A stretch of 64,000 nt of DNA from Maribellus sediminis (lineage in GTDB: Bacteria; Bacteroidota; Bacteroidia; Bacteroidales; Prolixibacteraceae), in assembly GCF_011799805.1 (NCBI RefSeq), contig NZ_WXUB01000001.1, positions 1 through 64,000 on the forward strand, read 5' to 3'. Shown in pieces: positions 1-64,000 of this stretch; position 1 is the first letter of the stretch; the number at the start of each line of letters is the position of its first letter. The notes under the pieces are model-generated. The model saw only the letters and a program-made list of their open reading frames with translations. It ran no database searches and had not been told where the DNA came from. The translations under genes were made by a program, and so were the position numbers.

Positions 1-3000
1 CCCTACCGGTAATTGTATGGAATCAGGATACCAGGCATAAGCCTCACTACAGTTGTCGAAGACAGGAGGCAGCTCAAGGCTGGAGCTTAATGCATAACAC
101 TGACCTGGTTCTGTTTGAGCTTCAATTACAGCTGCGTAAATATCAATAAACGGAGCTTCGTTGTCGATTACAGTAACCTGTACCGGGTAATCTGCACTGT
201 TCCCGTGAATATCTTCCACATGGAGGTTTATCCAGTTCTCACCAACAGGTATCTCAGGACCATCAGTATAATAAGCAGTACTGATACCACAATTATCCCA
301 TAACTCAGGAAGCGGGATGTTATTAATAAAGGCAGAACACATTCCGGGCTCGGTAAAAGCAACGATTGCTGAATCAGTTAGTATAACAGGTATAAAAGTA
401 TCAATCACGGATAGATTTTGAATGGCACTAGCAACTATAATGTCATTCTCATCAACAACAGACCATTCAATCACATACTCCCCAACAGAATAAATTACCT
501 CCAAGTTATTTATTACCCTGTAATCGCAATTATTTATTATTTCAGGTTGGTGAATCTCTGGCGAAACATTACAAGAGTCTTTTGTCACATATGAAACAAT
601 TGGGACTGGTTCGACAATATAAACAGGTTCATGAACAGGATTAACAATAATAGGATAGCTGTACAGAGTAAGTTCGTTAGCCAAAGTGTTGGTTACCTGA
701 CAAGTATAAGCTCCTGAATCCTGCATTGATAAATTTGGAATTAACAATGAATCTGTAATAAGCGTATCCGAGACTGGAATGCCATCTTTGAACCACTGAT
801 ATTTATTATAATTGCCTCCGACAGGCATAGTTAATATTACTTCTGAACACAGAGTGAATGTGGTGTCAGTATATTGACCAATCATCCGTTGAGGTGAATA
901 TCTACAATATTCATTTGCTACCCCAATGTTTGATTCAATATCCTCAAAAGTAAAATTATTCCAAGCTAGTAAAAGATGATTCAGATTGAATAAGCTGTCC
1001 AATACTGGCATGCTTGTCAATGAGTTATTGTTAACATTAAACCAATACAGATTCTTCAAATTGTTAATTTCAGATGGAACTTCTCCAACAAAATGATTAG
1101 AATATAATTGTACAAATTCCAAGCTACGCATCATTCCAAGTTCATTTGGTATGGTACTTGAAAGATTATTCTCACATATAATTAATGTCCGAATTGCATC
1201 TAATTGCCCAATCTCAGGAGGTAAGTAACCTTCTAAATTGTTCGTGCATAAATAAAGTTCTGATACCCGGTTATTGTCAATTGTGACCCCATACCAAGAG
1301 CTCACAGGTCCTTCAAGCCAATTATCATTATTTATCCAATTGTCCCCATTTGTTGAATAATAAATGGCAACTAATGCTAATGAATCTTCGACATTAACCG
1401 GATTACTTATACATCCAGTTGTTAGATAATATCCATCTTGTTGTATCTGATTATAATCCCATTCAAAATATACTCCATTTTCGCTTAAGCATTGAATGGC
1501 AGGGCAACTTTCAACATCAAAATTATTTCCAATAAAATTAACTGTAACCAAATTAGGGATATTGCATAAACCAACCGGAATGGCCCCACTGAACTGATTA
1601 TTAGCTAAACTTAAAATACCAAGGTTAATCAACATTTCAAATTCTTGAGGTAAAAATCCTGAGAGTTGATTGTCCGACAGATACAGCTCGTATAAATTAG
1701 ATAGCTGACCTAAGGCAACTGGCAATGTGCCACTTAGCTGATTAGAGCCTAAAATTAATCTTTCGAGATTATTCAACAATCCTATTTCGTCTGGAATTTG
1801 CCCCGTTAACTGATTTCCATTTAAATTTAAAGTTTGCAAATTTTCCAGTTGTCCGAATTCAATAGGAATTTGACCATTTAGGTTGCAATTATCGAGTGAT
1901 AAAACATATAAATTCACTAATTGGCCCAATTCTAGAGGGATGGATCCTGAAATTTGGGTATTACCTAAATTTAAATAATTCAAATTAGTGAGCAATCCAA
2001 GTTCAGGAGGTATAAAACCAGAAATACTATTGCTACTTAAATACATTTCCCGCAAATTGGTTAACTGACCAATTTCAGGAGGTAAAGATCCTTGCAAATT
2101 ATTGCTCGAGAGTTGAATACTTGTAACTCTCCCATTTTCAGTATAAACACCAAACCAGGATTCGATAGGACCTGTAAGCCAATTAGTATTATTTGTCCAA
2201 TTTGGTCCATCTGTTGCATTATACAACGCAACTAATGCAAGTGAGTCCTGTATCTGAGATAGTGAAGAATTCTCCGCTTGTGTTATCGGGATTAAAGTAT
2301 TAGTATCACAACCTGAAGCATATATTTCACCGGTCAAGGGATAAGGATATGGATTCTGAGGTACTGTAAAGAAAACCACTCCCAAAGTATTACCTCCGGG
2401 ACCAGTATATCCTTGTGCTAATGTATCCTCTCCCAATATTACATGCCAGTACAAATCTTCATCATGAGATTGTAAGCCAAGATCGTAAGATCCTTCTTGA
2501 TATGGTAAAGGATTTGGACTATTCCAATAAATTGTCAAGTTACAAGGTTCTTCATAGGTCGAGTCTATTACAAAGTTTGCAATTAGTTCTTTATTAGAAT
2601 CCAAAACAAATGAATACTCTTGTTCTTTGCTTACTGTATTTCCATCTACAGTCCATTCGCTAAAGAACCACCCAGGATTAGGATATGCATTAACAGTTAT
2701 AATATCTCCCTGCCAATTTGTTCCATCTCCTGAAGTATAACCGGCTTCCAAAGGATTTGCATAGGTTGTAACCTGAAATACTATAATTGGGATACCAAAT
2801 GTTTGTGTTGCAATTAATTTTTGCCCACAGGTATCGGAGATGGTAAACGTCCGGGTAACCGGAATATAATTTTGTCCGCTATATGGATCATACTGTGTGT
2901 AAGTCTCCAGATTGTCAAAGTATGATATTGAAGCCACTCCGCAATCAAGGCTAAAATCCCCACCTTCAAAAAGGAATTGCTCAAGTATTATATAAGATGT

Positions 3001-6000
3001 ATCGATTGAATACGGCAGATTGGTAACTCCATAGATTGAATCATTTAAACTCTCTACGACGATATATTCATCAAAATTTCTGTCGGCTGGTGCAATCACA
3101 AAATTATTTGATACGCCATCATTACAATCGTTAATTAGTGAATAACCGGATTGCTGAACTTGTGCAGGATCGCCCCAAAATTCAACATTCTTATCCAAAA
3201 GACACTGTATGGCCGCACAACTTTGGGTATTAAAGTTATTTCCCTGAAGATTAATATACCTAATGCCAGTGTTACAGATTTCTATTGGAAGTCCTCCTTC
3301 AAAATTTGCATCTTCAATATTAAATCCTTCAAGTTCATTAAGGTTACCAACTTCTGAAGTTATTGGACCAGAAATATTATTCCCACTTAAATATAACCAA
3401 CGTAATCCCGTCAGATTATAAAATTCTGGTGGTATTTCTCCATTCAAATTGTTCCATTGTAAATAAAGATTTCTCACACGACCATCATAAATTTCAACTC
3501 CTTGCCACATCGAAAGCGGATATTCGGATAACCAAAATTTATTGTTATTCCAGCTCTCACCACCAGTCGCCAAATAAAGAGCAACAAGTGCCAGTGAATC
3601 TTGTATGGCTACATATTCCCCTTTGGGAATAAATCCACAATACTCAAACAATGAGTTGCCATCACGCTGTGTCTGTGATGCATCCCCGTTAAAGGTTACT
3701 CCTAGATCCGACAAACATTGAATCGTAGCACAGCTGGATGAATCCAAATAATTAGCGGTAAAATCAACATATCGGATAGGAGTGGAACACACGTCAGAAG
3801 GTACATGGGTTAAATAGTTATATCCTAGGTAGAGTGATTCAAGGTTACCAAGATTACCAATTTCAGGAGGTAATTCTCCATCTATGCTTGTTGAACTAAT
3901 ATTAAGATTATATAGTTCGGTCAAATTTCCAATTAAGGGTGAGATCTGACCACCAAGTCCTTCTCCACATAGATTCAGGTATCTCAATCCGGTTAAATCA
4001 TAAAATTCATCAGGTAGTGAACCACTAAAGTTTTCCCAGCAACGATCTAAATATCTAACCCGACCATCATAAACATTCACACCTTGCCAGGTTGAAACCG
4101 GCCATTCTGTTAACCAATGTTCCTGATATTGCCAGTTTTCTCCACCAGTTGCATAGTACAATGCAACCAGAGCTAATGAATCTTGTAGAGCAACAGGCTC
4201 TCCAGGAGGAATAAAGCCGCACCATTCAAACAATGAGCTACCATCACGTTGTGTTTGGGCAGCATCATTTTCAAAAGTTACTCCTTTATCTACCAAACAT
4301 TGAACAGCAGCACAACTTGCAGAATCGAGAGAATTTCCAGCGAAGTCAACTCGTTGGACTGGCGTTGAACAAATTTCAGGAGATAACAATGAAAGATTAT
4401 TGTACCTTAACACAAATGATTCCAAGTTAGTTAGATTCCCAACTTCTGCAGGGACGGAACCATCAATCTGCGTATTTTGGATATAAACACTAATCAACTC
4501 AGTAAAATTTCCAATTAGCGGTGAGATCTGACCACCAAGTCCTTCTCCGCATAGATTGAGATATCTTAATCCAGTTAGATCATAAAACTCTTCAGGTAGT
4601 GAACCGCTAAAATTTTCCCAGCAACGATCTAAGTTTCTAACCCGACCATCATAAACATACACACCCTGCCAGGTTGAAACCGGCCATTCAGTTAACCAAT
4701 GCTCCTGATATTGCCAGTTTTCTCCACCGGTCGCATTATATAAAGCAACCAGCGCTAATGAATCTTGCAAAGCAACTGGTTCTCCGGGTGGAATTATACC
4801 ACATCCTTCAAAAATTGAAAATCCGTTTCTTTGTTGTTGAAGCACATCTCCTTCAAAAGATACATTATTGTCGACAAAACATTGTAAGGCTGCACAACTT
4901 GAAGCATCCAGGTAATTCCAACTTAGGTTGACTGTGTTTAATGAATTAATATTGCAAATAGAAGAAGGAATAGTACTAAAATAATTATAGCCAATATTGA
5001 ATGTTAGCAGGCTGGTCAGGTTTTCAATTTCAGTTGGAATAGGACCACTTAATTGAGTTGAGTTAATTGTTAATGATACCAGGTTGGTTAGATTTCCAAT
5101 CAGAGGCGAAATCTCTCCATTTAAACCTTCTCCACAGAATGTGATTTTCCGTAATCCTGTAAGTGTATAAAATTCATCTGGAATAGAGCCATTAAAGTTC
5201 TCCCAGCACAAGTTGATTTCGCCAACTCTTCCATTGAATACTCTGACACCTGCCCACTCTGATACCGGAGCATTTGTTAACCAGTTGTAATTATTGTTCC
5301 AGTTTTCACCACCTGTAGCATTATATAACGCAACCAATGCCAGAGAGTCCTGGTTTTCTATCAAAACTCCTGCAGGAATTATACCGCATTCATCAACCGG
5401 AGAAAATCCATTGTTTTGAATTTGAGAGGCATCTCCATCAAAATATGCGCCATTAGAAGCCAGACATTGGAAAGCAGAACAACTTAAAGAATCAAAATTA
5501 TTGTAAGCTAAATTGACATACTCAAATGGAGCATTGCATATACCCTCCTGAATGAATGTAAAGTTATTGCCCTCAATATTCATGTAACGCAGGTTATTGC
5601 AGTTTCCCATTTCTGAGGGCAACTCTCCTGCCATTTGTGTGTATCTGATGCTAAAATTGTAAAGGTCAGCGAGGTTCCCGAATTGAGGTAAGATAGGTCC
5701 GCTTAAGCTGTCGTAACCAAATTCAAAATATCGCAAGCCTGTTAGATCATAAAATTCAACTGGAAGATTTCCGTTTAAGTTATTATCCCACATTTGTAAC
5801 TCTCTTACTCTTCCATCATACACATTAACTCCTTCCCAGATGGACACAGGATATTCTGAAAGCCAATATTTCTGTCTGTACCAGTTACTGCCATTTGTTG
5901 AGTTATATAAAGCAACTAATGCTAGGGAATCTTGAGCTGGAACAGGATCACCAGAAGGAATAATTCCGCATCCCTCAATATAATTGAATCCACTTTTCTG

Positions 6001-9000
6001 TTCCTGGTATTTGTCACCATTAAATTGTACACCTTTTTCGACCAGACACTGGAAAGCAGCACAGCTTGAAGTATCCAGATTATTGTAACTTAAATCGATG
6101 TATTGAATTGAGGTATTGCAGATTTCCAAAGGAATAGACTCTAAGTCATTATACCCTATATACATTGATTCCAGGTCTTTGCAGTATTCTATTTCAGGTG
6201 GTATACTTCCGGAAATATTCGTAGAACTCAAATTTATATAGCGCAATTCTGTTAAATTGCCTATTAGAGAAGATATTTCGCCACTAAGTCCTTCTCCACA
6301 AATATTGATTTCCCAAATTCCGGTAAGATTATAAAACTCATCCGGAATTTCTCCATCGAAGTTTTCCCAGCACTTATTTATTGCACGAACACGTCCCTGG
6401 TCTACCCATACACCTTCCCATGTATCAATTGGACTAGATGTAAGCCAATTCTGTTTTGAATACCAGTTAACACCACCTGAAGCATAATAAAAGGCGACTA
6501 ACGCAAGGGAATCTTTTTGTAAGTCGGATAACTCCGGCTCTTGAATTAATGTGTCCTGGTTAAAATTAACCGTGAAATAATGGGAAGTATCAGCAATAAA
6601 ATAAATAGTAGAATCATAACTTATTTCATTTCCATTTTCCATCCAGCTCATGAATTCATAACCTGGATTGGCAATGGCTTGTAATACAGCAGTATCGCCA
6701 TATGCATAGTTATTTTCGCCGATAACATAGCCTGTTCCGAGTGGATTGATCACCCAGTTTATTTCGATTATGGTCGGCAACGTGAAAATTTGCACGGCAG
6801 TATCAGCATGTCCACAGGTATCACTAACTATAAATGTTCTGCTAAAAATGGTGGTCTCAATATTTTCTTCAACAATATCATAATACTCAATCGACTGAAT
6901 ATCACAATTTGAAGTTATTGTACCGCCTTCATCAGTAAAATCTATGATTGTAATTTGTGTCGGGGATTCGGAATACGGAAGATTTGTAAGATCTAAAGTT
7001 GAATCATTTATATTTATAGGAGAACAAGGAACTTCCACCACTGCTGAAGGTGGAGTAACAATAGAGATTGTTGCTGAGTCGTCAGGAATTGTGTCTGAGA
7101 CAAACTGCGCAAATAAATCAGTAGTTGAAGTAACATGAAGTGTAAAAGACGCATCAGATGATATTACTGAATCAAAAGCTGACCAATATTCAAACTTCCA
7201 ACCAGGATAACTAAATGCTTCAACTTGTATATTTTCACCAACAGCTACAATGACACTGTCGATATTGGCATAGCCGGCGTAAGAAGGTTTCATTATTGTT
7301 ATTATACATGCTGATTCGGCATATCTCCATGTAATGCTTTGTGTAAGGGTAATCATTGTTCCAAGGGAATCCTCCAAAAAAAACATTCGAGACAATACAT
7401 TGTAACCGGAGTCTAACACCAAACTATCGCTATAAGTAATTGTTTTTACACCAAAATTGTAGGCTACTACTCCGCCTTCCGCAATGAATTGATTTAAAGT
7501 TATTTCTGGCGATAAATACGTGTAAGGCAAGTAAGTTATTCCATAAATGGAATCATGAATATTTTGTATCAATATAGGCTCGTCGACAAATTTATTCGGA
7601 GGTGCAACTGTAGTTTGAGATACTGTATCTTCATTTACAATCACAGTAATTGGATAGCTTTTCAGGACTAATCCAGGAACTGAATCATTTTCAACCTCAT
7701 AAGAATACACTCCGGAATCATTGAAAGATATGTCTGGAACTATTAAGATTCCACTTCTACTGGTATCCTGTTCTCCGTTAGGTTTGAACCATACATAACG
7801 ATTGTAATTTCCCCCACACTGGGCTTGAAGTATCAATGAGTCTCCTACGGTTCTATTGATTGTTTTTGATGTGTCGATGGAATCTTGCGGTGAATATTTT
7901 AATAATCCGTCTATTCCATTCGGGGCTGATTCCATATGGATAGATGTATTACTCTCAAGATCCTCAAAAGTTAAACGATTATTATAAACCTCTAACCAAT
8001 ACAAACGGGAAAGATTGGACAAATTGGGTAACCCAGTAAATAAATTATCTGCAAATCTGATATCTTCAATATTATCCATATCACCTAATGAAATTGGGAT
8101 TTCACCTTCCAGTTGGTTCCTGTCTAAATAAAAGTATTTCAGGCTGTCAAGATTACCAATTAAATCCGGGATGTTTCCGGATAATTGGTTTCCTCCCAAT
8201 CTTAGTTCCTCTAAACCAGAAATGTTACATAATTCTTCAGGAATGGATCCTGTTAGATTATTATCGTTGAAATCCAGTTCTTTCAATTGACTCATATTTC
8301 CAATTTCAGAAGGTATTTCTCCAGATAATTTGTTGAGACAAAGTACCAAATGTTCTAAATTGGTTAGATTTCCAATTTCGGAAGGTATTAAACCACTTAA
8401 GTTATTCGAGTCCAAATCTAAACGAATCAAATTAGTTAAATTGCCAATTTCTGCCGGGATTCTCCCCGTCAAATTATTTCCATATAGCTCAAGCCGCTCT
8501 AAACCAGTCAGATATCCTATTTCTATTGGTAACTCTCCACTCAAATTATTAAATGGAAGTTCAATTCGAGAGATTCTATTTGTCACAGAAGAAGTATCAA
8601 TTCCAATCCAAGAATCAATAGGTCCCTCTAACCAATTTTCATTGGCCATCCAGTTAGGTCCATCCGTTGCATTATACAAGGCCACTAAAGCCATGGAATC
8701 GGTTTGGAGGTTATAGACCATTGTGTCGTTAACACAATCGTTTATTAATGAAAAACCTGATTGTTGGATCTGATCGGGATCAACATACTCGAATTTTACT
8801 CCATTATCTTTTAAGCATTGAATCGTTGGACAACTTTGAGAATCGAAATTATTATTAGAAAAATTAATTGATACAAGTCGAGGAAGATTACATAGCCCAC
8901 TGGGGATAATACCTGAAAAATCATTGTTTTCCAAATACATGTATGACAAATTAGACAATTGTCCCATTTCGGGTGGTAAAGTTCCAATTAACTGATTATT

Positions 9001-11175
9001 ATCTAAAGTCAAACCTGTTAACTCTAGCAAATTACCTATTTCTGATGTCAAGGTCCCCGATAGATTATTATCATCCAACTGTAAAACTCGTAAATTTGTT
9101 CTGCTGTAGATCGTTGCTGGTATTTCTCCTGTAAATTCATTTTCTCCAAGTTGTACATCCGTAAGAGTTGGAATATTGAAAAGTTCTTCTGGAATTTCAC
9201 CCGACAAGTTATTTCTAAATAAAGAAAGATGTTTTAATTGACTCAAATTAGAAATACTCTGTGGTATTTCACCTTCAAGTTGGCACATATGTATAAAGAG
9301 GTATTCTAATGAATCCAGATTCCCAATATCAGAAGGAATAGTTCCAGAAATTAAGTTTCTACCTAAAGATAATTCTTTAAGATTTGTCAAATTTCCAATC
9401 TCAGCAGGAATGGTGCCATATAAGTTATTGTTATATAAATTAACATTGTTTACTCTGTTATTTTCAATCGTAACGCCATTCCAGGTATCAATTAACCCAG
9501 TTAGCCAGTTATCATTATTTGTCCAATTCGGTCCATCCATCGCATTGTACAATGCCACTAAAGCTATGGAATCGGTTCGCAGGTTATAGGCTTCTGTATC
9601 GTCAACACAGCCATTTGTTAACGAGAACCCCGACTGTTGAATTTGTAAAGAATCATACCAAGAAACTACATGATTATCTAATAGACACCGAATCGTCGGA
9701 CAACTCTGAGAATCAAAATTGTTTCCTCCCAATTCCAGATATTCAAGTGATTGCAAATAACAAAGCTCAGCAGGTAGCGGATCTGATAAATTATTGTTTT
9801 CTAGTGAAATATTTCTAATGTTACCTAATTGGCCAAATTCTGCTGGTATGCCACCGTTCAATTGATTCCCTCCAAGATGCATGGTAATTAATTGAGAGAA
9901 ATTTCCCATGCTTATTGGAATGTTACCTGTAAGATTATTCCATCCCAAATACAATTCGGTCAAATGAGTGAGATTCCCAATTTCATCCGGTATTTCCCCG
10001 TCCAGACTTCCATATAAATACAATGATTCAAGATTTGTCAGATTTCCGATATTAGGAGATATTGTGCCTGTTAAGTTGGCCGCAAGGGCAAGGCGTTTCA
10101 AAGAGGATAAGCTCCAGATTGTTTCAGGAATAGGTCCCGTTAGACCTGTATTCCACAATTTGAGTTCTTCTATATTGACAAGGCTTCCCAAAGAGGAAGG
10201 ATAATTTCCGGTCAGGCTCGCGTCTCTGATTATTAGAACTCTCAGTTTTGTCAAACCAGGTATGAAGGTGGGGAATAGCCCCTGAATGTTGTTATATTCC
10301 AGATCGAGCGTTTGTAACTCTGTAAGGTTAGCCATTTCTGGAGGTAAAATCCCATTGAGATTATTTCCACGAATTATATTATCAATATTTCCAAATTTAA
10401 TATGAGTAACTCTCTCATTTGCAACAGTTATTCCCCACCAGCTTTCAAGTGGACCAGCAAGCCAGTTGTCCTTGTGATCCCAATTCGGGCCATCAGTAGC
10501 ATGATATAAAGCAACTAAGGCGAGAGAATCCTTTTGCAAATCAGTTAGAATTGGTTCATTGATAGTTGTATCCTGATAAAACAGAGCAGTGAATGCATGT
10601 GTTGTGTCAACTGTGTAAAAATAAGCAGTATCGGTTGAAACTAATTGATTGTTTTCGTACCATCCCTGAAATATCCAGCCAGGATTTGGTGTAGCTTCAA
10701 TGTAGGCTGTTTCTCCAAACGGACGAATGCTGTCACCATAAACTGTTCCACCCTCTTCCGGAGAAGCATATTTATACACATAGAATCCATGCACTGTAAA
10801 ATATTGGTTTGCGCTGAACTGGTTAAAACAAGTGTCCATTGCGCCATAAAAACGCTCAACTATTGAATATGTGTCGAAAGTATAAATTGAGTCAACATAC
10901 CAAATATCGTGAACAGGACAATCTAATGAAATTTCACCACCTTCTGATACAAATTGTTCATATGAAATTGTTTCAGCCTTTAAAACTATAGGCAAACTTG
11001 TTAAATTGACTGGATGTTCGTTAATCAAATATGGATTCCAGCCTCCATTTACAATTTTATCGGGGGGAGCCAAAAAAATATCGACTGCAGTTTTTGGTGC
11101 TCTAGTATCATTTGCAAAACTAAGTTGAGTTAATAACAGCATGATAACTGTCACAAACATTTGAGACGTTTTCAT
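1..11175 (-). CDS. Giant exported leucine-rich-repeat surface protein (C-terminus beyond window)
   Basis: The frame starts at an ATG (11173-11175) and stays open to base 1, giving more than 3,700 residues. The N-terminus (MKTSQMFVTVIMLLLTQLSFA) is a clear signal peptide. After it come InlB-B-like repeats (GGTVYGDS...NPGWIFQGWYENN; also near 7.2, 6.7 and 2.7 kb), LRR blocks that begin DSLALVALYNAT.GPNW and carry plant-type IP.E.GNLTNL repeats (near 10.5-8.0, 6.5-3.1 and 2.3-0.9 kb), Ig-like segments (near 7.9-7.6 and 0.9-0.6 kb) and HYR-like segments at the left edge. LRR blocks are capped by SCAA.QCL, a conserved cysteine pair. Such proteins are usually adhesins or ligand-binding surface proteins; the ligand here is unknown. 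Export by T9SS is plausible, but the C-terminal signal lies outside the window. The exact domain families are my reading of the sequence. Confidence 0.88.
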   Translation of the reverse strand, partial: MKTSQMFVTVIMLLLTQLSFANDTRAPKTAVDIFLAPPDKIVNGGWNPYLINEHPVNLTSLPIVLKAETISYEQFVSEGGEISLDCPVHDIWYVDSIYTFDTYSIVERFYGAMDTCFNQFSANQYFTVHGFYVYKYASPEEGGTVYGDSIRPFGETAYIEATPNPGWIFQGWYENNQLVSTDTAYFYTVDTTHAFTALFYQDTTINEPILTDLQKDSLALVALYHATDGPNWDHKDNWLAGPLESWWGITVANERVTHIKFGNIDNIIRGNNLNGILPPEMANLTELQTLDLEYNNIQGLFPTFIPGLTKLRVLIIRDASLTGNYPSSLGSLVNIEELKLWNTGLTGPIPETIWSLSSLKRLALAANLTGTISPNIGNLTNLESLYLYGSLDGEIPDEIGNLTHLTELYLGWNNLTGNIPISMGNFSQLITMHLGGNQLNGGIPAEFGQLGNIRNISLENNNLSDPLPAELCYLQSLEYLELGGNNFDSQSCPTIRCLLDNHVVSWYDSLQIQQSGFSLTNGCVDDTEAYNLRTDSIALVALYNAMDGPNWTNNDNWLTGLIDTWNGVTIENNRVNNVNLYNNNLYGTIPAEIGNLTNLKELSLGRNLISGTIPSDIGNLDSLEYLFIHMCQLEGEIPQSISNLSQLKHLSLFRNNLSGEIPEELFNIPTLTDVQLGENEFTGEIPATIYSRTNLRVLQLDDNNLSGTLTSEIGNLLELTGLTLDNNQLIGTLPPEMGQLSNLSYMYLENNDFSGIIPSGLCNLPRLVSINFSNNNFDSQSCPTIQCLKDNGVKFEYVDPDQIQQSGFSLINDCVNDTMVYNLQTDSMALVALYNATDGPNWMANENWLEGPIDSWIGIDTSSVTNRISRIELPFNNLSGELPIEIGYLTGLERLELYGNNLTGRIPAEIGNLTNLIRLDLDSNNLSGLIPSEIGNLTNLEHLVLCLNKLSGEIPSEIGNMSQLKELDFNDNNLTGSIPEELCNISGLEELRLGGNQLSGNIPDLIGNLDSLKYFYLDRNQLEGEIPISLGDMDNIEDIRFADNLFTGLPNLSNLSRLYWLEVYNNRLTFEDLESNTSIHMESAPNGIDGLLKYSPQDSIDTSKTINRTVGDSLILQAQCGGNYNRYVWFKPNGEQDTSRSGILIVPDISFNDSGVYSYEVENDSVPGLVLKSYPITVIVNEDTVSQTTVAPPNKFVDEPILIQNIHDSIYGITYLPYTYLSPEITLNQFIAEGGVVAYNFGVKTITYSDSLVLDSGYNVLSRMFFLEDSLGTMITLTQSITWRYAESACIITIMKPSYAGYANIDSVIVAVGENIQVEAFSYPGWKFEYWSAFDSVISSDASFTLHVTSTTDLFAQFVSDTIPDDSATISIVTPPSAVVEVPCSPININDSTLDLTNLPYSESPTQITIIDFTDEGGTITSNCDIQSIEYYDIVEENIETTIFSRTFIVSDTCGHADTAVQIFTLPTIIEINWVINPLGTGYVIGENNYAYGDTAVLQAIANPGYEFMSWMENGNEISYDSTIYFIADTSHYFTVNFNQDTLIQEPELSDLQKDSLALVAFYYASGGVNWYSKQNWLTSSPIDTWEGVWVDQGRVRAINKCWENFDGEIPDEFYNLTGIWEINICGEGLSGEISSLIGNLTELRYINLSSTNISGSIPPEIEYCKDLESMYIGYNDLESIPLEICNTSIQYIDLSYNNLDTSSCAAFQCLVEKGVQFNGDKYQEQKSGFNYIEGCGIIPSGDPVPAQDSLALVALYNSTNGSNWYRQKYWLSEYPVSIWEGVNVYDGRVRELQMWDNNLNGNLPVEFYDLTGLRYFEFGYDSLSGPILPQFGNLADLYNFSIRYTQMAGELPSEMGNCNNLRYMNIEGNNFTFIQEGICNAPFEYVNLAYNNFDSLSCSAFQCLASNGAYFDGDASQIQNNGFSPVDECGIIPAGVLIENQDSLALVALYNATGGENWNNNYNWLTNAPVSEWAGVRVFNGRVGEINLCWENFNGSIPDEFYTLTGLRKITFCGEGLNGEISPLIGNLTNLVSLTINSTQLSGPIPTEIENLTSLLTFNIGYNYFSTIPSSICNINSLNTVNLSWNYLDASSCAALQCFVDNNVSFEGDVLQQQRNGFSIFEGCGIIPPGEPVALQDSLALVALYNATGGENWQYQEHWLTEWPVSTWQGVYVYDGRVRNLDRCWENFSGSLPEEFYDLTGLRYLNLCGEGLGGQISPLIGNFTELISVYIQNTQIDGSVPAEVGNLTNLESFVLRYNNLSLLSPEICSTPVQRVDFAGNSLDSASCAAVQCLVDKGVTFENDAAQTQRDGSSLFEWCGFIPPGEPVALQDSLALVALYYATGGENWQYQEHWLTEWPVSTWQGVNVYDGRVRYLDRCWENFSGSLPDEFYDLTGLRYLNLCGEGLGGQISPLIGNLTELYNLNISSTSIDGELPPEIGNLGNLESLYLGYNYLTHVPSDVCSTPIRYVDFTANYLDSSSCATIQCLSDLGVTFNGDASQTQRDGNSLFEYCGFIPKGEYVAIQDSLALVALYLATGGESWNNNKFWLSEYPLSMWQGVEIYDGRVRNLYLQWNNLNGEIPPEFYNLTGLRWLYLSGNNISGPITSEVGNLNELEGFNIEDANFEGGLPIEICNTGIRYINLQGNNFNTQSCAAIQCLLDKNVEFWGDPAQVQQSGYSLINDCNDGVSNNFVIAPADRNFDEYIVVESLNDSIYGVTNLPYSIDTSYIILEQFLFEGGDFSLDCGVASISYFDNLETYTQYDPYSGQNYIPVTRTFTISDTCGQKLIATQTFGIPIIVFQVTTYANPLEAGYTSGDGTNWQGDIITVNAYPNPGWFFSEWTVDGNTVSKEQEYSFVLDSNKELIANFVIDSTYEEPCNLTIYWNSPNPLPYQEGSYDLGLQSHDEDLYWHVILGEDTLAQGYTGPGGNTLGVVFFTVPQNPYPYPLTGEIYASGCDTNTLIPITQAENSSLSQIQDSLALVALYNATDGPNWTNNTNWLTGPIESWFGVYTENGRVTSIQLSSNNLQGSLPPEIGQLTNLREMYLSSNSISGFIPPELGLLTNLNYLNLGNTQISGSIPLELGQLVNLYVLSLDNCNLNGQIPIEFGQLENLQTLNLNGNQLTGQIPDEIGLLNNLERLILGSNQLSGTLPVALGQLSNLYELYLSDNQLSGFLPQEFEMLINLGILSLANNQFSGAIPVGLCNIPNLVTVNFIGNNFDVESCPAIQCLSENGVYFEWDYNQIQQDGYYLTTGCISNPVNVEDSLALVAIYYSTNGDNWINNDNWLEGPVSSWYGVTIDNNRVSELYLCTNNLEGYLPPEIGQLDAIRTLIICENNLSSTIPNELGMMRSLEFVQLYSNHFVGEVPSEINNLKNLYWFNVNNNSLTSMPVLDSLFNLNHLLLAWNNFTFEDIESNIGVANEYCRYSPQRMIGQYTDTTFTLCSEVILTMPVGGNYNKYQWFKDGIPVSDTLITDSLLIPNLSMQDSGAYTCQVTNTLANELTLYSYPIIVNPVHEPVYIVEPVPIVSYVTKDSCNVSPEIHQPEIINNCDYRVINNLEVIYSVGEYVIEWSVVDENDIIVASAIQNLSVIDTFIPVILTDSAIVAFTEPGMCSAFINNIPLPELWDNCGISTAYYTDGPEIPVGENWINLHVEDIHGNSADYPVQVTVIDNEAPFIDIYAAVIEAQTEPGQCYALSSSLELPPVFDNCSEAYAWYPDSIQLPVG
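3130..6520 (-). repeat. Six tandem ~194-residue LRR modules in the giant protein
   Basis: The DSLALVALY anchor codons recur at about 6494, 5912, 5330, 4745, 4163 and 3581, so the spacings are 582, 582, 585, 582 and 582 bp, all in frame. Each module reads NW.....WL, then VS.W.GV.VYDGRVR, LRRs with P.EFYDLTGLRYL and G.ISPLIGNLTEL, a cysteine cap SSCAA.QCL, and a linker ..CGIIP.GEPVA.Q into the next copy. Copies near 4.1-4.7 kb are the most alike. This looks like recent tandem duplication inside a gene. Confidence 0.85.
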
Positions 11176-11703
11176 AATATTGGTTGTTTTGGTTTATGTC
11201 TTATTCTTTAATATTGGGTGCAATAAAATTATTACTAGCAAATCGGATGCATTGCTTATGATTTTACTTTACACTTACCCGTATGATAAATTGAAAATTG
11301 GTGCTTGAAATGTGTTGTTTTAATGTGTGTTAATATTTTATCTTTTGTTGGCTTCAAATTAATAAATGTATTTAACAAAATGAACAATAGTCATTAATTT
11401 AGAATTTATATAAACTATTATTCAGTTAATAATGAGAATCAAAAGATGAAGTATTTTTTGAATTATTATCATTTCAAATGTTGTCAATAAGCCTAAAAAT
11501 ATCTCTATCAGTAAAGCAATTTCTCAAAATGAATCAAACATCGAGTATTTCCTAAAGTAGATATAACCTAGACGTACTTTATGTCAAGAAACATTCTCAT
11601 TTTTTCCTTTGTATGCTCTTTATTTTCCTTACATAAGAATGTTCTGAAATTAATAGAGAGTAAGGATTTCAATAGTTATTTTTAGGAAAAGGTATTTCAA
11701 TTC
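11176..11703. other. Non-coding AT-rich gap upstream of the giant LRR gene
   Basis: This is the divergent region between the giant LRR gene (leftward) and the small GGRKKGTPNK gene (rightward). It is very AT-rich. I see no credible ORF, no RNA gene and no exact TAnnTTTG box for the LRR gene. Promoters for both flanking genes must lie here. Confidence 0.5.
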
Positions 11704-12018
11704 ATGGCAAATGGATATAAAACTGGAGGCAGAAAGAAAGGTACGCCAAATAAAGTGACAGGTACCGTTCGTGAGATGATTACCAAATCAATTTCAAAGG
11801 AATTGGAGTCATTACCGGTATTATTCAGTCAATTGGAGCCAAAAGAAAAAATGGATGCCCTAATCAAACTGATGCCTTATATTATTCCAAAAGCAGAAGT
11901 TTTAGCTGAAGATAGTTCTTCTCAACCAATGAAGCATGAAGATTTTGTTCAGAAAATCAGGAGAAAGATTGAAGAGATAAATCTTTCAAAAAGGGATACC
12001 GCAAGTTCAATTTCGTAG
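11704..12018 (+). CDS. Small GGRKKGTPNK-motif protein, possibly phage/mobile-element associated
   Basis: This 104-residue protein begins MANGYKTGGRKKGTPNK. The basic GGR.KGTPNK motif followed by an amphipathic helix and LEPKEKMDALIKLMPYIIPK resembles short DNA-associated proteins common in Bacteroidota prophages and mobile islands. I recall the family (DUF5681-like) but cannot name it firmly. It lies just outside the left att repeat (12088-12110), so it is not inside the element as defined here. It may belong to an older insertion at the same hot spot. The ATG at 11704 follows a short AT-rich leader without a clear Shine-Dalgarno site, as is usual in this phylum. The function is unknown. Confidence 0.6.
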   Translation: MANGYKTGGRKKGTPNKVTGTVREMITKSISKELESLPVLFSQLEPKEKMDALIKLMPYIIPKAEVLAEDSSSQPMKHEDFVQKIRRKIEEINLSKRDTASSIS

Positions 12019-12052
12019 TTTTTGTATCCCATTTGTATCTCATAAAATAAAA

Positions 12053-12082
12053 AAGCCTGACTATCAGTGGATAATCAGGCTT
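12053..12082 (-). terminator. Hairpin terminator, probably the original tRNA-Leu terminator
   Basis: Two 13-nt arms (12053-12065 and 12070-12082) pair with one mismatch around an AGTG loop. On the minus strand they are followed by TTTTTTATTTTAT. It sits directly downstream of the tRNA 3'-end remnant at 12088-12110, where the terminator of the uninterrupted tRNA would be. It may also end the plus-strand gene that stops at 12018. Confidence 0.65.
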
Positions 12083-12087
12083 TGCTT

Positions 12088-12110
12088 GTACCCGGGGCGG
12101 GAATCGAACC
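12088..12110 (-). repeat. Left attachment site: 23-bp copy of the tRNA-Leu 3' end
   Basis: This 23-bp sequence (plus strand begins gtacccgggg, ends aatcgaacc) is identical to 27180-27202, the T-loop and acceptor end of tRNA-Leu. On its right side (12111 onward) the T-stem no longer pairs and there is no tRNA body, so it is a remnant and not a gene. This is the pattern left by site-specific integration into a tRNA 3' end. Confidence 0.85.
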
Positions 12111-12159
12111 ACGCCCGTAATACACTTATAATCAATGTGTTATTTTAATGTAAATCGTG

Positions 12160-12167
12160 AGGTCTCG
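12160..12167 (+). repeat. AGGTCTCG motif at the left element end
   Basis: The same octamer as the right-end cluster (26921, 27031 inverted, 27058), 50 bp inside the left att repeat. It is a candidate arm-type site of the integrase. Confidence 0.5.
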
Positions 12168-12234
12168 TTTTTGTCTCTCACTGGTTCATTTTCAATATTT
12201 TATCGTTTAAAAATACGAAATTGTAACCACTTCT

Positions 12235-13515
12235 TCAAATGTTGATTAATTCCCACGGATGTAGATGAAGAATACCTTCATAGTTCGAATATTTCATATC
12301 ATCAAGAGAAACAACATACTTTTCATAGTTATCTTTTATCTGTAAAAGGTTGCCAAATTCCCTGTTTATAACATTTTCGTTGTTTAATAAATAGGCTACC
12401 TGAATATAAATTATCCTATCAGCCTTTTGGGCAATAAAATCAATCTCAAGATTATTTAATACTCCAACCTGCACTTCATATCCCAAACGTTTTAGTTGCA
12501 GATAAACGTAATTTTCAAGGTTATATCCGACATCTGTCGGTAAAAATCCAAACAAGAAATTTTTAAAAGCTAAATCATTCAGATAATATTTACAGGCACC
12601 TCCGAGTACTTGTTTCCCTCGCAAATTAAAACGATCTGCCTGATGAAAAATAAAGGCATCAGTTAAATACTGCACATAACTTGAAACAGTTTCGTAATTT
12701 GTTTTTTTCTGTTTGCTTTTAAAATAATTGATAATATTACTTATCGCTGTCAGGTTTCCGATATTTACCGCAAGGAACTTAAATAGTTCTTCCAGTAATG
12801 GTAGATCCTTAATTTTATGTCTGTCCAGTATATCGCGTAAAATGACAGTATTTTTTAAACTGGCTATGTAATTACGTTTAAGTTCTTCTGAATTAAGATG
12901 AAACAATTCAGGTAAACCTCCGGTTTTAAGATATTCAAGAAAACTTTCCTTTCCCAGAGTTAATTCCTTTACATCCAAAAATTCGGAGTAATCAAAAGGT
13001 AAAATCTCAAATTCAACATATCTACCTGATAGTAATGTTGCTAATTCTCCTGATAATAAAGTAGAGTTTGAGCCGGAAACAAATAGCTCGTATTCCTGTG
13101 TAAAATCCTGAGAATATGAATTAACAAAGGTTTCCCATCCTTCAATATTTTGCACTTCATCAAGAAATATATAGATTTTTCCTTCTACCTGTAGTTGTTT
13201 TCGATAAAAGGAAAACAATTCATCTAAGTCAGTAGCTTCTTGTATTTCATCAAATGCAATAAATTCCTTATTTAAAAAGAACAAATTCTTTGGATCAACA
13301 TTCTTATTCGTAATGAGGTAATTCATTATTTGTCGTAATAGATAACTCTTTCCGGATCGACGTTGACCTACCAGTACTTTTACTAAACGAGTATCCAAAA
13401 ATCCAGTTATTTTTTCAAGATATGGCTTACGCTCATAACCGATCTGTATTATTTGTCCTTCCCAGGCATTATATCTTTTTGTTTTCTCAAATATATTTGC
13501 AATTTTATCAGCCAT
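12235..13515 (-). CDS. AAA-family ATPase with DUF4143 C-terminal domain
   Basis: The 426-residue protein has a Walker A motif at residues 50-57 (GQRRSGKS), a Walker B at about 115-120 (IYIFLDE), the sensor-like stretch FVSGSNSTLLSGELATLLSGR, and a C-terminal half typical of DUF4143 (nuclease-like fold). The family is widespread in Bacteroidota and archaea and its role is unsettled; defence, toxin-like and DNA-repair roles have been suggested. It is the leftmost gene of the element, transcribed toward the left att site. The start is supported by a TATATTTG box at 13548-13555, which would give a leader of about 26 nt. It is probably accessory cargo, not needed for mobility. Confidence 0.85.
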   Translation of the reverse strand: MADKIANIFEKTKRYNAWEGQIIQIGYERKPYLEKITGFLDTRLVKVLVGQRRSGKSYLLRQIMNYLITNKNVDPKNLFFLNKEFIAFDEIQEATDLDELFSFYRKQLQVEGKIYIFLDEVQNIEGWETFVNSYSQDFTQEYELFVSGSNSTLLSGELATLLSGRYVEFEILPFDYSEFLDVKELTLGKESFLEYLKTGGLPELFHLNSEELKRNYIASLKNTVILRDILDRHKIKDLPLLEELFKFLAVNIGNLTAISNIINYFKSKQKKTNYETVSSYVQYLTDAFIFHQADRFNLRGKQVLGGACKYYLNDLAFKNFLFGFLPTDVGYNLENYVYLQLKRLGYEVQVGVLNNLEIDFIAQKADRIIYIQVAYLLNNENVINREFGNLLQIKDNYEKYVVSLDDMKYSNYEGILHLHPWELINI

Positions 13516-13547
13516 ATTTGAATTTATTTTGATTTGGTGTATTTTTT

Positions 13548-13555
13548 CAAATATA
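13548..13555 (-). promoter_or_regulatory. Bacteroidota -7 box (TATATTTG) for the ATPase gene
   Basis: An exact TAnnTTTG match on the minus strand, 33 bp upstream of the ATG at 13515. I see no clear TTTG -33 box at the usual distance, so this rests on the -7 box alone. Confidence 0.4.
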
Positions 13556-14174
13556 CTTGAATTTTATATATTTATTTAGATATTTTCAGACTTATTTGAA
13601 TTATTGTTTTGAAATTATATCTATTTGACCTTTACTGTCTATTCAATTCGACACATTAGCAATATTTTTGTCGATCCTAATCGACACTTTTATATCTAAA
13701 TTGGCGCACAAGCTATAAAAATCACTTTTGTTGCCCCAATATGGTCAGTTCAGACGATACAAACCTATACATTGATATAAGCAACCTGTTTGCATTTTCT
13801 AGATACACTTCATTTTCGAAGGACTTTTGGTATCATTGAAAAGAAGAATATTCCCATTTTCATTCATTTCCCAAAGCTATCCTTAATCCCAAATCGTAAA
13901 CACCGGCTCTTTCCAATTCAAGCATTAGACAAAAGGAAACGGAATAAATGGACTGAAAGATTGCGCCGGAGGACAGTAAATTGGCAAGTGTTTTTCCAAT
14001 GCTTTGATGCCAAGTCTCCTTTCGAAGTATGAGAAGGGTGTCTTGGCAGCAAAGAATACAAACAATTCCAAAACTCTTGTCAATTTGCTGGCTGCGTTTA
14101 TGCCGTAAGCTTTTGACGTTTGCCTGAATTGAAATTAATTTGTTGAAGATTTGGGAAACCCGCTTGTATGTAAT
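13556..14174. other. Non-coding region of the element with inverted repeats
   Basis: This lies between the ATPase promoter and the end of the relaxase gene. The left part is very AT-rich. An imperfect hairpin with tgccaag/cttggca arms spans 14008-14048, and a ttgg/ccaa pair flanks 13981-13998. A possible 80-codon ORF (13790-14032, plus) has a composition unlike a real protein (rich in R, F, H and P) and overlaps the hairpin, so I do not call it a gene. The region may hold a structural or transfer site. Confidence 0.4.
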
Positions 14175-15074
14175 TTACATCCTGTAACCCCTGCTTTTTT
14201 TCTTCGGTGGTTTTATTCTCTGGTACGGTTCCTTCTTTCGCTGTCTTTCTGCATCCTTCTCTGCCTGAAGAAGCCCGTCTCTGATTAATTGTTGAAAGTC
14301 ATACTCGTGGGATGGATTTTGTATGACCTTAAAATATTCCTGTAATTTGTTCTGATCCAATCGGTACTTTATTTTGGAGTAGCTAAACTGCCTGTCAACT
14401 TTTGAACCATTAAATCTCAGATTGTTTTTGGTAAACGAAATCCCCTGAACAACATTTGTATTCCCCCTGTATTTGTAGTTTATTGTTATCCCCTCTTTGT
14501 TCAGTTTAGCTTCCAGTTCATCCATATCTTTGCATTGGGGAATAAGTTCTTTAAGGCAGTAATAAATCTCATATTTTGTTTTGTCTGGTTCTTTCAGCCG
14601 GTGAACGTTTACATTTTCTTTTCCCTTGGCAAAATACAAGTCATTCTTTCGTGTAAGCTCTTTACAGATCTTTTCACTACGGTAACGATCGTTTTTATTG
14701 GATATCGTTTTCCCCTGGTTGTTTACCCTGTTAAAAACAATGTGAATATGAGGATGCTCCTTATCGTAATGCCGGGCTATTATAAACTGGGTATATATGA
14801 TTCCCATTCTGTTCAGGTAATCATCCGCAATTTTCAGAAGAAATACGCTACTAAGCTTTGCTTTATCCTGAACGGAGAAATCCAGGGAAATATGACCTAC
14901 CGGTTTGCTTACCCGCGAATTGAGTTCTGTTTGGGCGACAAAACTTTTTGTAATCGAATTCGTGTTTTTCAAACGTACGCCCTCTCCGATTAACAATTCA
15001 GCTGCTTTTTTTGGATCAAGGATATAATTTACTGCACCGGCAAAGTCTCCACCTGTTGTTATCTTGGCGATCAT
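14175..15074 (-). CDS. MobP-type relaxase (MobA/BmgA-like mobilization protein)
   Basis: The 299-residue protein starts MIAKITTGGDFAGAVNYIL, typical of Bacteroidota relaxases, with a candidate nicking tyrosine at residue 17. The metal-binding relaxase motif is at residues 102-111 (HYDKEHPHIH; H107, H109 and H111 in the HxHxH-type triad). The family cuts one strand at oriT and stays bound to it during transfer. The length is typical of small mobilizable elements and no type IV secretion genes are present, so transfer would need a helper. Its ATG overlaps the end of the mobC-like gene by 4 bp, a coupled pair. The basic C-terminus (RQRKKEPYQRIKPPKKKSR) may bind DNA. Confidence 0.9.
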   Translation of the reverse strand: MIAKITTGGDFAGAVNYILDPKKAAELLIGEGVRLKNTNSITKSFVAQTELNSRVSKPVGHISLDFSVQDKAKLSSVFLLKIADDYLNRMGIIYTQFIIARHYDKEHPHIHIVFNRVNNQGKTISNKNDRYRSEKICKELTRKNDLYFAKGKENVNVHRLKEPDKTKYEIYYCLKELIPQCKDMDELEAKLNKEGITINYKYRGNTNVVQGISFTKNNLRFNGSKVDRQFSYSKIKYRLDQNKLQEYFKVIQNPSHEYDFQQLIRDGLLQAEKDAERQRKKEPYQRIKPPKKKSRGYRM

Positions 15075-15415
15075 AGCATTTTGTTTATGATTCGGTCAAT
15101 TTTACGCGCAAGAAACAGGTATTCGCTACGAACGTGATCGTACCCTATGGCATTGGCTTTACGTGCAATCTGATTGAGGTTATTGGCCATTCCTGTAAGT
15201 TTTCTTATCTCAGCATTCAGTTCGGGTGTCAGGCGTTGAACAACCGTTGTATTCATAATTGAACGCCTGAGGAACTCACTTTGTGAAATCCCGGCTTCTG
15301 TTGATTTGCCAATTAGGCAGTAATATTCTACAGTCGACATTTTTACCGTTACCTTATATTTCATCTTCTCACCATCCAATTTTCGTGGACGGCCACCTTT
15401 GTTAAATTGCACCAT
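15071..15415 (-). CDS. mobC: MobC-like relaxosome accessory protein
   Basis: The 114-residue protein contains a GGRPRK basic patch, a ribbon-helix-helix-like segment (KYKVTVKMSTVEYYCLIGKS...ISQSEFLRRSI) and the conserved C-terminal LTGMANNLNQIARKANA block typical of MobC family proteins. Members bind near oriT and help the relaxase open the strands. It is the first gene of a two-gene operon with the relaxase (4-bp overlap). The upstream region (15416-15512) holds a perfect 8-bp inverted repeat and is the best oriT candidate. Confidence 0.85.
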   Translation of the reverse strand: MVQFNKGGRPRKLDGEKMKYKVTVKMSTVEYYCLIGKSTEAGISQSEFLRRSIMNTTVVQRLTPELNAEIRKLTGMANNLNQIARKANAIGYDHVRSEYLFLARKIDRIINKML

Positions 15416-15512
15416 ATTTTATTACCATTTTTTAGACCAACGGGATGCTAAATAGGAGTTTTGGTCTTACCAAAACATAAACTTGCTATCCTACCTCGAA
15501 AGGGGTATTTTC
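15416..15512. other. Candidate origin of transfer (oriT)
   Basis: This short region between the mob operon (leftward) and a small plus-strand gene contains a perfect inverted repeat, gttttggt-ctt-accaaaac (15458-15476), followed by ttgctatcctacc (15483-15495). TATCCT is reminiscent of the nic region of MOBP plasmids (RP4 nic is ATCCTG/C). Its position next to mobC is also usual for oriT. This is inference from position and motif only. Confidence 0.4.
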
Positions 15513-15749
15513 ATGAACATAAAGATAAAAAACAGAATAGACAAAGAAAACACTAAACTAATTCAATATCAATCAATTGCTATTGAATTTCAAAATGTAG
15601 AATTGGATCATATACTTCCAAACAATATTGATTCTTTATCAGGTTTACTTATAAACAGTAGGGAAAAATATTTTAATCAGTTAACATTTGGAACTTTCGT
15701 TTCTTTTATGAATGTAATTAAATCAAAATCTCATTTATACAATAATTAG
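15513..15749 (+). CDS. Hypothetical protein, 78 residues
   Basis: An open frame continues upstream to 15483, but the ATG at 15513 (MNIKIKNRIDKENTK) is preceded by gaaaggggt, a good ribosome-binding site, so I start it there. The product is hydrophilic with no signal peptide or membrane segment and ends SFMNVIKSKSHLYNN. I do not recognise it. It diverges from mobC, within the mobile element. It may be a small regulator or a decayed remnant. Confidence 0.4.
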   Translation: MNIKIKNRIDKENTKLIQYQSIAIEFQNVELDHILPNNIDSLSGLLINSREKYFNQLTFGTFVSFMNVIKSKSHLYNN

Positions 15750-15794
15750 ATCACTTCTCCGAAATAGTTTTACTAAAGCATAAAATACTATCTT

Positions 15795-15923
15795 ATGGAA
15801 AAGAAAAATAACATGAATAGCATCAGATTTATTGATTCATTCCCGGATGAGAATAATATAGGGAGCATTTTCATTAAGTTAGGGAAAAGGAAGGAATTGT
15901 ATACAAAACAAGGATGTAATTGA
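15795..15923 (+). pseudogene. Possible remnant of an IS1595/ISXO2-type transposase N-terminus
   Basis: This 42-codon frame reads ...RFIDSFPDENNIGSIFIK and then KLGKRKELYTKQGCN before a stop. IS1595-family transposases begin with F..FPDE..C...F...R...G..C..CG. The FPDE motif and the KQGC end fit that pattern loosely, but the zinc-ribbon cysteines are mostly missing. If the reading is right, it is a broken transposase start. The match is from memory of the family pattern and is weak. Confidence 0.25.
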
Positions 15924-15957
15924 GGAAAAATTGGAGTAGGCAAACGATACACCTGTA

Positions 15958-15975
15958 AAGACAAATTGACCAAGT
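15958..15975 (+). repeat. 18-bp direct repeat, left copy (flanks cargo)
   Basis: aagacaaattgaccaagt is repeated exactly at 25508-25525, in the same orientation. The similarity continues more weakly for about 12 bp to the right (CCC.AC.GGAA on this side). The two copies bracket the adhesin, sensor kinase and regulator genes. Confidence 0.7.
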
Positions 15976-16121
15976 GAACCCAACCGGAAAAATGTCAAAC
16001 TTTTGTTTGACTATTTTGAGGCTAGCTTGAAGTTTATGAATACAGAGATACACAAGAAAAAGCTTAAATTGAAGTAAGTGGAGGAATAGTATCTTTGATT
16101 CATTTAGCAGATTGGGTAGTA

Positions 16122-19100
16122 CTAATATTTAATCAATAAATAGGTAGACATGGATTGGTCCCTTCCAAATATTCTAAGAATATATGTACCGCTAACAAAA
16201 TTCAGGTTTTTGATCACTAACTCGTCCCCATCAATATTTTTAGTGAGAACGATGTTGCCGGTCATATCCAGAATCTCAATTTTGCTGTAATCTTCTGATG
16301 GTAATTCAACAACTAAGTGGTCATGAACAGGATTTGGATAAACCCGAATATCTTTTTCTGATAATTCCACAACAGATGTCGTAGTACAGGTATCTGCAAT
16401 TGTAAGATTTAGCATTGCAATACTGTCACAACCAGCAATATTTGTAAATATCGACTGATAATCCCCGGATGCGGTATAGGTGTTTCCATTCCACTCGTAG
16501 TTATTGCATACAGCAACCGTGTCATGAGAATAACTTGGTTCCAATATATTCAGATTTAATATCACCACTGAGTCACATCCTACTGAGTTGGTCAAAGTAT
16601 ACGTGGCCGTGTTGTTACTTTCGGTATAGGTCACGCCGTCAATCCAGGTGTAGCTTTCGCATTCAGTGGCTACATCTGTTCCTGTTGTCGGTTCAAGGAT
16701 GGTAAGATTTAGCGTTACGACGCTGTCACATCCGTTCTGATTTGTATACACAGTCTGGTATTGTCCCGAAGTGGTCAGCACATTTCCGTCGAACACATAA
16801 CTGCCACAAGACGATGTGTTCATCGTTACACTGTCCGGCTTTGTGATGGTCAGGTTCAGTGTCACCACCGAATCACATCCTGCAGAACTGGTTAAGGTGT
16901 ACGTTGCGGTATTATTACTTTCGGTGTAAGTAATTCCATCAATCCAGGTATAACTTTCACAGACTGAAATCACATCTGTCCCCATTGACGGTTTAAGAAT
17001 TGTAAGGTTCAAAGTAACTACACTGTCGCATCCTGACTGATTTGTAAAAGTAGCCTGATATTGTCCTGAGCTAGTTAAAACGTTTCCATCAAACACATAG
17101 CTCTCGCAAGCCTCCTTATCTATTGTTACATTATCTGATTCCCCGATAGTGAAGTCTAAAGTAACTACTGAATCACACCCCTGTGCACTGGTTAAGGTGT
17201 ACGTTGCGGTGTTATTGCTTTCGGTGTAGGTAATTCCATCAATCCATGTATAACTTTCACAGGCTGAAATCACATCGGTTGCCGTTAAATTTTCAAGGAT
17301 GGTAAGGTTCAAAGTAACTACACTGTCGCATCCGTTCTGATTGGTAAAAGTTGCCTGGTACTGTCCCGAAGTGGTCAAAATGTTTCCATTAAAGGTATAG
17401 CTTTCGCAAGCTTCTTTATCTATTGTTACATTATCTGATTCCCCGATAGTGAGGTCTAAAGTAACTACTGAATCACACCCCTGTGCACTGGTTAAGGTGT
17501 ACGTTGCGGTGTTATTGCTTTCGGTGTAGGTAATTCCATCAATCCATGTATAACTTTCACAGGTTGAAATTACATCGGTCCCGGTTAAAGTTTCAAGGAT
17601 GGTAAGGTTCAAAGTAACAATCGAATCGCAACCCTCAGAATTTGTCAACGTGTAGGTTTCTGTGTTGTTGCTTTCGGTATAAGTGACACCGTCGATCCAG
17701 GTATAGCTTTCGCAAGCCGAAATCACATCTTCGCCATAGCTTGGTTCAAGAATCGTAAGGTTCAAGGTAACAAGTGAATCACAACCTTCGGCATTAACCA
17801 AAGTGTAGGTTGCGGTGTTGTTGCTTTCGGTATAGGTGATGCCATCTATCCAGGTGTATTCATTACATGCTGTTTGATAGTCAAAACTTGTTGGTGTGAT
17901 AAACGTCCAACCCGATGTATTTCCCGAATCATCACTATTGTTTGCAATGAACGATGCACCTCCGGTTACCACAACGTTATTAATATGCCAATAATTCCCT
18001 TTTGCACTTCCACTCTCGGAATGGATATATGCAGGGTCTGAAGTATTTGATTCAATTGTAACCAAGTCATTACAACTGGTTCCATCAGCCAATTCTAAAG
18101 TATCAATTGTTTGGGTCAGTCCTCCGGGTAATTGAATGGTTGAAGCATTGGGAACACTCAATATTACAAATGTGTTTGAACCGTATAATGAAAAAGAACT
18201 ACTACTGATACCTGTTAATTTGTAATAATTCAGACCACCAGGTATGCATTGGGATTGACCGCAAATAACTTCTGAGGTACCGGGATTGATTGTCATATTT
18301 GTAGCATCTTCAATAAACCAAAAACCAGCGCAGTTAATAGTTGAACTTCCCATGTTCCAAACCCTGTTATTGGGCTGATCAGAATTCAGGCTGAAGAATT
18401 CCATATCATAATCGTTTGTATTCAGGGTACCTTTAACGAAATGAAGATCTTTGTTTATACTACTCATTTTAAACTCTGAGGCCAAATTCCATTCACCGCT
18501 TCCGTCAAAATATACATTTTGATTGAGTAAATTTCCGCGTGTGTTGATCACATTCCCTGTTTCATCTGACTTGAAGTATAAATTTCCATTAAAGGAATGG
18601 TAAGTATATATGCCTGATATATCAAATGATCCGTAAACATTAAGATCTGAAGTACCCTCTATTCTTCCCCAACCACCTGTTCCGGAGAAATCAAAATTCC
18701 GGCAAGAGGCATCTTCATCAATGGTTACAGTTCCATTAATATTATCAAATGAATGCTCATCAAAAACCACATCGTCATAAAAATTGGGGATACATCCACC
18801 GTTCCCGGAGCCGCCACTGCTTAATGCCCAGTGATCGGGATCACTCCAGTTCCCATGATGCCCTACCCAGTAATAGGTGGTTGATGAAAGGGCATTAAAG
18901 ATCCAACCATCATTGTTTCCCCCATCCACTCCATTATTGTCAATAAAAACAGCTCCACCGGAGGTGTGTATATCCTGTAGTTGTACATAATCAACTGAAA
19001 GGGTCCCTGATGCCTTGGTTATTGTAGCTTCCGAACCAGGGGTTTGCGATTGTATAACGGTAAGATTACTACAGGAACCTGTAGCTGATATCTTATCAAT

Positions 19101-22100
19101 GGCAACAGAAATACCGGCTTCTAATGACAAGTTTAATCCCGGATTAATGTATAGTGAGTCTATGGAGGCATTCCCGTACATTTTCACCGTGCCGGAACCT
19201 GTCAACGATACGTAATGATAATTCTGAGATCCGGTATACAGGGTTGAGCCCGACAGCCGGATCGTTGCGGTGCTTGCATCTATGTTCAGATTGCTACTGT
19301 TGGAGAAAAGCCAGTTTTGTGCTGTGATCAGGGATGTGCCCAGGTTCAGGTTCCTGATACCGGAGCCTCCTCCGCCCATATTGCTATTCAGAGAAATCGT
19401 ATGATCATTGGTATTCAATGTTCCGGTAGTCAAATATATTGACCGTAAAGAAAGGTCACTTTGAAGATCCCATTCACCGGATCCGACAAAATAAAATAAT
19501 GCAGAAGTAATACTGTGTCCGTTCATATGGATGCTATTCCCGGCAACGTCAGAAGAGAAGTATATGCTTTTGTTTGCAATGACCGTCATGTCGGTTGCAG
19601 AGGCAAGAATCAACGAGCCGCCTATATGCAAATCGTAAGATGTAGCCTGTAAGGTAGGATTATTGGTCACTCCTGTCCAATCCATAGAATTGCAGGACGC
19701 TTCCGTATTAAACATTACAGTTTGAGAGGCAGCCGTAAAAGAATTAGCGTCAAAAAATACATTGTCACCTGAAGAAGGCGTGCAGGTACCATTCCCTGTA
19801 CCGCCGCTACTTGTTGCCCAATGATTTGGGTCATCCCAGTCTCCGGAGCCGCCTACCCAGTAATAATCTGTTGAACCAGACGGTTCATTGATGATCCAGT
19901 TGGTCACATTCCCAAGATCAACACTGTTATTGGCTGTGAATGTAGCTCCGCCTGTGATTCCGATATCTTTGATGCTCAGGTATTCGTTGATAACGGTCCC
20001 GCTTTCTTTGGAAATATAAGCCTGGCTGCCCGGGGTATCAGACTGGATGGTTACATTTTGTGCACAGCTACCATTCACCATGAGATTATTTATCTGAGTG
20101 GTGCTTCCTGCTTCAAAGGTAACGCTTGCAACATTTTCAAACGAAAGATCATGAAATACTGGGGCATTAAATATTTCATAATTGCTCAGCCCTGCCACAG
20201 ATTTAAAATGAACGTCGTAAAACTCCAAACCGATGGCATTAAACGTGTCATCTGTTATGTTAAAGGTTGATGTCCCTGCATCAAGATGAATCATATTCGA
20301 GAAGAAAAATCGTATATCATCGACATTGATGATGGAAGAACCAAGGTTCAGATAGACGACATCGGTAAAAGGAAAAACGGCCAGGGCATTAGTGTTAATA
20401 TCATAATTGTTGGTATTTAGTGTACCATATCCAATTGAAATACCATTTTCTCCGGAAATATTCAGATCCGATTCCAACGTATAATCGCCATATCCATAGA
20501 AGTCAATAATACTGGCATTGAGGTTAATTCCCGCAAAATCAAGGGTATTACCTGCAACATCCGATATTAATTCAAGATTTCCTGTGAAGCTGGCAGTCAT
20601 TCCGGGAATCAGCTTTATTGAACCATACACCCATAAATCGCTCGAGCCTGCCAGATCAGGTGCATTTGTCGTTCCTGTCCAGTCCAAATTTTTACATTCA
20701 GCTTCAGCATCAATGGTTACTATTTGGCCTGCAAGTGAAAATGAGTTCGCATCAAAAAACACGTCATCATCCTGAGTAGGAGGTGTGCTGTGGAAGGTTG
20801 ATCCACCTGAGGTGGTTGCCCAATGCGAAACATCTGACCAGTTTCCGCCATTGCCTACCCAATAATGACCCGGAACAGGTTCAGATAAAGAAAATACCCT
20901 TGCTGCGCCTCCAGAACTATAAAAGACTGTGTTTTCGGGGCAGCCGACAACCAGGTTGCTTCCATCGGCGGTTAACGAAACATAACTACCAAAAATATAT
21001 TTCGTCGATCCACCCCAAATGGTATCACCTACAATGTTCCAATTGGAGCCATCCCAGTCCAAAACCTGAACACAACCCTCTCCACTTATTGTTTCAGGAT
21101 CAGCATGGTTCACATTGTATTCGTCTCCGATTGCAATTCTGTTACCATTTTCCGAAATATCTAAACCACTCCCAAAATGAGTACCACCTTTAGTACCATA
21201 AAGCGGGCCTCCTTTCAAATTCCAGTTCGTTCCATCATATTCATATATCCATACCGTATCGTCCCACTGGCTTGAATACGCCATGGTTCTGCCATCATCT
21301 GATAACCTGACAATATCACCGGCAGCTGCGTTTTTGGATGCATCAGTAAAGGTTGTTCCCAGAACAGACCAATTGCTGCCATCCCAGGTATAAACCGTTG
21401 CACTCCCTGCATTTTCGTATACCGCATCATCGGCCGAAGCGCCAATTACTATTGTATGTCCCAAATAATCGAAGTCGATGGACCGGCCAAAATTGGCCGC
21501 CGGACCCCATGATTCTATGTCGTTTCCCATCTGGTTCCAGGTTGAACCATCCCATTGATAAATTCGAACAACACCTTTGTTTCCTGAACCCAAAACTTCA
21601 TCTTGATAACTTATTGCCAAAACATCACCCGACGCAGACATTGCCACATCCTGCCCACATTTGTCACCGGTATTGGCTCCAACAAAAGTGTTTCCTTTTT
21701 GTACCCATGATGCTCCGTCCCAACTCCAAACTTTAACAATCCCGGAGCCAGTAAGGTCAATTCCTCCACCGGCAATGGTCGTTCCGTCAGCACTCATCGA
21801 AATACTAAAACCAAATAACTCCTTACTTGCTCCTGCACCGGTTAAATCAGATCCCATTTGGTTCCAGACTGAGCCATCCCATGAAAAAACACGAACTGCA
21901 CCTGCAAGATATGCGACCGAGCTTTCGCCCAGTATTCCAAAGGCCATAATCGAGCCATCGTCGCTTATCTCCACCTGGTATCCAAGACCTTGATTAGCTG
22001 CATCTCCAAAGAAATCATCACCTACCTGGTTCCAATCCTGGCCGTGTGATATCATTGTTATTAATGCTAATTGAAGAACGAGCAATGTCCTCTTCAAAAT

Positions 22101-22106
22101 TCGCAT
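16122..22106 (-). CDS. Large mosaic T9SS-secreted adhesin-like protein (~1994 residues)
   Basis: The frame opens at 22268, but MRILKRTLLVLQLALITMISHGQ at 22106 is the signal peptide and a TATCTTTG box at 22208-22215 rules out the upstream ATG. Residues ~22-410 hold propeller-like repeats (DG..WNQ.G...G / S.DG..MA.G). Three ~330-residue modules follow, each opening YYWVG..G.W.D..HWA.SSGG and then VFFD.NSF (near 20.88, 19.87 and 18.88 kb). Ten ~50-residue repeats CESYTWIDGITYTESNN..GCDS.VTLNLTI cover 16.4-17.9 kb, each with a conserved pair of cysteines. The C-terminus (DIRVYPNP...SGTYILRI) is a type A T9SS sorting domain. It is most likely a cell-surface or secreted adhesin, carried as cargo of the mobile element and divergent from a sensor-kinase operon. 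Confidence 0.88.
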   Translation of the reverse strand: MRILKRTLLVLQLALITMISHGQDWNQVGDDFFGDAANQGLGYQVEISDDGSIMAFGILGESSVAYLAGAVRVFSWDGSVWNQMGSDLTGAGASKELFGFSISMSADGTTIAGGGIDLTGSGIVKVWSWDGASWVQKGNTFVGANTGDKCGQDVAMSASGDVLAISYQDEVLGSGNKGVVRIYQWDGSTWNQMGNDIESWGPAANFGRSIDFDYLGHTIVIGASADDAVYENAGSATVYTWDGSNWSVLGTTFTDASKNAAAGDIVRLSDDGRTMAYSSQWDDTVWIYEYDGTNWNLKGGPLYGTKGGTHFGSGLDISENGNRIAIGDEYNVNHADPETISGEGCVQVLDWDGSNWNIVGDTIWGGSTKYIFGSYVSLTADGSNLVVGCPENTVFYSSGGAARVFSLSEPVPGHYWVGNGGNWSDVSHWATTSGGSTFHSTPPTQDDDVFFDANSFSLAGQIVTIDAEAECKNLDWTGTTNAPDLAGSSDLWVYGSIKLIPGMTASFTGNLELISDVAGNTLDFAGINLNASIIDFYGYGDYTLESDLNISGENGISIGYGTLNTNNYDINTNALAVFPFTDVVYLNLGSSIINVDDIRFFFSNMIHLDAGTSTFNITDDTFNAIGLEFYDVHFKSVAGLSNYEIFNAPVFHDLSFENVASVTFEAGSTTQINNLMVNGSCAQNVTIQSDTPGSQAYISKESGTVINEYLSIKDIGITGGATFTANNSVDLGNVTNWIINEPSGSTDYYWVGGSGDWDDPNHWATSSGGTGNGTCTPSSGDNVFFDANSFTAASQTVMFNTEASCNSMDWTGVTNNPTLQATSYDLHIGGSLILASATDMTVIANKSIYFSSDVAGNSIHMNGHSITSALFYFVGSGEWDLQSDLSLRSIYLTTGTLNTNDHTISLNSNMGGGGSGIRNLNLGTSLITAQNWLFSNSSNLNIDASTATIRLSGSTLYTGSQNYHYVSLTGSGTVKMYGNASIDSLYINPGLNLSLEAGISVAIDKISATGSCSNLTVIQSQTPGSEATITKASGTLSVDYVQLQDIHTSGGAVFIDNNGVDGGNNDGWIFNALSSTTYYWVGHHGNWSDPDHWALSSGGSGNGGCIPNFYDDVVFDEHSFDNINGTVTIDEDASCRNFDFSGTGGWGRIEGTSDLNVYGSFDISGIYTYHSFNGNLYFKSDETGNVINTRGNLLNQNVYFDGSGEWNLASEFKMSSINKDLHFVKGTLNTNDYDMEFFSLNSDQPNNRVWNMGSSTINCAGFWFIEDATNMTINPGTSEVICGQSQCIPGGLNYYKLTGISSSSFSLYGSNTFVILSVPNASTIQLPGGLTQTIDTLELADGTSCNDLVTIESNTSDPAYIHSESGSAKGNYWHINNVVVTGGASFIANNSDDSGNTSGWTFITPTSFDYQTACNEYTWIDGITYTESNNTATYTLVNAEGCDSLVTLNLTILEPSYGEDVISACESYTWIDGVTYTESNNTETYTLTNSEGCDSIVTLNLTILETLTGTDVISTCESYTWIDGITYTESNNTATYTLTSAQGCDSVVTLDLTIGESDNVTIDKEACESYTFNGNILTTSGQYQATFTNQNGCDSVVTLNLTILENLTATDVISACESYTWIDGITYTESNNTATYTLTSAQGCDSVVTLDFTIGESDNVTIDKEACESYVFDGNVLTSSGQYQATFTNQSGCDSVVTLNLTILKPSMGTDVISVCESYTWIDGITYTESNNTATYTLTSSAGCDSVVTLNLTITKPDSVTMNTSSCGSYVFDGNVLTTSGQYQTVYTNQNGCDSVVTLNLTILEPTTGTDVATECESYTWIDGVTYTESNNTATYTLTNSVGCDSVVILNLNILEPSYSHDTVAVCNNYEWNGNTYTASGDYQSIFTNIAGCDSIAMLNLTIADTCTTTSVVELSEKDIRVYPNPVHDHLVVELPSEDYSKIEILDMTGNIVLTKNIDGDELVIKNLNFVSGTYILRIFGRDQSMSTYLLIKY
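16385..17890 (-). repeat. Ten ~50-residue Cys repeats (CESYTWIDG...GCDS)
   Basis: Two subtypes partly alternate along the array: a W type (ESYTWIDGITYTESNN) and an F type (ESYVFDGNVLTTSGQY), both closing with GCDSVVTLNLTI. Several copies are near-identical at the DNA level (compare 17150-17290 with 17450-17590), so the array can expand or contract by recombination. Each repeat has two cysteines that could form a disulfide. Confidence 0.8.
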
Positions 22107-22207
22107 ATTTCTGATATTCTCAGTAGTTAATAATAGAGAATTCGCATGGTCTGATATTCGGTTCTTTTTCATGATGGTTTTACTCGGGTTTGTAATTGTC
22201 CATGTTA

Positions 22208-22215
22208 CAAAGATA
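22208..22215 (-). promoter_or_regulatory. Bacteroidota -7 box (TATCTTTG) for the adhesin gene
   Basis: An exact TAnnTTTG match on the minus strand. Transcription would start near 22201, leaving a leader of about 95 nt to the ATG at 22106 (or 30 nt to an in-frame ATG at 22172). No good -33 box is seen. Confidence 0.4.
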
Positions 22216-22306
22216 TTTATGCTCCGGCGTTTGGAAAAAGTATTCAACGAACACCGTAATTCCATCACTGTACCTTACCGTTTAATCACTTTTGTCGTTT
22301 TTGATA

Positions 22307-22314
22307 TATATTTG
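22307..22314 (+). promoter_or_regulatory. Bacteroidota -7 box (TATATTTG) for the TPR sensor kinase operon
   Basis: An exact TAnnTTTG match. Transcription would start near 22321, giving a 30-nt leader to the ATG at 22351. TTTA at 22281-22284 is a possible weak -33 element. Confidence 0.45.
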
Positions 22315-22350
22315 GGATGGGAGAATTTTATTTCACTTGCTTAATGACCT

Positions 22351-24645
22351 ATGATTAGATTCATCATTTACCTGATATTGATTTTTTGTTGTCTATTGTG
22401 TAATAACCTACAGGCTCAAAATACTGCCATTGATAGCCTTGAAAACCTGCTGCAAAAAGCAGAACATGACACAATAAAAATTGAATTATTGCAAAAGTTA
22501 GGGAAGGAATACAATATTGTTTTTAATCACCAAAAAGCACTGGAATTATTCTATGAGCAGTTAGACCTAACGAAAAATTACAGCAATATAGAAGGTGAAA
22601 TGAAAGCGTATTCAAATTTAGGATATACTTTCAGAATGCTATCTGACTTTAAACTTGCCTTAGCTTATTGTGATTCATCTTTGGAGATCTCATATAACCT
22701 GAACGATGATCCTTGGATAGCCTATTTGTTGAACATGAAAGGGGCAGTCTATAATAATTTAGGAGATTGGTCAAAAGCAATTGAAAATTTTCAAAAATCA
22801 CTTGAAAAAGAAGAAGAGCTAGAACCAAGAAATTTACAGCGAATTGCATATAAATATAGCAACATAGGAAGCATTTACACAAAAGCTGGTAACTATACTG
22901 AAAGTCTTAGGTATTTCCAAAAAGCTTTGAAATTACAGGAAAATGATAAAAATGAATTATTCAAAGCCCGAACCTTAAATAATATGTCAAGGCTTTATTA
23001 TTATTTAGGGAACTATTCATTAGCTCTTGAAGGTTACCAGAAAGCATTACAGATAAAGCAAAAACTCAATCAAAAGCATGAAGTGTTATCAACAATAGGA
23101 AGTATTGCAAATGTCTATAAATCGCAAGGTAATTATGATAAGGCTTTACAATACCTTAGGCAGGCTATTAAATTAAGTGAAGAATATGGGTACAAAAATG
23201 CGATTCTTTCTTCTCAAAGAGGTATAGGAGAAGTATATCTTTCGCAAAATATTTATGATTCGGCCTATTACTATTTTAATAAAACTTTATCAAACAGCAT
23301 TGAAATTGGTGCTAAAACTGAAATTGCCCAAGCATACAGATCCTTTGGTGATTATTATGCTAAATTAAATGACAATCCGAAAGCATTGGAAAATTACAAA
23401 GAATCCCTTGCCGTGCTTGAGGAAATTAATCATCAAAGTCGAATTGCAATGACATTGGTTGATATTGGTGAGATATATTACAATATGGGCCTTATTGACG
23501 ATGCCATTAAGAATTGTGAAAAAAGTTTGGAAATTGCAACGCAGAAAAAGCAGAAATTACAAATTCGAAAAGCGAGCAATATTCTAGCAAAGTGCTATGC
23601 AGCAAAAGATGATTACAAAAGCGCCTATAATTACCATATACTGTTTAAACAAACCCACGACAGTATTTTTACAGAAGAAAATGTAAAAAAAGTCGCTGGT
23701 GTTGAAGCTGGATATGAACTTGAGCGAAAGGAAAACGAAATCGAATTACAGAAATCCGCCATCGAGAAACAAGATATTATTATCAAACAACAGCAGACCC
23801 GTCAGAAAGCACTTTGGGGTGGATTGTTTGCAGTATTTGTTATTGTTGTTATTGCAGGTATGGCTTATTTCCGAATTCGAAGTGCCAACCAACAAATCAT
23901 AATTCAAAAAGCTGAAATTGAGACCCAAAACAAAGAACTGGAAAAACTGAATAAACTAAAGGACAAAATGTTCTCCATAATTGGTCACGATTTGCGGGCT
24001 CCGCTTGCCAATTTAAGTACATCGTTAGGAATAATGACCAGCGGGCAGTTTGACCAGTCTCCAGAAAAAGAGGAAAAACTGTTTCAACTACTTTCAGCAG
24101 GGACACAATCGGCATTGGGTTTATTGGAGAACCTTTTAACCTGGTCGCGAAGCCAGCAAAATACCATGGCCTTTTCACCCGAAACAATTCATTTATCAGA
24201 AGTTGTTGATGAAACCTTCAGCCTTTTGCTTACAAGTGCGGTCAACAAACAAATTGAACTAAAATCGGAAGTTCCTGAAGACCTTTCAGTATATGCTGAT
24301 AAAAATATGATCAAAACAGTTATCAGGAACCTGGTAAGCAATGCTATTAAATTCTGCAATGAAAATGGTAAGATTGAGGTGTTCTCAAAAACCTATACCG
24401 ATAAAATTGAAATAGGAGTAAAGGACAACGGAATTGGCATTTCAGAAGAAAATTTATCCAAAGTGCTAAATCCAAACGAGCATATAACAACACATGGTAC
24501 TAAAAAGGAGAAAGGAGCTGGTTTGGGATTAATTATCTGCAAAGAATTTATTGAAAAAAACAACGGAACTATAAGAGTTGAAAGCAAACCAGGTGAAGGA
24601 AGTACTTTTTTTATTACTTTGCCAATAAGTAACGATAGTGACTAA
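22351..24645 (+). CDS. TPR-sensor histidine kinase
   Basis: The 764-residue protein has a signal peptide (MIRFIIYLILIFCCLLCNNLQAQN). About ten tetratricopeptide repeats follow (residues ~30-440; e.g. NLGDWSKAIENFQKSLE, AGNYTESLRYFQKALK), then a coiled coil and one membrane helix (~487-507, WGGLFAVFVIVVIAGMAYF). The cytoplasmic part is a HisKA domain with the phospho-accepting His near residue 546 (SIIGHDLRAPLA) and a HATPase_c domain (NLVSNAIKF, DNGIGIS, KGAGLGL). The TPR part should be periplasmic and act as sensor. It sits 11 bp upstream of a LytTR response regulator, its likely partner, and diverges from the large secreted protein. Both genes are mobile-element cargo. Confidence 0.92.
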   Translation: MIRFIIYLILIFCCLLCNNLQAQNTAIDSLENLLQKAEHDTIKIELLQKLGKEYNIVFNHQKALELFYEQLDLTKNYSNIEGEMKAYSNLGYTFRMLSDFKLALAYCDSSLEISYNLNDDPWIAYLLNMKGAVYNNLGDWSKAIENFQKSLEKEEELEPRNLQRIAYKYSNIGSIYTKAGNYTESLRYFQKALKLQENDKNELFKARTLNNMSRLYYYLGNYSLALEGYQKALQIKQKLNQKHEVLSTIGSIANVYKSQGNYDKALQYLRQAIKLSEEYGYKNAILSSQRGIGEVYLSQNIYDSAYYYFNKTLSNSIEIGAKTEIAQAYRSFGDYYAKLNDNPKALENYKESLAVLEEINHQSRIAMTLVDIGEIYYNMGLIDDAIKNCEKSLEIATQKKQKLQIRKASNILAKCYAAKDDYKSAYNYHILFKQTHDSIFTEENVKKVAGVEAGYELERKENEIELQKSAIEKQDIIIKQQQTRQKALWGGLFAVFVIVVIAGMAYFRIRSANQQIIIQKAEIETQNKELEKLNKLKDKMFSIIGHDLRAPLANLSTSLGIMTSGQFDQSPEKEEKLFQLLSAGTQSALGLLENLLTWSRSQQNTMAFSPETIHLSEVVDETFSLLLTSAVNKQIELKSEVPEDLSVYADKNMIKTVIRNLVSNAIKFCNENGKIEVFSKTYTDKIEIGVKDNGIGISEENLSKVLNPNEHITTHGTKKEKGAGLGLIICKEFIEKNNGTIRVESKPGEGSTFFITLPISNDSD

Positions 24646-24656
24646 TTTAATAATTA

Positions 24657-25376
24657 ATGCAAATTAATTGTATTTCCATAGATGATGACCCGGTAGCCCT
24701 AATGAATATTGAACAGTTTATTACTGTTACTCCTTTCTTGAACCTTATAGCAACCTGCGAAAGTGCTTTTGCTGCAATGGAGGTTTTAGATAGAGATAAA
24801 GTCGATTTGATTTTCACAGATATTGACATGCCGGAACTTAACGGGATGGAATTTGTAAAATCGTTACTGAACATGCCAAAGGTAGTTTTTACTACATCAC
24901 ACAAAGAATTTGCTGTTGAAGGATTTAGGGTTGATGCGATCGACTATTTAGTGAAACCATTTGATTATAGCCGATTCTTAAACGCAGCAAACAAAGCAAA
25001 GAAAATCATCGGTTCAATTGGCCTGGAAAACAAAGTACAATCTGAAAACAATGACCATATTTTTGTTAAATCAGATTATATGATTCTTAAAGCTAAATTT
25101 GACGATATCAAATATATCCAAGGAATGCATGAGTATGTTCAAATTCACTTTTTGACCCAAAAACCGATAATGACCCTAATTAGCTTAAAAAAACTTGGTG
25201 AGCAATTACCTGGAAATAAGTTTATGCGTGTTCACAAATCATACATTGTAAATCTTAACCACATCACCACTATTGAACGCAATAAAATAGTCTACCAAGA
25301 TAATGTGAGGATTCCTGTGGGTGAGAGTTTTAAAAAGAAATTTCAGGAATTTATTGATAAAAAATTACTTGGTTAA
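24657..25376 (+). CDS. LytTR-family response regulator
   Basis: The 239-residue protein begins MQINCISIDDDPVAL. It has a receiver domain with the phospho-acceptor Asp55 (LIFTDIDMPELNG), the switch Thr (VVFTTSHKEF) and the conserved Lys (YLVKPFDYSRF). A LytTR DNA-binding domain fills the C-terminal half (~135-239: IFVKSDYMILKAKFDDIKYIQGMHEYV..., FMRVHKSYIVNL). The LytTR family binds direct repeats in promoter regions and often controls surface proteins. It is co-transcribed with the TPR kinase. The divergent adhesin gene is the obvious candidate target, but I did not find a clear LytTR site in 22107-22350. Confidence 0.93.
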   Translation: MQINCISIDDDPVALMNIEQFITVTPFLNLIATCESAFAAMEVLDRDKVDLIFTDIDMPELNGMEFVKSLLNMPKVVFTTSHKEFAVEGFRVDAIDYLVKPFDYSRFLNAANKAKKIIGSIGLENKVQSENNDHIFVKSDYMILKAKFDDIKYIQGMHEYVQIHFLTQKPIMTLISLKKLGEQLPGNKFMRVHKSYIVNLNHITTIERNKIVYQDNVRIPVGESFKKKFQEFIDKKLLG

Positions 25377-25698
25377 ATTTGTTCCGCCAGTTTTTATTGA
25401 TTATACTCCATTTTTGTATATATCGGGAAGGTGAGTGTTTTCCACTCAATCCGGTATTGCCAGGATAAGATTATTGAATTATGAATTTGAATAAAAACAG
25501 AGGTATGAAGACAAATTGACCAAGTTATCCCGACGGAACTTGAACCAGCGTCGCAATCGTACCAATATGGAAAATCATTAATCTACAACTAAATACCACA
25601 AATAATATAAAAATTGACTTTTGTATAGCTTCTTGAATATAAATTTTTGATTGCACTTTAAGTATCTCGCAATAAAACAAAACTGATAAATTACATTT
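25377..25698. other. Gap between cargo and integrase
   Basis: No gene is visible. It contains the right copy of the 18-bp repeat (25508-25525). Next to it, 25526-25560 reads on the minus strand like a decayed tRNA T-arm (GCTGGTTCAAGTTCCG), but there is no tRNA body. Confidence 0.45.
25508..25525 (+). repeat. 18-bp direct repeat, right copy (flanks cargo)
   Basis: Exact copy of 15958-15975. See the finding on the nested cargo. Confidence 0.7.
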
Positions 25699-26898
25699 TT
25701 AAATCAAACCTCTTATTTTCTTAATATCCTCCGAAATTTTCGTATCGAGAATACGGGCATAAATTTGTGTAGTCTTTAGTGAACTATGTCCTAAAATCTT
25801 GGAAACGGTTTCAATAGGTACCCCATTGGTTAATGTTATTGTTGTTGCAAATGTATGCCTGGCTACATGCATTGATAGATTTTTTTTAATTCCGCATATA
25901 TCAGCAATTTCTTTTAAATATGCATTCATTTTTTGGTTTGAATTCACTGGCAGCAATAGCCCTTTTGAAACATTTATTGGATAGTTTTTATAGCGCTTCA
26001 GAATGCTTTTTGCAGCAGGCAATAATGGAACTCTGCATCTTGATCCATTTTTTGTTCGGTCTATAATAATCCATTTATTACCATCGTTTCCGGTTCTTAT
26101 ATGTTGTTTTGCCAACTTTGAAATATCAGCATAAGACAGTCCTGTATAACAGGCAAATAGAAAAATGTCTCTAACAATAGCAAGCCGTTCAATCTCAATC
26201 TTTTTTTTCCTTATTTTCTTTAATTCCTTTTGAGTTAAAAATTCACGTTTCGGTTGTTCTGTTTTTACCTGAAACTTTAGATACGGATTCGTTGAAAGAT
26301 AATCCATGGCAACTGCAATATTCAATACTTTCTTCATGTGTTTATGATAACACCAGGCAGTATTTACACTGTTGTTGTATTTGGTTTTTAGGTATACATC
26401 AAAATCATTAATAAACTTATAACCTATGTAGCTAAGGTTCCACTCCTTCTTCCCATAGACGTCAGATAAAAAGTTTAAAAGCCGGTTTTTTGAGGTTTTA
26501 TAATGTTTGAGCGTTGTAGCTGAAAATCCTTTGCCAATATTTGATTCAATCGTGTTCATATAAACACCAAACATTTCAACTATTCCATGCTCTTCTTCTA
26601 TGCCGCAAAGTTTGTTTTTAATATCAACTACATCAAACTTTTTGTTCCCGGCTTCAAACTGATTATAAATATCAAGAATATTAGAAGCTACTTTATCAAG
26701 ACGATTATTAGTTGTCTTCGCTAAACTTGATGAGCCAGTCATTCTTTCTTTTGATATATCCCAGGAATTCTGATCAACAAATATCTTTGTCGATAATTCA
26801 GCACGTTTTCCATTGAGCGTAAACCTGACATAAACGGGGTAAGTTCTGTCTTCCCGCTTCTTTGATTTTTTAAGTAAAAATGCAATTGTAATCCTCAT
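25699..26898 (-). CDS. Tyrosine recombinase (integrase) of the mobile element, IntDOT-like
   Basis: The 399-residue protein has the Bacteroidota arm-binding N-terminus (MRITIAFLLKKSKKREDR..YPVYVRFTLNGKRAELST), a SAM-like core-binding domain (~110-200) and a catalytic domain. Visible active-site residues are the beta-hairpin Lys (DRTKNGSRCRVPL), HVARH, LGHSS and the nucleophile Tyr380 (TTQIYARI). The first catalytic Arg is replaced by Ser255 (CYTGLSYADI), as I recall for IntDOT of CTnDOT. It reads away from the adjacent tRNA-Leu, the usual layout for an element that integrates in a tRNA 3' end. AGGTCTCG repeats in its promoter region and at the far element end may be its arm-type sites. Confidence 0.93.
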   Translation of the reverse strand: MRITIAFLLKKSKKREDRTYPVYVRFTLNGKRAELSTKIFVDQNSWDISKERMTGSSSLAKTTNNRLDKVASNILDIYNQFEAGNKKFDVVDIKNKLCGIEEEHGIVEMFGVYMNTIESNIGKGFSATTLKHYKTSKNRLLNFLSDVYGKKEWNLSYIGYKFINDFDVYLKTKYNNSVNTAWCYHKHMKKVLNIAVAMDYLSTNPYLKFQVKTEQPKREFLTQKELKKIRKKKIEIERLAIVRDIFLFACYTGLSYADISKLAKQHIRTGNDGNKWIIIDRTKNGSRCRVPLLPAAKSILKRYKNYPINVSKGLLLPVNSNQKMNAYLKEIADICGIKKNLSMHVARHTFATTITLTNGVPIETVSKILGHSSLKTTQIYARILDTKISEDIKKIRGLI

Positions 26899-26920
26899 AA
26901 TCCATAAATTTTAACAATTT

Positions 26921-27065
26921 AGGTCTCGCTCACTGTCTAAAAATACATTATAAATGCCACTTTTGAAACAGTAAAACGAACCAAATTAAACCAATTAAAA
27001 TGAAATGAATCAGCGAGTTACAGTGTTTAGCGAGACCTATCGAGTCTATTTAACCATAGGTCTCG
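26921..27065. repeat. Cluster of AGGTCTCG motifs at the right element end
   Basis: aggtctcg occurs at 26921-26928 and 27058-27065 and, inverted, at 27031-27038. A perfect 10-bp inverted repeat (aggtctcgct / agcgagacct) links 26921-26930 and 27029-27038, and cactg/cagtg halves lie nearby. A fourth copy lies at the left end (12160-12167). These are candidate integrase arm or excisionase sites and may also control the integrase gene, since they lie just upstream of its ATG. Confidence 0.55.
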
Positions 27066-27123
27066 ATTTTGTCGCATTTTAGATGCTTTTAAAGCACTTT
27101 TATTGATATTTATGCTAAATAAA

Positions 27124-27155
27124 AAAGCGCTTAAATCATTGATTTTAAGCGCTTT
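27124..27155 (-). terminator. Hairpin terminator downstream of tRNA-Leu
   Basis: Arms aaagcgcttaaa (27124-27135) and tttaagcgcttt (27144-27155) pair perfectly. On the minus strand they are followed by TTTATTTAG. It ends tRNA-Leu transcription just inside the element, so the element brings its own terminator while the original one lies at 12053-12082. Confidence 0.7.
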
Positions 27156-27179
27156 TAATGTTTTTTGGTATTTCACCAA

Positions 27180-27202
27180 GTACCCGGGGCGGGAATCGAA
27201 CC
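27180..27202 (-). repeat. Right attachment site within tRNA-Leu
   Basis: The 23 bp at the 3' end of the tRNA are identical to 12088-12110. Sequences diverge immediately on both sides, which fixes the crossover segment to this interval. Confidence 0.85.
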
Positions 27203-27264
27203 CGCACTCCGTTGCCAGAACTGGATTTTGAATCCAGCGCGTCTACCAATTCCGCCACCCGGGC
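27181..27264 (-). tRNA. tRNA-Leu (anticodon CAA)
   Basis: This is an 84-nt class II tRNA. The acceptor stem pairs GCCCGGG (27264-27258) with CCCGGGT. The anticodon stem is ctgga/tccag with loop TTCAAAA, anticodon CAA at 27230-27228. There is a long variable arm, and the T-arm reads GCGGG-TTCGATT-CCCGC. CCA is not encoded. Its 3' end (27180-27202) is the integration site of the mobile element and is duplicated at 12088-12110. Confidence 0.95.
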
Positions 27265-27323
27265 TTTTCCTTTGTGGAAAATTGGTGTGCAAAACTAATT
27301 ATTTCACCCGAATCAGCAAAATA

Positions 27324-28703
27324 TTATATCGAAATTTGTTTTTTACTGTCGATGTGTTTTACCACTTTGCCATAAATGATTAATGAAATAGCAGATACTG
27401 AGGCAATTCCAACAAAGTAGAACCAAATGTAATGGGCATTCACCGAAGCGGCTTCCCATTCAGCATGAGTGTCAAAAAGTATTGGGTCGGGACAATATTT
27501 GGTAAGCAGCCAGCCCGATAAGCCAAATCCCAGTATAGAAGAAAGGAACGAATGCAAATGACTAAAACCAAGGTAAAGTCCTTCTTCGCCTTTTGGTGCC
27601 TGCAGCGAAAAATACTCGAGGTAACGTGGTGAAATAAATGTTTCGGCCAAACCCTGGAAAACAATCCCAACTACCATCATAAATGCTACCGGGTGCATCC
27701 CTAAAATAGGTTCGCTGCCCATTAAGTGCCCCGATGCCATACTTAATGCCGACACGGGCATGATAAACATTCCGACCGACATGGAGAACAGCGAGGTTTT
27801 ATTACGCATCATTTGAGTAACAAGGCCAACCGTCAGAAACACTACCAACGGATTAACGTTGGCAAACCACGAAATGGCGCTATCTTCTCCGGCAAGGCGC
27901 AATACATATTTCGGCATGGTGGCATACAATTGATGCTGAACCATCCAAAAACCCGTTATGATGAGGATTAAAATAATCAGGCGGGCGTTACCAAGTACTT
28001 TCAATAGTGCATGAAAAATCTGGCTAAAGCTTTTTGGCTCTTCCTGCGAACGGCTGGCTTTATAGAAAAATAAAACTAAGATTACAGCCAGGGCAGTAAC
28101 TCCCGCGGCAAAGTAATTAAGTGTTACCAATCCTTCGTTGCCCATAGCGTCGCGAAGCGGTTTTACAATGGTTTTTCCGGAGAAAGCACCAATATTTACC
28201 ATCATATAAAAAATGGAATAACCCTGTGCACGGGTATCTTTTGTGGTTTCGCGGGCTACCGTTCCGGTAATACACGATTTAATAAACGAACCGCCAATCA
28301 TTATCACAATCATAATCGGGATGATGATCCATTTGAGGTTGCTTTCGCGCAGCCCGTGAAACTGCGTGGTTTTGGTATATTCTACCAAACCTGCCGATTC
28401 GAGCATGGTAGGCAATACACCCATCGCCAGGTAGCCAACAGAAAGCAAAGAGAAGGCGATTAGCAAGGATCGTTTAAATCCTATCTTATCGGCAATAGCT
28501 CCTGCAAAAGTGGGTAAGAGGTATAATCCGGCTGAAAACGAACCGGCCAGCATTGCAGCCTGAAAATCGTTAAATCCTAAAATCCGCGATAAATACAGCG
28601 TGATTACAATAAATACTCCGTAGTACGCAGCCCTTTCAAGTAATTCCACTGCATTGGCTACCCAAAATGCCTTGGGAAATGTCACTTTTACTTTCTTTTC
28701 CAT
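27324..28703 (-). CDS. POT/MFS-family transporter
   Basis: I start it at the ATG at 28703 (MEKKVKVTFPKAFWVANAVELLERAAYYG); the frame opens 17 codons earlier with an unlikely, non-conserved extension. The 459-residue product has about 12 membrane helices. The ELLERAAYYG segment in helix 1 matches the ExxER..YYG motif of proton-dependent oligopeptide transporters, and the DKIGFKRSL loop is the MFS signature between helices 2 and 3. Substrate is unknown; peptides or related small molecules are likely. It is the first chromosomal gene right of the tRNA and is transcribed toward it. Confidence 0.85.
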   Translation of the reverse strand: MEKKVKVTFPKAFWVANAVELLERAAYYGVFIVITLYLSRILGFNDFQAAMLAGSFSAGLYLLPTFAGAIADKIGFKRSLLIAFSLLSVGYLAMGVLPTMLESAGLVEYTKTTQFHGLRESNLKWIIIPIMIVIMIGGSFIKSCITGTVARETTKDTRAQGYSIFYMMVNIGAFSGKTIVKPLRDAMGNEGLVTLNYFAAGVTALAVILVLFFYKASRSQEEPKSFSQIFHALLKVLGNARLIILILIITGFWMVQHQLYATMPKYVLRLAGEDSAISWFANVNPLVVFLTVGLVTQMMRNKTSLFSMSVGMFIMPVSALSMASGHLMGSEPILGMHPVAFMMVVGIVFQGLAETFISPRYLEYFSLQAPKGEEGLYLGFSHLHSFLSSILGFGLSGWLLTKYCPDPILFDTHAEWEAASVNAHYIWFYFVGIASVSAISLIIYGKVVKHIDSKKQISI

Positions 28704-28842
28704 GTTTATGCTATAAAATTGTGAGCGTAAAAATAGTATCTTAAACCACTTCACAAAATGACATATTTTATAAACATAAATTTCGTGTTTCGCAGCGAAA
28801 TACTTTTTTCTAACTTAGCAAGAATCAATTGAGTAAGCCGGA

Positions 28843-29424
28843 ATGAACCAATTCGAAGAACAAACCATTTTCGAAGATCTGAAAAAAGGAAAAGAACAGG
28901 CTTTTGAGCAACTGTTTAAACGCTATTACCAGGCACTGTGTACTTATGCAACGCAGCTTCTGCAGGACGATGACGCAGCAGAAGAAATCGTACAGGACTT
29001 TTTTGTGAAACTGTGGGAAAAGCGAAATTCAATCACCATCGAAACCTCGTTGAAAAGCTATCTGTTTCGTTCGGTTAAAAATCATAGCCTGAATCGGATT
29101 AAACACGAAAAAATAAAAACACAACACGCGCAGCATGTAATCGCCGAAGCAGAAATGAACGACTACGACGATCAGTTTTTAGAGGTTGATCTGAAAAAAG
29201 ACATCGAAGAAAGTATTGCTGCCCTGCCTGAAAAACGGCGCGAAATTTTTCGCCTGAGTCGCGAAGAAGGATTGAAATACCGCGAAATCGCAGAAAAATT
29301 AAACCTGTCGGTAAAAACTGTTGAGGCTCAAATGGGGTTGGCAATCAAATCATTACGAGATAAACTAAAAAAATATAATTCCTTTATTTTCTTTTTAAGC
29401 TGTTTTCGGAAGAAAGCGGTTTAG
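28843..29424 (+). CDS. ECF-type RNA polymerase sigma factor
   Basis: The 193-residue protein has sigma region 2 (AFEQLFKRYYQALCTYATQLL...AEEIVQDFFVKLWEKR) and region 4 (ALPEKRREIFRLSREEGLKYREIAEKLNLSVKTVEAQMGLAIKSLR). It belongs to the Bacteroidota FecI-like group that pairs with FecR anti-sigma factors. It is 33 bp upstream of a fecR gene. Its operon then continues into two STN-domain proteins, so it probably answers an envelope or outer-membrane signal. A short hydrophobic tail (FIFFLSCFRKK) is unusual. Confidence 0.93.
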   Translation: MNQFEEQTIFEDLKKGKEQAFEQLFKRYYQALCTYATQLLQDDDAAEEIVQDFFVKLWEKRNSITIETSLKSYLFRSVKNHSLNRIKHEKIKTQHAQHVIAEAEMNDYDDQFLEVDLKKDIEESIAALPEKRREIFRLSREEGLKYREIAEKLNLSVKTVEAQMGLAIKSLRDKLKKYNSFIFFLSCFRKKAV

Positions 29425-29457
29425 GGGTAAATTATTTGTGCATTGTCATTTTAATGA

Positions 29458-30504
29458 ATGGGAAAGATGGAGAATATAGAAAATCGGAATTGGGAATTGG
29501 TGGCCAAATACCTGGCCGGAGAAACCAATAACCACGAAAATCTGGAAGTTGAGGCCTGGTTGAAGGAATCGGAAGAAAATCGTAAAGCATTTGAAGAAAG
29601 CAAAAAAGCGCTGAAAAAAACGAATGCTTACTACCGCTCGAATCGATTTAACACCAACGAGGCCTGGAAAAATGTATATGCACAAACAGCCCGGTCGCAA
29701 GGCAAAACCGTTCAGTTTAAAAAGAAAAGAAAGGAGGCAATATCACAGTTTTACAAATATGCTGCGGTTATTGTTCTGGCGCTTTTACTGGGATCTGTTG
29801 GCTATTATATTGGTTTTATTAACCGGGTGCCGGCAATTTACAGCGAGATTATTTCGGCAGATAAACAGGTGTTGCAAGAGTATGTTTTACCCGACGGCTC
29901 AGTGGTTGCGCTAAACAGCAACTCGAAGCTTACGTTCCCCAAAAAATTCAGGGGCGATGTTCGTGAAGTGAGCATTGAAGGTGAAGCATTTTTCGATGTA
30001 GTGCCAAATGCTGAAAAGCCTTTTGTAATTAACGCCGGCGATGCGCAGGTGAAAGTTTTAGGTACCTCTTTTACCGTGAACGCATACCCCGAAAATGAGA
30101 CCGTGGAAGTAATTGTGAAAACCGGCAAAGTGCAGGTAATTAGCAAAAACACTGAAAAGGAGACAAACAACAGGGAGGTATTTCTTACTCCCGGGGAAAA
30201 AGGAACACTGTTTACCGTAAATCATACCATCGAAAAATCGGTAAATACTGACCCAAATTTCCTGTCGTGGAAAACGCATGACCTTGTTTTTGACAATGTG
30301 CCGCTGGGTGAAGTCATCCGGTGCCTCGAGAAGACCTATCACATCGAGATCCAGTTGTCAGAACCAGAGCTGAGTGACCTGAGGTATGAAGGCCATTTCG
30401 ATCAGAAACCCGCGAAGTTCGTATTGGATATAATACGGCTCACATTCAATCTCGATCTAACGGGCGACGAAGAACATTTTGTGTTGGCGAGCCGTAAAAA
30501 CTAA
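29458..30504 (+). CDS. FecR-family anti-sigma factor
   Basis: The 348-residue protein has an N-terminal cytoplasmic sigma-binding part (NWELVAKYLAGETNNHENLEVEAWL), one membrane helix (~100-121, AAVIVLALLLGSVGYYIGF), a periplasmic FecR domain (LPDGSVVALNSNSKLTFPKKF, EGEAFFDV, VKVLGTSFTVNAYP) and a C-terminal DUF4974 domain (~270-345, VFDNVPLGEVIRCLEKTYHI). It should hold the upstream sigma factor inactive until signalled through the periplasm. The second Met (MENIENRN, codon 4) is an equally good start. Confidence 0.93.
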   Translation: MGKMENIENRNWELVAKYLAGETNNHENLEVEAWLKESEENRKAFEESKKALKKTNAYYRSNRFNTNEAWKNVYAQTARSQGKTVQFKKKRKEAISQFYKYAAVIVLALLLGSVGYYIGFINRVPAIYSEIISADKQVLQEYVLPDGSVVALNSNSKLTFPKKFRGDVREVSIEGEAFFDVVPNAEKPFVINAGDAQVKVLGTSFTVNAYPENETVEVIVKTGKVQVISKNTEKETNNREVFLTPGEKGTLFTVNHTIEKSVNTDPNFLSWKTHDLVFDNVPLGEVIRCLEKTYHIEIQLSEPELSDLRYEGHFDQKPAKFVLDIIRLTFNLDLTGDEEHFVLASRKN

Positions 30505-30545
30505 GAGTGTGTCAAAACAGACACGATCAATAAAGCAATAAAGTT

Positions 30546-32111
30546 ATGAAGACAATATGGATTAAAATAAAAAACCTCGCCTGGCTGGTAATTTTGGTAC
30601 TTTTTTTAGCGCCTAATTTCGCACAGGCACAGGAGGAAAAGAGCCAGTCGCTCGATCAAAACATCAGTATTTATGCTGAAGACGAGCCGCTTTCGAGTGT
30701 AATAGAGAAAATCTGCAAGTACCTCGACATCGATTACCAATACAATTCGCAGGATCTTGCCGATAAGAAAATCAGTTTGAACGTTTCGAACAAGCCCATT
30801 AAATATGTGCTCGATAAACTGATGAACGATTTTTACCTGCTCTTCGAAATTGAAGATAACCTGCTGGTGGTTCGCGATTATGTTCCGCTCGATAAAAGTA
30901 TGGAACTGGACAGGAACACCCAACAGTTTTACGCAAACAACCGTGGTTTTATGTTCGACGATCCACGTGATAAACGGCTGACCATCAAATTCAAATCGGC
31001 CAGTAACCTGATTATTATCCCGGTAAACATTAACGATTCGGACACCTTGAATTTTATTCTGGATACAGGCGTTCGTTTCCCGATAATCACCGAGCTGCCA
31101 TTTGTAAACAAGTTGAACCTGAATTACATGATGCCGGTGAAAATTAAAGGTTTGGACGAAGGTGAAGGGCTGACTGCGTATCGCTCAGGAAACAATTCCT
31201 TGCACATTAACGGAATAACGGCTCGTAACCAGGAGGTTCAAATGATTATCGACGAAGATTTTCAGATTTCGCACATGCTGGGAATTCCTGTACACGGGCT
31301 GATCGGATTTAACCTGTTCAAAGACTTTGTGGTTGAAATCGATTATCACGATGAAGAACTTGTATTGTACAAACCTGAGTATTACAAATACCGCGATCGC
31401 AAAAACGACATCATTTTACCGCTGCATTTTGACGGCACAAAACCATTCGTGCGCACCTCCATCGTAACCGATTCCTTGAAGGAAGTTCCTGTAAAATTAT
31501 TGGTTGATACAGGCGCCAGCGACGCGTTGTGGCTTTCAGAAAGTTCGGATGAACGGATTAAAATTCCGGAAAAGCATATGGAAACTTTCCTGGGAAGAGG
31601 TTTGAGTGGCGATCTTTACGGAACAAAAGGACGGATCGATGCCATTTGGGTAGGGCCATTGTTGCTTACTCAGCCAATTGTTGCATTCCCCGACTCTAAA
31701 CTGATTGATAGCCTGATCACGTCGAACGACCGGAACGGAACCATTGGTGCCGAAATCCTTCGCAGGTTCTACGTCACTGTCGACTATCGTAACAGCCGAC
31801 TGACTTTGCGACCCACGAATCGAATAAAAGAAGATTTTAATTATAACATGAGTGGCATGGAAGTAATTAATCCGATACCCGGGTTACCGGTGTACACCAT
31901 TGCCGATGTTACCGAAAATTCGCCCGCTTATTTCGCAGGTATTCAGAAAGATGACCAAATCCTGTCTATCAATAGCAGCAGCCATAAGTCGCTGGAATTG
32001 AATGATATTAACTTACTGCTTCAAAGCAAGGAAAACAAGAAAATTAAAGTAAAAGTGCTGCGTGACGGCGAAGAAATAAAAACTTCTTTTGAGCTGAAAA
32101 AGATGTTTTAA
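30546..32111 (+). CDS. STN-domain, two-lobed retropepsin-like aspartyl protease with PDZ
   Basis: The 521-residue exported protein has a signal peptide (...LFLAPNFAQAQ). An STN domain, the signalling fold of TonB receptors, covers residues ~39-112 (EPLSSVIEKICKYLDIDYQY...). Two aspartyl protease lobes follow with catalytic DTG at 173-175 (FILDTGVRF) and 321-323 (LLVDTGASD). A C-terminal PDZ domain (~435-521; ENSPAYFAGIQKDDQILSIN) ends the protein. It lies where a SusC/TonB receptor normally follows fecR. The order suggests a periplasmic protease that contacts FecR through STN, but the function is not shown by sequence alone. The stop overlaps the next ATG (TAATG). Confidence 0.85.
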   Translation: MKTIWIKIKNLAWLVILVLFLAPNFAQAQEEKSQSLDQNISIYAEDEPLSSVIEKICKYLDIDYQYNSQDLADKKISLNVSNKPIKYVLDKLMNDFYLLFEIEDNLLVVRDYVPLDKSMELDRNTQQFYANNRGFMFDDPRDKRLTIKFKSASNLIIIPVNINDSDTLNFILDTGVRFPIITELPFVNKLNLNYMMPVKIKGLDEGEGLTAYRSGNNSLHINGITARNQEVQMIIDEDFQISHMLGIPVHGLIGFNLFKDFVVEIDYHDEELVLYKPEYYKYRDRKNDIILPLHFDGTKPFVRTSIVTDSLKEVPVKLLVDTGASDALWLSESSDERIKIPEKHMETFLGRGLSGDLYGTKGRIDAIWVGPLLLTQPIVAFPDSKLIDSLITSNDRNGTIGAEILRRFYVTVDYRNSRLTLRPTNRIKEDFNYNMSGMEVINPIPGLPVYTIADVTENSPAYFAGIQKDDQILSINSSSHKSLELNDINLLLQSKENKKIKVKVLRDGEEIKTSFELKKMF

Positions 32112-33625
32112 TGCATCGATATAAAATTGTCATATCCGTAACCATCCTGTTGCTCTCTTTAGTTTCAAAGGGCCAGCAACAGGATGGTTCTGTTTTTGAA
32201 CGGCGTGTGACAATTAAACAGGATAAACAGGTTTTGGAAACCATTCTGGACCAAATCAGCTGGCAGGCTGAAGTTTATTTTTCATACGACGCTGCTGCCG
32301 TCAATACAGATCGGAAAGTATCGGTTGATGTGGTAAATAAATCGCTGTATCATGTGTTGAATCAGCTTTTCGAGCCTGAAAAATATTTGCTACGGGAGCG
32401 CGAAAACCAAATCATCATAACAAAAAAGGAGCGACGAGCCGATCCGGTTGTCGCACAGAACGACACTATACCGGTGAAATACTTTTTCCTGAAAGGTCGC
32501 TTAATAGAGGCCCGGCGCGAAAAGCCCGTTCCCTATGCTTCCGTATCTGTGTTTAATAAGCCAATTGGTACAATCTCAAATGCCGATGGCGAATTCCTGT
32601 TAAAACTGCATCCTGATAATATTCGCGATACGGTGGTGATCTCGTGTATGGGATATGCCCAAATCCTGATTCCGGCCTACAAGTTGCTCGACGAGGATCT
32701 GTTGATTCTTGAGCCTGTTTCAATTCGTATTAAGGAGGTTCGTATAACTGCTATCACTCCCGATCATCTGCTGGCCAGGATTCGTCAGAACCTGGAGAAG
32801 AATTACAGTACACAAACCAAACTGATGAAAGGTTTTTACCGCGAAACAGTTCAGCAGGATGGAAACTATATAAGTGTTTCGGAAGCGGTGATCGATGTAT
32901 TGAAATCGCCCTATAACAATGGCCTTCGTAACGACCTGGTTCGCTTGGTAAAAGGCCGGAAAAGCCCGGATGTTCAGCCTTTTCGCTGGCTGAATTTTAA
33001 AATGCAGGGCGGGCCTTTCACCATTGTTCAGCTCGATGTGGTGAAAACGGTTGAAAGTTTCATTCATGCCAGTTATCAAAACTCGTATAGATATGAAATT
33101 ACAAAGGTGATCTGGTATCACGAGCAACCTGTTTATGTGGTACATTTCGAACCTATTTCTCCCGATGTTTTTCCGGGATTTATTGGCGAAATGTATGTAC
33201 ATCGCGAAACCTTCGCCATTGTTCATGCCGAATTCCGTTTTAATAAAAGCAGTTTGAATGAGGCTACCAGTATCATGATCAAGAAAAAGCCGCGCGGAGT
33301 AAAGGCGCGTCCTTCGTATGTGCAGTACACGGTAAACTACCAGCAATATCAAGGTAAATGGCATCTTTCAACTGCCCAGGCATCCGTGAGTTTTAAAGTG
33401 AGGAGCAAGCGTGATAAGCTAAATTCTGAATTTCACAGTGTCTCCGATCTCCTGATCACCGACATTCAGCCTACGGATTTGAAGCGGTTTCCGGGTGAAG
33501 AGCGTTTTACCCAAAGCGATGTGTTTGTTGAAAAACTGGGTAATTTCGACGGAGAATTCTGGGAAAACTATAACATCATAAAACCCGACGAGGATTTGCG
33601 TGAAGCTTTTAAGAAATCGGAATAA
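32111..33625 (+). CDS. STN plus carboxypeptidase-regulatory-domain protein, no TonB barrel
   Basis: The 504-residue protein has a signal peptide (MHRYKIVISVTILLLSLVSKGQ), an STN domain (~33-100; VLETILDQISWQAEVYFSY...) and a CarboxypepD_reg-like beta sandwich (~127-205; GRLIEARREKPVPYASVSV). The C-terminal ~300 residues (MKGFYRETVQQDGNYISVSEAVIDV...) resemble a region seen after this sandwich in other Bacteroidota proteins. No plug and no 22-strand barrel are present. It shares one base with the upstream protease stop codon, so the two are probably made together and may act together with FecR. Confidence 0.85.
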   Translation: MHRYKIVISVTILLLSLVSKGQQQDGSVFERRVTIKQDKQVLETILDQISWQAEVYFSYDAAAVNTDRKVSVDVVNKSLYHVLNQLFEPEKYLLRERENQIIITKKERRADPVVAQNDTIPVKYFFLKGRLIEARREKPVPYASVSVFNKPIGTISNADGEFLLKLHPDNIRDTVVISCMGYAQILIPAYKLLDEDLLILEPVSIRIKEVRITAITPDHLLARIRQNLEKNYSTQTKLMKGFYRETVQQDGNYISVSEAVIDVLKSPYNNGLRNDLVRLVKGRKSPDVQPFRWLNFKMQGGPFTIVQLDVVKTVESFIHASYQNSYRYEITKVIWYHEQPVYVVHFEPISPDVFPGFIGEMYVHRETFAIVHAEFRFNKSSLNEATSIMIKKKPRGVKARPSYVQYTVNYQQYQGKWHLSTAQASVSFKVRSKRDKLNSEFHSVSDLLITDIQPTDLKRFPGEERFTQSDVFVEKLGNFDGEFWENYNIIKPDEDLREAFKKSE

Positions 33626-33709
33626 GACAAGCTCTTCTGCTTAACCCAAAAATCCTGCAAAATTTAAAAGGTATTTTTCAATATTTTAGCAATACCCCTG
33701 TGCTGAAAA

Positions 33710-33740
33710 TTGCTTCCTTTAAAAAGAGTTGCTAATTTTA
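33710..33740 (+). promoter_or_regulatory. Possible promoter of the sugar oxidoreductase operon
   Basis: TTG (33710-33712) and TAATTTTA (33733-33740, one mismatch to TAnnTTTG) are 20 bp apart, close to the spacing of Bacteroidota -33/-7 boxes. The ATG follows at 33775. Confidence 0.3.
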
Positions 33741-33774
33741 GCTGCAATTCTAAATCAACTAAAAAATTCTAAGA

Positions 33775-34941
33775 ATGAACAGGAAACTTCGGATGGGAAT
33801 GGTCGGTGGAGGAACCGACGCATTTATTGGCGCCATACATCGTTTGGCTGCTTTAATGGATAACCAGATAGAACTTGTCTGTGGTTGTTTCAGCGTAAAT
33901 CCTAAAATTTCAAAAGAATCAGGAAAACTTTATTTTCTTCCTGAGGAACGTGTTTATGATACTTACCAGGAAATGTTTGAAAAAGAAGCACAGCTTCCTG
34001 AAGGCGAACGAATGGATTTTGTATCCATTGTTACGCCAAATTTTGTGCATTTCGATCCGGCGGTTATGGCCTTGGATCATGGGTTCAACGTGGTGCTCGA
34101 CAAACCTATCACCTTTACATTGGAGGAAGCACTGAAGCTAAAGGAGAAGATTGATGATACCGGATTAACATTTGCCTTAACGCACACTTATTCGGGATAT
34201 CCGGCTGTTAAACAAGCAAAGCAAATGATTGCCGAAGGCCGTTTCGGAAAGATCAGAAAAGTATTTGTTGAATATCCGCAAGGATGGCTTTCATCAAAAT
34301 TAGAAGATACGGGCAATCCTCAGGCGAGCTGGCGTACTGACCCTAAGAAATCGGGGAAAGCAGGCTGTATGGGCGACATCGGCACTCATGCACATCATTT
34401 GGCAGAATACATAACCGGGTTGAAAGTAACGGAGATCTGTGCCACCCTAAACGTTTTTGTTCCCAATCGCTTACTCGATGATGACGGTGCTGCTTTTATG
34501 CGTTTTGATAATGGCGCACAGGGGGTTTTGATGGCCACTCAAATTGCAGCCGGCGAAGAAAATGCCATTCGCATTCGTGTTTACGGCGATAAAGGTGGTT
34601 TGGACTGGGAACAGATGGAACCGAATTCATTAAAATTAAAATGGACGGATAAACCCATGCAGATTATGCGTGTGGGAACAAGTATGGATACGGCCATTGC
34701 AGCACACAATACACGTACTCCGGGCGGACATCCGGAAGGTTATCTCGAAGCCTTTGCCAACATTTACCGCAATTTCGCCCTCACGGTTAGAGCAAAAGCA
34801 AACGGTGAAGAACCTACTGCTGAAATGCTTGATTTTCCTGGTGTTGAAGACGGAATCCGTGGCATGCAATTTATCGATACCGTGGTTAGTGCCGGATATA
34901 ACAATGAAGTTAAATGGGTGAAATTCGGCGATATAATTTAA
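33775..34941 (+). CDS. Gfo/Idh/MocA-family oxidoreductase
   Basis: The 388-residue protein has an N-terminal Rossmann fold (MGMVGGGTDAFIGAIHR), the conserved Lys in VVLDKPITFTLEEA and the C-terminal substrate domain with GDIGTHAHHLAEYI. These enzymes are NAD(P)-dependent dehydrogenases of sugars or cyclitols; several oxidize or reduce the C3 position of glycosides. There is no export signal, so it acts in the cytoplasm. It leads a three-gene operon with a sugar isomerase and an exported second oxidoreductase. Confidence 0.9.
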   Translation: MNRKLRMGMVGGGTDAFIGAIHRLAALMDNQIELVCGCFSVNPKISKESGKLYFLPEERVYDTYQEMFEKEAQLPEGERMDFVSIVTPNFVHFDPAVMALDHGFNVVLDKPITFTLEEALKLKEKIDDTGLTFALTHTYSGYPAVKQAKQMIAEGRFGKIRKVFVEYPQGWLSSKLEDTGNPQASWRTDPKKSGKAGCMGDIGTHAHHLAEYITGLKVTEICATLNVFVPNRLLDDDGAAFMRFDNGAQGVLMATQIAAGEENAIRIRVYGDKGGLDWEQMEPNSLKLKWTDKPMQIMRVGTSMDTAIAAHNTRTPGGHPEGYLEAFANIYRNFALTVRAKANGEEPTAEMLDFPGVEDGIRGMQFIDTVVSAGYNNEVKWVKFGDII

Positions 34942-34985
34942 TTTTTTGACTTTATTACTGAACTACAAACTTTAAACTAAAAGTT

Positions 34986-35978
34986 ATGGCAAGACCTGTT
35001 ACAATATTCACCGGGCAGTGGGCCGATTTGCCACTCGAGACCATGTGTCAAAAAGCCAAAGAATTTGGTTACGATGGTTTGGAACTGTGTACCTGGGGCG
35101 ATCATATGGAAGTGGCCAAAGCCGATCAGGCTTACTGCGACGACCGTAAGGCCTTACTCGATAAATACGGCCTTCAACTTTATTCCATTTCTGCCCATCT
35201 CGATGGACAGTGCGTTTGCGATCCAATCGATCAGCGGCATAAAAGCATTGCCAGTCCGCATGTTTGGGGCGATGGCGATCCGGAAGGAGTGCGTCAGCGG
35301 GCTGCGGAAGAAATGGTTAAAACCGCTGAAGTTGCTAAGCGCTTAGGAATAAGTACTGTGAACGGTTTTACCGGAAGTCCGATTTGGCACCTGCTGTATT
35401 CGTTTCCGCCGGTAAGTGCGGAAATGATTGAAGAGGGTTATGCCGATTTTGCACGTCGTTGGAAACCGATCCTCGATGAGTATCAAAGCCTGGGAATAAA
35501 ATTTGCCCTTGAGGCTCATCCCACCGAGATTGCTTTTGATATACACACAGCACATCTCGCGTTAAAAGCGCTCGATTATCATCCGGCATTTGGTTTTAAT
35601 TTCGATCCAAGCCACTTTGGTTACCAACATGTCGACTATGTTCGTTTTATCTACGAATTTGCCGACCGCATTTTCCACGTTCACATGAAAGACGCCTACT
35701 GGAGCGATGTGCCGATGGGAGTTGGTGTTTTTGGTGGCCATATGGAATTTGGAGACAATCGTCGTTACTGGAATTTCAGAAGCCTCGGACGTGGAAAGAT
35801 CAATTTCGAGAATATTATCAGGGCGCTTAATGACGTTGGTTATGGCGGACCACTATCGGTTGAATGGGAAGATAGTGGAATGGACAGGGAACACGGTGCT
35901 GCAGAGGCTTGCGCTTTCGTAAAAAAAGTGGACTTTGCACCTTCTGATTTTGCATTCGATGATGCTATGCAGAAATAG
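34986..35978 (+). CDS. Sugar phosphate isomerase/epimerase (AP-endonuclease-2 fold)
   Basis: The 330-residue TIM-barrel protein shows the metal ligands expected of the family: Glu in FALEAHPTE, Asp in NFDPSHFGY, His in [10 protein letters not shown] and Glu in SVEWEDSG. The family includes xylose-isomerase-like epimerases and 3-keto-sugar enzymes. It lies between two Gfo/Idh/MocA oxidoreductases, an arrangement I associate with oxidation, isomerization or cleavage of glycosides. The substrate cannot be read from the sequence. Confidence 0.9.
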
Positions 35979-36032
35979 GACTTCAAATAGAATATAACCT
36001 ACATGATCGTTACGATCACCAACTAATTTATT

Positions 36033-37346
36033 ATGACAGATAGAAGAGAATTTATTAAAACCACAGCGATGGCTACCGCCGGTGTAACCATGGTAGCAGG
36101 GATGCCCATGGCGATGAATTCATGTGCCGGTGCTAACGACAAACTGGTATGTGCCGCGATTGGTGTGAACGGAATGGGCTTTGCCGATTTGCAAGCTTTT
36201 TTGCGTCAGGAAAATACGGAGTGTGCTGCACTTTGCGATGTTGATGAGAATGTATTGAACAGACGCATTGCCGACGTAGAAAAAATTCAGGGAACTAAAC
36301 CGAAGGGATTTAAAGATTTCAGAAAGTTGCTTGAAGAGCCCGGTATTGATGTGATCATTATCGGTACGCCCGATCACTGGCATACGCTTCCATTTGTGTA
36401 TGCTGCCCAGGAAGGCAAGCAAATTTATTGCGAGAAACCTCTTGCAAACACCATCGAAGAGATCAATGTGATGGAGCGCGCACAGCAGCGTTACGGAAAT
36501 ATTGTACAGGTAGGCCAGTGGCAACGAAGCGATAAACACTGGCTCGATGCTGTAGATTTTGTACACTCGGGGAAATTGGGGCAAATCCGTGCAGTTCGTA
36601 CCTGGTCGTATCAGGGTTGGATGAAATCGATTCCGGTTAAACCCGATGGTCCGGTTCCCGAAGGTGTAGATTACGATTTCTGGCTCGGACCGGCAAAAGC
36701 AAGGCCGTTCAATCCAAACCGTTTTCATTTCAACTTTCGCTGGTTCTGGGATTATGCCGGTGGTTTGATGACCGACTGGGGTGTGCATATCATCGATTTT
36801 GGCTTGTTCGGAATGAATGCAAAAGCACCAAAATCGGTAATGTCGATGGGAGGAAAATACGGTTACCCGGATGATGCTGCGGAAACACCAGATACCATGC
36901 AGGCACTTTTCGAATTCGACGATTATACCATGTTGTGGGATCATGCTACCAACATCGATGGAGGATATTACGGACGAAGCCATGGCGTTGGTTTTGTGGG
37001 CAATAACGGTACTTTGGTTGTCGATCGTGGCGGTTGGGAAGTAATTCCTGAAGGTGGTAAAAACCCAAGAATGGATCGCGTGGAATTAACAAAAGGCGAT
37101 GGCCAGGGATTAAATAACCACATGGAAAACTTTGTGGATTGCATCCGGAAAGGAAGTACAGATACGAACTGCCACATTGGTATTGCCGCAAATACTGCTC
37201 GTGTAGCCCACCTTGGAAACATTGCCCTTAAAACCGGCGAACGTTTGTACTGGGATGCCGAAAACAGCAAGTTCATCGGTAACGAAAAAGCAAATGTGTA
37301 CCTGACTCCAAACTACAGAGCTCCCTGGGTATTGCCAAAAATCTGA
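36033..37346 (+). CDS. Exported (Tat-signal) Gfo/Idh/MocA-family oxidoreductase
   Basis: The 437-residue protein begins MTDRREFIKTTAMATAGVTM, a twin-arginine signal, with NSCAG later in the leader that could be a lipobox. The mature part has the Rossmann N-terminus (AAIGVNGMGFADLQAF), the Lys motif IYCEKPLANTIEEI and DWGVHIIDFGLFG. Tat export of a folded NAD(P)-bound oxidoreductase is common in Bacteroidota and planctomycetes. It is the last gene of the operon; a strong hairpin terminator follows at 37371-37402. Confidence 0.9.
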   Translation: MTDRREFIKTTAMATAGVTMVAGMPMAMNSCAGANDKLVCAAIGVNGMGFADLQAFLRQENTECAALCDVDENVLNRRIADVEKIQGTKPKGFKDFRKLLEEPGIDVIIIGTPDHWHTLPFVYAAQEGKQIYCEKPLANTIEEINVMERAQQRYGNIVQVGQWQRSDKHWLDAVDFVHSGKLGQIRAVRTWSYQGWMKSIPVKPDGPVPEGVDYDFWLGPAKARPFNPNRFHFNFRWFWDYAGGLMTDWGVHIIDFGLFGMNAKAPKSVMSMGGKYGYPDDAAETPDTMQALFEFDDYTMLWDHATNIDGGYYGRSHGVGFVGNNGTLVVDRGGWEVIPEGGKNPRMDRVELTKGDGQGLNNHMENFVDCIRKGSTDTNCHIGIAANTARVAHLGNIALKTGERLYWDAENSKFIGNEKANVYLTPNYRAPWVLPKI

Positions 37347-37370
37347 TCGTTTTCTCTTATCACGATAGTT

Positions 37371-37402
37371 AAAGCAGATTCAATTTTGAGTCTGCTTTTT
37401 TG
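37371..37402 (+). terminator. Rho-independent terminator of the oxidoreductase operon
   Basis: aaagcaga (37371-37378) pairs with tctgcttt (37391-37398), extended by ttcaa/ttga inside, and is followed by a T run. The rest of the gap to 37659 holds no gene that I can see. Confidence 0.7.
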
Positions 37403-37659
37403 TTGTTTAATATTGAAAAGGTAAGTATGAAAATTATGCAACAAAGAAATACTATATAACTAGTAGTGTGTGATTTTGGTATTGAAGAAAACAGCCAGGA
37501 TTTAAATGGTTTAGGAGTTAAACAGACCAGTATAATTTACCTGCACTATTCCGTTCAAACAATCAATACCGACATCATGATTATATATCATAAGGAATTA
37601 TATAAGTGGCACTAAAACAAATAAATAAAACTACTATAAAAATAGAATAATAGCTGGTA
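37403..37659. other. AT-rich gap with no visible gene
   Basis: Convergent region between the oxidoreductase operon and the histidine kinase gene. I see no ORF, RNA or repeat worth naming beyond a small atatatcat-type palindromic stretch near 37580. Confidence 0.4.
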
Positions 37660-39138
37660 TTATACCGCAACATTATAGAGTGGGAGATTGAATTCAAAGC
37701 GCGTTCCCTGGTTCAATTTGCTATACACGTTAATGGTAGATTTGTGCAAATCGAGAATCTTTTTAACTATGGCCAAACCAAGTCCGGTACTGTTGGCACC
37801 ATTTGTTTTTTTGCCCTTGTAATACCGTGTAAAAATAAAGGGCAGTTCATCTTCTGCAATTCCTTTTCCGGTATCGGTGATTTTTACTAAAACAGCTTCT
37901 TTTTGGAGTTCCAGTTCAATGGTTACCACATCTCCGGGGCTGCAGTATTTTATGGCATTGTCGAGAATATTCTGAAATACGCGGTCGGTCATTTGAATAT
38001 CGGCATAAACCAGTGGGAGGCTTTTCGAATAAATGGTGTTGATGCTGATGTTTTTCTCGCGGGCCATAATTTGAAACTTGTCGGCCACGTCCTGAACCAA
38101 TTCAGCGACCTGAACCGGTTCCGGTTGAATCATCTGTGGATTGGTTTCCAGTTTCGACAGCTCAAACAGGTCATTCACCAGCTTGCTCAGATTTTCGGAG
38201 TTCTGTAAAATGATCTCCAAATATTTTTTTCGTTCAGTTTCTGTCAGGTTTTCATCTTTCAGTAAAATGGTTTCGGCAAAACCCTGAATGGAGGCGATCG
38301 GACTCCTGAGGTCGTGAGACACATTAGCGATCAGTTCCTTACGCAATTCCTCAACACTTTTTAGCTGAATGATATTTTGCTGGATGGTTTCGGCCATGCT
38401 GTTAAAAGTGTCGGCAACATTGGCGAGTTCACCACCGGTTTTCATATTGATACGTACAGAATGATCGCCTGATTTAAAGCGCTGGAAAGCAGCAATAATT
38501 TTATTCAGGTTTCTGGTAATGACATAAATCGCCAGCAATCCTAAAATGGAAGTCAGCAAAACCGCAATCAGAATTGTACGTACTCCAATTTTTAGGATAA
38601 AGCTGTTTTCGAGCGCCGCCATGGTCGAAGTGTACTGGTTGCTGGCCAGAATGATGTACATGTAGCCTTTCATTTGTCCGTCTTCTATAACTTCGGCTAC
38701 TGAGAATATTTTGGGCGAATCCGGATTTCTTGGGTCATCGCCTTTTATTGCCTTATCTGACTTTCGGTTAAGAAAGCTTTTTATAGGGCCAAGTGCCACA
38801 GCGTCGGTTTTTACATCCTGTTCGGGAACCACAAAAGTCAGGATCTTTCCTTCGGGATCAAGCAGATACACTTCAATACTTGGGTGAACCGCCATCATCG
38901 AATGCATCAGCACTGAAATAGCTTGTTCGTTCACTTTTCCATCAATAAATATCGGCGATACCTCTTTGATGGCACCGGCTGCAATCTCACCGTTTATTTT
39001 CTGTTGTGCTTCATCGTTGTAATCGGCCGAAAATATCACCGAGATATAAATGAATATGATGGTTAATACCACGGTGAACGCCAGGAATATTCCCGACACC
39101 TTCCAGTATAAACTGCTGAAAATCTTATTTGTCTTCAT
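37660..39138 (-). CDS. HAMP-containing sensor histidine kinase
   Basis: The 492-residue protein has two membrane helices (~13-35 and ~185-207) around a ~150-residue periplasmic sensor domain, then a HAMP domain (ITRNLNKIIAAFQRFKSGDHSVRIN). A HisKA domain with His275 follows (LIANVSHDLRSPIASIQG), then HATPase_c (NILDNAIKYC, DTGKGIAEDELPFIFTRYY, TGLGLAIVKK). It is the partner of the OmpR-type regulator whose gene overlaps it by 4 bp. The sensor domain gives no clue to the signal. Confidence 0.94.
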   Translation of the reverse strand: MKTNKIFSSLYWKVSGIFLAFTVVLTIIFIYISVIFSADYNDEAQQKINGEIAAGAIKEVSPIFIDGKVNEQAISVLMHSMMAVHPSIEVYLLDPEGKILTFVVPEQDVKTDAVALGPIKSFLNRKSDKAIKGDDPRNPDSPKIFSVAEVIEDGQMKGYMYIILASNQYTSTMAALENSFILKIGVRTILIAVLLTSILGLLAIYVITRNLNKIIAAFQRFKSGDHSVRINMKTGGELANVADTFNSMAETIQQNIIQLKSVEELRKELIANVSHDLRSPIASIQGFAETILLKDENLTETERKKYLEIILQNSENLSKLVNDLFELSKLETNPQMIQPEPVQVAELVQDVADKFQIMAREKNISINTIYSKSLPLVYADIQMTDRVFQNILDNAIKYCSPGDVVTIELELQKEAVLVKITDTGKGIAEDELPFIFTRYYKGKKTNGANSTGLGLAIVKKILDLHKSTINVYSKLNQGTRFEFNLPLYNVAV

Positions 39139-39836
39139 AATTCGTCGTTGAATTTATAACCTACTCCCCAACTCGTTAGTATGTATTTTGGGTGATTAAT
39201 ATCCGGCTCAATCTTCGACCGAAGCCGGTTGATGTGCGAGTTAACCGTATGTTCGTAGCCATTAAAATTGTAGCCCCAAACCTTGCTCAGCAAAGCGTTT
39301 CGACTGTATACCCTGCCCGGTTTTTGAGCTAGAAGCGCCAGCAAATCAAACTCCTTTGGCGTAAGATCAAGTTTGACATTCTTTAGCAATACTTTTCGTT
39401 TAACCATATCAATGTTAAGATCTTCCACCACAACCCTGTCGCCGGTATCGGCTTCATTTTCTGTGCTCAACGAATTCAACCTTCTGAGAATGGCTTTAAC
39501 ACGGGCAATAAATTCACGTACGCTAAACGGTTTGGTAAGGTAATCATCGGCCCCTGTTTCCAACCCCAGTACTTTGTCGATTTCTTCCGATTTGGCCGTA
39601 AGCATCAGGATGTGCGTTTTTATTTTGTCGGCACGCAACAAACGGCAAACTTCAAGTCCGTCCATTTTGGGCAGCATCAAATCCAGAATGATCAGACTGT
39701 ACACTCCGCTGCTTGCTTTCTGATACCCGTCAAGTCCGTCTTCCGAAACATCAACATCCAGATTCAGATCTTTCAGGTGAATGCTGACTAACTCTCTGAT
39801 GTGAGGATCGTCTTCGATCAATAAAACCTTATCCAT
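39135..39836 (-). CDS. OmpR/PhoB-family response regulator
   Basis: The 233-residue protein has a receiver domain (MDKVLLIEDDPHIREL) with phospho-acceptor Asp52 (LIILDLMLPKMDG), Thr in HILMLTAKS and Lys in DYLTKPFSVREF. A winged-helix DNA-binding domain covers ~135-233 (LDLTPKEFDLLALLAQKPGRVYSR, HINRLRSKIE). First gene of a two-gene operon with the histidine kinase. The target genes are unknown; the divergent GH2 gene at 40040 is a neighbour. Confidence 0.94.
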   Translation of the reverse strand: MDKVLLIEDDPHIRELVSIHLKDLNLDVDVSEDGLDGYQKASSGVYSLIILDLMLPKMDGLEVCRLLRADKIKTHILMLTAKSEEIDKVLGLETGADDYLTKPFSVREFIARVKAILRRLNSLSTENEADTGDRVVVEDLNIDMVKRKVLLKNVKLDLTPKEFDLLALLAQKPGRVYSRNALLSKVWGYNFNGYEHTVNSHINRLRSKIEPDINHPKYILTSWGVGYKFNDEL

Positions 39837-40039
39837 TGATTACTAATTATTTGTTACTGCAACAATAACAACAAAGTATCACAAAAAGGTCACGAAGCGG
39901 TGGATTTTTTGTCAACTCGGTTTATTTTTTTGTAAAAGATGTACGCCAAAATTTCTGTAATTGTATGAGAAGTAATGATCATAATTGTTCTTGAAATTCA
40001 CTAAATTTACACTACCTGCAAATAATTAAACTGAATGCC

Positions 40040-42835
40040 ATGAGAATTCATATTTTACTCCTTTTAGTACTTGTTGTTTTATTCTCTTGCAGCAAAAAAG
40101 AAAAAGATTCGATTCCTTTACCGGAACATCCACGGCCTAATTTCGAGCGCAGTTTGTGGCAGAATTTGAATGGTAACTGGAAATTCAGGCCCGATTCTGC
40201 CAATATAGGTTTGAAAGAAAACTGGCAGATCGCTCCTGAAAACTTCACCGATGAAATTCTGGTGCCTTTTTCATGGGCAAGTCCGGCAAGTGGAGTTCGT
40301 CTGCCAAAGGTGAATTATGCCTGGTACTCCAGAACTTTTAAGCTTGAGAAACCTGAAGACTGGCAAGGGAAACAGGTTTACCTGAATTTTTGTGCCAGCG
40401 ATTTTACTACTTCTGTGTGGATAAACGGGCAAAAAGTTGGCGACCATAATGGTGGTTATACGCCTTTCGATTTTAACATCACAAAGTATTTACAGGAAGG
40501 TGAGAATGAGCTGGTAGTTCGGGTTGAGGATGAGGAGTTGGATAACCGTCCTTCCGGCAAGCAGTATTATGGAAACGCCAAAGGTATCTGGCAAACGGTT
40601 TACCTGGAAGCACGCCCGGAGAATCATATCACCGGAATATTTTTCACTCCCGATATTGATAAAGAGGAAGTGGGCGTAAAACTGGTTTTGAATCATGAAT
40701 TGAAGGAAAATGCTGAGTTTTTGTTAGCCGGATCCGGACTTAATTTCAGAGCCGCCTTACAAGCAGGAACCAAATCACAGGAGTTTACCATTCCGATAAA
40801 AAATATGCGCTTGTGGGATCTCGATAATCCGTATTTGTACAATGTGAAAGTTTGGTTAAATGGGAATCACTGGAGCGATGATATCGCAACGTATTTTGGT
40901 ATGCGAAAAATATCGGCTGTAAATGTTCCCGGGAAAGATTTTCAGTATGTTGCGCTGAATAATAAACCGCTTTATTTGCGGCTTACACTCGATCAGAGTT
41001 ATCATCCTGAAGGTTTTTATACGTTCCCTTCCGATGAGTTTATGAAGGAAGAAATCCAGCGTGCGAAAGACCTGGGATTAAACGGAATCCGTATTCATAT
41101 TAAAGCAGAACTGCCGCGAAAACTATACTGGGCCGACAAGCTTGGATTGTTGGTTCAGGAGGATATTCCGAATTTTTGGGGCGAACCCGACAGTACCGCA
41201 AAAGCTAACTGGGAACAGGTAGCCACAGCTGAAATGGCCCGCGATTACAACTCGCCTTCCATTTTTTCGTGGGTGCTTTTCAACGAAACATGGGGCCTTT
41301 TTAGCAGGAATGAAGAGGGCCAGCGTGTTTATGCTCCCGAAACACAGGATTGGGTGCGAAGCTGGTACCACAAAGCAAAGGACTTTGATCAAACCCGTTT
41401 GGTCGAAGACAATTCACCCTGTAACTGGGATCACGTAATTACCGATATCAATACTTGGCACCGCTATTCTCCGGCGCGCCATTGGGCCGGTTTTCTCGAT
41501 ATGGTTTGCGAGAATACTTACCCGGGCTCAGGTTTTAATTTTATAGGCAACAATGTTCAGGGCAATCAGCCCATGTTTAATTCCGAATGTGGTGCAGTGT
41601 GGGGCTACAACGGAAGTACGGGCGACATTGACATTACCTGGGAATATCATATTATGATGAATGAATTCAGAAAGCGCCCGAAAATTGCAGGCTTTCTTTT
41701 TACCGAGTTTCACGATGTAATTAATGAATGGAACGGCTACTACCGTTTCGATCGCAGCAAAAAGGAATTTGGGCTCGATGAGTTGTGTCCGGGAATGACA
41801 ATGAAGGATTTTCATGCTGATCTTTATGTAGTTGCCGGAAAGGATTTCTTTCAAACTTATAAAGGAGGCAGCCCGGTGGAAATACCAATTGGTATCAGTG
41901 CGGTGAGTAGCGAAACCCCTCAGAATTTAAAGATAAGGTATACTGTTTATGGTTGGGATGCATTAGGAGATAAGCAGGAAATAAGTTCGGGTGAACAGGA
42001 AGCAAAGGCGAGAGCATTTGAATTTGTTGAACAAAATCCGATAACCATCAATCTTCCGGACATGGCTCTTACTGGTATCCTCGCTACTGAACTTGTAGAT
42101 GGTAATGGAATGGTGTTGCAACGCAATTTTGTGCCTTTCAAAGTGGAAGGAAGCCGGCCGGATGACATTCTGGTACTGACTAAATCGCCAACAGAATTTA
42201 GCGATGCTTCGTGGTCGATAAAATACCTCGCGCGGCAAAACGATCGAAAAGTGTGGGGAATGGGATCGGGTTTCTTTGAATATACTTTCGATTTGCCTGA
42301 AGGACTTTCAACTGAAAATGTGGAGTCGATCGAATTCAGGGCTGAACTGGCATCGAGGTATCCACAGGAAAAATACCTGGAAGATGGAGAGGCCGAGCGC
42401 ATTGGGATGGAAATCGTTTCGGAGAAAGGCAAAATACCGGGATACGGTCAGAACAGCTATCCGCAAACCGATCAGAAATTACATGGTTCGCTGGTAAAAA
42501 TTACGGCCAACGAAAATAAAATAGGCGAAGTGGAACTTTCCGATGATCCTGCCGACCATCGTGGCATTCTCTCGTGGATGAACCAGGAACCCGGCTCGGA
42601 GTGGGGAAGCGACGACCACAGCAAGCCGTGGCTGCTTGACGAAGCCGGATCATATGGTTACCTCGTGGTAGAAAAATTCGATGAGGCGTTAAAGAATGCA
42701 GTGCTGGAAGCCGGGCAGCTTGTTCTTCAAATGCATGTTGATGAACAGACGAAGAACCGTGGCGGACTTTCGGTTTATGGCGCCGATTCAGGCAGGTATC
42801 CTATGGATGTTAGTATTGTGATCAAAAAAAAATAG
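40040..42835 (+). CDS. GH2-family glycoside hydrolase lipoprotein
   Basis: The 931-residue protein has a lipoprotein signal (lipobox VLFSC, Cys17). A GH2 sugar-binding domain follows (RPNFERSLWQNLNGNWKFRPD, WINGQKVGDHNGGYTPFDFNI), then an Ig-like domain and a TIM barrel with acid/base Glu416 (WVLFNETWG) and nucleophile Glu516 (FNSECGAVWGYNG). A further ~350 residues form extra beta domains. GH2 lipoproteins act in the periplasm or on the surface on beta-galactosides, glucuronides or mannosides; substrate class is not clear from sequence. It converges with the AraC-type regulator gene (6 bp apart). Confidence 0.88.
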   Translation: MRIHILLLLVLVVLFSCSKKEKDSIPLPEHPRPNFERSLWQNLNGNWKFRPDSANIGLKENWQIAPENFTDEILVPFSWASPASGVRLPKVNYAWYSRTFKLEKPEDWQGKQVYLNFCASDFTTSVWINGQKVGDHNGGYTPFDFNITKYLQEGENELVVRVEDEELDNRPSGKQYYGNAKGIWQTVYLEARPENHITGIFFTPDIDKEEVGVKLVLNHELKENAEFLLAGSGLNFRAALQAGTKSQEFTIPIKNMRLWDLDNPYLYNVKVWLNGNHWSDDIATYFGMRKISAVNVPGKDFQYVALNNKPLYLRLTLDQSYHPEGFYTFPSDEFMKEEIQRAKDLGLNGIRIHIKAELPRKLYWADKLGLLVQEDIPNFWGEPDSTAKANWEQVATAEMARDYNSPSIFSWVLFNETWGLFSRNEEGQRVYAPETQDWVRSWYHKAKDFDQTRLVEDNSPCNWDHVITDINTWHRYSPARHWAGFLDMVCENTYPGSGFNFIGNNVQGNQPMFNSECGAVWGYNGSTGDIDITWEYHIMMNEFRKRPKIAGFLFTEFHDVINEWNGYYRFDRSKKEFGLDELCPGMTMKDFHADLYVVAGKDFFQTYKGGSPVEIPIGISAVSSETPQNLKIRYTVYGWDALGDKQEISSGEQEAKARAFEFVEQNPITINLPDMALTGILATELVDGNGMVLQRNFVPFKVEGSRPDDILVLTKSPTEFSDASWSIKYLARQNDRKVWGMGSGFFEYTFDLPEGLSTENVESIEFRAELASRYPQEKYLEDGEAERIGMEIVSEKGKIPGYGQNSYPQTDQKLHGSLVKITANENKIGEVELSDDPADHRGILSWMNQEPGSEWGSDDHSKPWLLDEAGSYGYLVVEKFDEALKNAVLEAGQLVLQMHVDEQTKNRGGLSVYGADSGRYPMDVSIVIKKK

Positions 42836-42841
42836 CCTGAT

Positions 42842-44005
42842 TTAGGAAGATTTCTGTTGAGAGTCGTCTTTGCGATACTGGCCGGGAGTTATTCCATTGA
42901 ATTCTTTAAAAGCCCTGGAAAAAGAATTGCTGGTTCCAAATCCGGCTTCTTCCGCAATGTACTCCAGCGTATAAGATTTATGCTCATCAGAACTTAAGAG
43001 CTTTTCGGCTTCGCGCACGCGATAATGATTTACAAATTCGTTGAAATTCATTCCAAATTCAACATTAATCAGTCTTGAAAGATAGGTTCTGTTTGTTTGC
43101 AATACCTCACAAAGGGTTGTGATTCTTAAATCAGTTTGTGTATAAATTTTTTCGTTTTCAAAAAGTTCGAGCAGTTTCTCTTTTAAAATTGATACCTGTC
43201 CGTGAACAGGTTCTTTTGGTTCGTTTTCCGTGTTAAATTCAACCAGATTTTCGGTAAGCACCTCTTGCTGATTAGCGTTAAATCCGATAATAAAATAAAT
43301 TGTACTGAACAAAAAAGAAGGAATAAGCAAACTAACCGGTTTGTGTGCAAAATAACTGCGGCCAATCAACGAAAAGACAATGCCTGCAATTGAAACAACA
43401 AGAATAATTATACTGATATCGCGAACCCATTTCATTCTTCTTCCTTCGGTATTCGAGAAATATTCATGGAGCCACACATTATACCTGTTGGCCAGGCGAA
43501 TACCGATTAGCAGATAAACTATGGATTGAATAATGAACGCGATTCTTGCAATCAGAAAAACCATGCCTTTTATACCGGTGATTGAAAAAAGATTAAGTTC
43601 TTTTAGATTTCTGGATATCAGTACTTCCTTAACATACATCACCCGTTCTTCGGGGCTGAGTACCAAAGTCAGAATAAGTGATGATAAGGCTAATATAAAG
43701 GCTGGCAGAAAATTAAGCCTAAATCTCTTCAGGTTTAATTCATGAGTCGACAGTACTAAAATGTAACCATAGAAAAGAGGATATAATGAAAGCAAGGTAA
43801 GCAAATACAGACTGTCGATAAAAGAATAAAGGTGGTAAAACTGATGGAAAAACACCGCATGTGAGCAATACAGTAAAGTGGCCGCAAGCATGAAAAGCCC
43901 CAAAACTTTGTTGGCACGTACAGGCGAATTTCTTTTTAACAGAAATACCAGGGCCCACATCAAAGTAACGTAAATAGGCAACAATAAGGATATTGATTTT
44001 ACCAT
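42842..44005 (-). CDS. Membrane-anchored AraC-family transcriptional regulator
   Basis: The 387-residue protein has about seven membrane helices in the N-terminal ~240 residues (SLLLPIYVTLMWALVFLL, VLGLFMLAATLLYCSHAVFF...). The C-terminal AraC DNA-binding domain (~285-380) shows TLCEVLQTNRTYLSRLINVEFGMNF and YIAEEAGFGTSNSFSRAFKEF. This architecture (multi-helix sensor plus AraC domain) is common in Bacteroidota and usually controls neighbouring genes. It may regulate the flanking GH2 genes; this is inferred from position only. Confidence 0.9.
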   Translation of the reverse strand: MVKSISLLLPIYVTLMWALVFLLKRNSPVRANKVLGLFMLAATLLYCSHAVFFHQFYHLYSFIDSLYLLTLLSLYPLFYGYILVLSTHELNLKRFRLNFLPAFILALSSLILTLVLSPEERVMYVKEVLISRNLKELNLFSITGIKGMVFLIARIAFIIQSIVYLLIGIRLANRYNVWLHEYFSNTEGRRMKWVRDISIIILVVSIAGIVFSLIGRSYFAHKPVSLLIPSFLFSTIYFIIGFNANQQEVLTENLVEFNTENEPKEPVHGQVSILKEKLLELFENEKIYTQTDLRITTLCEVLQTNRTYLSRLINVEFGMNFNEFVNHYRVREAEKLLSSDEHKSYTLEYIAEEAGFGTSNSFSRAFKEFNGITPGQYRKDDSQQKSS

Positions 44006-44085
44006 GTTACAAAATCGTTAGCGGTCCTAAAATTACAAAATTTACTTGTGCAGATTTCCTTTTTAGGAGGTATTCGAGCTATTTC

Positions 44086-44619
44086 TTAACGTATGTTCGG
44101 AATGGATAAAGTAGAAATATCGCTGGCTTTATCGGTAGCTTTCTTGTACTGTGAAGCAGTCAGCGCTTCAACGGCAATATCGATTGAGGCATTGTTGCCA
44201 TGGGCTCCAAACTGAACGATGATCTTGTAGGTGTCGTTTTCATCCTTTTCTTCTTTAAAAACCGCTTTAAAATTCTCGCTTTTTATTTTTGACATTCCAC
44301 CGAATTTTATAGCAAAGAATCCTTCATTGCCCTGGTAGTAATACGTTTTCTTTTTGGCATTGTAGCTGGCCTTGCTCATTGTACGGTGTTTGGGTTTGCT
44401 ATCCATGTATTTACCTTCTTGTTGCGGGAAAAGCAAGGATATCCTGTAACTGCCGGCATCGAGGTGGGTGAAACTTACTTTTCCTTTTTCTCCGGTAATC
44501 TGGTATGCGATAAGTTGCGAACCTTTTTCGAGGTACACGCCGGTGTTTTTCGCAGGTTTCCCTCCAAAGAGCAAGATTAGTCCCGTTAATAGAATCAGTA
44601 GCAATCGCATATCAATCAC
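44086..44619 (-). CDS. Exported hypothetical protein
   Basis: The 177-residue product has a signal peptide; MRLLLILLTGLILLFG at the fourth codon (44610) is the more natural start. The mature part has a beta-rich segment (GVYLEKGSQLIAYQITGEKGKVSFTH, cut here) and the sequence SYNAKKKTYYYQGNEGFFAIKFGG. I do not recognise the family. It lies between the regulator and the beta-mannosidase on the same strand, with a 51-bp gap to the latter, so it may follow it in one transcript. Confidence 0.65.
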   Translation of the reverse strand: MIDMRLLLILLTGLILLFGGKPAKNTGVYLEKGSQLIAYQITGEKGKVSFTHLDAGSYRISLLFPQQEGKYMDSKPKHRTMSKASYNAKKKTYYYQGNEGFFAIKFGGMSKIKSENFKAVFKEEKDENDTYKIIVQFGAHGNNASIDIAVEALTASQYKKATDKASDISTLSIPNIR

Positions 44620-44670
44620 TTGGTTTAAAAAAGAAAGGCACCCTATTGAGATGCCATTCTTCGTTATTGT

Positions 44671-47265
44671 TTAAAATGCATCGTCCAATGTTCGTAGTGT
44701 CAGCACTTCATTCAATTTTTCTTCTGAAATATCGGTTTTCAGATTGACTGTTACCTTTTCATTCGGTAACAGATCGAAATAATTATCCGAGAAAAATCCG
44801 TCTTCGTCGCCAATTTGCAGGTACACGTTTTTAGCCAGTTTGTCGGTATTCAGCGTTATGTCGAAACCATTGTCGCTTTTAGCAATGCTGTGTTCTAAAG
44901 TAGGCGCTTTGATTTTTAAATCTTTAAACGGAAGGAAATAGTAGTAGTTGTTCGAAATTACTTTGCCGTTCTCCACGAGCTCGGTTTTCAAAACAACATC
45001 GTTAATTTCCCGACGGTATTTGTAACGGAATTCCCACTTGTTCACTTCATAATAATCATCGCTCGAGTTGGCCGGAATTTCCACCAGCGAAGCTTCTTCC
45101 CAGATCACTTTTCCGTCAAAATCTACCAGTTGAATGCGAAGCTCCGCATTTACCGGCTCCAACCGGTCGTTCACAATACCTACTTTCAGTTTCAGATCGT
45201 CTTCGTAGGGACTCACTAAAACCGGACTAAACCCCTTTTTCACATAGTATTGCAAGGCTTTCCATTTCTGGAAATAATCGGTCGAGCTCCATGAAGCCAC
45301 CGGCCAAACATCGTTAATCTGCCAGTACAAACTACCCATGCAGTATGGCATGGCCCGGCGGTGACCTTCCAGTCCGAATTTAATTCCGTCGGCCTGAAGT
45401 ACGTGGTTCACATACAGGAAGGATTCAAAATCTTTCGGGTGTTTGTATTCTTTCAACAAGTAATATTCAATGGTCTCATTTCCGATGGATGAGCGCTGGT
45501 GCGATTTCATTACTTCCGAGTAAATGTCGTAATCTTCAGGCTCGGCATATTTGCGCACGCTTGCAATTTCGGGGAAACTCTGGAAGCCATATTCGCTCAT
45601 AAAACGCGCCAGGTGAGTTGCGTATGTGCTGAACGGCTCTTTTCCCCACCAAACGCCCCAGTAATGTTCGTCGCCATTCACCAGGTCGGCCTGTACGCCA
45701 AGTCCCGACGATGGGCTTGAGCCCCAGTAACTGCGCGACGGATCGAGTTCTTCAACTACCTCGGGCAGTGTTTTGTGGAAAATATCGACATAAGCCTGCC
45801 AAACTTTCTCAGGAACATCTGCTCCCTCTTTTTCGGCATCTCGTTTCCAGCCCCAGGTATTCCAGGCAGTAAGAATTTCGTTGTTACCACACCACAATGC
45901 AATTGACGGATGGTTGCGCAGGCGTTTTACATTATCGATGGCTTCGTGTTTAATGTTATCCAGAAACTCGGCATCGTTGGGGAACATGGCACAGGCAAAC
46001 ATAAAATCCTGCCACACCAGTATTCCGTTCTCGTCGCAGAGGTCGTAAAAAATATCATTTTCGTAAATACCACCACCCCAGACACGCAACATGTTGTTGT
46101 TCGAAATTTTAGCAGTTTCTATCACTTTGCGGTAGTTTTCATCGGTCACACGAGGAAGAAACATATCATTGGGGATGTAGTTGGCGCCCTTCATAAATAC
46201 CGGATGCCCGTTCAGTTTGAAATAGAAGGACGTTCCGTCATCGTCTTTTTCACGCACCAGTTCCAGGGTGCGAATTCCAATGCGGGTATCTTCGGTAACA
46301 GTTCTGCCGCGAACTTCCAAAGTTCCCGTTAGATTGTACAGGTGAGCTTCTCCCAAACCATTCGACCACCAAAGCTGCGGATTTGCAATTTCGAAATTAA
46401 CCGAATACTTGCTTACTCCGGGAGTAAGATTTATTGCGCCGGAAGCGAGTGTTTGGCCATCGTTGCTGATCGAGACGGTCGCCTTTGCTTTTTTTACGGC
46501 ATCAACTTCAAATACCGCGGTAAATGTTGCTTTATCATCTGATACTTCATGCTGAACAATTTGCAGACTCTCAATTTTTGCATCATCCCAGGCTTTCAGG
46601 TAAACCGGTTTCCAGATTCCGCTGGTTACCAGTCGCGGGCCCCAATCCCAACCATAATGATAACCGGCCTTCCGGGTGTAAATGCTAACTTTTTTATTGC
46701 CTTCAACCTGGCCCCGTTCGGCCTGGTCGTTTCCGGCCCCGGGATATACAAAGCCATTGGCATCGTATTTTTTCAGTCCTTCATTTATTGGCGAGCGAAA
46801 ATGTATATGAAGTTCATTTTCTCCTTCATTCAGGTATTCTTTTACATCAGCCTGCCATTCGCGAAACATGTTATCGGCCGAGAGCACCTGCTTGCCGTTA
46901 ACAAACACATCGGCATAGGTATCTAGCCCTTTAAAATCGAGTACCACCCGATCGCGGTTCAGGAACGTTTTGTCTACTACAAAAGTAGTTTTGTAGTCCC
47001 AGTCTACTTTGTCAATCCATTGCTGATCAAGCTCATTTAACCGGTAAAATGGATCCTCTATTTTGCCGTTATCCAGCAGGTCGGTGTGAACGGTTCCGGG
47101 TACTTTGGCCGGTAACCATTCGTCCTTGTCAGCCTGGCTAAATGTCCAGTTCTCATTTATTTCTTTGCTAATCATCAACTGCGGATCCTTGGGGTTTTGT
47201 TTGCAGGCAGTAATAAGAAGTAGTCCGATTGCCGCCAAAGTTGTAGTTCTCAATATCGACTTCAT
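44671..47265 (-). CDS. Beta-mannosidase (GH2) lipoprotein
   Basis: The 864-residue protein has a lipoprotein signal (LLLITAC, Cys21). GH2 domains follow: a jelly roll (WTFSQADKDEWLPAKVPGTVHTDL, cut), Ig-like domain and TIM barrel. The active site is acid/base Glu463 (LWCGNNEILTAW) and nucleophile Glu558 (FMSEYGFQSFPE), both typical of beta-mannosidases. It would remove terminal beta-mannose from mannan or N-glycan-like oligosaccharides in the periplasm. An inverted repeat at 47298-47329 lies just upstream of the start. Confidence 0.93.
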   Translation of the reverse strand: MKSILRTTTLAAIGLLLITACKQNPKDPQLMISKEINENWTFSQADKDEWLPAKVPGTVHTDLLDNGKIEDPFYRLNELDQQWIDKVDWDYKTTFVVDKTFLNRDRVVLDFKGLDTYADVFVNGKQVLSADNMFREWQADVKEYLNEGENELHIHFRSPINEGLKKYDANGFVYPGAGNDQAERGQVEGNKKVSIYTRKAGYHYGWDWGPRLVTSGIWKPVYLKAWDDAKIESLQIVQHEVSDDKATFTAVFEVDAVKKAKATVSISNDGQTLASGAINLTPGVSKYSVNFEIANPQLWWSNGLGEAHLYNLTGTLEVRGRTVTEDTRIGIRTLELVREKDDDGTSFYFKLNGHPVFMKGANYIPNDMFLPRVTDENYRKVIETAKISNNNMLRVWGGGIYENDIFYDLCDENGILVWQDFMFACAMFPNDAEFLDNIKHEAIDNVKRLRNHPSIALWCGNNEILTAWNTWGWKRDAEKEGADVPEKVWQAYVDIFHKTLPEVVEELDPSRSYWGSSPSSGLGVQADLVNGDEHYWGVWWGKEPFSTYATHLARFMSEYGFQSFPEIASVRKYAEPEDYDIYSEVMKSHQRSSIGNETIEYYLLKEYKHPKDFESFLYVNHVLQADGIKFGLEGHRRAMPYCMGSLYWQINDVWPVASWSSTDYFQKWKALQYYVKKGFSPVLVSPYEDDLKLKVGIVNDRLEPVNAELRIQLVDFDGKVIWEEASLVEIPANSSDDYYEVNKWEFRYKYRREINDVVLKTELVENGKVISNNYYYFLPFKDLKIKAPTLEHSIAKSDNGFDITLNTDKLAKNVYLQIGDEDGFFSDNYFDLLPNEKVTVNLKTDISEEKLNEVLTLRTLDDAF

Positions 47266-47297
47266 GTGATTTAAATTGGTCCTTGCATGATTTCATA

Positions 47298-47329
47298 CTG
47301 AATTCGTATCGCGTATGTTACGAATTCAG
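47298..47329. promoter_or_regulatory. 11-bp inverted repeat upstream of the beta-mannosidase gene
   Basis: ctgaattcgta (47298-47308) and tacgaattcag (47319-47329) are exact reverse complements with a 10-bp spacer, 33 bp upstream of the ATG. No T run follows on either strand, so a terminator is unlikely. A dimeric repressor or activator site is the simpler reading. Confidence 0.4.
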
Positions 47330-47442
47330 GTAATTGAACGCTATTCATGCTCTTCTCATATATCGTATGATTTAAGCGCGGTTAAAGTTGATAAAATCGA
47401 AAGGATTTACCTAAAAAACACGATAAATATCATAAAATAAAA

Positions 47443-47471
47443 AATGCCAGCTGAACTAAAACAGTGGCATT
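47443..47471 (-). terminator. Terminator of the DUF2892 / C_GCAxxG_C_C gene pair
   Basis: aatgcca (47443-47449) pairs with tggcatt (47465-47471), extended by ctg/cag with a one-base bulge. On the minus strand the hairpin is followed by TTTTATTTTATG. Confidence 0.6.
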
Positions 47472-47493
47472 CAAAGTGATTCTGATCAGCTTC

Positions 47494-47682
47494 CTAATTG
47501 TCCTTTTTGAGGGTCGAAATTTTAAAGGGAATATAGAGCGGACAAAATTTAAACAACCCTGTTGCAAGCGGAACAATCCCGATCAATCCCCACCAACTGT
47601 CGAAAATTACGCCGGCTATGGCAATTAGCAATCCTACTATAATCCGAAGTAAACGGTCGACCGGACCAACATTGTATTTCAT
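47494..47682 (-). CDS. DUF2892-type small membrane protein
   Basis: I start at the internal ATG (47682, MKYNVGPVDRLLRIIVG), which matches the usual start of the DUF2892 (YgaP-like membrane) family; the frame opens 10 codons earlier. The 62-residue product has two hydrophobic stretches (RIIVGLLIAIAGVIF and GLIGIVPLATGLFKFCPLY) with the family's conserved FCP motif. The family often sits beside sulfur or redox genes. It follows the C_GCAxxG_C_C gene on the same strand, about 50 bp downstream. Confidence 0.8.
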   Translation of the reverse strand: MKYNVGPVDRLLRIIVGLLIAIAGVIFDSWWGLIGIVPLATGLFKFCPLYIPFKISTLKKDN

Positions 47683-47732
47683 ATTTATAAGTTTTAATGA
47701 GTTTACAATCAAATAATTTAAACTGGTTCAGT

Positions 47733-48164
47733 TTAGATTTCACCGGCCAGGATATCGCAGGCAGATTTTATGAAACCCGGACATTTTTGCGTAAAAGCTT
47801 CGGCTTCTGTGGCTGCTTCCGATCCTTCGGGTGTTGAGATATCGTAACCGGTAAGTTCTTTGCAAATCAGCGAGCCGTGAACGGCTTTAAACTTTTCGTT
47901 AAACAGTTGAATCTTTTGCTTAGTATGAGCTTTGGCTTCCGCATCGCCAATGTAATGACCGTGTTTCATTCCAATTACCATATATGCTCCGGTAACTGCT
48001 CCGCAGGTTTCGGCACAAGCCATTCCACCACCAAAACCGCTGGCAATGCGAAGGGCTGTTTTTTCATCGATCCCAAGCTCGTCAGCATGCAGGCTAAATA
48101 CCGTTTGTGCGCAGTTGAACTGAGTTGGGAAAAGATTGTCGACCAAATGGCTCTTGCTGTTCAT
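47733..48164 (-). CDS. C_GCAxxG_C_C family protein
   Basis: The 143-residue cytoplasmic protein contains the family cysteines: FNCAQTVFS, GFGGGMACAETCGAVTGA and later SLICKELTG and FTQKCPGFIKSACD. The family is thought to bind metal or act in redox reactions, and it often sits near electron-transfer genes. Length is normal for the family. It forms a likely two-gene unit with the DUF2892 protein. Confidence 0.9.
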   Translation of the reverse strand: MNSKSHLVDNLFPTQFNCAQTVFSLHADELGIDEKTALRIASGFGGGMACAETCGAVTGAYMVIGMKHGHYIGDAEAKAHTKQKIQLFNEKFKAVHGSLICKELTGYDISTPEGSEAATEAEAFTQKCPGFIKSACDILAGEI

Positions 48165-48287
48165 TTTTCCTTTAAAGGTAGTAAGATTATAAGAAATTGA
48201 TGAACTGTTAAATTGAAAAATTAGGCATTAAATAGCTGTGAGCTTCGAGCCACCAGAAGTAAGATTAAGAATCAAGAAAAAGCAAAC

Positions 48288-48321
48288 CCGATTTATCCAT
48301 CTTCTGATAGGTAAACCGGGC
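48288..48321 (-). terminator. Terminator of the second ECF sigma operon
   Basis: Two 15-nt arms (48288-48302 and 48307-48321) pair imperfectly around a 4-nt loop. On the minus strand the hairpin is followed by TTTGCTTTTTC. It has the same arm length and a very similar sequence to the pgk terminator at 50286-50319. Confidence 0.65.
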
Positions 48322-48342
48322 TTTTTGCTTGAACATTGTATT

Positions 48343-48666
48343 TTATTTTCTAAAGGTAACCCGAATCAATTTGTCGAATTGAGTGGCCAGGATAAAAATG
48401 ACTACAACTTCGAAGGCCAGCAGTACTAGTTTTGAATTGCTGATGCCAGCAAATCCAAAATCGAAGGAGGCGAACAATGTTGTGGCGATCAGCCCAAGTG
48501 CTAGCCCAACCAGGAAAAAGAACCACGACCAGCGAATGTTTTTCCAAACCGATTTTTCGCTGGCTTGCTTTTCTCGAATTGCATCCATTACATTGTCTTC
48601 AAAATCCGGAAGTTTGATTTCCAGCTTCGAATGTTGCATCCAGTCTTTTAATTCTCTTTCTTCCAT
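48343..48666 (-). CDS. Small membrane protein, probable anti-sigma partner
   Basis: The 107-residue protein has a soluble N-terminus (MEERELKDWMQHSKLEIKLP) and then two membrane helices (WSWFFFLVGLALGLIATTLF; LVLLAFEVVVIFILAT). It starts 1 bp after the ECF sigma gene ends. The N-in topology with a ~45-residue cytoplasmic head is compatible with a sigma-binding role, but no ZAS or FecR motif is visible. Function is inferred from gene order only. Confidence 0.6.
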   Translation of the reverse strand: MEERELKDWMQHSKLEIKLPDFEDNVMDAIREKQASEKSVWKNIRWSWFFFLVGLALGLIATTLFASFDFGFAGISNSKLVLLAFEVVVIFILATQFDKLIRVTFRK

Positions 48667-48667
48667 T

Positions 48668-49225
48668 TTAAATCAGAGTTTTTGCTTCGCCTTTCAAATA
48701 TTTGGTGAAGAGCTTTTCCATGTTTTTTCGAGCCCGGTGCAGCGTTACTTTCACCTTCGATTCCGACCATCCGGTTATTTCACAAATTTCAGCAATATTA
48801 TTCTCATTCAGGTAAAACAACCGAAGAACGAGCGATTCGGTAGCCGGCAGCCTGTTTAGGATCTCGTTGATGTAAAATTCCCGTTCATCCTCTTTCAGCT
48901 GATCGATCACCGAAGTATCACTAACCGGGTGAAGGTTGTGTGAACTGTTCAAATCTACGTTTTGCTCCCCTTTTTTGCGGATCACCTTGATTGATTCATT
49001 CACAACAATGCGATAAAACCAGGTACTGAATTTCGAATTCCCTTTAAATTTTTTGAGGTTTTGAAAAGCCTTCATAAAAGCCTCCTGCACAACGTCGGTG
49101 GCCAGAAACTCGTTCTTCACCACCGACATCGACAAGGTAAATGCCATGTCTTTATACTGACTGACAAAGTACCTGAAAGCCTCAGTATCACCGTCTATTA
49201 CCTTTTTTATATAAAGGTCGTCCAT
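48668..49225 (-). CDS. ECF-type RNA polymerase sigma factor (second)
   Basis: The 185-residue protein has sigma region 2 (DTEAFRYFVSQYKDMAFTLSMSV...ATDVVQEAFMKAFQNL) and region 4 (RLPATESLVLRLFYLNENNIAEICEITGWSESKVKVTLHRARKNME, cut). It is of the general SigW/RpoE-like type, unlike the FecI-type gene at 28843. It lies in the middle of a three-gene cluster between two small membrane proteins, with 1-6 bp gaps on either side. Confidence 0.92.
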   Translation of the reverse strand: MDDLYIKKVIDGDTEAFRYFVSQYKDMAFTLSMSVVKNEFLATDVVQEAFMKAFQNLKKFKGNSKFSTWFYRIVVNESIKVIRKKGEQNVDLNSSHNLHPVSDTSVIDQLKEDEREFYINEILNRLPATESLVLRLFYLNENNIAEICEITGWSESKVKVTLHRARKNMEKLFTKYLKGEAKTLI

Positions 49226-49231
49226 TAATTG

Positions 49232-49597
49232 TTATTTGTTTTTTGGCCGGTCTACAAAATAAGCTACAATTATTGAAATGGCGGTAAAAAGAAAAATAAC
49301 CCCAAAAATTAAGGGCTCTTCCTGGATTTCGCGTTTATCTATACCAAACTCAACTGCACCAAAGGCAACGAGCCAGCCAAATGAAAATCCGGTAAAAATA
49401 ATTCCCAGTTTTAACCAGGGGAAATAAAAACGGATTTCGCGTTTCGGCCGTGCATAAATTTCAGAAACATCCTTGTCGCGTTCAATCAAGGCCATTCGTT
49501 CCTTGTTTCTTGCTTTTATGTAAAAGTACCAACCTAAAAAGATAGCGGCAAAAAATGCCGTCCATACAATCGCCAACATTACATCTTCCATATTCAT
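49232..49597 (-). CDS. Hypothetical membrane protein upstream of the ECF sigma gene
   Basis: The 121-residue protein has a membrane helix at ~7-27 (MLAIVWTAFFAAIFLGWYFYI), a charged cytoplasmic segment (KARNKERMALIERDKDVSEIY), and two further helices (WLKLGIIFTGFSFGWLVAFG; PLIFGVIFLFTAISIIVAYF). I do not recognise a family, although the layout resembles DUF6249-like proteins. It ends 6 bp before the sigma gene and is its likely operon leader. Confidence 0.65.
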   Translation of the reverse strand: MNMEDVMLAIVWTAFFAAIFLGWYFYIKARNKERMALIERDKDVSEIYARPKREIRFYFPWLKLGIIFTGFSFGWLVAFGAVEFGIDKREIQEEPLIFGVIFLFTAISIIVAYFVDRPKNK

Positions 49598-49659
49598 TTA
49601 TTTTTTAAAATTTCTCCTTTGATAGCTTAGCCTGGAAAAAGGTTACAATTTTTTTTAGC

Positions 49660-50205
49660 TGCAAGTTTTAAGCTTCAAGCCACAAGCTTTAAGTAGTGAG
49701 CTACGAGCTACGAGCTGCGAGACACGATTATCAAGAAACGAATATCAGCATCGAGTATTATAATATCCAGTATTGAATGACCAATAATCGATATTCAACG
49801 TTCCTTACCTTTGGAAATTTAACATTGAATATTGGAAATTCTACATCAAGTTTTTAGCTGAAAGCCACAAGCTACAAGTAGTGAGCTACGAGCTGCGAGT
49901 ATCAAGAAACGAATATCAAGCATCAAGTAATAAATATCCAGTATTGAATGACCAATAATCGATATTCAACAATTTCTTACCGTTGGAAATTTAACATTGA
50001 ATATTGGAAATTCTACATCAAGTTTTAAGCTTCAAGCCACAAGCTTTAAGTAGTGAGCTACGAGCTGCGAGCTGTGAGACGCGAGTATCAAGAAACGAAT
50101 ATCAAGCATCGAGTATAAAATAGCCAATATTGAATGACGAATAATCGATATTCAACGTTCCTTACCGTTGGAAATTTAGCATTGAATATTGGAAATTCTA
50201 GATTT
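49660..50205. repeat. Three tandem copies of a ~170-185-bp intergenic repeat
   Basis: Copies begin near 49663, 49848 and 50019. Each has caagttttaagcttcaagcc-like text, runs of gagctacgagctgcgag, then tgaatgaccaataatcgat and gaatattggaaattcta. They contain no credible ORF. Shorter pieces of the agctacgagc motif recur at 48237, 51763, 52119 and 60445, so this is an interspersed family. It is not a CRISPR array. Confidence 0.75.
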
Positions 50206-50369
50206 AAAGAAGCCACAAGTCGTAAGCTTCAAGTATCCAGAATCGAGGATCCAGCATCCAATATTAAGGATCCGGCAAAAATAAACCCGATCTATCCGTC
50301 AGAAGACGGACAAACCGGGCTGTATCTATAACTATTTCGGTTGATCGCTTTTAAGCGGCTTTGCAGTGC
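50206..50369. other. Gap holding the pgk terminator
   Basis: Besides the hairpin at 50286-50319, a run of tatccagaatcgaggatccagcatccaa-type text near 50233-50270 looks like a degenerate tail of the adjacent repeat cluster. No gene is seen. Confidence 0.45.
50286..50319 (-). terminator. Terminator of phosphoglycerate kinase gene
   Basis: Arms 50286-50300 and 50305-50319 pair around an agaa loop, with tccgtc/gacgga perfect next to the loop and ccc/ggg at the base. On the minus strand it is followed by TTTATTTTT. Confidence 0.7.
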
Positions 50370-51566
50370 TTATTCGCCACGAACGGCAGCAATTCCCGGA
50401 AGAACTTTTCCTTCGAGGTATTCGAGCAATGCACCACCGGCAGTCGAGATGTATGAAACACCGTCGGCAATTCCAAATTTGTTAACAGCTGCAACCGAGT
50501 CGCCGCCACCAACAAGCGAGAAAGCACCTTTTTCAGTTGCTTCAACAATAGCATCGCCAATGGCTTTGGTACCGGCAGCGAAAGCTTCCATTTCGAAAAC
50601 TCCTGCAGGACCGTTCCAAAGAATAGTTTTTGAATTACCAATAACTTCTTTGAATGTTGCAATGGTGTCAGGACCTACATCCAATCCCATCCAGCCGTCT
50701 TTAATATTACCCGCTGAGCAAATTTCAGTATTTGCATCGTTGGCAAATTTGTCTGCAGCAACACAGTCTGAAGCGATTACAATGTTTACACCTTTATCTT
50801 TTGCCTGATCGATAATTTTCTTTGCCAGGTCTAAGTATTCATCTTCGCACAACGACGATCCGATGTTACCACCCATTGCTTTTACGAAAGTAAAAATCAT
50901 ACCACCACCGATAATCAGGTTGTCAACTTTCGACAACATGTTTTCGATGATTGTAATTTTTGTAGAAACTTTAGCACCACCCATAATTGCAGTTAACGGA
51001 CGCTGTGGATCGGCAACTACTTTGTCGAGGCTGGCAACTTCGCTGTCAACCAGGTAACCAAACAATTTGTCGTTCGGGAAAAATTTAGCCATTACAGCAG
51101 TAGAAGCGTGAGCACGGTGTGCAGTACCAAAAGCTTCCATCACCCAGCAGTCGCCGTTTTCGGCCAGTTGCCTTGCGAATTCTTCGTCACCGGCAGTTTC
51201 TTCGTTGTGGAAACGCAGGTTTTCAAGTACCAGAACTTCTCCCGGTTGAAGTGCGTCAGCTATTGCTTTTGTTTCGGCACCAATACAATCCGGTGCAATT
51301 TTTACTGTTGTACCACCCAGTAATTCTGAAAGGTGACCAACCAGGTGCTTTAAAGAGAATTTATCTTCCGGACCGCCTTTCGGACGACCAAGGTGCGACA
51401 TGATGATCGGAGAACCACCGCCTTCAATCACTTTTTTGATAGTAGGAAGCGCGGCGCGCATACGGGTGTCATCGGTAATCTCAAAATTTTCGTTTAAAGG
51501 CACGTTGAAATCAACACGAATAAGTGCTTTTTTGCCCTTAAAGTCGTAGCTGCTAATTGTTTGCAT
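50370..51566 (-). CDS. pgk: Phosphoglycerate kinase
   Basis: The 398-residue protein has the family opening ([23 protein letters not shown]), the substrate-binding SHLGRPKG, the central hinge region ([26 protein letters not shown]) and the nucleotide-binding end ([22 protein letters not shown]...[13 protein letters not shown]). It converts 1,3-bisphosphoglycerate and ADP to 3-phosphoglycerate and ATP in glycolysis, and the reverse in gluconeogenesis. Length is normal. A TATCTTTG box at 51601-51608 gives a ~28-nt leader. Confidence 0.98.
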
Positions 51567-51600
51567 TTTATTGTATTTTTTAGAATATCAGAAAATCACT

Positions 51601-51608
51601 CAAAGATA
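51601..51608 (-). promoter_or_regulatory. Bacteroidota -7 box (TATCTTTG) for pgk
   Basis: Exact TAnnTTTG on the minus strand, 35 bp upstream of the pgk ATG, the same distance class as the boxes at 13548 and 22307. No clear -33 box. Confidence 0.4.
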
Positions 51609-52261
51609 AGAATTAATGCAACGCCATAACAGAGCTGATTTCGGGCTCAAATGAATTTAATGTTTGGGTAAAGTAAGCAGGGGCTGAAGGATAGAATGAT
51701 TGAAGGACTGAGGGATTGAAGGAGTGAATTGTTAAACTGCTAAATTGTAGAAAATAGTCGCGAGCTATGAGCTATAAGCTGCGAGCTTTTTGTCCTCCAT
51801 GTTTTTAATGGCAGTGGTTCATAACGACAGATTACATCTCCGTCCGTCAACTGACGGATCGGATCGTAATGACAATTAATTGGAAGGAGCCCAGTCAGCG
51901 GACCATAAGAATCAGGTTTCCGGCAAAAAACTGTACGGTCCGCTGCCGAACCCTAATAAACAGCGTCTTTGCGAGGGATCCGTCGGTTGACGGAGATCGA
52001 AGCAATCTCTCCGAGTGATTAGCGACCAATGACCATTCCCCAGCTCCTATTCATCACTCCCGGTTTCAAAAGACTGAGGGATTGAAGGAGTGAATTGTTA
52101 AATTGTAGAAAACAGCCGTGAACTACGAGCCACAAGCTGGGAGCTTTTTTCTTTCTAAACTTTTTCCCAATGACTAATGACTAGTGCCCAATCTCCCTCA
52201 ACAAAACATATTTCTCCAGCACAACTCTTCCAAAACGACATAAAGTGCTATTTTTGGCTTT
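51609..52261. repeat. Repeat-rich gap between pgk and the delta' gene
   Basis: No gene is visible. A ~80-bp sequence at 51707-51791 recurs at 52072-52150 (gactgagggattgaagg, then gtgaattgttaaa, ending aagctg.gagcttttt). Between them lie an inverted repeat cagcggacc/ggtccgctg (51896-51904 and 51937-51945), ccgtca/tgacgg pairs at 51844-51857, a related ccgtcggttgacgg at 51986-51999, and agatcgaagcaatctct near 52001. The agctatgagctataagct text belongs to the same family as 49660-50205. Confidence 0.6.
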
Positions 52262-53386
52262 ATGTTTTTCAAAGATGTAATCGGACAAGCTGAGATTAAA
52301 AAGCGCCTCATTCGCTCGGTGCAGGAACAACGTATCAGTCATGCGCAATTGTTTGCCGGACAGCCGGGAACAGGAAAGCTGGCCATGGCACTGGCTTATG
52401 CCCAATATGTTTCGTGCCGGAATCGCACTGAAGAGGATTCTTGCGGCGTGTGCCCGTCGTGTCACAAGTACCAAAAACTGGCACACCCCGATTTGCATTT
52501 TGTTTTCCCGATATTCAATGCTAAACAGTTCAACAAACCGGTAAGTGATGATTTTCTACCTCTGTGGCGCGAAAAGGTAAAAACGAACCCTTATTTCGAA
52601 CTGAGTGAATGGCTTAGCCACATTAATGCCGGTAACGCCCAGGGTGAAATCTACGAGCGCGAAAGCGAATCGATTCTGCGAAAACTCAACCTGAAATCTT
52701 TCGAATCGGAATTTAAGGTGATGATCATCTGGTTACCGGAGAAAATGAATCCTGCCTGTTCGAACAAGCTACTGAAAATGATTGAGGAACCACCAAAGAA
52801 AACGCTTTTTTTGCTGATCAGCGAAAACGAAGAAGGCGTGATCGGTACCATTCGTTCGCGCGCCCAATTGGTGAAATTCCCCTTTATCGACAATGCTTCG
52901 CTGGCTGCGGCTTTGGCTAAGATCGAAGGTATCGATCCGGATATTATTCCCGACGCGGTGCACCTGGCAAACGGTAGTTACAACAGGGCTTTGCAATACA
53001 TTACGCCCGGCGACGATGAGCAGTTCTATTTTCAGAAATTCCAGGAAATGATGCGTTTTGCTTACGCCCGGCAGGTTCGCGAATTAATCGATTGGGCCGA
53101 TGAAATGGCCAAGATCGGTCGCGATAAGCAAAAGGCTTATTTTGCCGCTGCCCTTCGTTTAGTGCGCGAATATTTCATCTCGAACATGAAGCGCAACGAA
53201 CTGGTGTACATGAACCGCGACGAGAAAGAATGGGGTAAAAAGTTCGCTCCCTTTATAAACGAGCGCAACATTGTTCCTTTTGCCAACGAGTTCGAACTGG
53301 GCATCAAACACATTACCATGAATGGCAATCCGCGAATCGTGTTCTTGGATACCGCGTTAAGGATGGTGCGGCTTATAAAACGATAG
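52262..53386 (+). CDS. holB: DNA polymerase III delta' subunit (clamp loader)
   Basis: The 374-residue protein begins MFFKDVIGQAEIKKRLIRSV. It has a Walker A-like loop at 33-39 (GQPGTGK), where the usual Ser/Thr after Lys is Leu, and a four-cysteine zinc site (C52, C61, C64, C67; SCGVCPSC). SNKLLKMIEEPP and FLLISENE follow, all typical of delta'. It is a non-motor part of the clamp loader that places the beta clamp on DNA. The sensor motif (TIRSRAQLVKFPFI) is present. It is normally near pgk and ricT/gldH in Bacteroidota genomes, as I recall. Confidence 0.92.
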   Translation: MFFKDVIGQAEIKKRLIRSVQEQRISHAQLFAGQPGTGKLAMALAYAQYVSCRNRTEEDSCGVCPSCHKYQKLAHPDLHFVFPIFNAKQFNKPVSDDFLPLWREKVKTNPYFELSEWLSHINAGNAQGEIYERESESILRKLNLKSFESEFKVMIIWLPEKMNPACSNKLLKMIEEPPKKTLFLLISENEEGVIGTIRSRAQLVKFPFIDNASLAAALAKIEGIDPDIIPDAVHLANGSYNRALQYITPGDDEQFYFQKFQEMMRFAYARQVRELIDWADEMAKIGRDKQKAYFAAALRLVREYFISNMKRNELVYMNRDEKEWGKKFAPFINERNIVPFANEFELGIKHITMNGNPRIVFLDTALRMVRLIKR

Positions 53387-53456
53387 TAGCTTCATTTTAT
53401 AGCGATATGGATGTCATCTTTCAAAAAGATGACATCCCGGCTGAACTAACTTTTTA

Positions 53457-54029
53457 TTACACATCAAGTTTCAACTTCAATCCCAGGCCTATATAAACCC
53501 GCTCTAAACCAAAAATCGGATTAAACCGAAGCTCCGGTTCAAATACCAGTTTTTCGGATAATTTGATGTCTTTTCCCATCTTTACCATAGCTCCTAGATT
53601 ATAGCTCGGATCAATGTCATAGTCGTCAACTTCAACTTCATCAGGAGATGATTTATCTTTCCATCCGAGAAAAACCTCAAAACTTGGTCCGGCAGAAACA
53701 TTTACAATTCGTGAGGAGAACTTATAAAGTACCGGGATTGACAAATGGCTTTCACGAATATCTACATCATAGTAATGACCAGCCATGCTAAAAGACAACG
53801 ATTGTATGTAAGTCCTGTAATATACTCCCGCTTCTATTCCACTATGTTTGCCAACAGTTCTTACGATATTTAGTCCAACGCCTGGACGTAAATGATCTTT
53901 ATCAGCAACTTCGTTCACAAAGTCAATCCCTAAATAGGTTTTATTTTGGGCCTGAAGTGTATTTACTGATGAGAATAAGACAATAAAGAGGCCTACGATC
54001 AAGAATTGCTGATTTTTTAGGTTTTTCAT
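53457..54029 (-). CDS. Outer membrane beta-barrel protein (PorT-like / OMP_b-brl family)
   Basis: The 190-residue protein has a signal peptide (...FSSVNTLQAQ) and alternating beta-strand pattern (TYLGIDFVNEVADKDHLRPG; HSGIEAGVYYRTYIQSLSFS; LSIPVLYKFSSRIVNVSAGP). It ends with a predicted last strand (GLGLKLKLDV). Such small barrels of Bacteroidota have no fixed function. It lies downstream of, and on the same strand as, the DUF4249 and TonB-receptor genes, after a 217-bp gap. Confidence 0.75.
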   Translation of the reverse strand: MKNLKNQQFLIVGLFIVLFSSVNTLQAQNKTYLGIDFVNEVADKDHLRPGVGLNIVRTVGKHSGIEAGVYYRTYIQSLSFSMAGHYYDVDIRESHLSIPVLYKFSSRIVNVSAGPSFEVFLGWKDKSSPDEVEVDDYDIDPSYNLGAMVKMGKDIKLSEKLVFEPELRFNPIFGLERVYIGLGLKLKLDV

Positions 54030-54246
54030 GTTAATTGGGTTTTTATTTTTTTGAAATTGTTGTATCGTTTTGCAATTATTATGCCATTATGATAAGTATA
54101 AATCTTCGCCACCTTATGGTTTATTCCTTCTTTGGAATTTGGTTAAGCATCCCGATAAATTGGGACGGCAACGAGGTATAAAATGATATCGACACAAATC
54201 GGGAACGCAAAGTGGTAAAGCTATTTGCTGAATTAACCAATAATAG

Positions 54247-55335
54247 TCAATTAAAAAAAAGCAAATTGTCCCAAACGTCAATAGTGACGGAGTCTACCGT
54301 AAAAGCTCCGAACACTCCCAATTCGTTGCTCATATTGCTGTATACTTTCATGGGTTCGGCATAAATATCCCCTTCTATAATCTCATATTGATATTTTGAT
54401 TTGTAACTTTCAAATAGCTCTTTGGATATGCTTCGTAAGTAAACTTTTATAAATTCCGTTCCCCTGTACCTTGGAAACTGGTTCCAGGCCAAAGATGGAG
54501 TATAGTCTTCCCTTTCAATTTTAAATTGAAGAGCATATTGTCTTCCAGAGAATAATTTGTCGGGAAATACACGGGGTTTATGAATTGAAATATCAAATGG
54601 CTCTTTAATTGAGCTTTGGTTATTAGGCAAGTAGGCGAAAACCGGATCTTCGATTGGAAACACCTGTTTTCTTGCGCCTCTTAAAGTATCAATATAAAAC
54701 CTGTCGAGTGTGTCTTTATAGTGCGTGGGATTTTCAAAGTAGATGCTGTCTTTCAGATTGGTATCAATATAGTAGGTATGATTTTGCAGAGCGGTCATAT
54801 AGTAGTTTTCGGTATCCGAAGGATCGGTAAAATACAAGGTAAAAAGGTAATATTCTTTTTCTCCTTCCGTAATTAGCCTTTTGCTCAGGCTGTCAATGCT
54901 GACCCTCTCCGGAACCTTACATATTCCAAAGGTTGCATCATAACCTTCGGCAATAATTCTTAGTTCGTATTCCGAACCGATAGTAATGTTGGCCTCAGTA
55001 TTCTCGAAGTATTGATCGCGTATCTCTCCATCATCATACCTTCTGATTACCTGTTTAAATGAGCCAATCTTTTCCCCTTCTGACAATAATTCAAGTTCAA
55101 CATTCGAAGGTAATGGAAAGGAATCTCTTAAGCTGGAATAAAGCGGATACGTTCTGTCAACATATATCTGAGTTGGCTGATCGGGTGAGACGTAGCCAAA
55201 CACAACAAGTTGATCCTCCTGAACAGGAAAAGGTTCGTCTGATCTTTCAATCTTTACCTGGTCAAAAATTTCAGTACAGCCAAGAAGAGTGGTGAGTAGC
55301 AGCGTGATAATGATTATATATTTTCTCATTTTCAT
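54247..55335 (-). CDS. DUF4249 lipoprotein, partner of the TonB receptor
   Basis: The 362-residue protein has a lipoprotein signal (TTLLGC, Cys20). The mature part starts with the Ig-like DUF4249 pattern (LVVFGYVSPDQPTQIYVDRTYPL) and continues to DVWDNLLFFN. DUF4249 proteins are normally encoded right after a TonB-dependent receptor and are thought to act as its surface ligand-binding partner. Here the ATG shares one base with the ancestral receptor stop codon (TAATG at 55333-55337), direct evidence that the two genes were coupled. Confidence 0.88.
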   Translation of the reverse strand: MKMRKYIIIITLLLTTLLGCTEIFDQVKIERSDEPFPVQEDQLVVFGYVSPDQPTQIYVDRTYPLYSSLRDSFPLPSNVELELLSEGEKIGSFKQVIRRYDDGEIRDQYFENTEANITIGSEYELRIIAEGYDATFGICKVPERVSIDSLSKRLITEGEKEYYLFTLYFTDPSDTENYYMTALQNHTYYIDTNLKDSIYFENPTHYKDTLDRFYIDTLRGARKQVFPIEDPVFAYLPNNQSSIKEPFDISIHKPRVFPDKLFSGRQYALQFKIEREDYTPSLAWNQFPRYRGTEFIKVYLRSISKELFESYKSKYQYEIIEGDIYAEPMKVYSNMSNELGVFGAFTVDSVTIDVWDNLLFFN

Positions 55336-57716
55336 TAAAATTGATATTTGTAACCAATTGAGGGGATAATTGGATAAAGAGAGGCTTCGTAAATCGTTTG
55401 ATACAAGTACCCCATGTTAATAATGTTTTATCGGGAATAAACATTGTAAATGGAAAAGGACCAATGATGGATGCCCTTTTTCGCCTTTTTGTGATAGTTC
55501 AGAGCCAGGTCCAGACGATGATAGGCCGGTATACGGTAATTGTTTTTGTTGTCGTAAAATTCGTAATACCCCAAACCGGAGTTATAGCCATCTCCGAAAA
55601 AATCGGCACCCCCAACCTGGTAAGTTGGCAACGAATAGGGATTGCCGGTGTAGTACACCCAGTTAAGACCGGCATCCCATTTTTTATTAAACTTTTGATT
55701 CAACACCACGGAAAATTCATGTCGCCTGTCGTAGTTTGAATAGTAGGTATTGCCGTTGTTTATGTTGTCGAATTTACGTTTCGCCCAGGAAAGAGTATAT
55801 CCCATCCATCCGGTGGTTTTTCCTTCTTTTTTCTGCAGAAAAAGTTCTCCTCCGTAAGCCCATCCTTTTCCTGTTTCCACCTTATCTTCCCAGTCTCGTT
55901 TCGCACCGTAAAGACTCGACCCTTCCTGGTATTCTACAAGGTTATTCATTTCTTTAAAATAAGTCTCCAGACTTAGGGTTATTTCTTTGTTGAGCGCGAA
56001 ACTCGTACCGGCAGCCCACTGTTTGGCAGTTTCCACAGGTAAATTCTCTGTGGCAGGAATCCAAAGGTCGGTTGGTAATTCCATGAGCGAAGAACTAAGT
56101 AAATGAAAAAACTGGCTGTTTTCAGAATACGAAGCTTTAAGCGACCAACTATCCATTAGCCTGATATTCATTCCCAATCGGGGGCTTATAAAAGTTTCCG
56201 TTATTTGATTCGATGAAATATGCGTCATTCGCACTCCAAGGTTGAGTTTTAAAAAGCTAAATACTTGCCAGTCATCTTCGAGGTATGCCGTAGTTTCGTA
56301 TAGGGCTGTTTCAGACGGACCAACAGCGGTATCAGCTATAGCTGTTTGTTGAGAACCTCCTGTGCCGACTGCATACTCCCGATCAACCAAAGATGTAATA
56401 CCGGGGCTAAAATAATGGCGTGTTATGCCCATCCCAAACCGAATTCTATGGGCTGGATTCAGGTAGTAGTCAAAATCGGTTTTTATGCCCACGTCTCTGA
56501 TTCCCGAACGATACTCTAACTCATCTCCGAATCTGTCTCCTGCTCCTGTTGATTTAAATTCCCGTTCTCCGTAATTACCCAGGTAAAAATCGCTAAGAAT
56601 AAGTGTGGTGTTGCTAAATAATTTTGGAGAGAAGATATAATTCCACCGTAGAGATCCCGTATAATTGCCCCAATCATAACCATAGGATGTTTTAAGTTTG
56701 TAGGGATTGTTGTTTATTTCAATGTCCTGCGGCTCCGACTTGGAATACTCCTTATCCTTTCCATAGTAGAAGCTGAGGTATAATCGGCTTTTATCCGAAA
56801 ATTTCCGGTTTATTTTGGCATTGAAGTCTCCAAAATAGTAGGCGCCAACATCATCGCCAGCTATCCATTGATAGGGCACCGAAAAGAAATCGAGCAGTGT
56901 TCTTCGGCCTGAAATACAAAAAGTGGTTTTACTGTCCAAAGGACCGTCCAGGGCGAATTCTCCCGCAATCAGACTAATTCCGGCTTCTCCTTTTAGTTTT
57001 TCGGTGTTACCTTCCCGCAGGTTGATTTCCATTACCGAAGACAGTCGCCCACCATAACGCGCAGGAAAACTTCCTTTGATAATATTGGCCGACTGAATGG
57101 CATTGTCATTGAAAACCGATACCAATCCTAACAAGTGAGATACATTGTAAACCGGTACCCCGTCAAGCAGTATCAGGTTCTGATCCGGATTTCCTCCGCG
57201 CACCGACATGCCGGAAAAACCTTCGCGGGTGTTTTTTACACCTGGCATCAACTGAAAGGTTTTAATCACATCCTTTTCGCCGAAAAGTGCCGGGGTATTC
57301 TGAATTTCCGATAGATTCAACTCCATCCGTCCCATCTGCGTACTGTTCAGTTCCTCCTGTAGGGATCTGCGTTTTACAACTACCTCCTCAAGCTCGTTAG
57401 CCGTATACATTTGGATGTTTAGAACAGTGTCCTGACTGAGTAGAAATTCCAATTCCAGATCGTGGTAACCTACGTAGGAAACAATCAGTTTAACTTTCCC
57501 TAGTTTTTGAGTAATACTATAATAGCCATAGTTATTGGCAACCACTCCTTTTTTTATTTCAGGAAGATAGACACTGGCGTTTAGTAAACGCTCGCCTGTT
57601 TGACCATCTTCCACAAAACCTGATAATGTGGCGGTTTGGGCACCGCTTAAAACTGAAATTCCAAGAAACAAGATTTGAAAAAAAATGGTTTTTTTAATGT
57701 ATTTGAAAACGATCAT
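55335..57716 (-). pseudogene. TonB-dependent receptor interrupted by a premature TAA
   Basis: The first 762 codons (57716 to 55428) encode a signal peptide, a CarboxypepD_reg-like domain (~29-110; SGFVEDGQTGERLLNASVYLP, cut), a plug (GMSVRGGNPDQNLILLDGVPV) and most of the barrel. Translation stops at TAA (55428-55430) after SIYNVYSR. The same frame then continues for 30 codons (NIINMGYLYQ...LYPIIPSIGYKYQF) to a second TAA at 55335-55337 that overlaps the DUF4249 start. The last piece is a typical C-terminal strand ending in Phe, needed for Bam recognition. AAA to TAA would create the stop. Loss of the last strand should block barrel assembly, unless there is readthrough or a sequencing error. 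Confidence 0.8.
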
Positions 57717-58022
57717 TAGTCCTCTAAGATGTGATTAAGGTCTTTTTTAAAAATGATTGATTTATGCAACAATAGACTGATAATTTATGATTGCATAGGT
57801 TTTGTTATTCCCAACAAATATGGCATTTTTTATGAACAATAAAAAAGTACGGAAATGTAAATAAACATGAAGTGGGATCGCATCTGTTTGAGCTTACTTT
57901 ATTTCCTCTCTTATTAGATTCAGTCTAAAAAATGGCACTTTCCCCTTTAAATTCCTATTATTCATTATTTTTGTCAGTTCAGGATGCCCTGAAAAGAACA
58001 AAATCAATAACTTCGAACAACT
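57717..58022. other. Divergent gap between TonB receptor and ricT
   Basis: AT-rich promoter region for two divergent genes. I see no ORF and no repeat. A near-match -7 box (TATTGTTG, one mismatch) for the receptor lies on the minus strand near 57767-57774. Confidence 0.4.
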
Positions 58023-59216
58023 ATGCCGGAAGTTGATACCATTGACAGAGGAATTTGCAGATCGAATAAAACCTGTTGTGCCAAGCTGGAGGTAACCGAT
58101 TGGTTATCTGATATTAAATCAGCTATTCCGCACGAAGACCTGGTTGAAGTTCGCTTTAAAAATACACGAAAAGATTATTTTGAAAACGTCAACAATTTGA
58201 ATCTCAAAGTTGGCGACCTCGTGGCTGTTGAGGGAAATCCGGGGCATGATATCGGATTGATTTCATTGATGGGCGAGCTGGTGACCGAACAAATGAAGAG
58301 GCATCGGGTAACCCTGAACAACAATGGCGAATACCGGAAAATTTACCGACATGCCAAACAGGTGGACATTGAAAAATGGAAGGAAGCCATTTCGCTCGAA
58401 CATCAAACCATGATCAAATCGCGGCAGATTGTAAAAGACCTGCGACTGGACATGAAAATTGGCGACGTAGAATACCAGGGCGATAAGACTAAGGCCATTT
58501 TCTATTATATCGCCGACGGGCGTGTCGATTTCCGTCAGTTGATAAAAGTACTGGCCGAGACTTTCCGTATCCGTGTTGAAATGAAACAGATTGGGGCGCG
58601 CCAGGAAGCCGGCAGAATTGGCGGAATAGGTCCTTGTGGCCGCGAGCTTTGTTGCTCTACCTGGATGGCCAATTTTGTTTCAGTATCAACCAGTTCGGCA
58701 CGTTACCAGGAGATTTCGCTGAATCCGCAAAAACTGGCCGGCCAATGCGGTAAATTAAAATGTTGCCTGAACTTTGAGGTGGATGCTTACCTGGATGCCC
58801 AGAAAGATTTTCCGCCAACCAATATTACACTCGAAACCGAGCACGCCAGTTATTCGTACCTGAAAGCCGATATTTTTACAGGAACCTACTGGTATGCGCA
58901 ACACGGACACGGGCCGAGCACCCTTGTTCCGGTGCATGTTAATCGGGTGAAAGAGGTGATTCGAATGAACCGGAAAGGGAAAAAGCCCGAAAAACTGGTG
59001 ATTGAAAAGTACGATGGCGGAGTTAAAGAACTCGATACTTTTCACAATGTGGTTGGACAGGAAGACCTCACGCGTTTCGATCGCCCGAAACAGCAGGACC
59101 ATAGAAGAAACCGAAACAAAAAACGAAATCCTAATCGCAACCAGCCGCAAAACCGTAATTCGGGCAACCGAAATCAACGATCGCGCAACAGTAACCGAAA
59201 TTCCGGAAATAAATAG
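58023..59216 (+). CDS. ricT: RicT/YaaT-type PSP1 domain protein
   Basis: The 397-residue protein has the PSP1 C-terminal domain with conserved cysteines: ICRSNKTCC at the N-terminus, GPCGRELCCSTWM (~205) and QCGKLKCCLNFE (~240). In Bacillus, RicT with RicA and RicF carries Fe-S clusters and controls RNase Y-dependent RNA maturation; in Bacteroidota the role is untested. The last ~45 residues are an R/N/Q-rich tail (RRNRNKKRNPNRNQPQNRN) that could bind RNA. It precedes gldH by 11 bp, a usual Bacteroidota order. Confidence 0.92.
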   Translation: MPEVDTIDRGICRSNKTCCAKLEVTDWLSDIKSAIPHEDLVEVRFKNTRKDYFENVNNLNLKVGDLVAVEGNPGHDIGLISLMGELVTEQMKRHRVTLNNNGEYRKIYRHAKQVDIEKWKEAISLEHQTMIKSRQIVKDLRLDMKIGDVEYQGDKTKAIFYYIADGRVDFRQLIKVLAETFRIRVEMKQIGARQEAGRIGGIGPCGRELCCSTWMANFVSVSTSSARYQEISLNPQKLAGQCGKLKCCLNFEVDAYLDAQKDFPPTNITLETEHASYSYLKADIFTGTYWYAQHGHGPSTLVPVHVNRVKEVIRMNRKGKKPEKLVIEKYDGGVKELDTFHNVVGQEDLTRFDRPKQQDHRRNRNKKRNPNRNQPQNRNSGNRNQRSRNSNRNSGNK

Positions 59217-59227
59217 TTGAGAAGGGA

Positions 59228-59698
59228 ATGAAGAAGATTTTTCAGTTAACGATGTTTGCTGTCATTTTGGTTTTGACTGTGTCGTGCCAGAAAAACCTGG
59301 TATTCGAGCAGTACAAACCCATCGAAAATAAAAGCTGGTACAAAGATTCGGTACTGGTGTTCACCGTTCCGGTAAGCGACACCACCGATAATCATAATTT
59401 ATTTATAAACGTTCGAAACGACATTAATTACAGCTATAGCAACCTCTGGTTGTTCGTTACTATTGAGCAACCCGACGGAAAAACGCTCGAAGATAAGTTC
59501 GAAATCGCATTGGCCGATCCTTCGGGGAATTGGCTGGGCAAAGGGATTGGCGGCCTGAAAACCCGGGAAGCCATTTTTCGCAGAAACGTGTTTTTCCCCA
59601 TGTCGGGCGAGTACAAAATCCGCGTTCAGCAAGGTATGCGCGAAGAAAACCTGAAAGGAATCAGCGATATTGGGATAAGAATTGACAAAGTAGAGTAA
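59228..59698 (+). CDS. gldH: Gliding-motility lipoprotein GldH
   Basis: The 156-residue lipoprotein (lipobox LTVSC, Cys20) shows GldH features: the QYKPIENKSWYKDSVLVF opening, NLFINVRNDINYSYSNLWLF and GNWLGKGIGGLKTREAIFR. In Flavobacterium johnsoniae, GldH is needed for gliding. Homologues also occur in non-gliding Bacteroidota. It fits with the T9SS-sorted proteins in this window. trmB starts 1 bp after its stop. Confidence 0.92.
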   Translation: MKKIFQLTMFAVILVLTVSCQKNLVFEQYKPIENKSWYKDSVLVFTVPVSDTTDNHNLFINVRNDINYSYSNLWLFVTIEQPDGKTLEDKFEIALADPSGNWLGKGIGGLKTREAIFRRNVFFPMSGEYKIRVQQGMREENLKGISDIGIRIDKVE

Positions 59699-59699
59699 A

Positions 59700-60437
59700 G
59701 TGGGAAAGGGTAAGCTGAAGAAATTCAATGAAATGAAGGGCTTCGATCATGTGATCCAGGTGCCGTTTCATCTCATTGAAAAAGATGATTTTCATTTAAA
59801 GGGTAAGTGGTCAGGCGAGTTTTTCAAGAACGAAAATCCGCTGATATTGGAGTTGGGATGTGGCAAAGGCGAGTACACCGTTGAGCTGGCCACAAAAAAT
59901 CCGCACATCAATTACATCGGTGTTGATATTAAAGGTGCTCGTTTGTGGAAAGGCGCCAAGCTGGCACTGCAGCGCGGACTAAATAATGTGGCTTTTTTGC
60001 GCACCAACATTGAGCTCATCGAACAGTTTTTTGGTGCAGATGAAGTTGCGGAGATCTGGCTGACTTTTCCCGATCCGCAAATGAAAAAGACCCGGAAACG
60101 ATTGACATCAACCACATTCTTAAATAAATACCGAAATTTTTTGAAGCCGGGTGGTGTGATTCATCTGAAATGCGACAGTAATTTTCAGTACACCTACACA
60201 CGAACGATGGTGTTGCTAAATAAGTTCGAAATTGTTGCCGATACCGATGATGTTTACGAATGGGATCACCTCGACGACACGCTGCGCATTCGAACCTTTT
60301 ACGAAAAACAGTGGCTCGATCGCGGGATCAAAATAAAATACCTCGCCTTCAAACTTCATGATGGTGAGTACCACGAGCCGACGATTGAAATTGAAAGAGA
60401 CGAGTACCGCAGTTTTGGACGAACTGCGAGAGAGTAA
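59700..60437 (+). CDS. trmB: tRNA (guanine-N7-)-methyltransferase
   Basis: The 245-residue protein begins at a GTG (59700) that lies 1 bp after the gldH stop; a later ATG (FNEMKGFDHVIQ) is possible. It shows the SAM motif LILELGCGKGEYTVELA, NYIGVDIKGARLWKGAK, and the TrmB signature WLTFPDPQMKKTRKRLTS. It methylates G46 of tRNA. Length is normal. Confidence 0.95.
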   Translation: MGKGKLKKFNEMKGFDHVIQVPFHLIEKDDFHLKGKWSGEFFKNENPLILELGCGKGEYTVELATKNPHINYIGVDIKGARLWKGAKLALQRGLNNVAFLRTNIELIEQFFGADEVAEIWLTFPDPQMKKTRKRLTSTTFLNKYRNFLKPGGVIHLKCDSNFQYTYTRTMVLLNKFEIVADTDDVYEWDHLDDTLRIRTFYEKQWLDRGIKIKYLAFKLHDGEYHEPTIEIERDEYRSFGRTARE

Positions 60438-60533
60438 GGAGTACAAAGTAGTGAGTAGTGAGATTTTCATACTACGAAATTTATTTTCCATTCTCAATAC
60501 TTAGTACGCACTACTCAAATCTAATAATCTAAA

Positions 60534-60863
60534 ATGAGTGATTTTTTCCAGCAGGTATTCGAAGTAGTCAAACAAATTCCTCCCGGCAGGGTAACTTCCT
60601 ACGGAGCCATTGCCAAATTCCTCGGAACTGGTGGTTCGGCGCGGATGGTAGGCTGGGCTATGAATGCCAGTCATTCGCATGCTGAATTTGTTCCGGCGCA
60701 TCGTGTGGTTAACAGAAACGGGCTGCTCACCGGAAAACATCATTTCGATAACCCAAACGCCATGCAGGAATTACTCGAGGCCGAAGGACTAAAAATCGAA
60801 AACGATCAGATTCTCAATTTTAATGAAAGATTCTGGGATCCCGGGAAAGAACTTGAGATCTAG
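60534..60863 (+). CDS. Alkyltransferase-like protein (MGMT fold without catalytic Cys)
   Basis: The 109-residue protein shows the MGMT DNA-binding helix-turn-helix and flipping residues (PGRVTSYGAIAKFLG with Tyr23, ARMVGWAMN with Arg37). Where an active methyltransferase has PCHRV it has PAHRV (Ala55). This is the mark of ATL proteins, which bind O6-alkylguanine and hand it to nucleotide excision repair without removing the alkyl group. It stands alone between trmB and mnmH. Confidence 0.92.
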   Translation: MSDFFQQVFEVVKQIPPGRVTSYGAIAKFLGTGGSARMVGWAMNASHSHAEFVPAHRVVNRNGLLTGKHHFDNPNAMQELLEAEGLKIENDQILNFNERFWDPGKELEI

Positions 60864-60921
60864 GTGGCCCATCGGACACTAATTTCTACTGATTTTGTAC
60901 TTTTGATCGCTAAACAGAACT

Positions 60922-61974
60922 ATGCCAAAAATACTTTCCATCGAAGAACTGTTGCCACTGACTGACAGCCTGCCGCTGATCGACGTCAGGTCTCCGGCAG
61001 AATACGAGCTGGCACACGTTCCCTGTGCCGTTAACATTCCTATTTTTAATAACGATGAGCGTCGCGACGTTGGAATTAAATACAAAGTTGGCGGTAAAGA
61101 AAATGCGGTTTTACTCGGGCTGGATTTTGTTGGCCCCAAAATGTCGGATTTTGTTCGGCAGGCAAAAAAAATAGCACGAAACAAAAGAGTGATGGTTCAT
61201 TGCTGGCGTGGGGGAATGCGTTCGGCCAGCATGGCCTGGCTGTTCGAAACGGCCGGACTGGAGGTTTTTGTTCTGAAAGGAGGGTACAAAGCTTACCGGA
61301 AGTACATCCGTGAACAGTTTTCGCGACCGGCGAAAATGGTGGTGCTTGGTGGTTATACCGGCAGCGGAAAAACGGATATTCTTCAGGCGCTGAAAGAGCA
61401 GGGCGAACAGTTTCTCAATATCGAGGGACTCGCGAATCATCGTGGTTCTGCATTCGGGCCGCTGGGGCAAAATCCGCAACCGAGTAATGAGCAATTCGAA
61501 AACGATCTGGCTGATGCCTGGCGAAAATTTGATTTTTCGAAATCCATTTGGGTGGAAGACGAAAGCAGGCAGCTGGGAAAATGTGGCATTCCCGATCCTC
61601 TTTTTCAGCAATTAAGATCGGCGCCATTGATCAAAATAAATATTGGTAAAAAGCTAAGAATAAACCGCCTGGTAAAAGAATATGGCGGCTTTGAAAAGGA
61701 AGCCCTGAGACTCAAGGTTGACAGCATAAAAAAGCGTTTGGGTGGACTGGCAGCGAGTGCGGCCATTGAAGCTTTGGAAAATGGAGAGTTGGCAACTGTT
61801 GCCGATATTACGCTTACTTATTACGATAAAGCGTATGATTACGGTACATCGCAACGCGATCCGGAAGCTGTTTTTATACTCGACCTGGAAGACGATGCAC
61901 CGGCGGGTAATGCAGCAATTATCAAAGAATTTTCGAACCAAAAACTACTGAAAATTGGAACCTATTTATCTTGA
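60922..61974 (+). CDS. mnmH: tRNA 2-selenouridine synthase
   Basis: The 350-residue protein has an N-terminal rhodanese domain with DVRSPAEYELAHVPCAVNIPI and the catalytic Cys in MVHCWRGGMRS. A P-loop domain follows (GGYTGSGKTDIL, Walker A). MnmH uses selenophosphate to change 2-thiouridine to 2-selenouridine at the tRNA wobble base. The next gene, a desulfurase-SelD fusion, overlaps it by 20 bp and would supply selenophosphate, so both form one pathway. Confidence 0.95.
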   Translation: MPKILSIEELLPLTDSLPLIDVRSPAEYELAHVPCAVNIPIFNNDERRDVGIKYKVGGKENAVLLGLDFVGPKMSDFVRQAKKIARNKRVMVHCWRGGMRSASMAWLFETAGLEVFVLKGGYKAYRKYIREQFSRPAKMVVLGGYTGSGKTDILQALKEQGEQFLNIEGLANHRGSAFGPLGQNPQPSNEQFENDLADAWRKFDFSKSIWVEDESRQLGKCGIPDPLFQQLRSAPLIKINIGKKLRINRLVKEYGGFEKEALRLKVDSIKKRLGGLAASAAIEALENGELATVADITLTYYDKAYDYGTSQRDPEAVFILDLEDDAPAGNAAIIKEFSNQKLLKIGTYLS

Positions 61975-64000
61975 TTATAACGCAACTACGCCCATTGCCA
62001 AAGAAGTGGCGGATGCAATGCGGCCTTACCTCGACGAGTTTTTCGGAAATCCTTCGAGTGTGCACAGTTACGGTGTAAAAACAAAGCTGGCGGTTGAAAA
62101 AGCACGCGGTCAATTGGCAGCCTTGATCGGATGCGATGCGTCGGAAATTGTATTTACCAGCGGAGGAACCGAATCGAATAACTACGCTATAAAAGGGTGT
62201 GCCTTTGCCAACAAACACCGGGGAAATCACATCATTACTTCAGCGATCGAGCATCCTGCTGTTTTCGAGGTCTGTCGTTATCTCGAAAAAAATGGTTTTG
62301 AAATCAGTACCATTCCAGTGGATGAACAGGGAATTGTTTTGCTGGATGAACTGAAGGCGGCGATTCGGCCTGAAACAATTTTGATCAGCATCATGCATGC
62401 CAATAACGAGGTGGGCACCATTCAGCCGATAAAGGAAATTTCAGAATTTGCCCGGGAGCACAACATCAATTTCCATTCTGATGCTGCACAGTCGCTGGGC
62501 AAAATTCCCGTGAATGTTGAGAATTTGGGTGTTGATCTGCTGAGTATTGCCGGACATAAATTATACGCGCCGAAAGGAATTGGTGCATTGTATATCCGCC
62601 GTGGAATTCAGTTGGAAAAGCTGATTCATGGTGCCGATCACGAGCAGAATTTGCGGGCAGGAACCGAGAATGTGCTTGAAATTGTAGGTTTAGGCGCTGC
62701 TGCTCAACTGGCAAACGAGCATCTGGCGGAAAACGAGAACGATTACAAAAAGACGCGTGATTACCTCGAAAAACTAATCCGGGAGGCGATTCCTACGATT
62801 AAAGTGAACGGTCATCCTGAAAAACGCTTGCCAAACACTTCAAGCATTTCGTTTCCAAAGGTGGAGGCGAATACTTTGATCGATCGTTTAGACGGCGTGG
62901 CTGCGTCTGCAGGGGCTGCCTGTCATGCCGAAAGTGTGGATGTTTCGGCAGTACTTGAAGCCATGCAGGTTCCAATTGAATTTGCCATGGGCACTATTCG
63001 GTTTTCTACGGGGCGGGGAACTACAATGCAGGACATTAAAAAAGCTGCTGACGAGATTATCGCTAAGGTTAAGCAACTCCTTCCAAAAGAGGAGGGACAA
63101 ATCACTTCTGAGGTTTCTTTTCAGAAAGAAATTAAACTGACGCATTACACGCACGGCCTGGGATGTGCCTGTAAAATTCAACCAAAGAATCTCGAGAGAG
63201 TGCTTAAAAATCTGGCTCCGGTTATCGATCCGAAGGTGTTGGTTGGAACCGAAAATTCGGATGATGCAGCGGTTTACCTGCTGCGCGAGGATCTGGCCCT
63301 GGTGCAAACGCTCGATTTTTTCACGCCGGTAGTCGACGATCCATACCAGTTTGGAGCAGTGGCTGCAGCAAATGCACTCAGCGACATTTATGCGATGGGG
63401 GCCGAACCGGTTTTTGCCTTGAATATCGTTGGGTTCCCTGAAGACACCCTTCCGATGGATGTGCTGGAGCAAATTCTGAAAGGTGCACAGGACAAAGCCA
63501 CTGAAGCCGGAATACCGATTTTGGGAGGTCACACGGTTGAAGATCCTGAACCGAAATACGGAATGGTGGTTTCAGGAACAGTTCACCCAGATAAAATACT
63601 TAAAAATGCCGGTGCCAAACCCGGCGATAAACTGGTTTTGACCAAGCCGCTGGGAACCGGAATCCTGTCAACGGCTATTAAACGCGGAATGGTGGATGAT
63701 CGGTTGCGCGATCGGGTTACCCGTCAGATGACGCAACTTAACAAGACGGCTGCAACGCTGATGCGAAATTACAATGTACATGCCTGTACCGATGTTACCG
63801 GCTTTGGTTTAGCGGGCCATTTAAAAGAAATGACGACAGCCTCGGCCTGCGATGCGGAAATCTGGTTCGAAAAACTTCCTTTTCTACCTGAAGTAAAAAA
63901 CCTTGCAGTTGCCGGTGTAATTCCCGGAGGATCGTACAACAACCTTGATTTTGTCGCCGATTTTGTCGATTTCGGCAAACTGCCCCGAACAGATCAGTTG
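61955..64000 (+). CDS. selD: Cysteine desulfurase fused to selenide, water dikinase (SelD), 3' end cut by window
   Basis: The frame begins at a TTG (61955), the only start codon left before an in-frame TGA at 61949, and reads EPIYLDYNATTPIAKEV. The first ~380 residues are a NifS/IscS-type PLP enzyme with SGGTESNN, HSDAAQSLGK and the PLP lysine in SIAGHKLYAPKG, and the mobile-loop Cys in SAGAACHAE. After a linker (LLPKEEGQITSEVSFQKE) SelD starts with KLTHYTHGLGCACKIQP, which has the catalytic Cys and Lys. GTENSDDAAVYLL, ALSDIYAMGAEP and GGHTVEDPEPKYG (Mg-ATP site) follow. The enzyme makes selenide from selenocysteine and then selenophosphate. No Sec codon is used here. Confidence 0.93.
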   Translation, partial: MEPIYLDYNATTPIAKEVADAMRPYLDEFFGNPSSVHSYGVKTKLAVEKARGQLAALIGCDASEIVFTSGGTESNNYAIKGCAFANKHRGNHIITSAIEHPAVFEVCRYLEKNGFEISTIPVDEQGIVLLDELKAAIRPETILISIMHANNEVGTIQPIKEISEFAREHNINFHSDAAQSLGKIPVNVENLGVDLLSIAGHKLYAPKGIGALYIRRGIQLEKLIHGADHEQNLRAGTENVLEIVGLGAAAQLANEHLAENENDYKKTRDYLEKLIREAIPTIKVNGHPEKRLPNTSSISFPKVEANTLIDRLDGVAASAGAACHAESVDVSAVLEAMQVPIEFAMGTIRFSTGRGTTMQDIKKAADEIIAKVKQLLPKEEGQITSEVSFQKEIKLTHYTHGLGCACKIQPKNLERVLKNLAPVIDPKVLVGTENSDDAAVYLLREDLALVQTLDFFTPVVDDPYQFGAVAAANALSDIYAMGAEPVFALNIVGFPEDTLPMDVLEQILKGAQDKATEAGIPILGGHTVEDPEPKYGMVVSGTVHPDKILKNAGAKPGDKLVLTKPLGTGILSTAIKRGMVDDRLRDRVTRQMTQLNKTAATLMRNYNVHACTDVTGFGLAGHLKEMTTASACDAEIWFEKLPFLPEVKNLAVAGVIPGGSYNNLDFVADFVDFGKLPRTDQL

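Follow-up and report, generated by a model that had tools for sequence, protein, structure and literature searches.

The window, a 64,000 nt stretch of DNA, raises the question of why the end of one tRNA gene appears in it twice, and what lies between the two copies. The region from 12088 to 27202 is very probably an integrative and mobilizable element (IME) inserted in the 3′ end of tRNA-Leu. In particular, the 23-mer GTACCCGGGGCGGGAATCGAACC is exact at both 12088-12110, the far attachment site, and 27180-27202, the tRNA-side attachment site, bounding an interval of 15,092 bp. It is the 3′ end of tRNA-Leu(CAA), whose intact gene occupies 27180-27264 on the minus strand (61 bits with the Rfam tRNA model), and ARAGORN finds no tRNA at 12088. 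A sequence-only reading had claimed this exact duplication, with the intact tRNA on the integrase side and a remnant lacking the tRNA body opposite, and both points are borne out. The same reading had named a repeat common near other tRNA genes as evidence against itself; in the whole of the own genome, no third copy with two or fewer mismatches exists, and the nearest matches beyond the pair are two on another contig with 3 mismatches each. No match to GTACCCGGGGCGGGAATCGAACC arose in 100 shuffles of the window.

The integration genes and sites lie at the ends of the element. A tyrosine integrase at 25699-26898 on the minus strand contains the Pfam domains Arm-DNA-bind_5, SAM_5 and Phage_integrase, and a tRNA is found within 1.5 kb of 49 out of 80 of its relatives; by eye, it lacks the first catalytic arginine, having Ser in CYTGLSYADI. 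The arm-type repeat AGGTCTCG has four copies in 64 kb, all at most 300 bp inside the element ends: 12160-12167 (plus strand) at the left, together with 26921-26928 (plus), an inverted copy at 27031-27038 (minus) and 27058-27065 (plus). The probability of this placement by chance is 8e-9 for a zone picked post hoc, and the repeats recur at identical offsets in the elements of Draconibacterium sediminis (G002) and D. orientale (G006). An extended arm consensus, AGGTCTCGNTNNNTGTC, was rejected, as it has a single site and was equalled by 53 of 100 shuffles. The integration module of an IME is thus present as a Pfam-supported integrase, an exact direct repeat and arm-type repeats; no excisionase was identified in the element. 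During insertion, the integrase would recombine the attP of a circular form and the tRNA-Leu(CAA) 3′ end, where the exchange probably falls in the T-arm. The last 23 bp of the tRNA would be swapped for the element's identical copy, and therefore the tRNA, with an element-supplied 3′ end, would stay intact and gain the element's terminator.

The sequence-only reading had also described a MobC/relaxase pair and no type IV secretion genes. Pfam confirms the pair: a MobA/VirD2-like relaxase, probably of the MOBP type, at 14175-15074 (minus strand; Pfam Relaxase above its cut-off), which is 299 aa long, and a MobC/NikA-like relaxosome protein at 15071-15415 (minus strand). Against NCBIfam, the relaxase matches Bacteroid_MobB (2.6e-30) and TraI_MobP (1.4e-20), both under the curated cut-offs. 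As to the absence, the seven main proteins of the element include no type IV secretion or mating-pore component recognized by Pfam. A candidate oriT at 15432-15487 (minus strand) consists of the inverted repeat TTTTGGT-ACCAAAA followed by GCATCCCG. Among 41 genomes, 6 contain its pattern, with 11 matches in total, 9 of them already in the alignment from which the pattern was drawn, and a reversed control pattern has none. The sequence-only reading mentions neither this oriT nor the arm-type repeats, nor that a contig end lies at position 1. At the sequence level, the element therefore has the relaxase of its own and the predicted oriT that characterize IMEs. Downstream of the relaxase gene, the stretch 13866-14035 is 89-94% identical among related mob modules; neither a coding role nor a conserved fold is supported for it, because its variable columns are spread over the codon positions as 9, 15 and 11 and its fold energy lies inside the shuffled range on both strands. 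During transfer, the integrase would excise the element as a circle, MobC and the relaxase would nick the candidate oriT, and a co-resident helper element would provide the type IV secretion system through which the nicked strand leaves.

The window's genome belongs to the genus Draconibacterium, and comparison across the genus set shows that this insertion is one of several related elements. The same repeat pair with the same inner ends is found in five genomes, which upholds both the claimed IME class and site-specific integration in the tRNA-Leu 3′ end. Besides the window, direct-repeat-bounded elements occupy tRNA-Leu(CAA) in four other species, namely D. sediminis, D. orientale, D. mangrovi (G010) and G052, with sizes of 16.6, 19.4, 23.3 and 18.6 kb; where intact, their integrases are 87-96% identical to this one. 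The conserved left inner end spans 12111-12222 and, together with the repeat, shows 88-95% DNA identity to D. orientale and G024. The mob module (78-94% protein identity) also lies beside four other tRNA genes, at three of which the partner integrase is just 39-56% identical; for the tRNA-Pro(CGG) and tRNA-Gln elements of G013, no far direct repeat was found within about 31 kb.

Moreover, transfer of the element between species is likely on sequence grounds, because integrase identity at fourfold sites is 70-92% for four species (77% for D. sediminis, 70% for D. orientale, 75% for D. mangrovi and 92% for G042), compared with 37-57% for chromosomal genes (pgk, 43-57%; holB, 37-49%; MFS, 37-53%), a comparison that bears on interspecies transfer and not on its route. 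The integrases of G052 (56%) and G003 (38%) are no higher than chromosomal genes. Across six elements, fourfold-site identity is 63-73% for mobA and 62-80% for mobC, and the DUF4143 gene reaches 98% with D. sediminis.

The cargo would change among relatives while the ends stay, and it is indeed unrelated between this element and the same-site relatives, though their ends are the same. Here it includes a giant repetitive protein of 2048 aa that ends in a C-terminal sorting domain for type IX secretion (16122-22268, minus strand), and a TPR sensor histidine kinase (22351-24645, plus strand) followed by a LytTR response regulator (24657-25376, plus strand). At E 1e-120, none of the 36 other genomes of the genus contains a match to the histidine kinase. 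The element also encodes an AAA_14/DUF4143 ATPase at 12235-13515 (minus strand), assigned by PADLOC to the candidate defence family PDC-S01 and 99% identical to the D. sediminis copy. Two of the five direct-repeat-bounded elements at tRNA-Leu(CAA) contain SusC/SusD-type genes, and the D. orientale element contains a whole fructan-like locus.

Each end of the element is accompanied by a hairpin. A terminator-like hairpin at 27124-27157 (predicted fold of 27116-27165, -15 to -16 kcal/mol) was apparently carried in by the element; another at 12053-12082, outside it (predicted fold of 12046-12090, about -17 to -19 kcal/mol), would have been pushed away from the tRNA by the insertion. The sequence-only reading had the element bringing its own terminator and displacing the original. 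The first half is supported: across the genus, this terminator type occupies 10 of the 28 sites next to the tRNA (G005, whose copy is displaced, is left out of the 28). The second half is less secure, since tRNA-adjacent hairpins vary from species to species and G024, which holds a 2,017-bp direct-repeat-bounded remnant, is therefore not a clean empty site. The displaced hairpins of D. mangrovi and G052 match the tRNA-adjacent hairpin of G024, and that of G051 matches G011, with scores of 82, 69 and 68 compared with 99% null levels of 21-22. The proposed search for an empty site, in which the tRNA is followed directly by the displaced hairpin, thus succeeds for those three elements and more weakly for the window, whose displaced hairpin scores 38 (null, 20-22) with G024 and G018. 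In no relative does the window's left flank continue past about 12019, so the search gave no clean empty version of this insertion site. Instead of being the original terminator, the displaced hairpin may mark where an older insertion ends.

Could the left flank itself be such an insertion? The chances are evenly balanced that the locus is a composite island, of which the repeat-bounded element is the newest layer, with 1-12087 having been inserted earlier at this tRNA. The G+C content is 0.369 at 1-11175 compared with 0.429 in the right flank, and the stretch 12019-12087 recurs beside the displaced attachment sites of D. orientale, G003 and G049. Further, D. sediminis has another copy of the element's terminator beyond its left direct repeat, and in D. 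orientale a second set of arm repeat, oriT and DUF4143 fragment lies at a distance of 31 kb from the tRNA. However, neither a second intact direct repeat nor an integrase is found in 1-12087, and the left neighbourhood stops at position 1, the contig end, which puts the far end of the flank out of sight. Across 37 genus genomes, matches to the left-flank DNA are confined to its final 92 bases and to scattered short fragments. Library searches of the flank covered one 104-aa ORF, which has no family; it was rejected as a synteny marker, since apart from the own genome just 4 relatives have a match, at 25-40% identity. In layered loci of this kind, each newer insertion would take the position beside the tRNA, and the older ones would come to lie farther out.

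The element could instead be a fossil, an integrated IME-like island that has lost excision or transfer, although this is rather unlikely. Several relatives at this site have decayed: the integrases of G003, D. mangrovi and G008 are broken or mere fragments, the D. mangrovi element lacks mob genes, the D. orientale element has lost its mob genes and kept the oriT, and G024 and G049 hold remnants of about 2 kb. In addition, the own genome has zero matches to TraJ (PF07863), the sole Bacteroidetes transfer family searched. Here, in contrast, the integrase, MobC and relaxase are open frames, the direct repeats are exact and none of the four arm repeats is missing. Tyrosine integrases at tRNA genes also occur in prophages and satellites, which raises the reading of a phage satellite, or another kind of non-conjugative island, that uses this integrase type. 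It is a very improbable reading, as MobC, the relaxase and the conserved oriT recur together in related elements and Pfam identifies no phage protein among the seven main products. Least probable of all is a tRNA end repeated by chance or by assembly, with no link to integration. The displaced copy in G005 is followed by an unrelated left end, and G016 and G024 contain further partial tRNA copies; yet the same inner end follows the displaced copy in the window and in six relatives (D. sediminis, D. orientale, D. mangrovi, G024, G051 and G052). A displaced repeat with unrelated DNA inside, which the earlier reading had said would count against it, is seen in one relative, G005, and we read that case as a different element family that uses this tRNA; G001 offers a parallel, with an integrase only 25-27% identical adjoining tRNA-Leu.

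Taken as an IME, the element is a well-documented example of an already known kind, and is not filed as NBU1-type. According to PMC5704250, NBU1 has a MobP relaxase and is mobilized by Bacteroidetes ICEs. The present element similarly integrates into the 3′ end of tRNA-Leu, but differs, NBU1 being compared by description only, in its separate MobC and 299-aa relaxase and in the Ser that replaces the first catalytic arginine. That arginine is present in NBU1, NBU2 and Tn4555 and absent from CTnDOT and Tn5520, as PMC8138268 states. Accretion, decayed cis-mobilizable remnants and module exchange are likewise already in the IME literature (PMC5704250). The CIMEs and accretion at tRNA genes described there, mainly in streptococci, resemble this locus in their att-keeping remnants, new entry beside the target gene and module exchange; here, the tRNA-side terminator also marks the last element to enter. 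Literature searches on glycan-use loci and mobilizable elements at tRNA genes returned no pertinent report, and the papers listed for Draconibacterium and 'integrative', judged from titles and abstract openings, do not deal with mobile elements.

We tentatively propose, with a likelihood just short of even, a Draconibacterium IME family in which a single transfer module, made up of MobC, the relaxase, oriT and the conserved 170-bp stretch, is combined with various integrases and hence with various tRNA genes, contributes to the spread of polysaccharide utilization loci from one species to another, and leaves a tRNA-side terminator that records insertion order. The comparison documents such reuse of a mobilization module in an environmental Bacteroidota genus, where its partner integrases and its tRNA genes differ, and this element supplies defined ends, arm repeats and a candidate oriT that are open to testing. 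If glycan-use loci do move in this way, IMEs, besides ICEs, would be their vehicles.

A 23-bp tRNA end is duplicated exactly at both ends of the candidate integrative and mobilizable element (12088-27202), confirming the sequence-only reading; the identical copies lie 15,092 bp apart, and the 23-mer had no match in 100 shuffles of the window. As that reading expected, the repeat is not common elsewhere, with two other matches in the own genome, each with three mismatches, and the adjacent tRNA-Leu(CAA) is intact (27180-27264). The window's four copies of AGGTCTCG (12160, 26921, 27031 inverted, and 27058) are all inside the element ends. Their count alone is unremarkable (four copies were reached in 2 of 100 shuffles); the striking feature is their placement, in a zone chosen after seeing the sites. 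The four offsets are identical in Draconibacterium sediminis (genome G002) and D. orientale (G006), and the right-end three also in G042 and G049; we infer that the copies would be integrase arm sites.

A Pfam search assigned seven element proteins: an AAA_14/DUF4143 protein (12235-13515), a relaxase (14175-15074), a NikA-like/MobC protein (15071-15415), a 2048-aa protein with a type IX secretion tail as its sole domain (16122-22268), a histidine kinase with TPRs (22351-24645), a LytTR response regulator (24657-25376) and a tyrosine integrase with an arm-binding domain (25699-26898). The DUF4143 protein matches PADLOC candidate family PDC-S01, itself a prediction, at 6e-139, and the closest plasmid relatives of the relaxase are 49% identical over 84%. 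The right flank (0.43) and the giant gene (0.42) are richer in G+C than the backbone and kinase parts (0.32-0.34). Three 23-nt repeats with 39-base spacing lie at and upstream of the DUF4143 start (13502-13602). Downstream of the relaxase gene, a non-coding-looking segment (13866-14035) is 89-94% identical across related mob modules (MobC, relaxase and oriT), better conserved than the relaxase gene in most comparisons. The contig's first 64 kb make up the window, and on the minus strand of 1-11175 the contig start truncates a reading frame of 3725 aa or more with many leucine-rich-repeat-like segments.

Nine relatives, three of them with a MobC just 59-63% identical to the window's, conserve an inverted repeat located upstream of mobC, with GCATCCCG following it; we take GCATCCCG to resemble MOBP nick regions. 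The candidate oriT pattern from their alignment had 11 matches in 6 of 41 genomes, including two absent from that alignment (one in G006, one in G013), and a reversed control pattern had none. Two oriT copies in D. orientale lie near tRNA-Leu (loci L056 and L072; contig positions 1888435 and 1875376), like orphan transfer origins; no relaxase in that genome is more than 26% identical to the window's. TraJ had no match in the own genome and matched 7 of 25 genomes and 0 of 14 control genomes, leaving that search without a positive control.

Repeat-bounded elements at tRNA-Leu(CAA) retain different parts of the module. In particular, those of D. sediminis (16,639 bp) and G052 (18,561 bp) keep mobC, relaxase and oriT, that of D. 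orientale (19,351 bp) keeps oriT without mobC and relaxase, and that of D. mangrovi (G010; 23,325 bp) has a broken integrase and neither mob genes nor oriT. G024 has a 2,017-bp remnant between its repeats (L061); it and locus L218 of G049 are ~2-kb remnants with a DUF4143 ATPase between tRNA ends, without integrase or mob genes. The left tRNA-end copies of G003 and G049 are more diverged, and that of G051 is present in a contig end region. Extra partial tRNA-Leu copies lie 5′ of the intact tRNA in G016 (L222, 10637) and G024 (C3:1015742-1015778).

Cargo varies between same-site elements: a LuxR-type regulator and enzymes in D. sediminis; a TonB-dependent receptor, SusD, FecR and FAD oxidoreductases in D. 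mangrovi; and GH36, two GH32, SusD, a SusC-type receptor, PfkB, a transporter and a hybrid two-component regulator in D. orientale. This last glycan locus is not simply element cargo, because its counterpart lies outside the left repeat in G002, G010 and G024, and also near tRNA-Leu(CAA) in G013; 6 of 25 genomes compared carry its SusD at 94% identity or higher.

The mob module also occurs beside tRNA-Leu(GAG) in D. mangrovi (integrase 56%; a second 17-bp tRNA end 22.7 kb off), tRNA-Pro(GGG) in D. sediminis (integrase 39%; a second 26-bp tRNA end, one mismatch, 16.3 kb off), and, in G013, tRNA-Pro(CGG) (integrase 44%) and tRNA-Gln (no integrase found), where searches found no second tRNA end. 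Relaxase identity is 78-88% at other tRNAs versus 86-88% in same-site relatives, only the Gln copy being lower. Among integrase relatives in named genomes, 49 of 80 have a tRNA within 1.5 kb. One oriT copy in G013 (L207) lies ~8.7 kb from tRNA-Pro(GGG) at 1286-1361, possibly a further insertion of the family.

Tests of displacement drew on tRNA-adjacent sequence read in 28 of 37 genus genomes (own genome counted, G005 left out). The proposal that the element brings its own terminator is supported, its terminator type adjoining the tRNA in 10 of the 28. Counterparts of displaced hairpins beside the tRNA, as predicted for an empty site, were found for G010 (with G024, score 82), G052 (with G024, 69) and G051 (with G011, 68; nulls 21-22), and more weakly for the window's own hairpin at 12053-12082 (G024 and G018, 38; null 20-22); the D. 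orientale hairpin scored 35 against G024 (null 22), and that of D. sediminis belongs to the element's own type and represents an older layer. Further, window 12019-12087 is common to the displaced flanks of G006 (80-82%), G003 (80%) and G049 (79%), all over 92 bases including the repeat, and a looser version (74%) adjoins the tRNA in G016. The hairpin and flank matches indicate that the window's displaced hairpin once adjoined the tRNA; it may or may not be the original one. The pattern named beforehand as counter-evidence, a displaced 23-mer with an unrelated inner end, is present in G005 (L266, 121-143) and speaks against the reading there: a different left end with repeated GGTGGGA motifs follows the 23-mer, with no tRNA within 9 kb. 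It is probably from another element family that uses this tRNA, and G001 carries a different integrase beside tRNA-Leu(CAA); both patterns fit several element families sharing this site.

The tRNA-Leu(CAA) element is of an already known kind: accretion, CIMEs and module exchange are described in PMC5704250, and the location of NBU1 in tRNA-Leu and the IntCTnDOT subgroup in PMC10865867 and PMC8138268. At fourfold sites, chromosomal identity with the window is 43-57% for pgk, 37-49% for holB and 37-53% for MFS. Relaxase reaches 63-73% and MobC 62-80%. The integrases of G052 (56%) and G003 (38%) are lower than the others, and for these two the comparison gives no support for transfer after the species split. 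Identities for the integrases of G002 (77%), G006 (70%), G010 (75%) and G042 (92%), together with DUF4143 of G002 (98%), support transfer after the species split.
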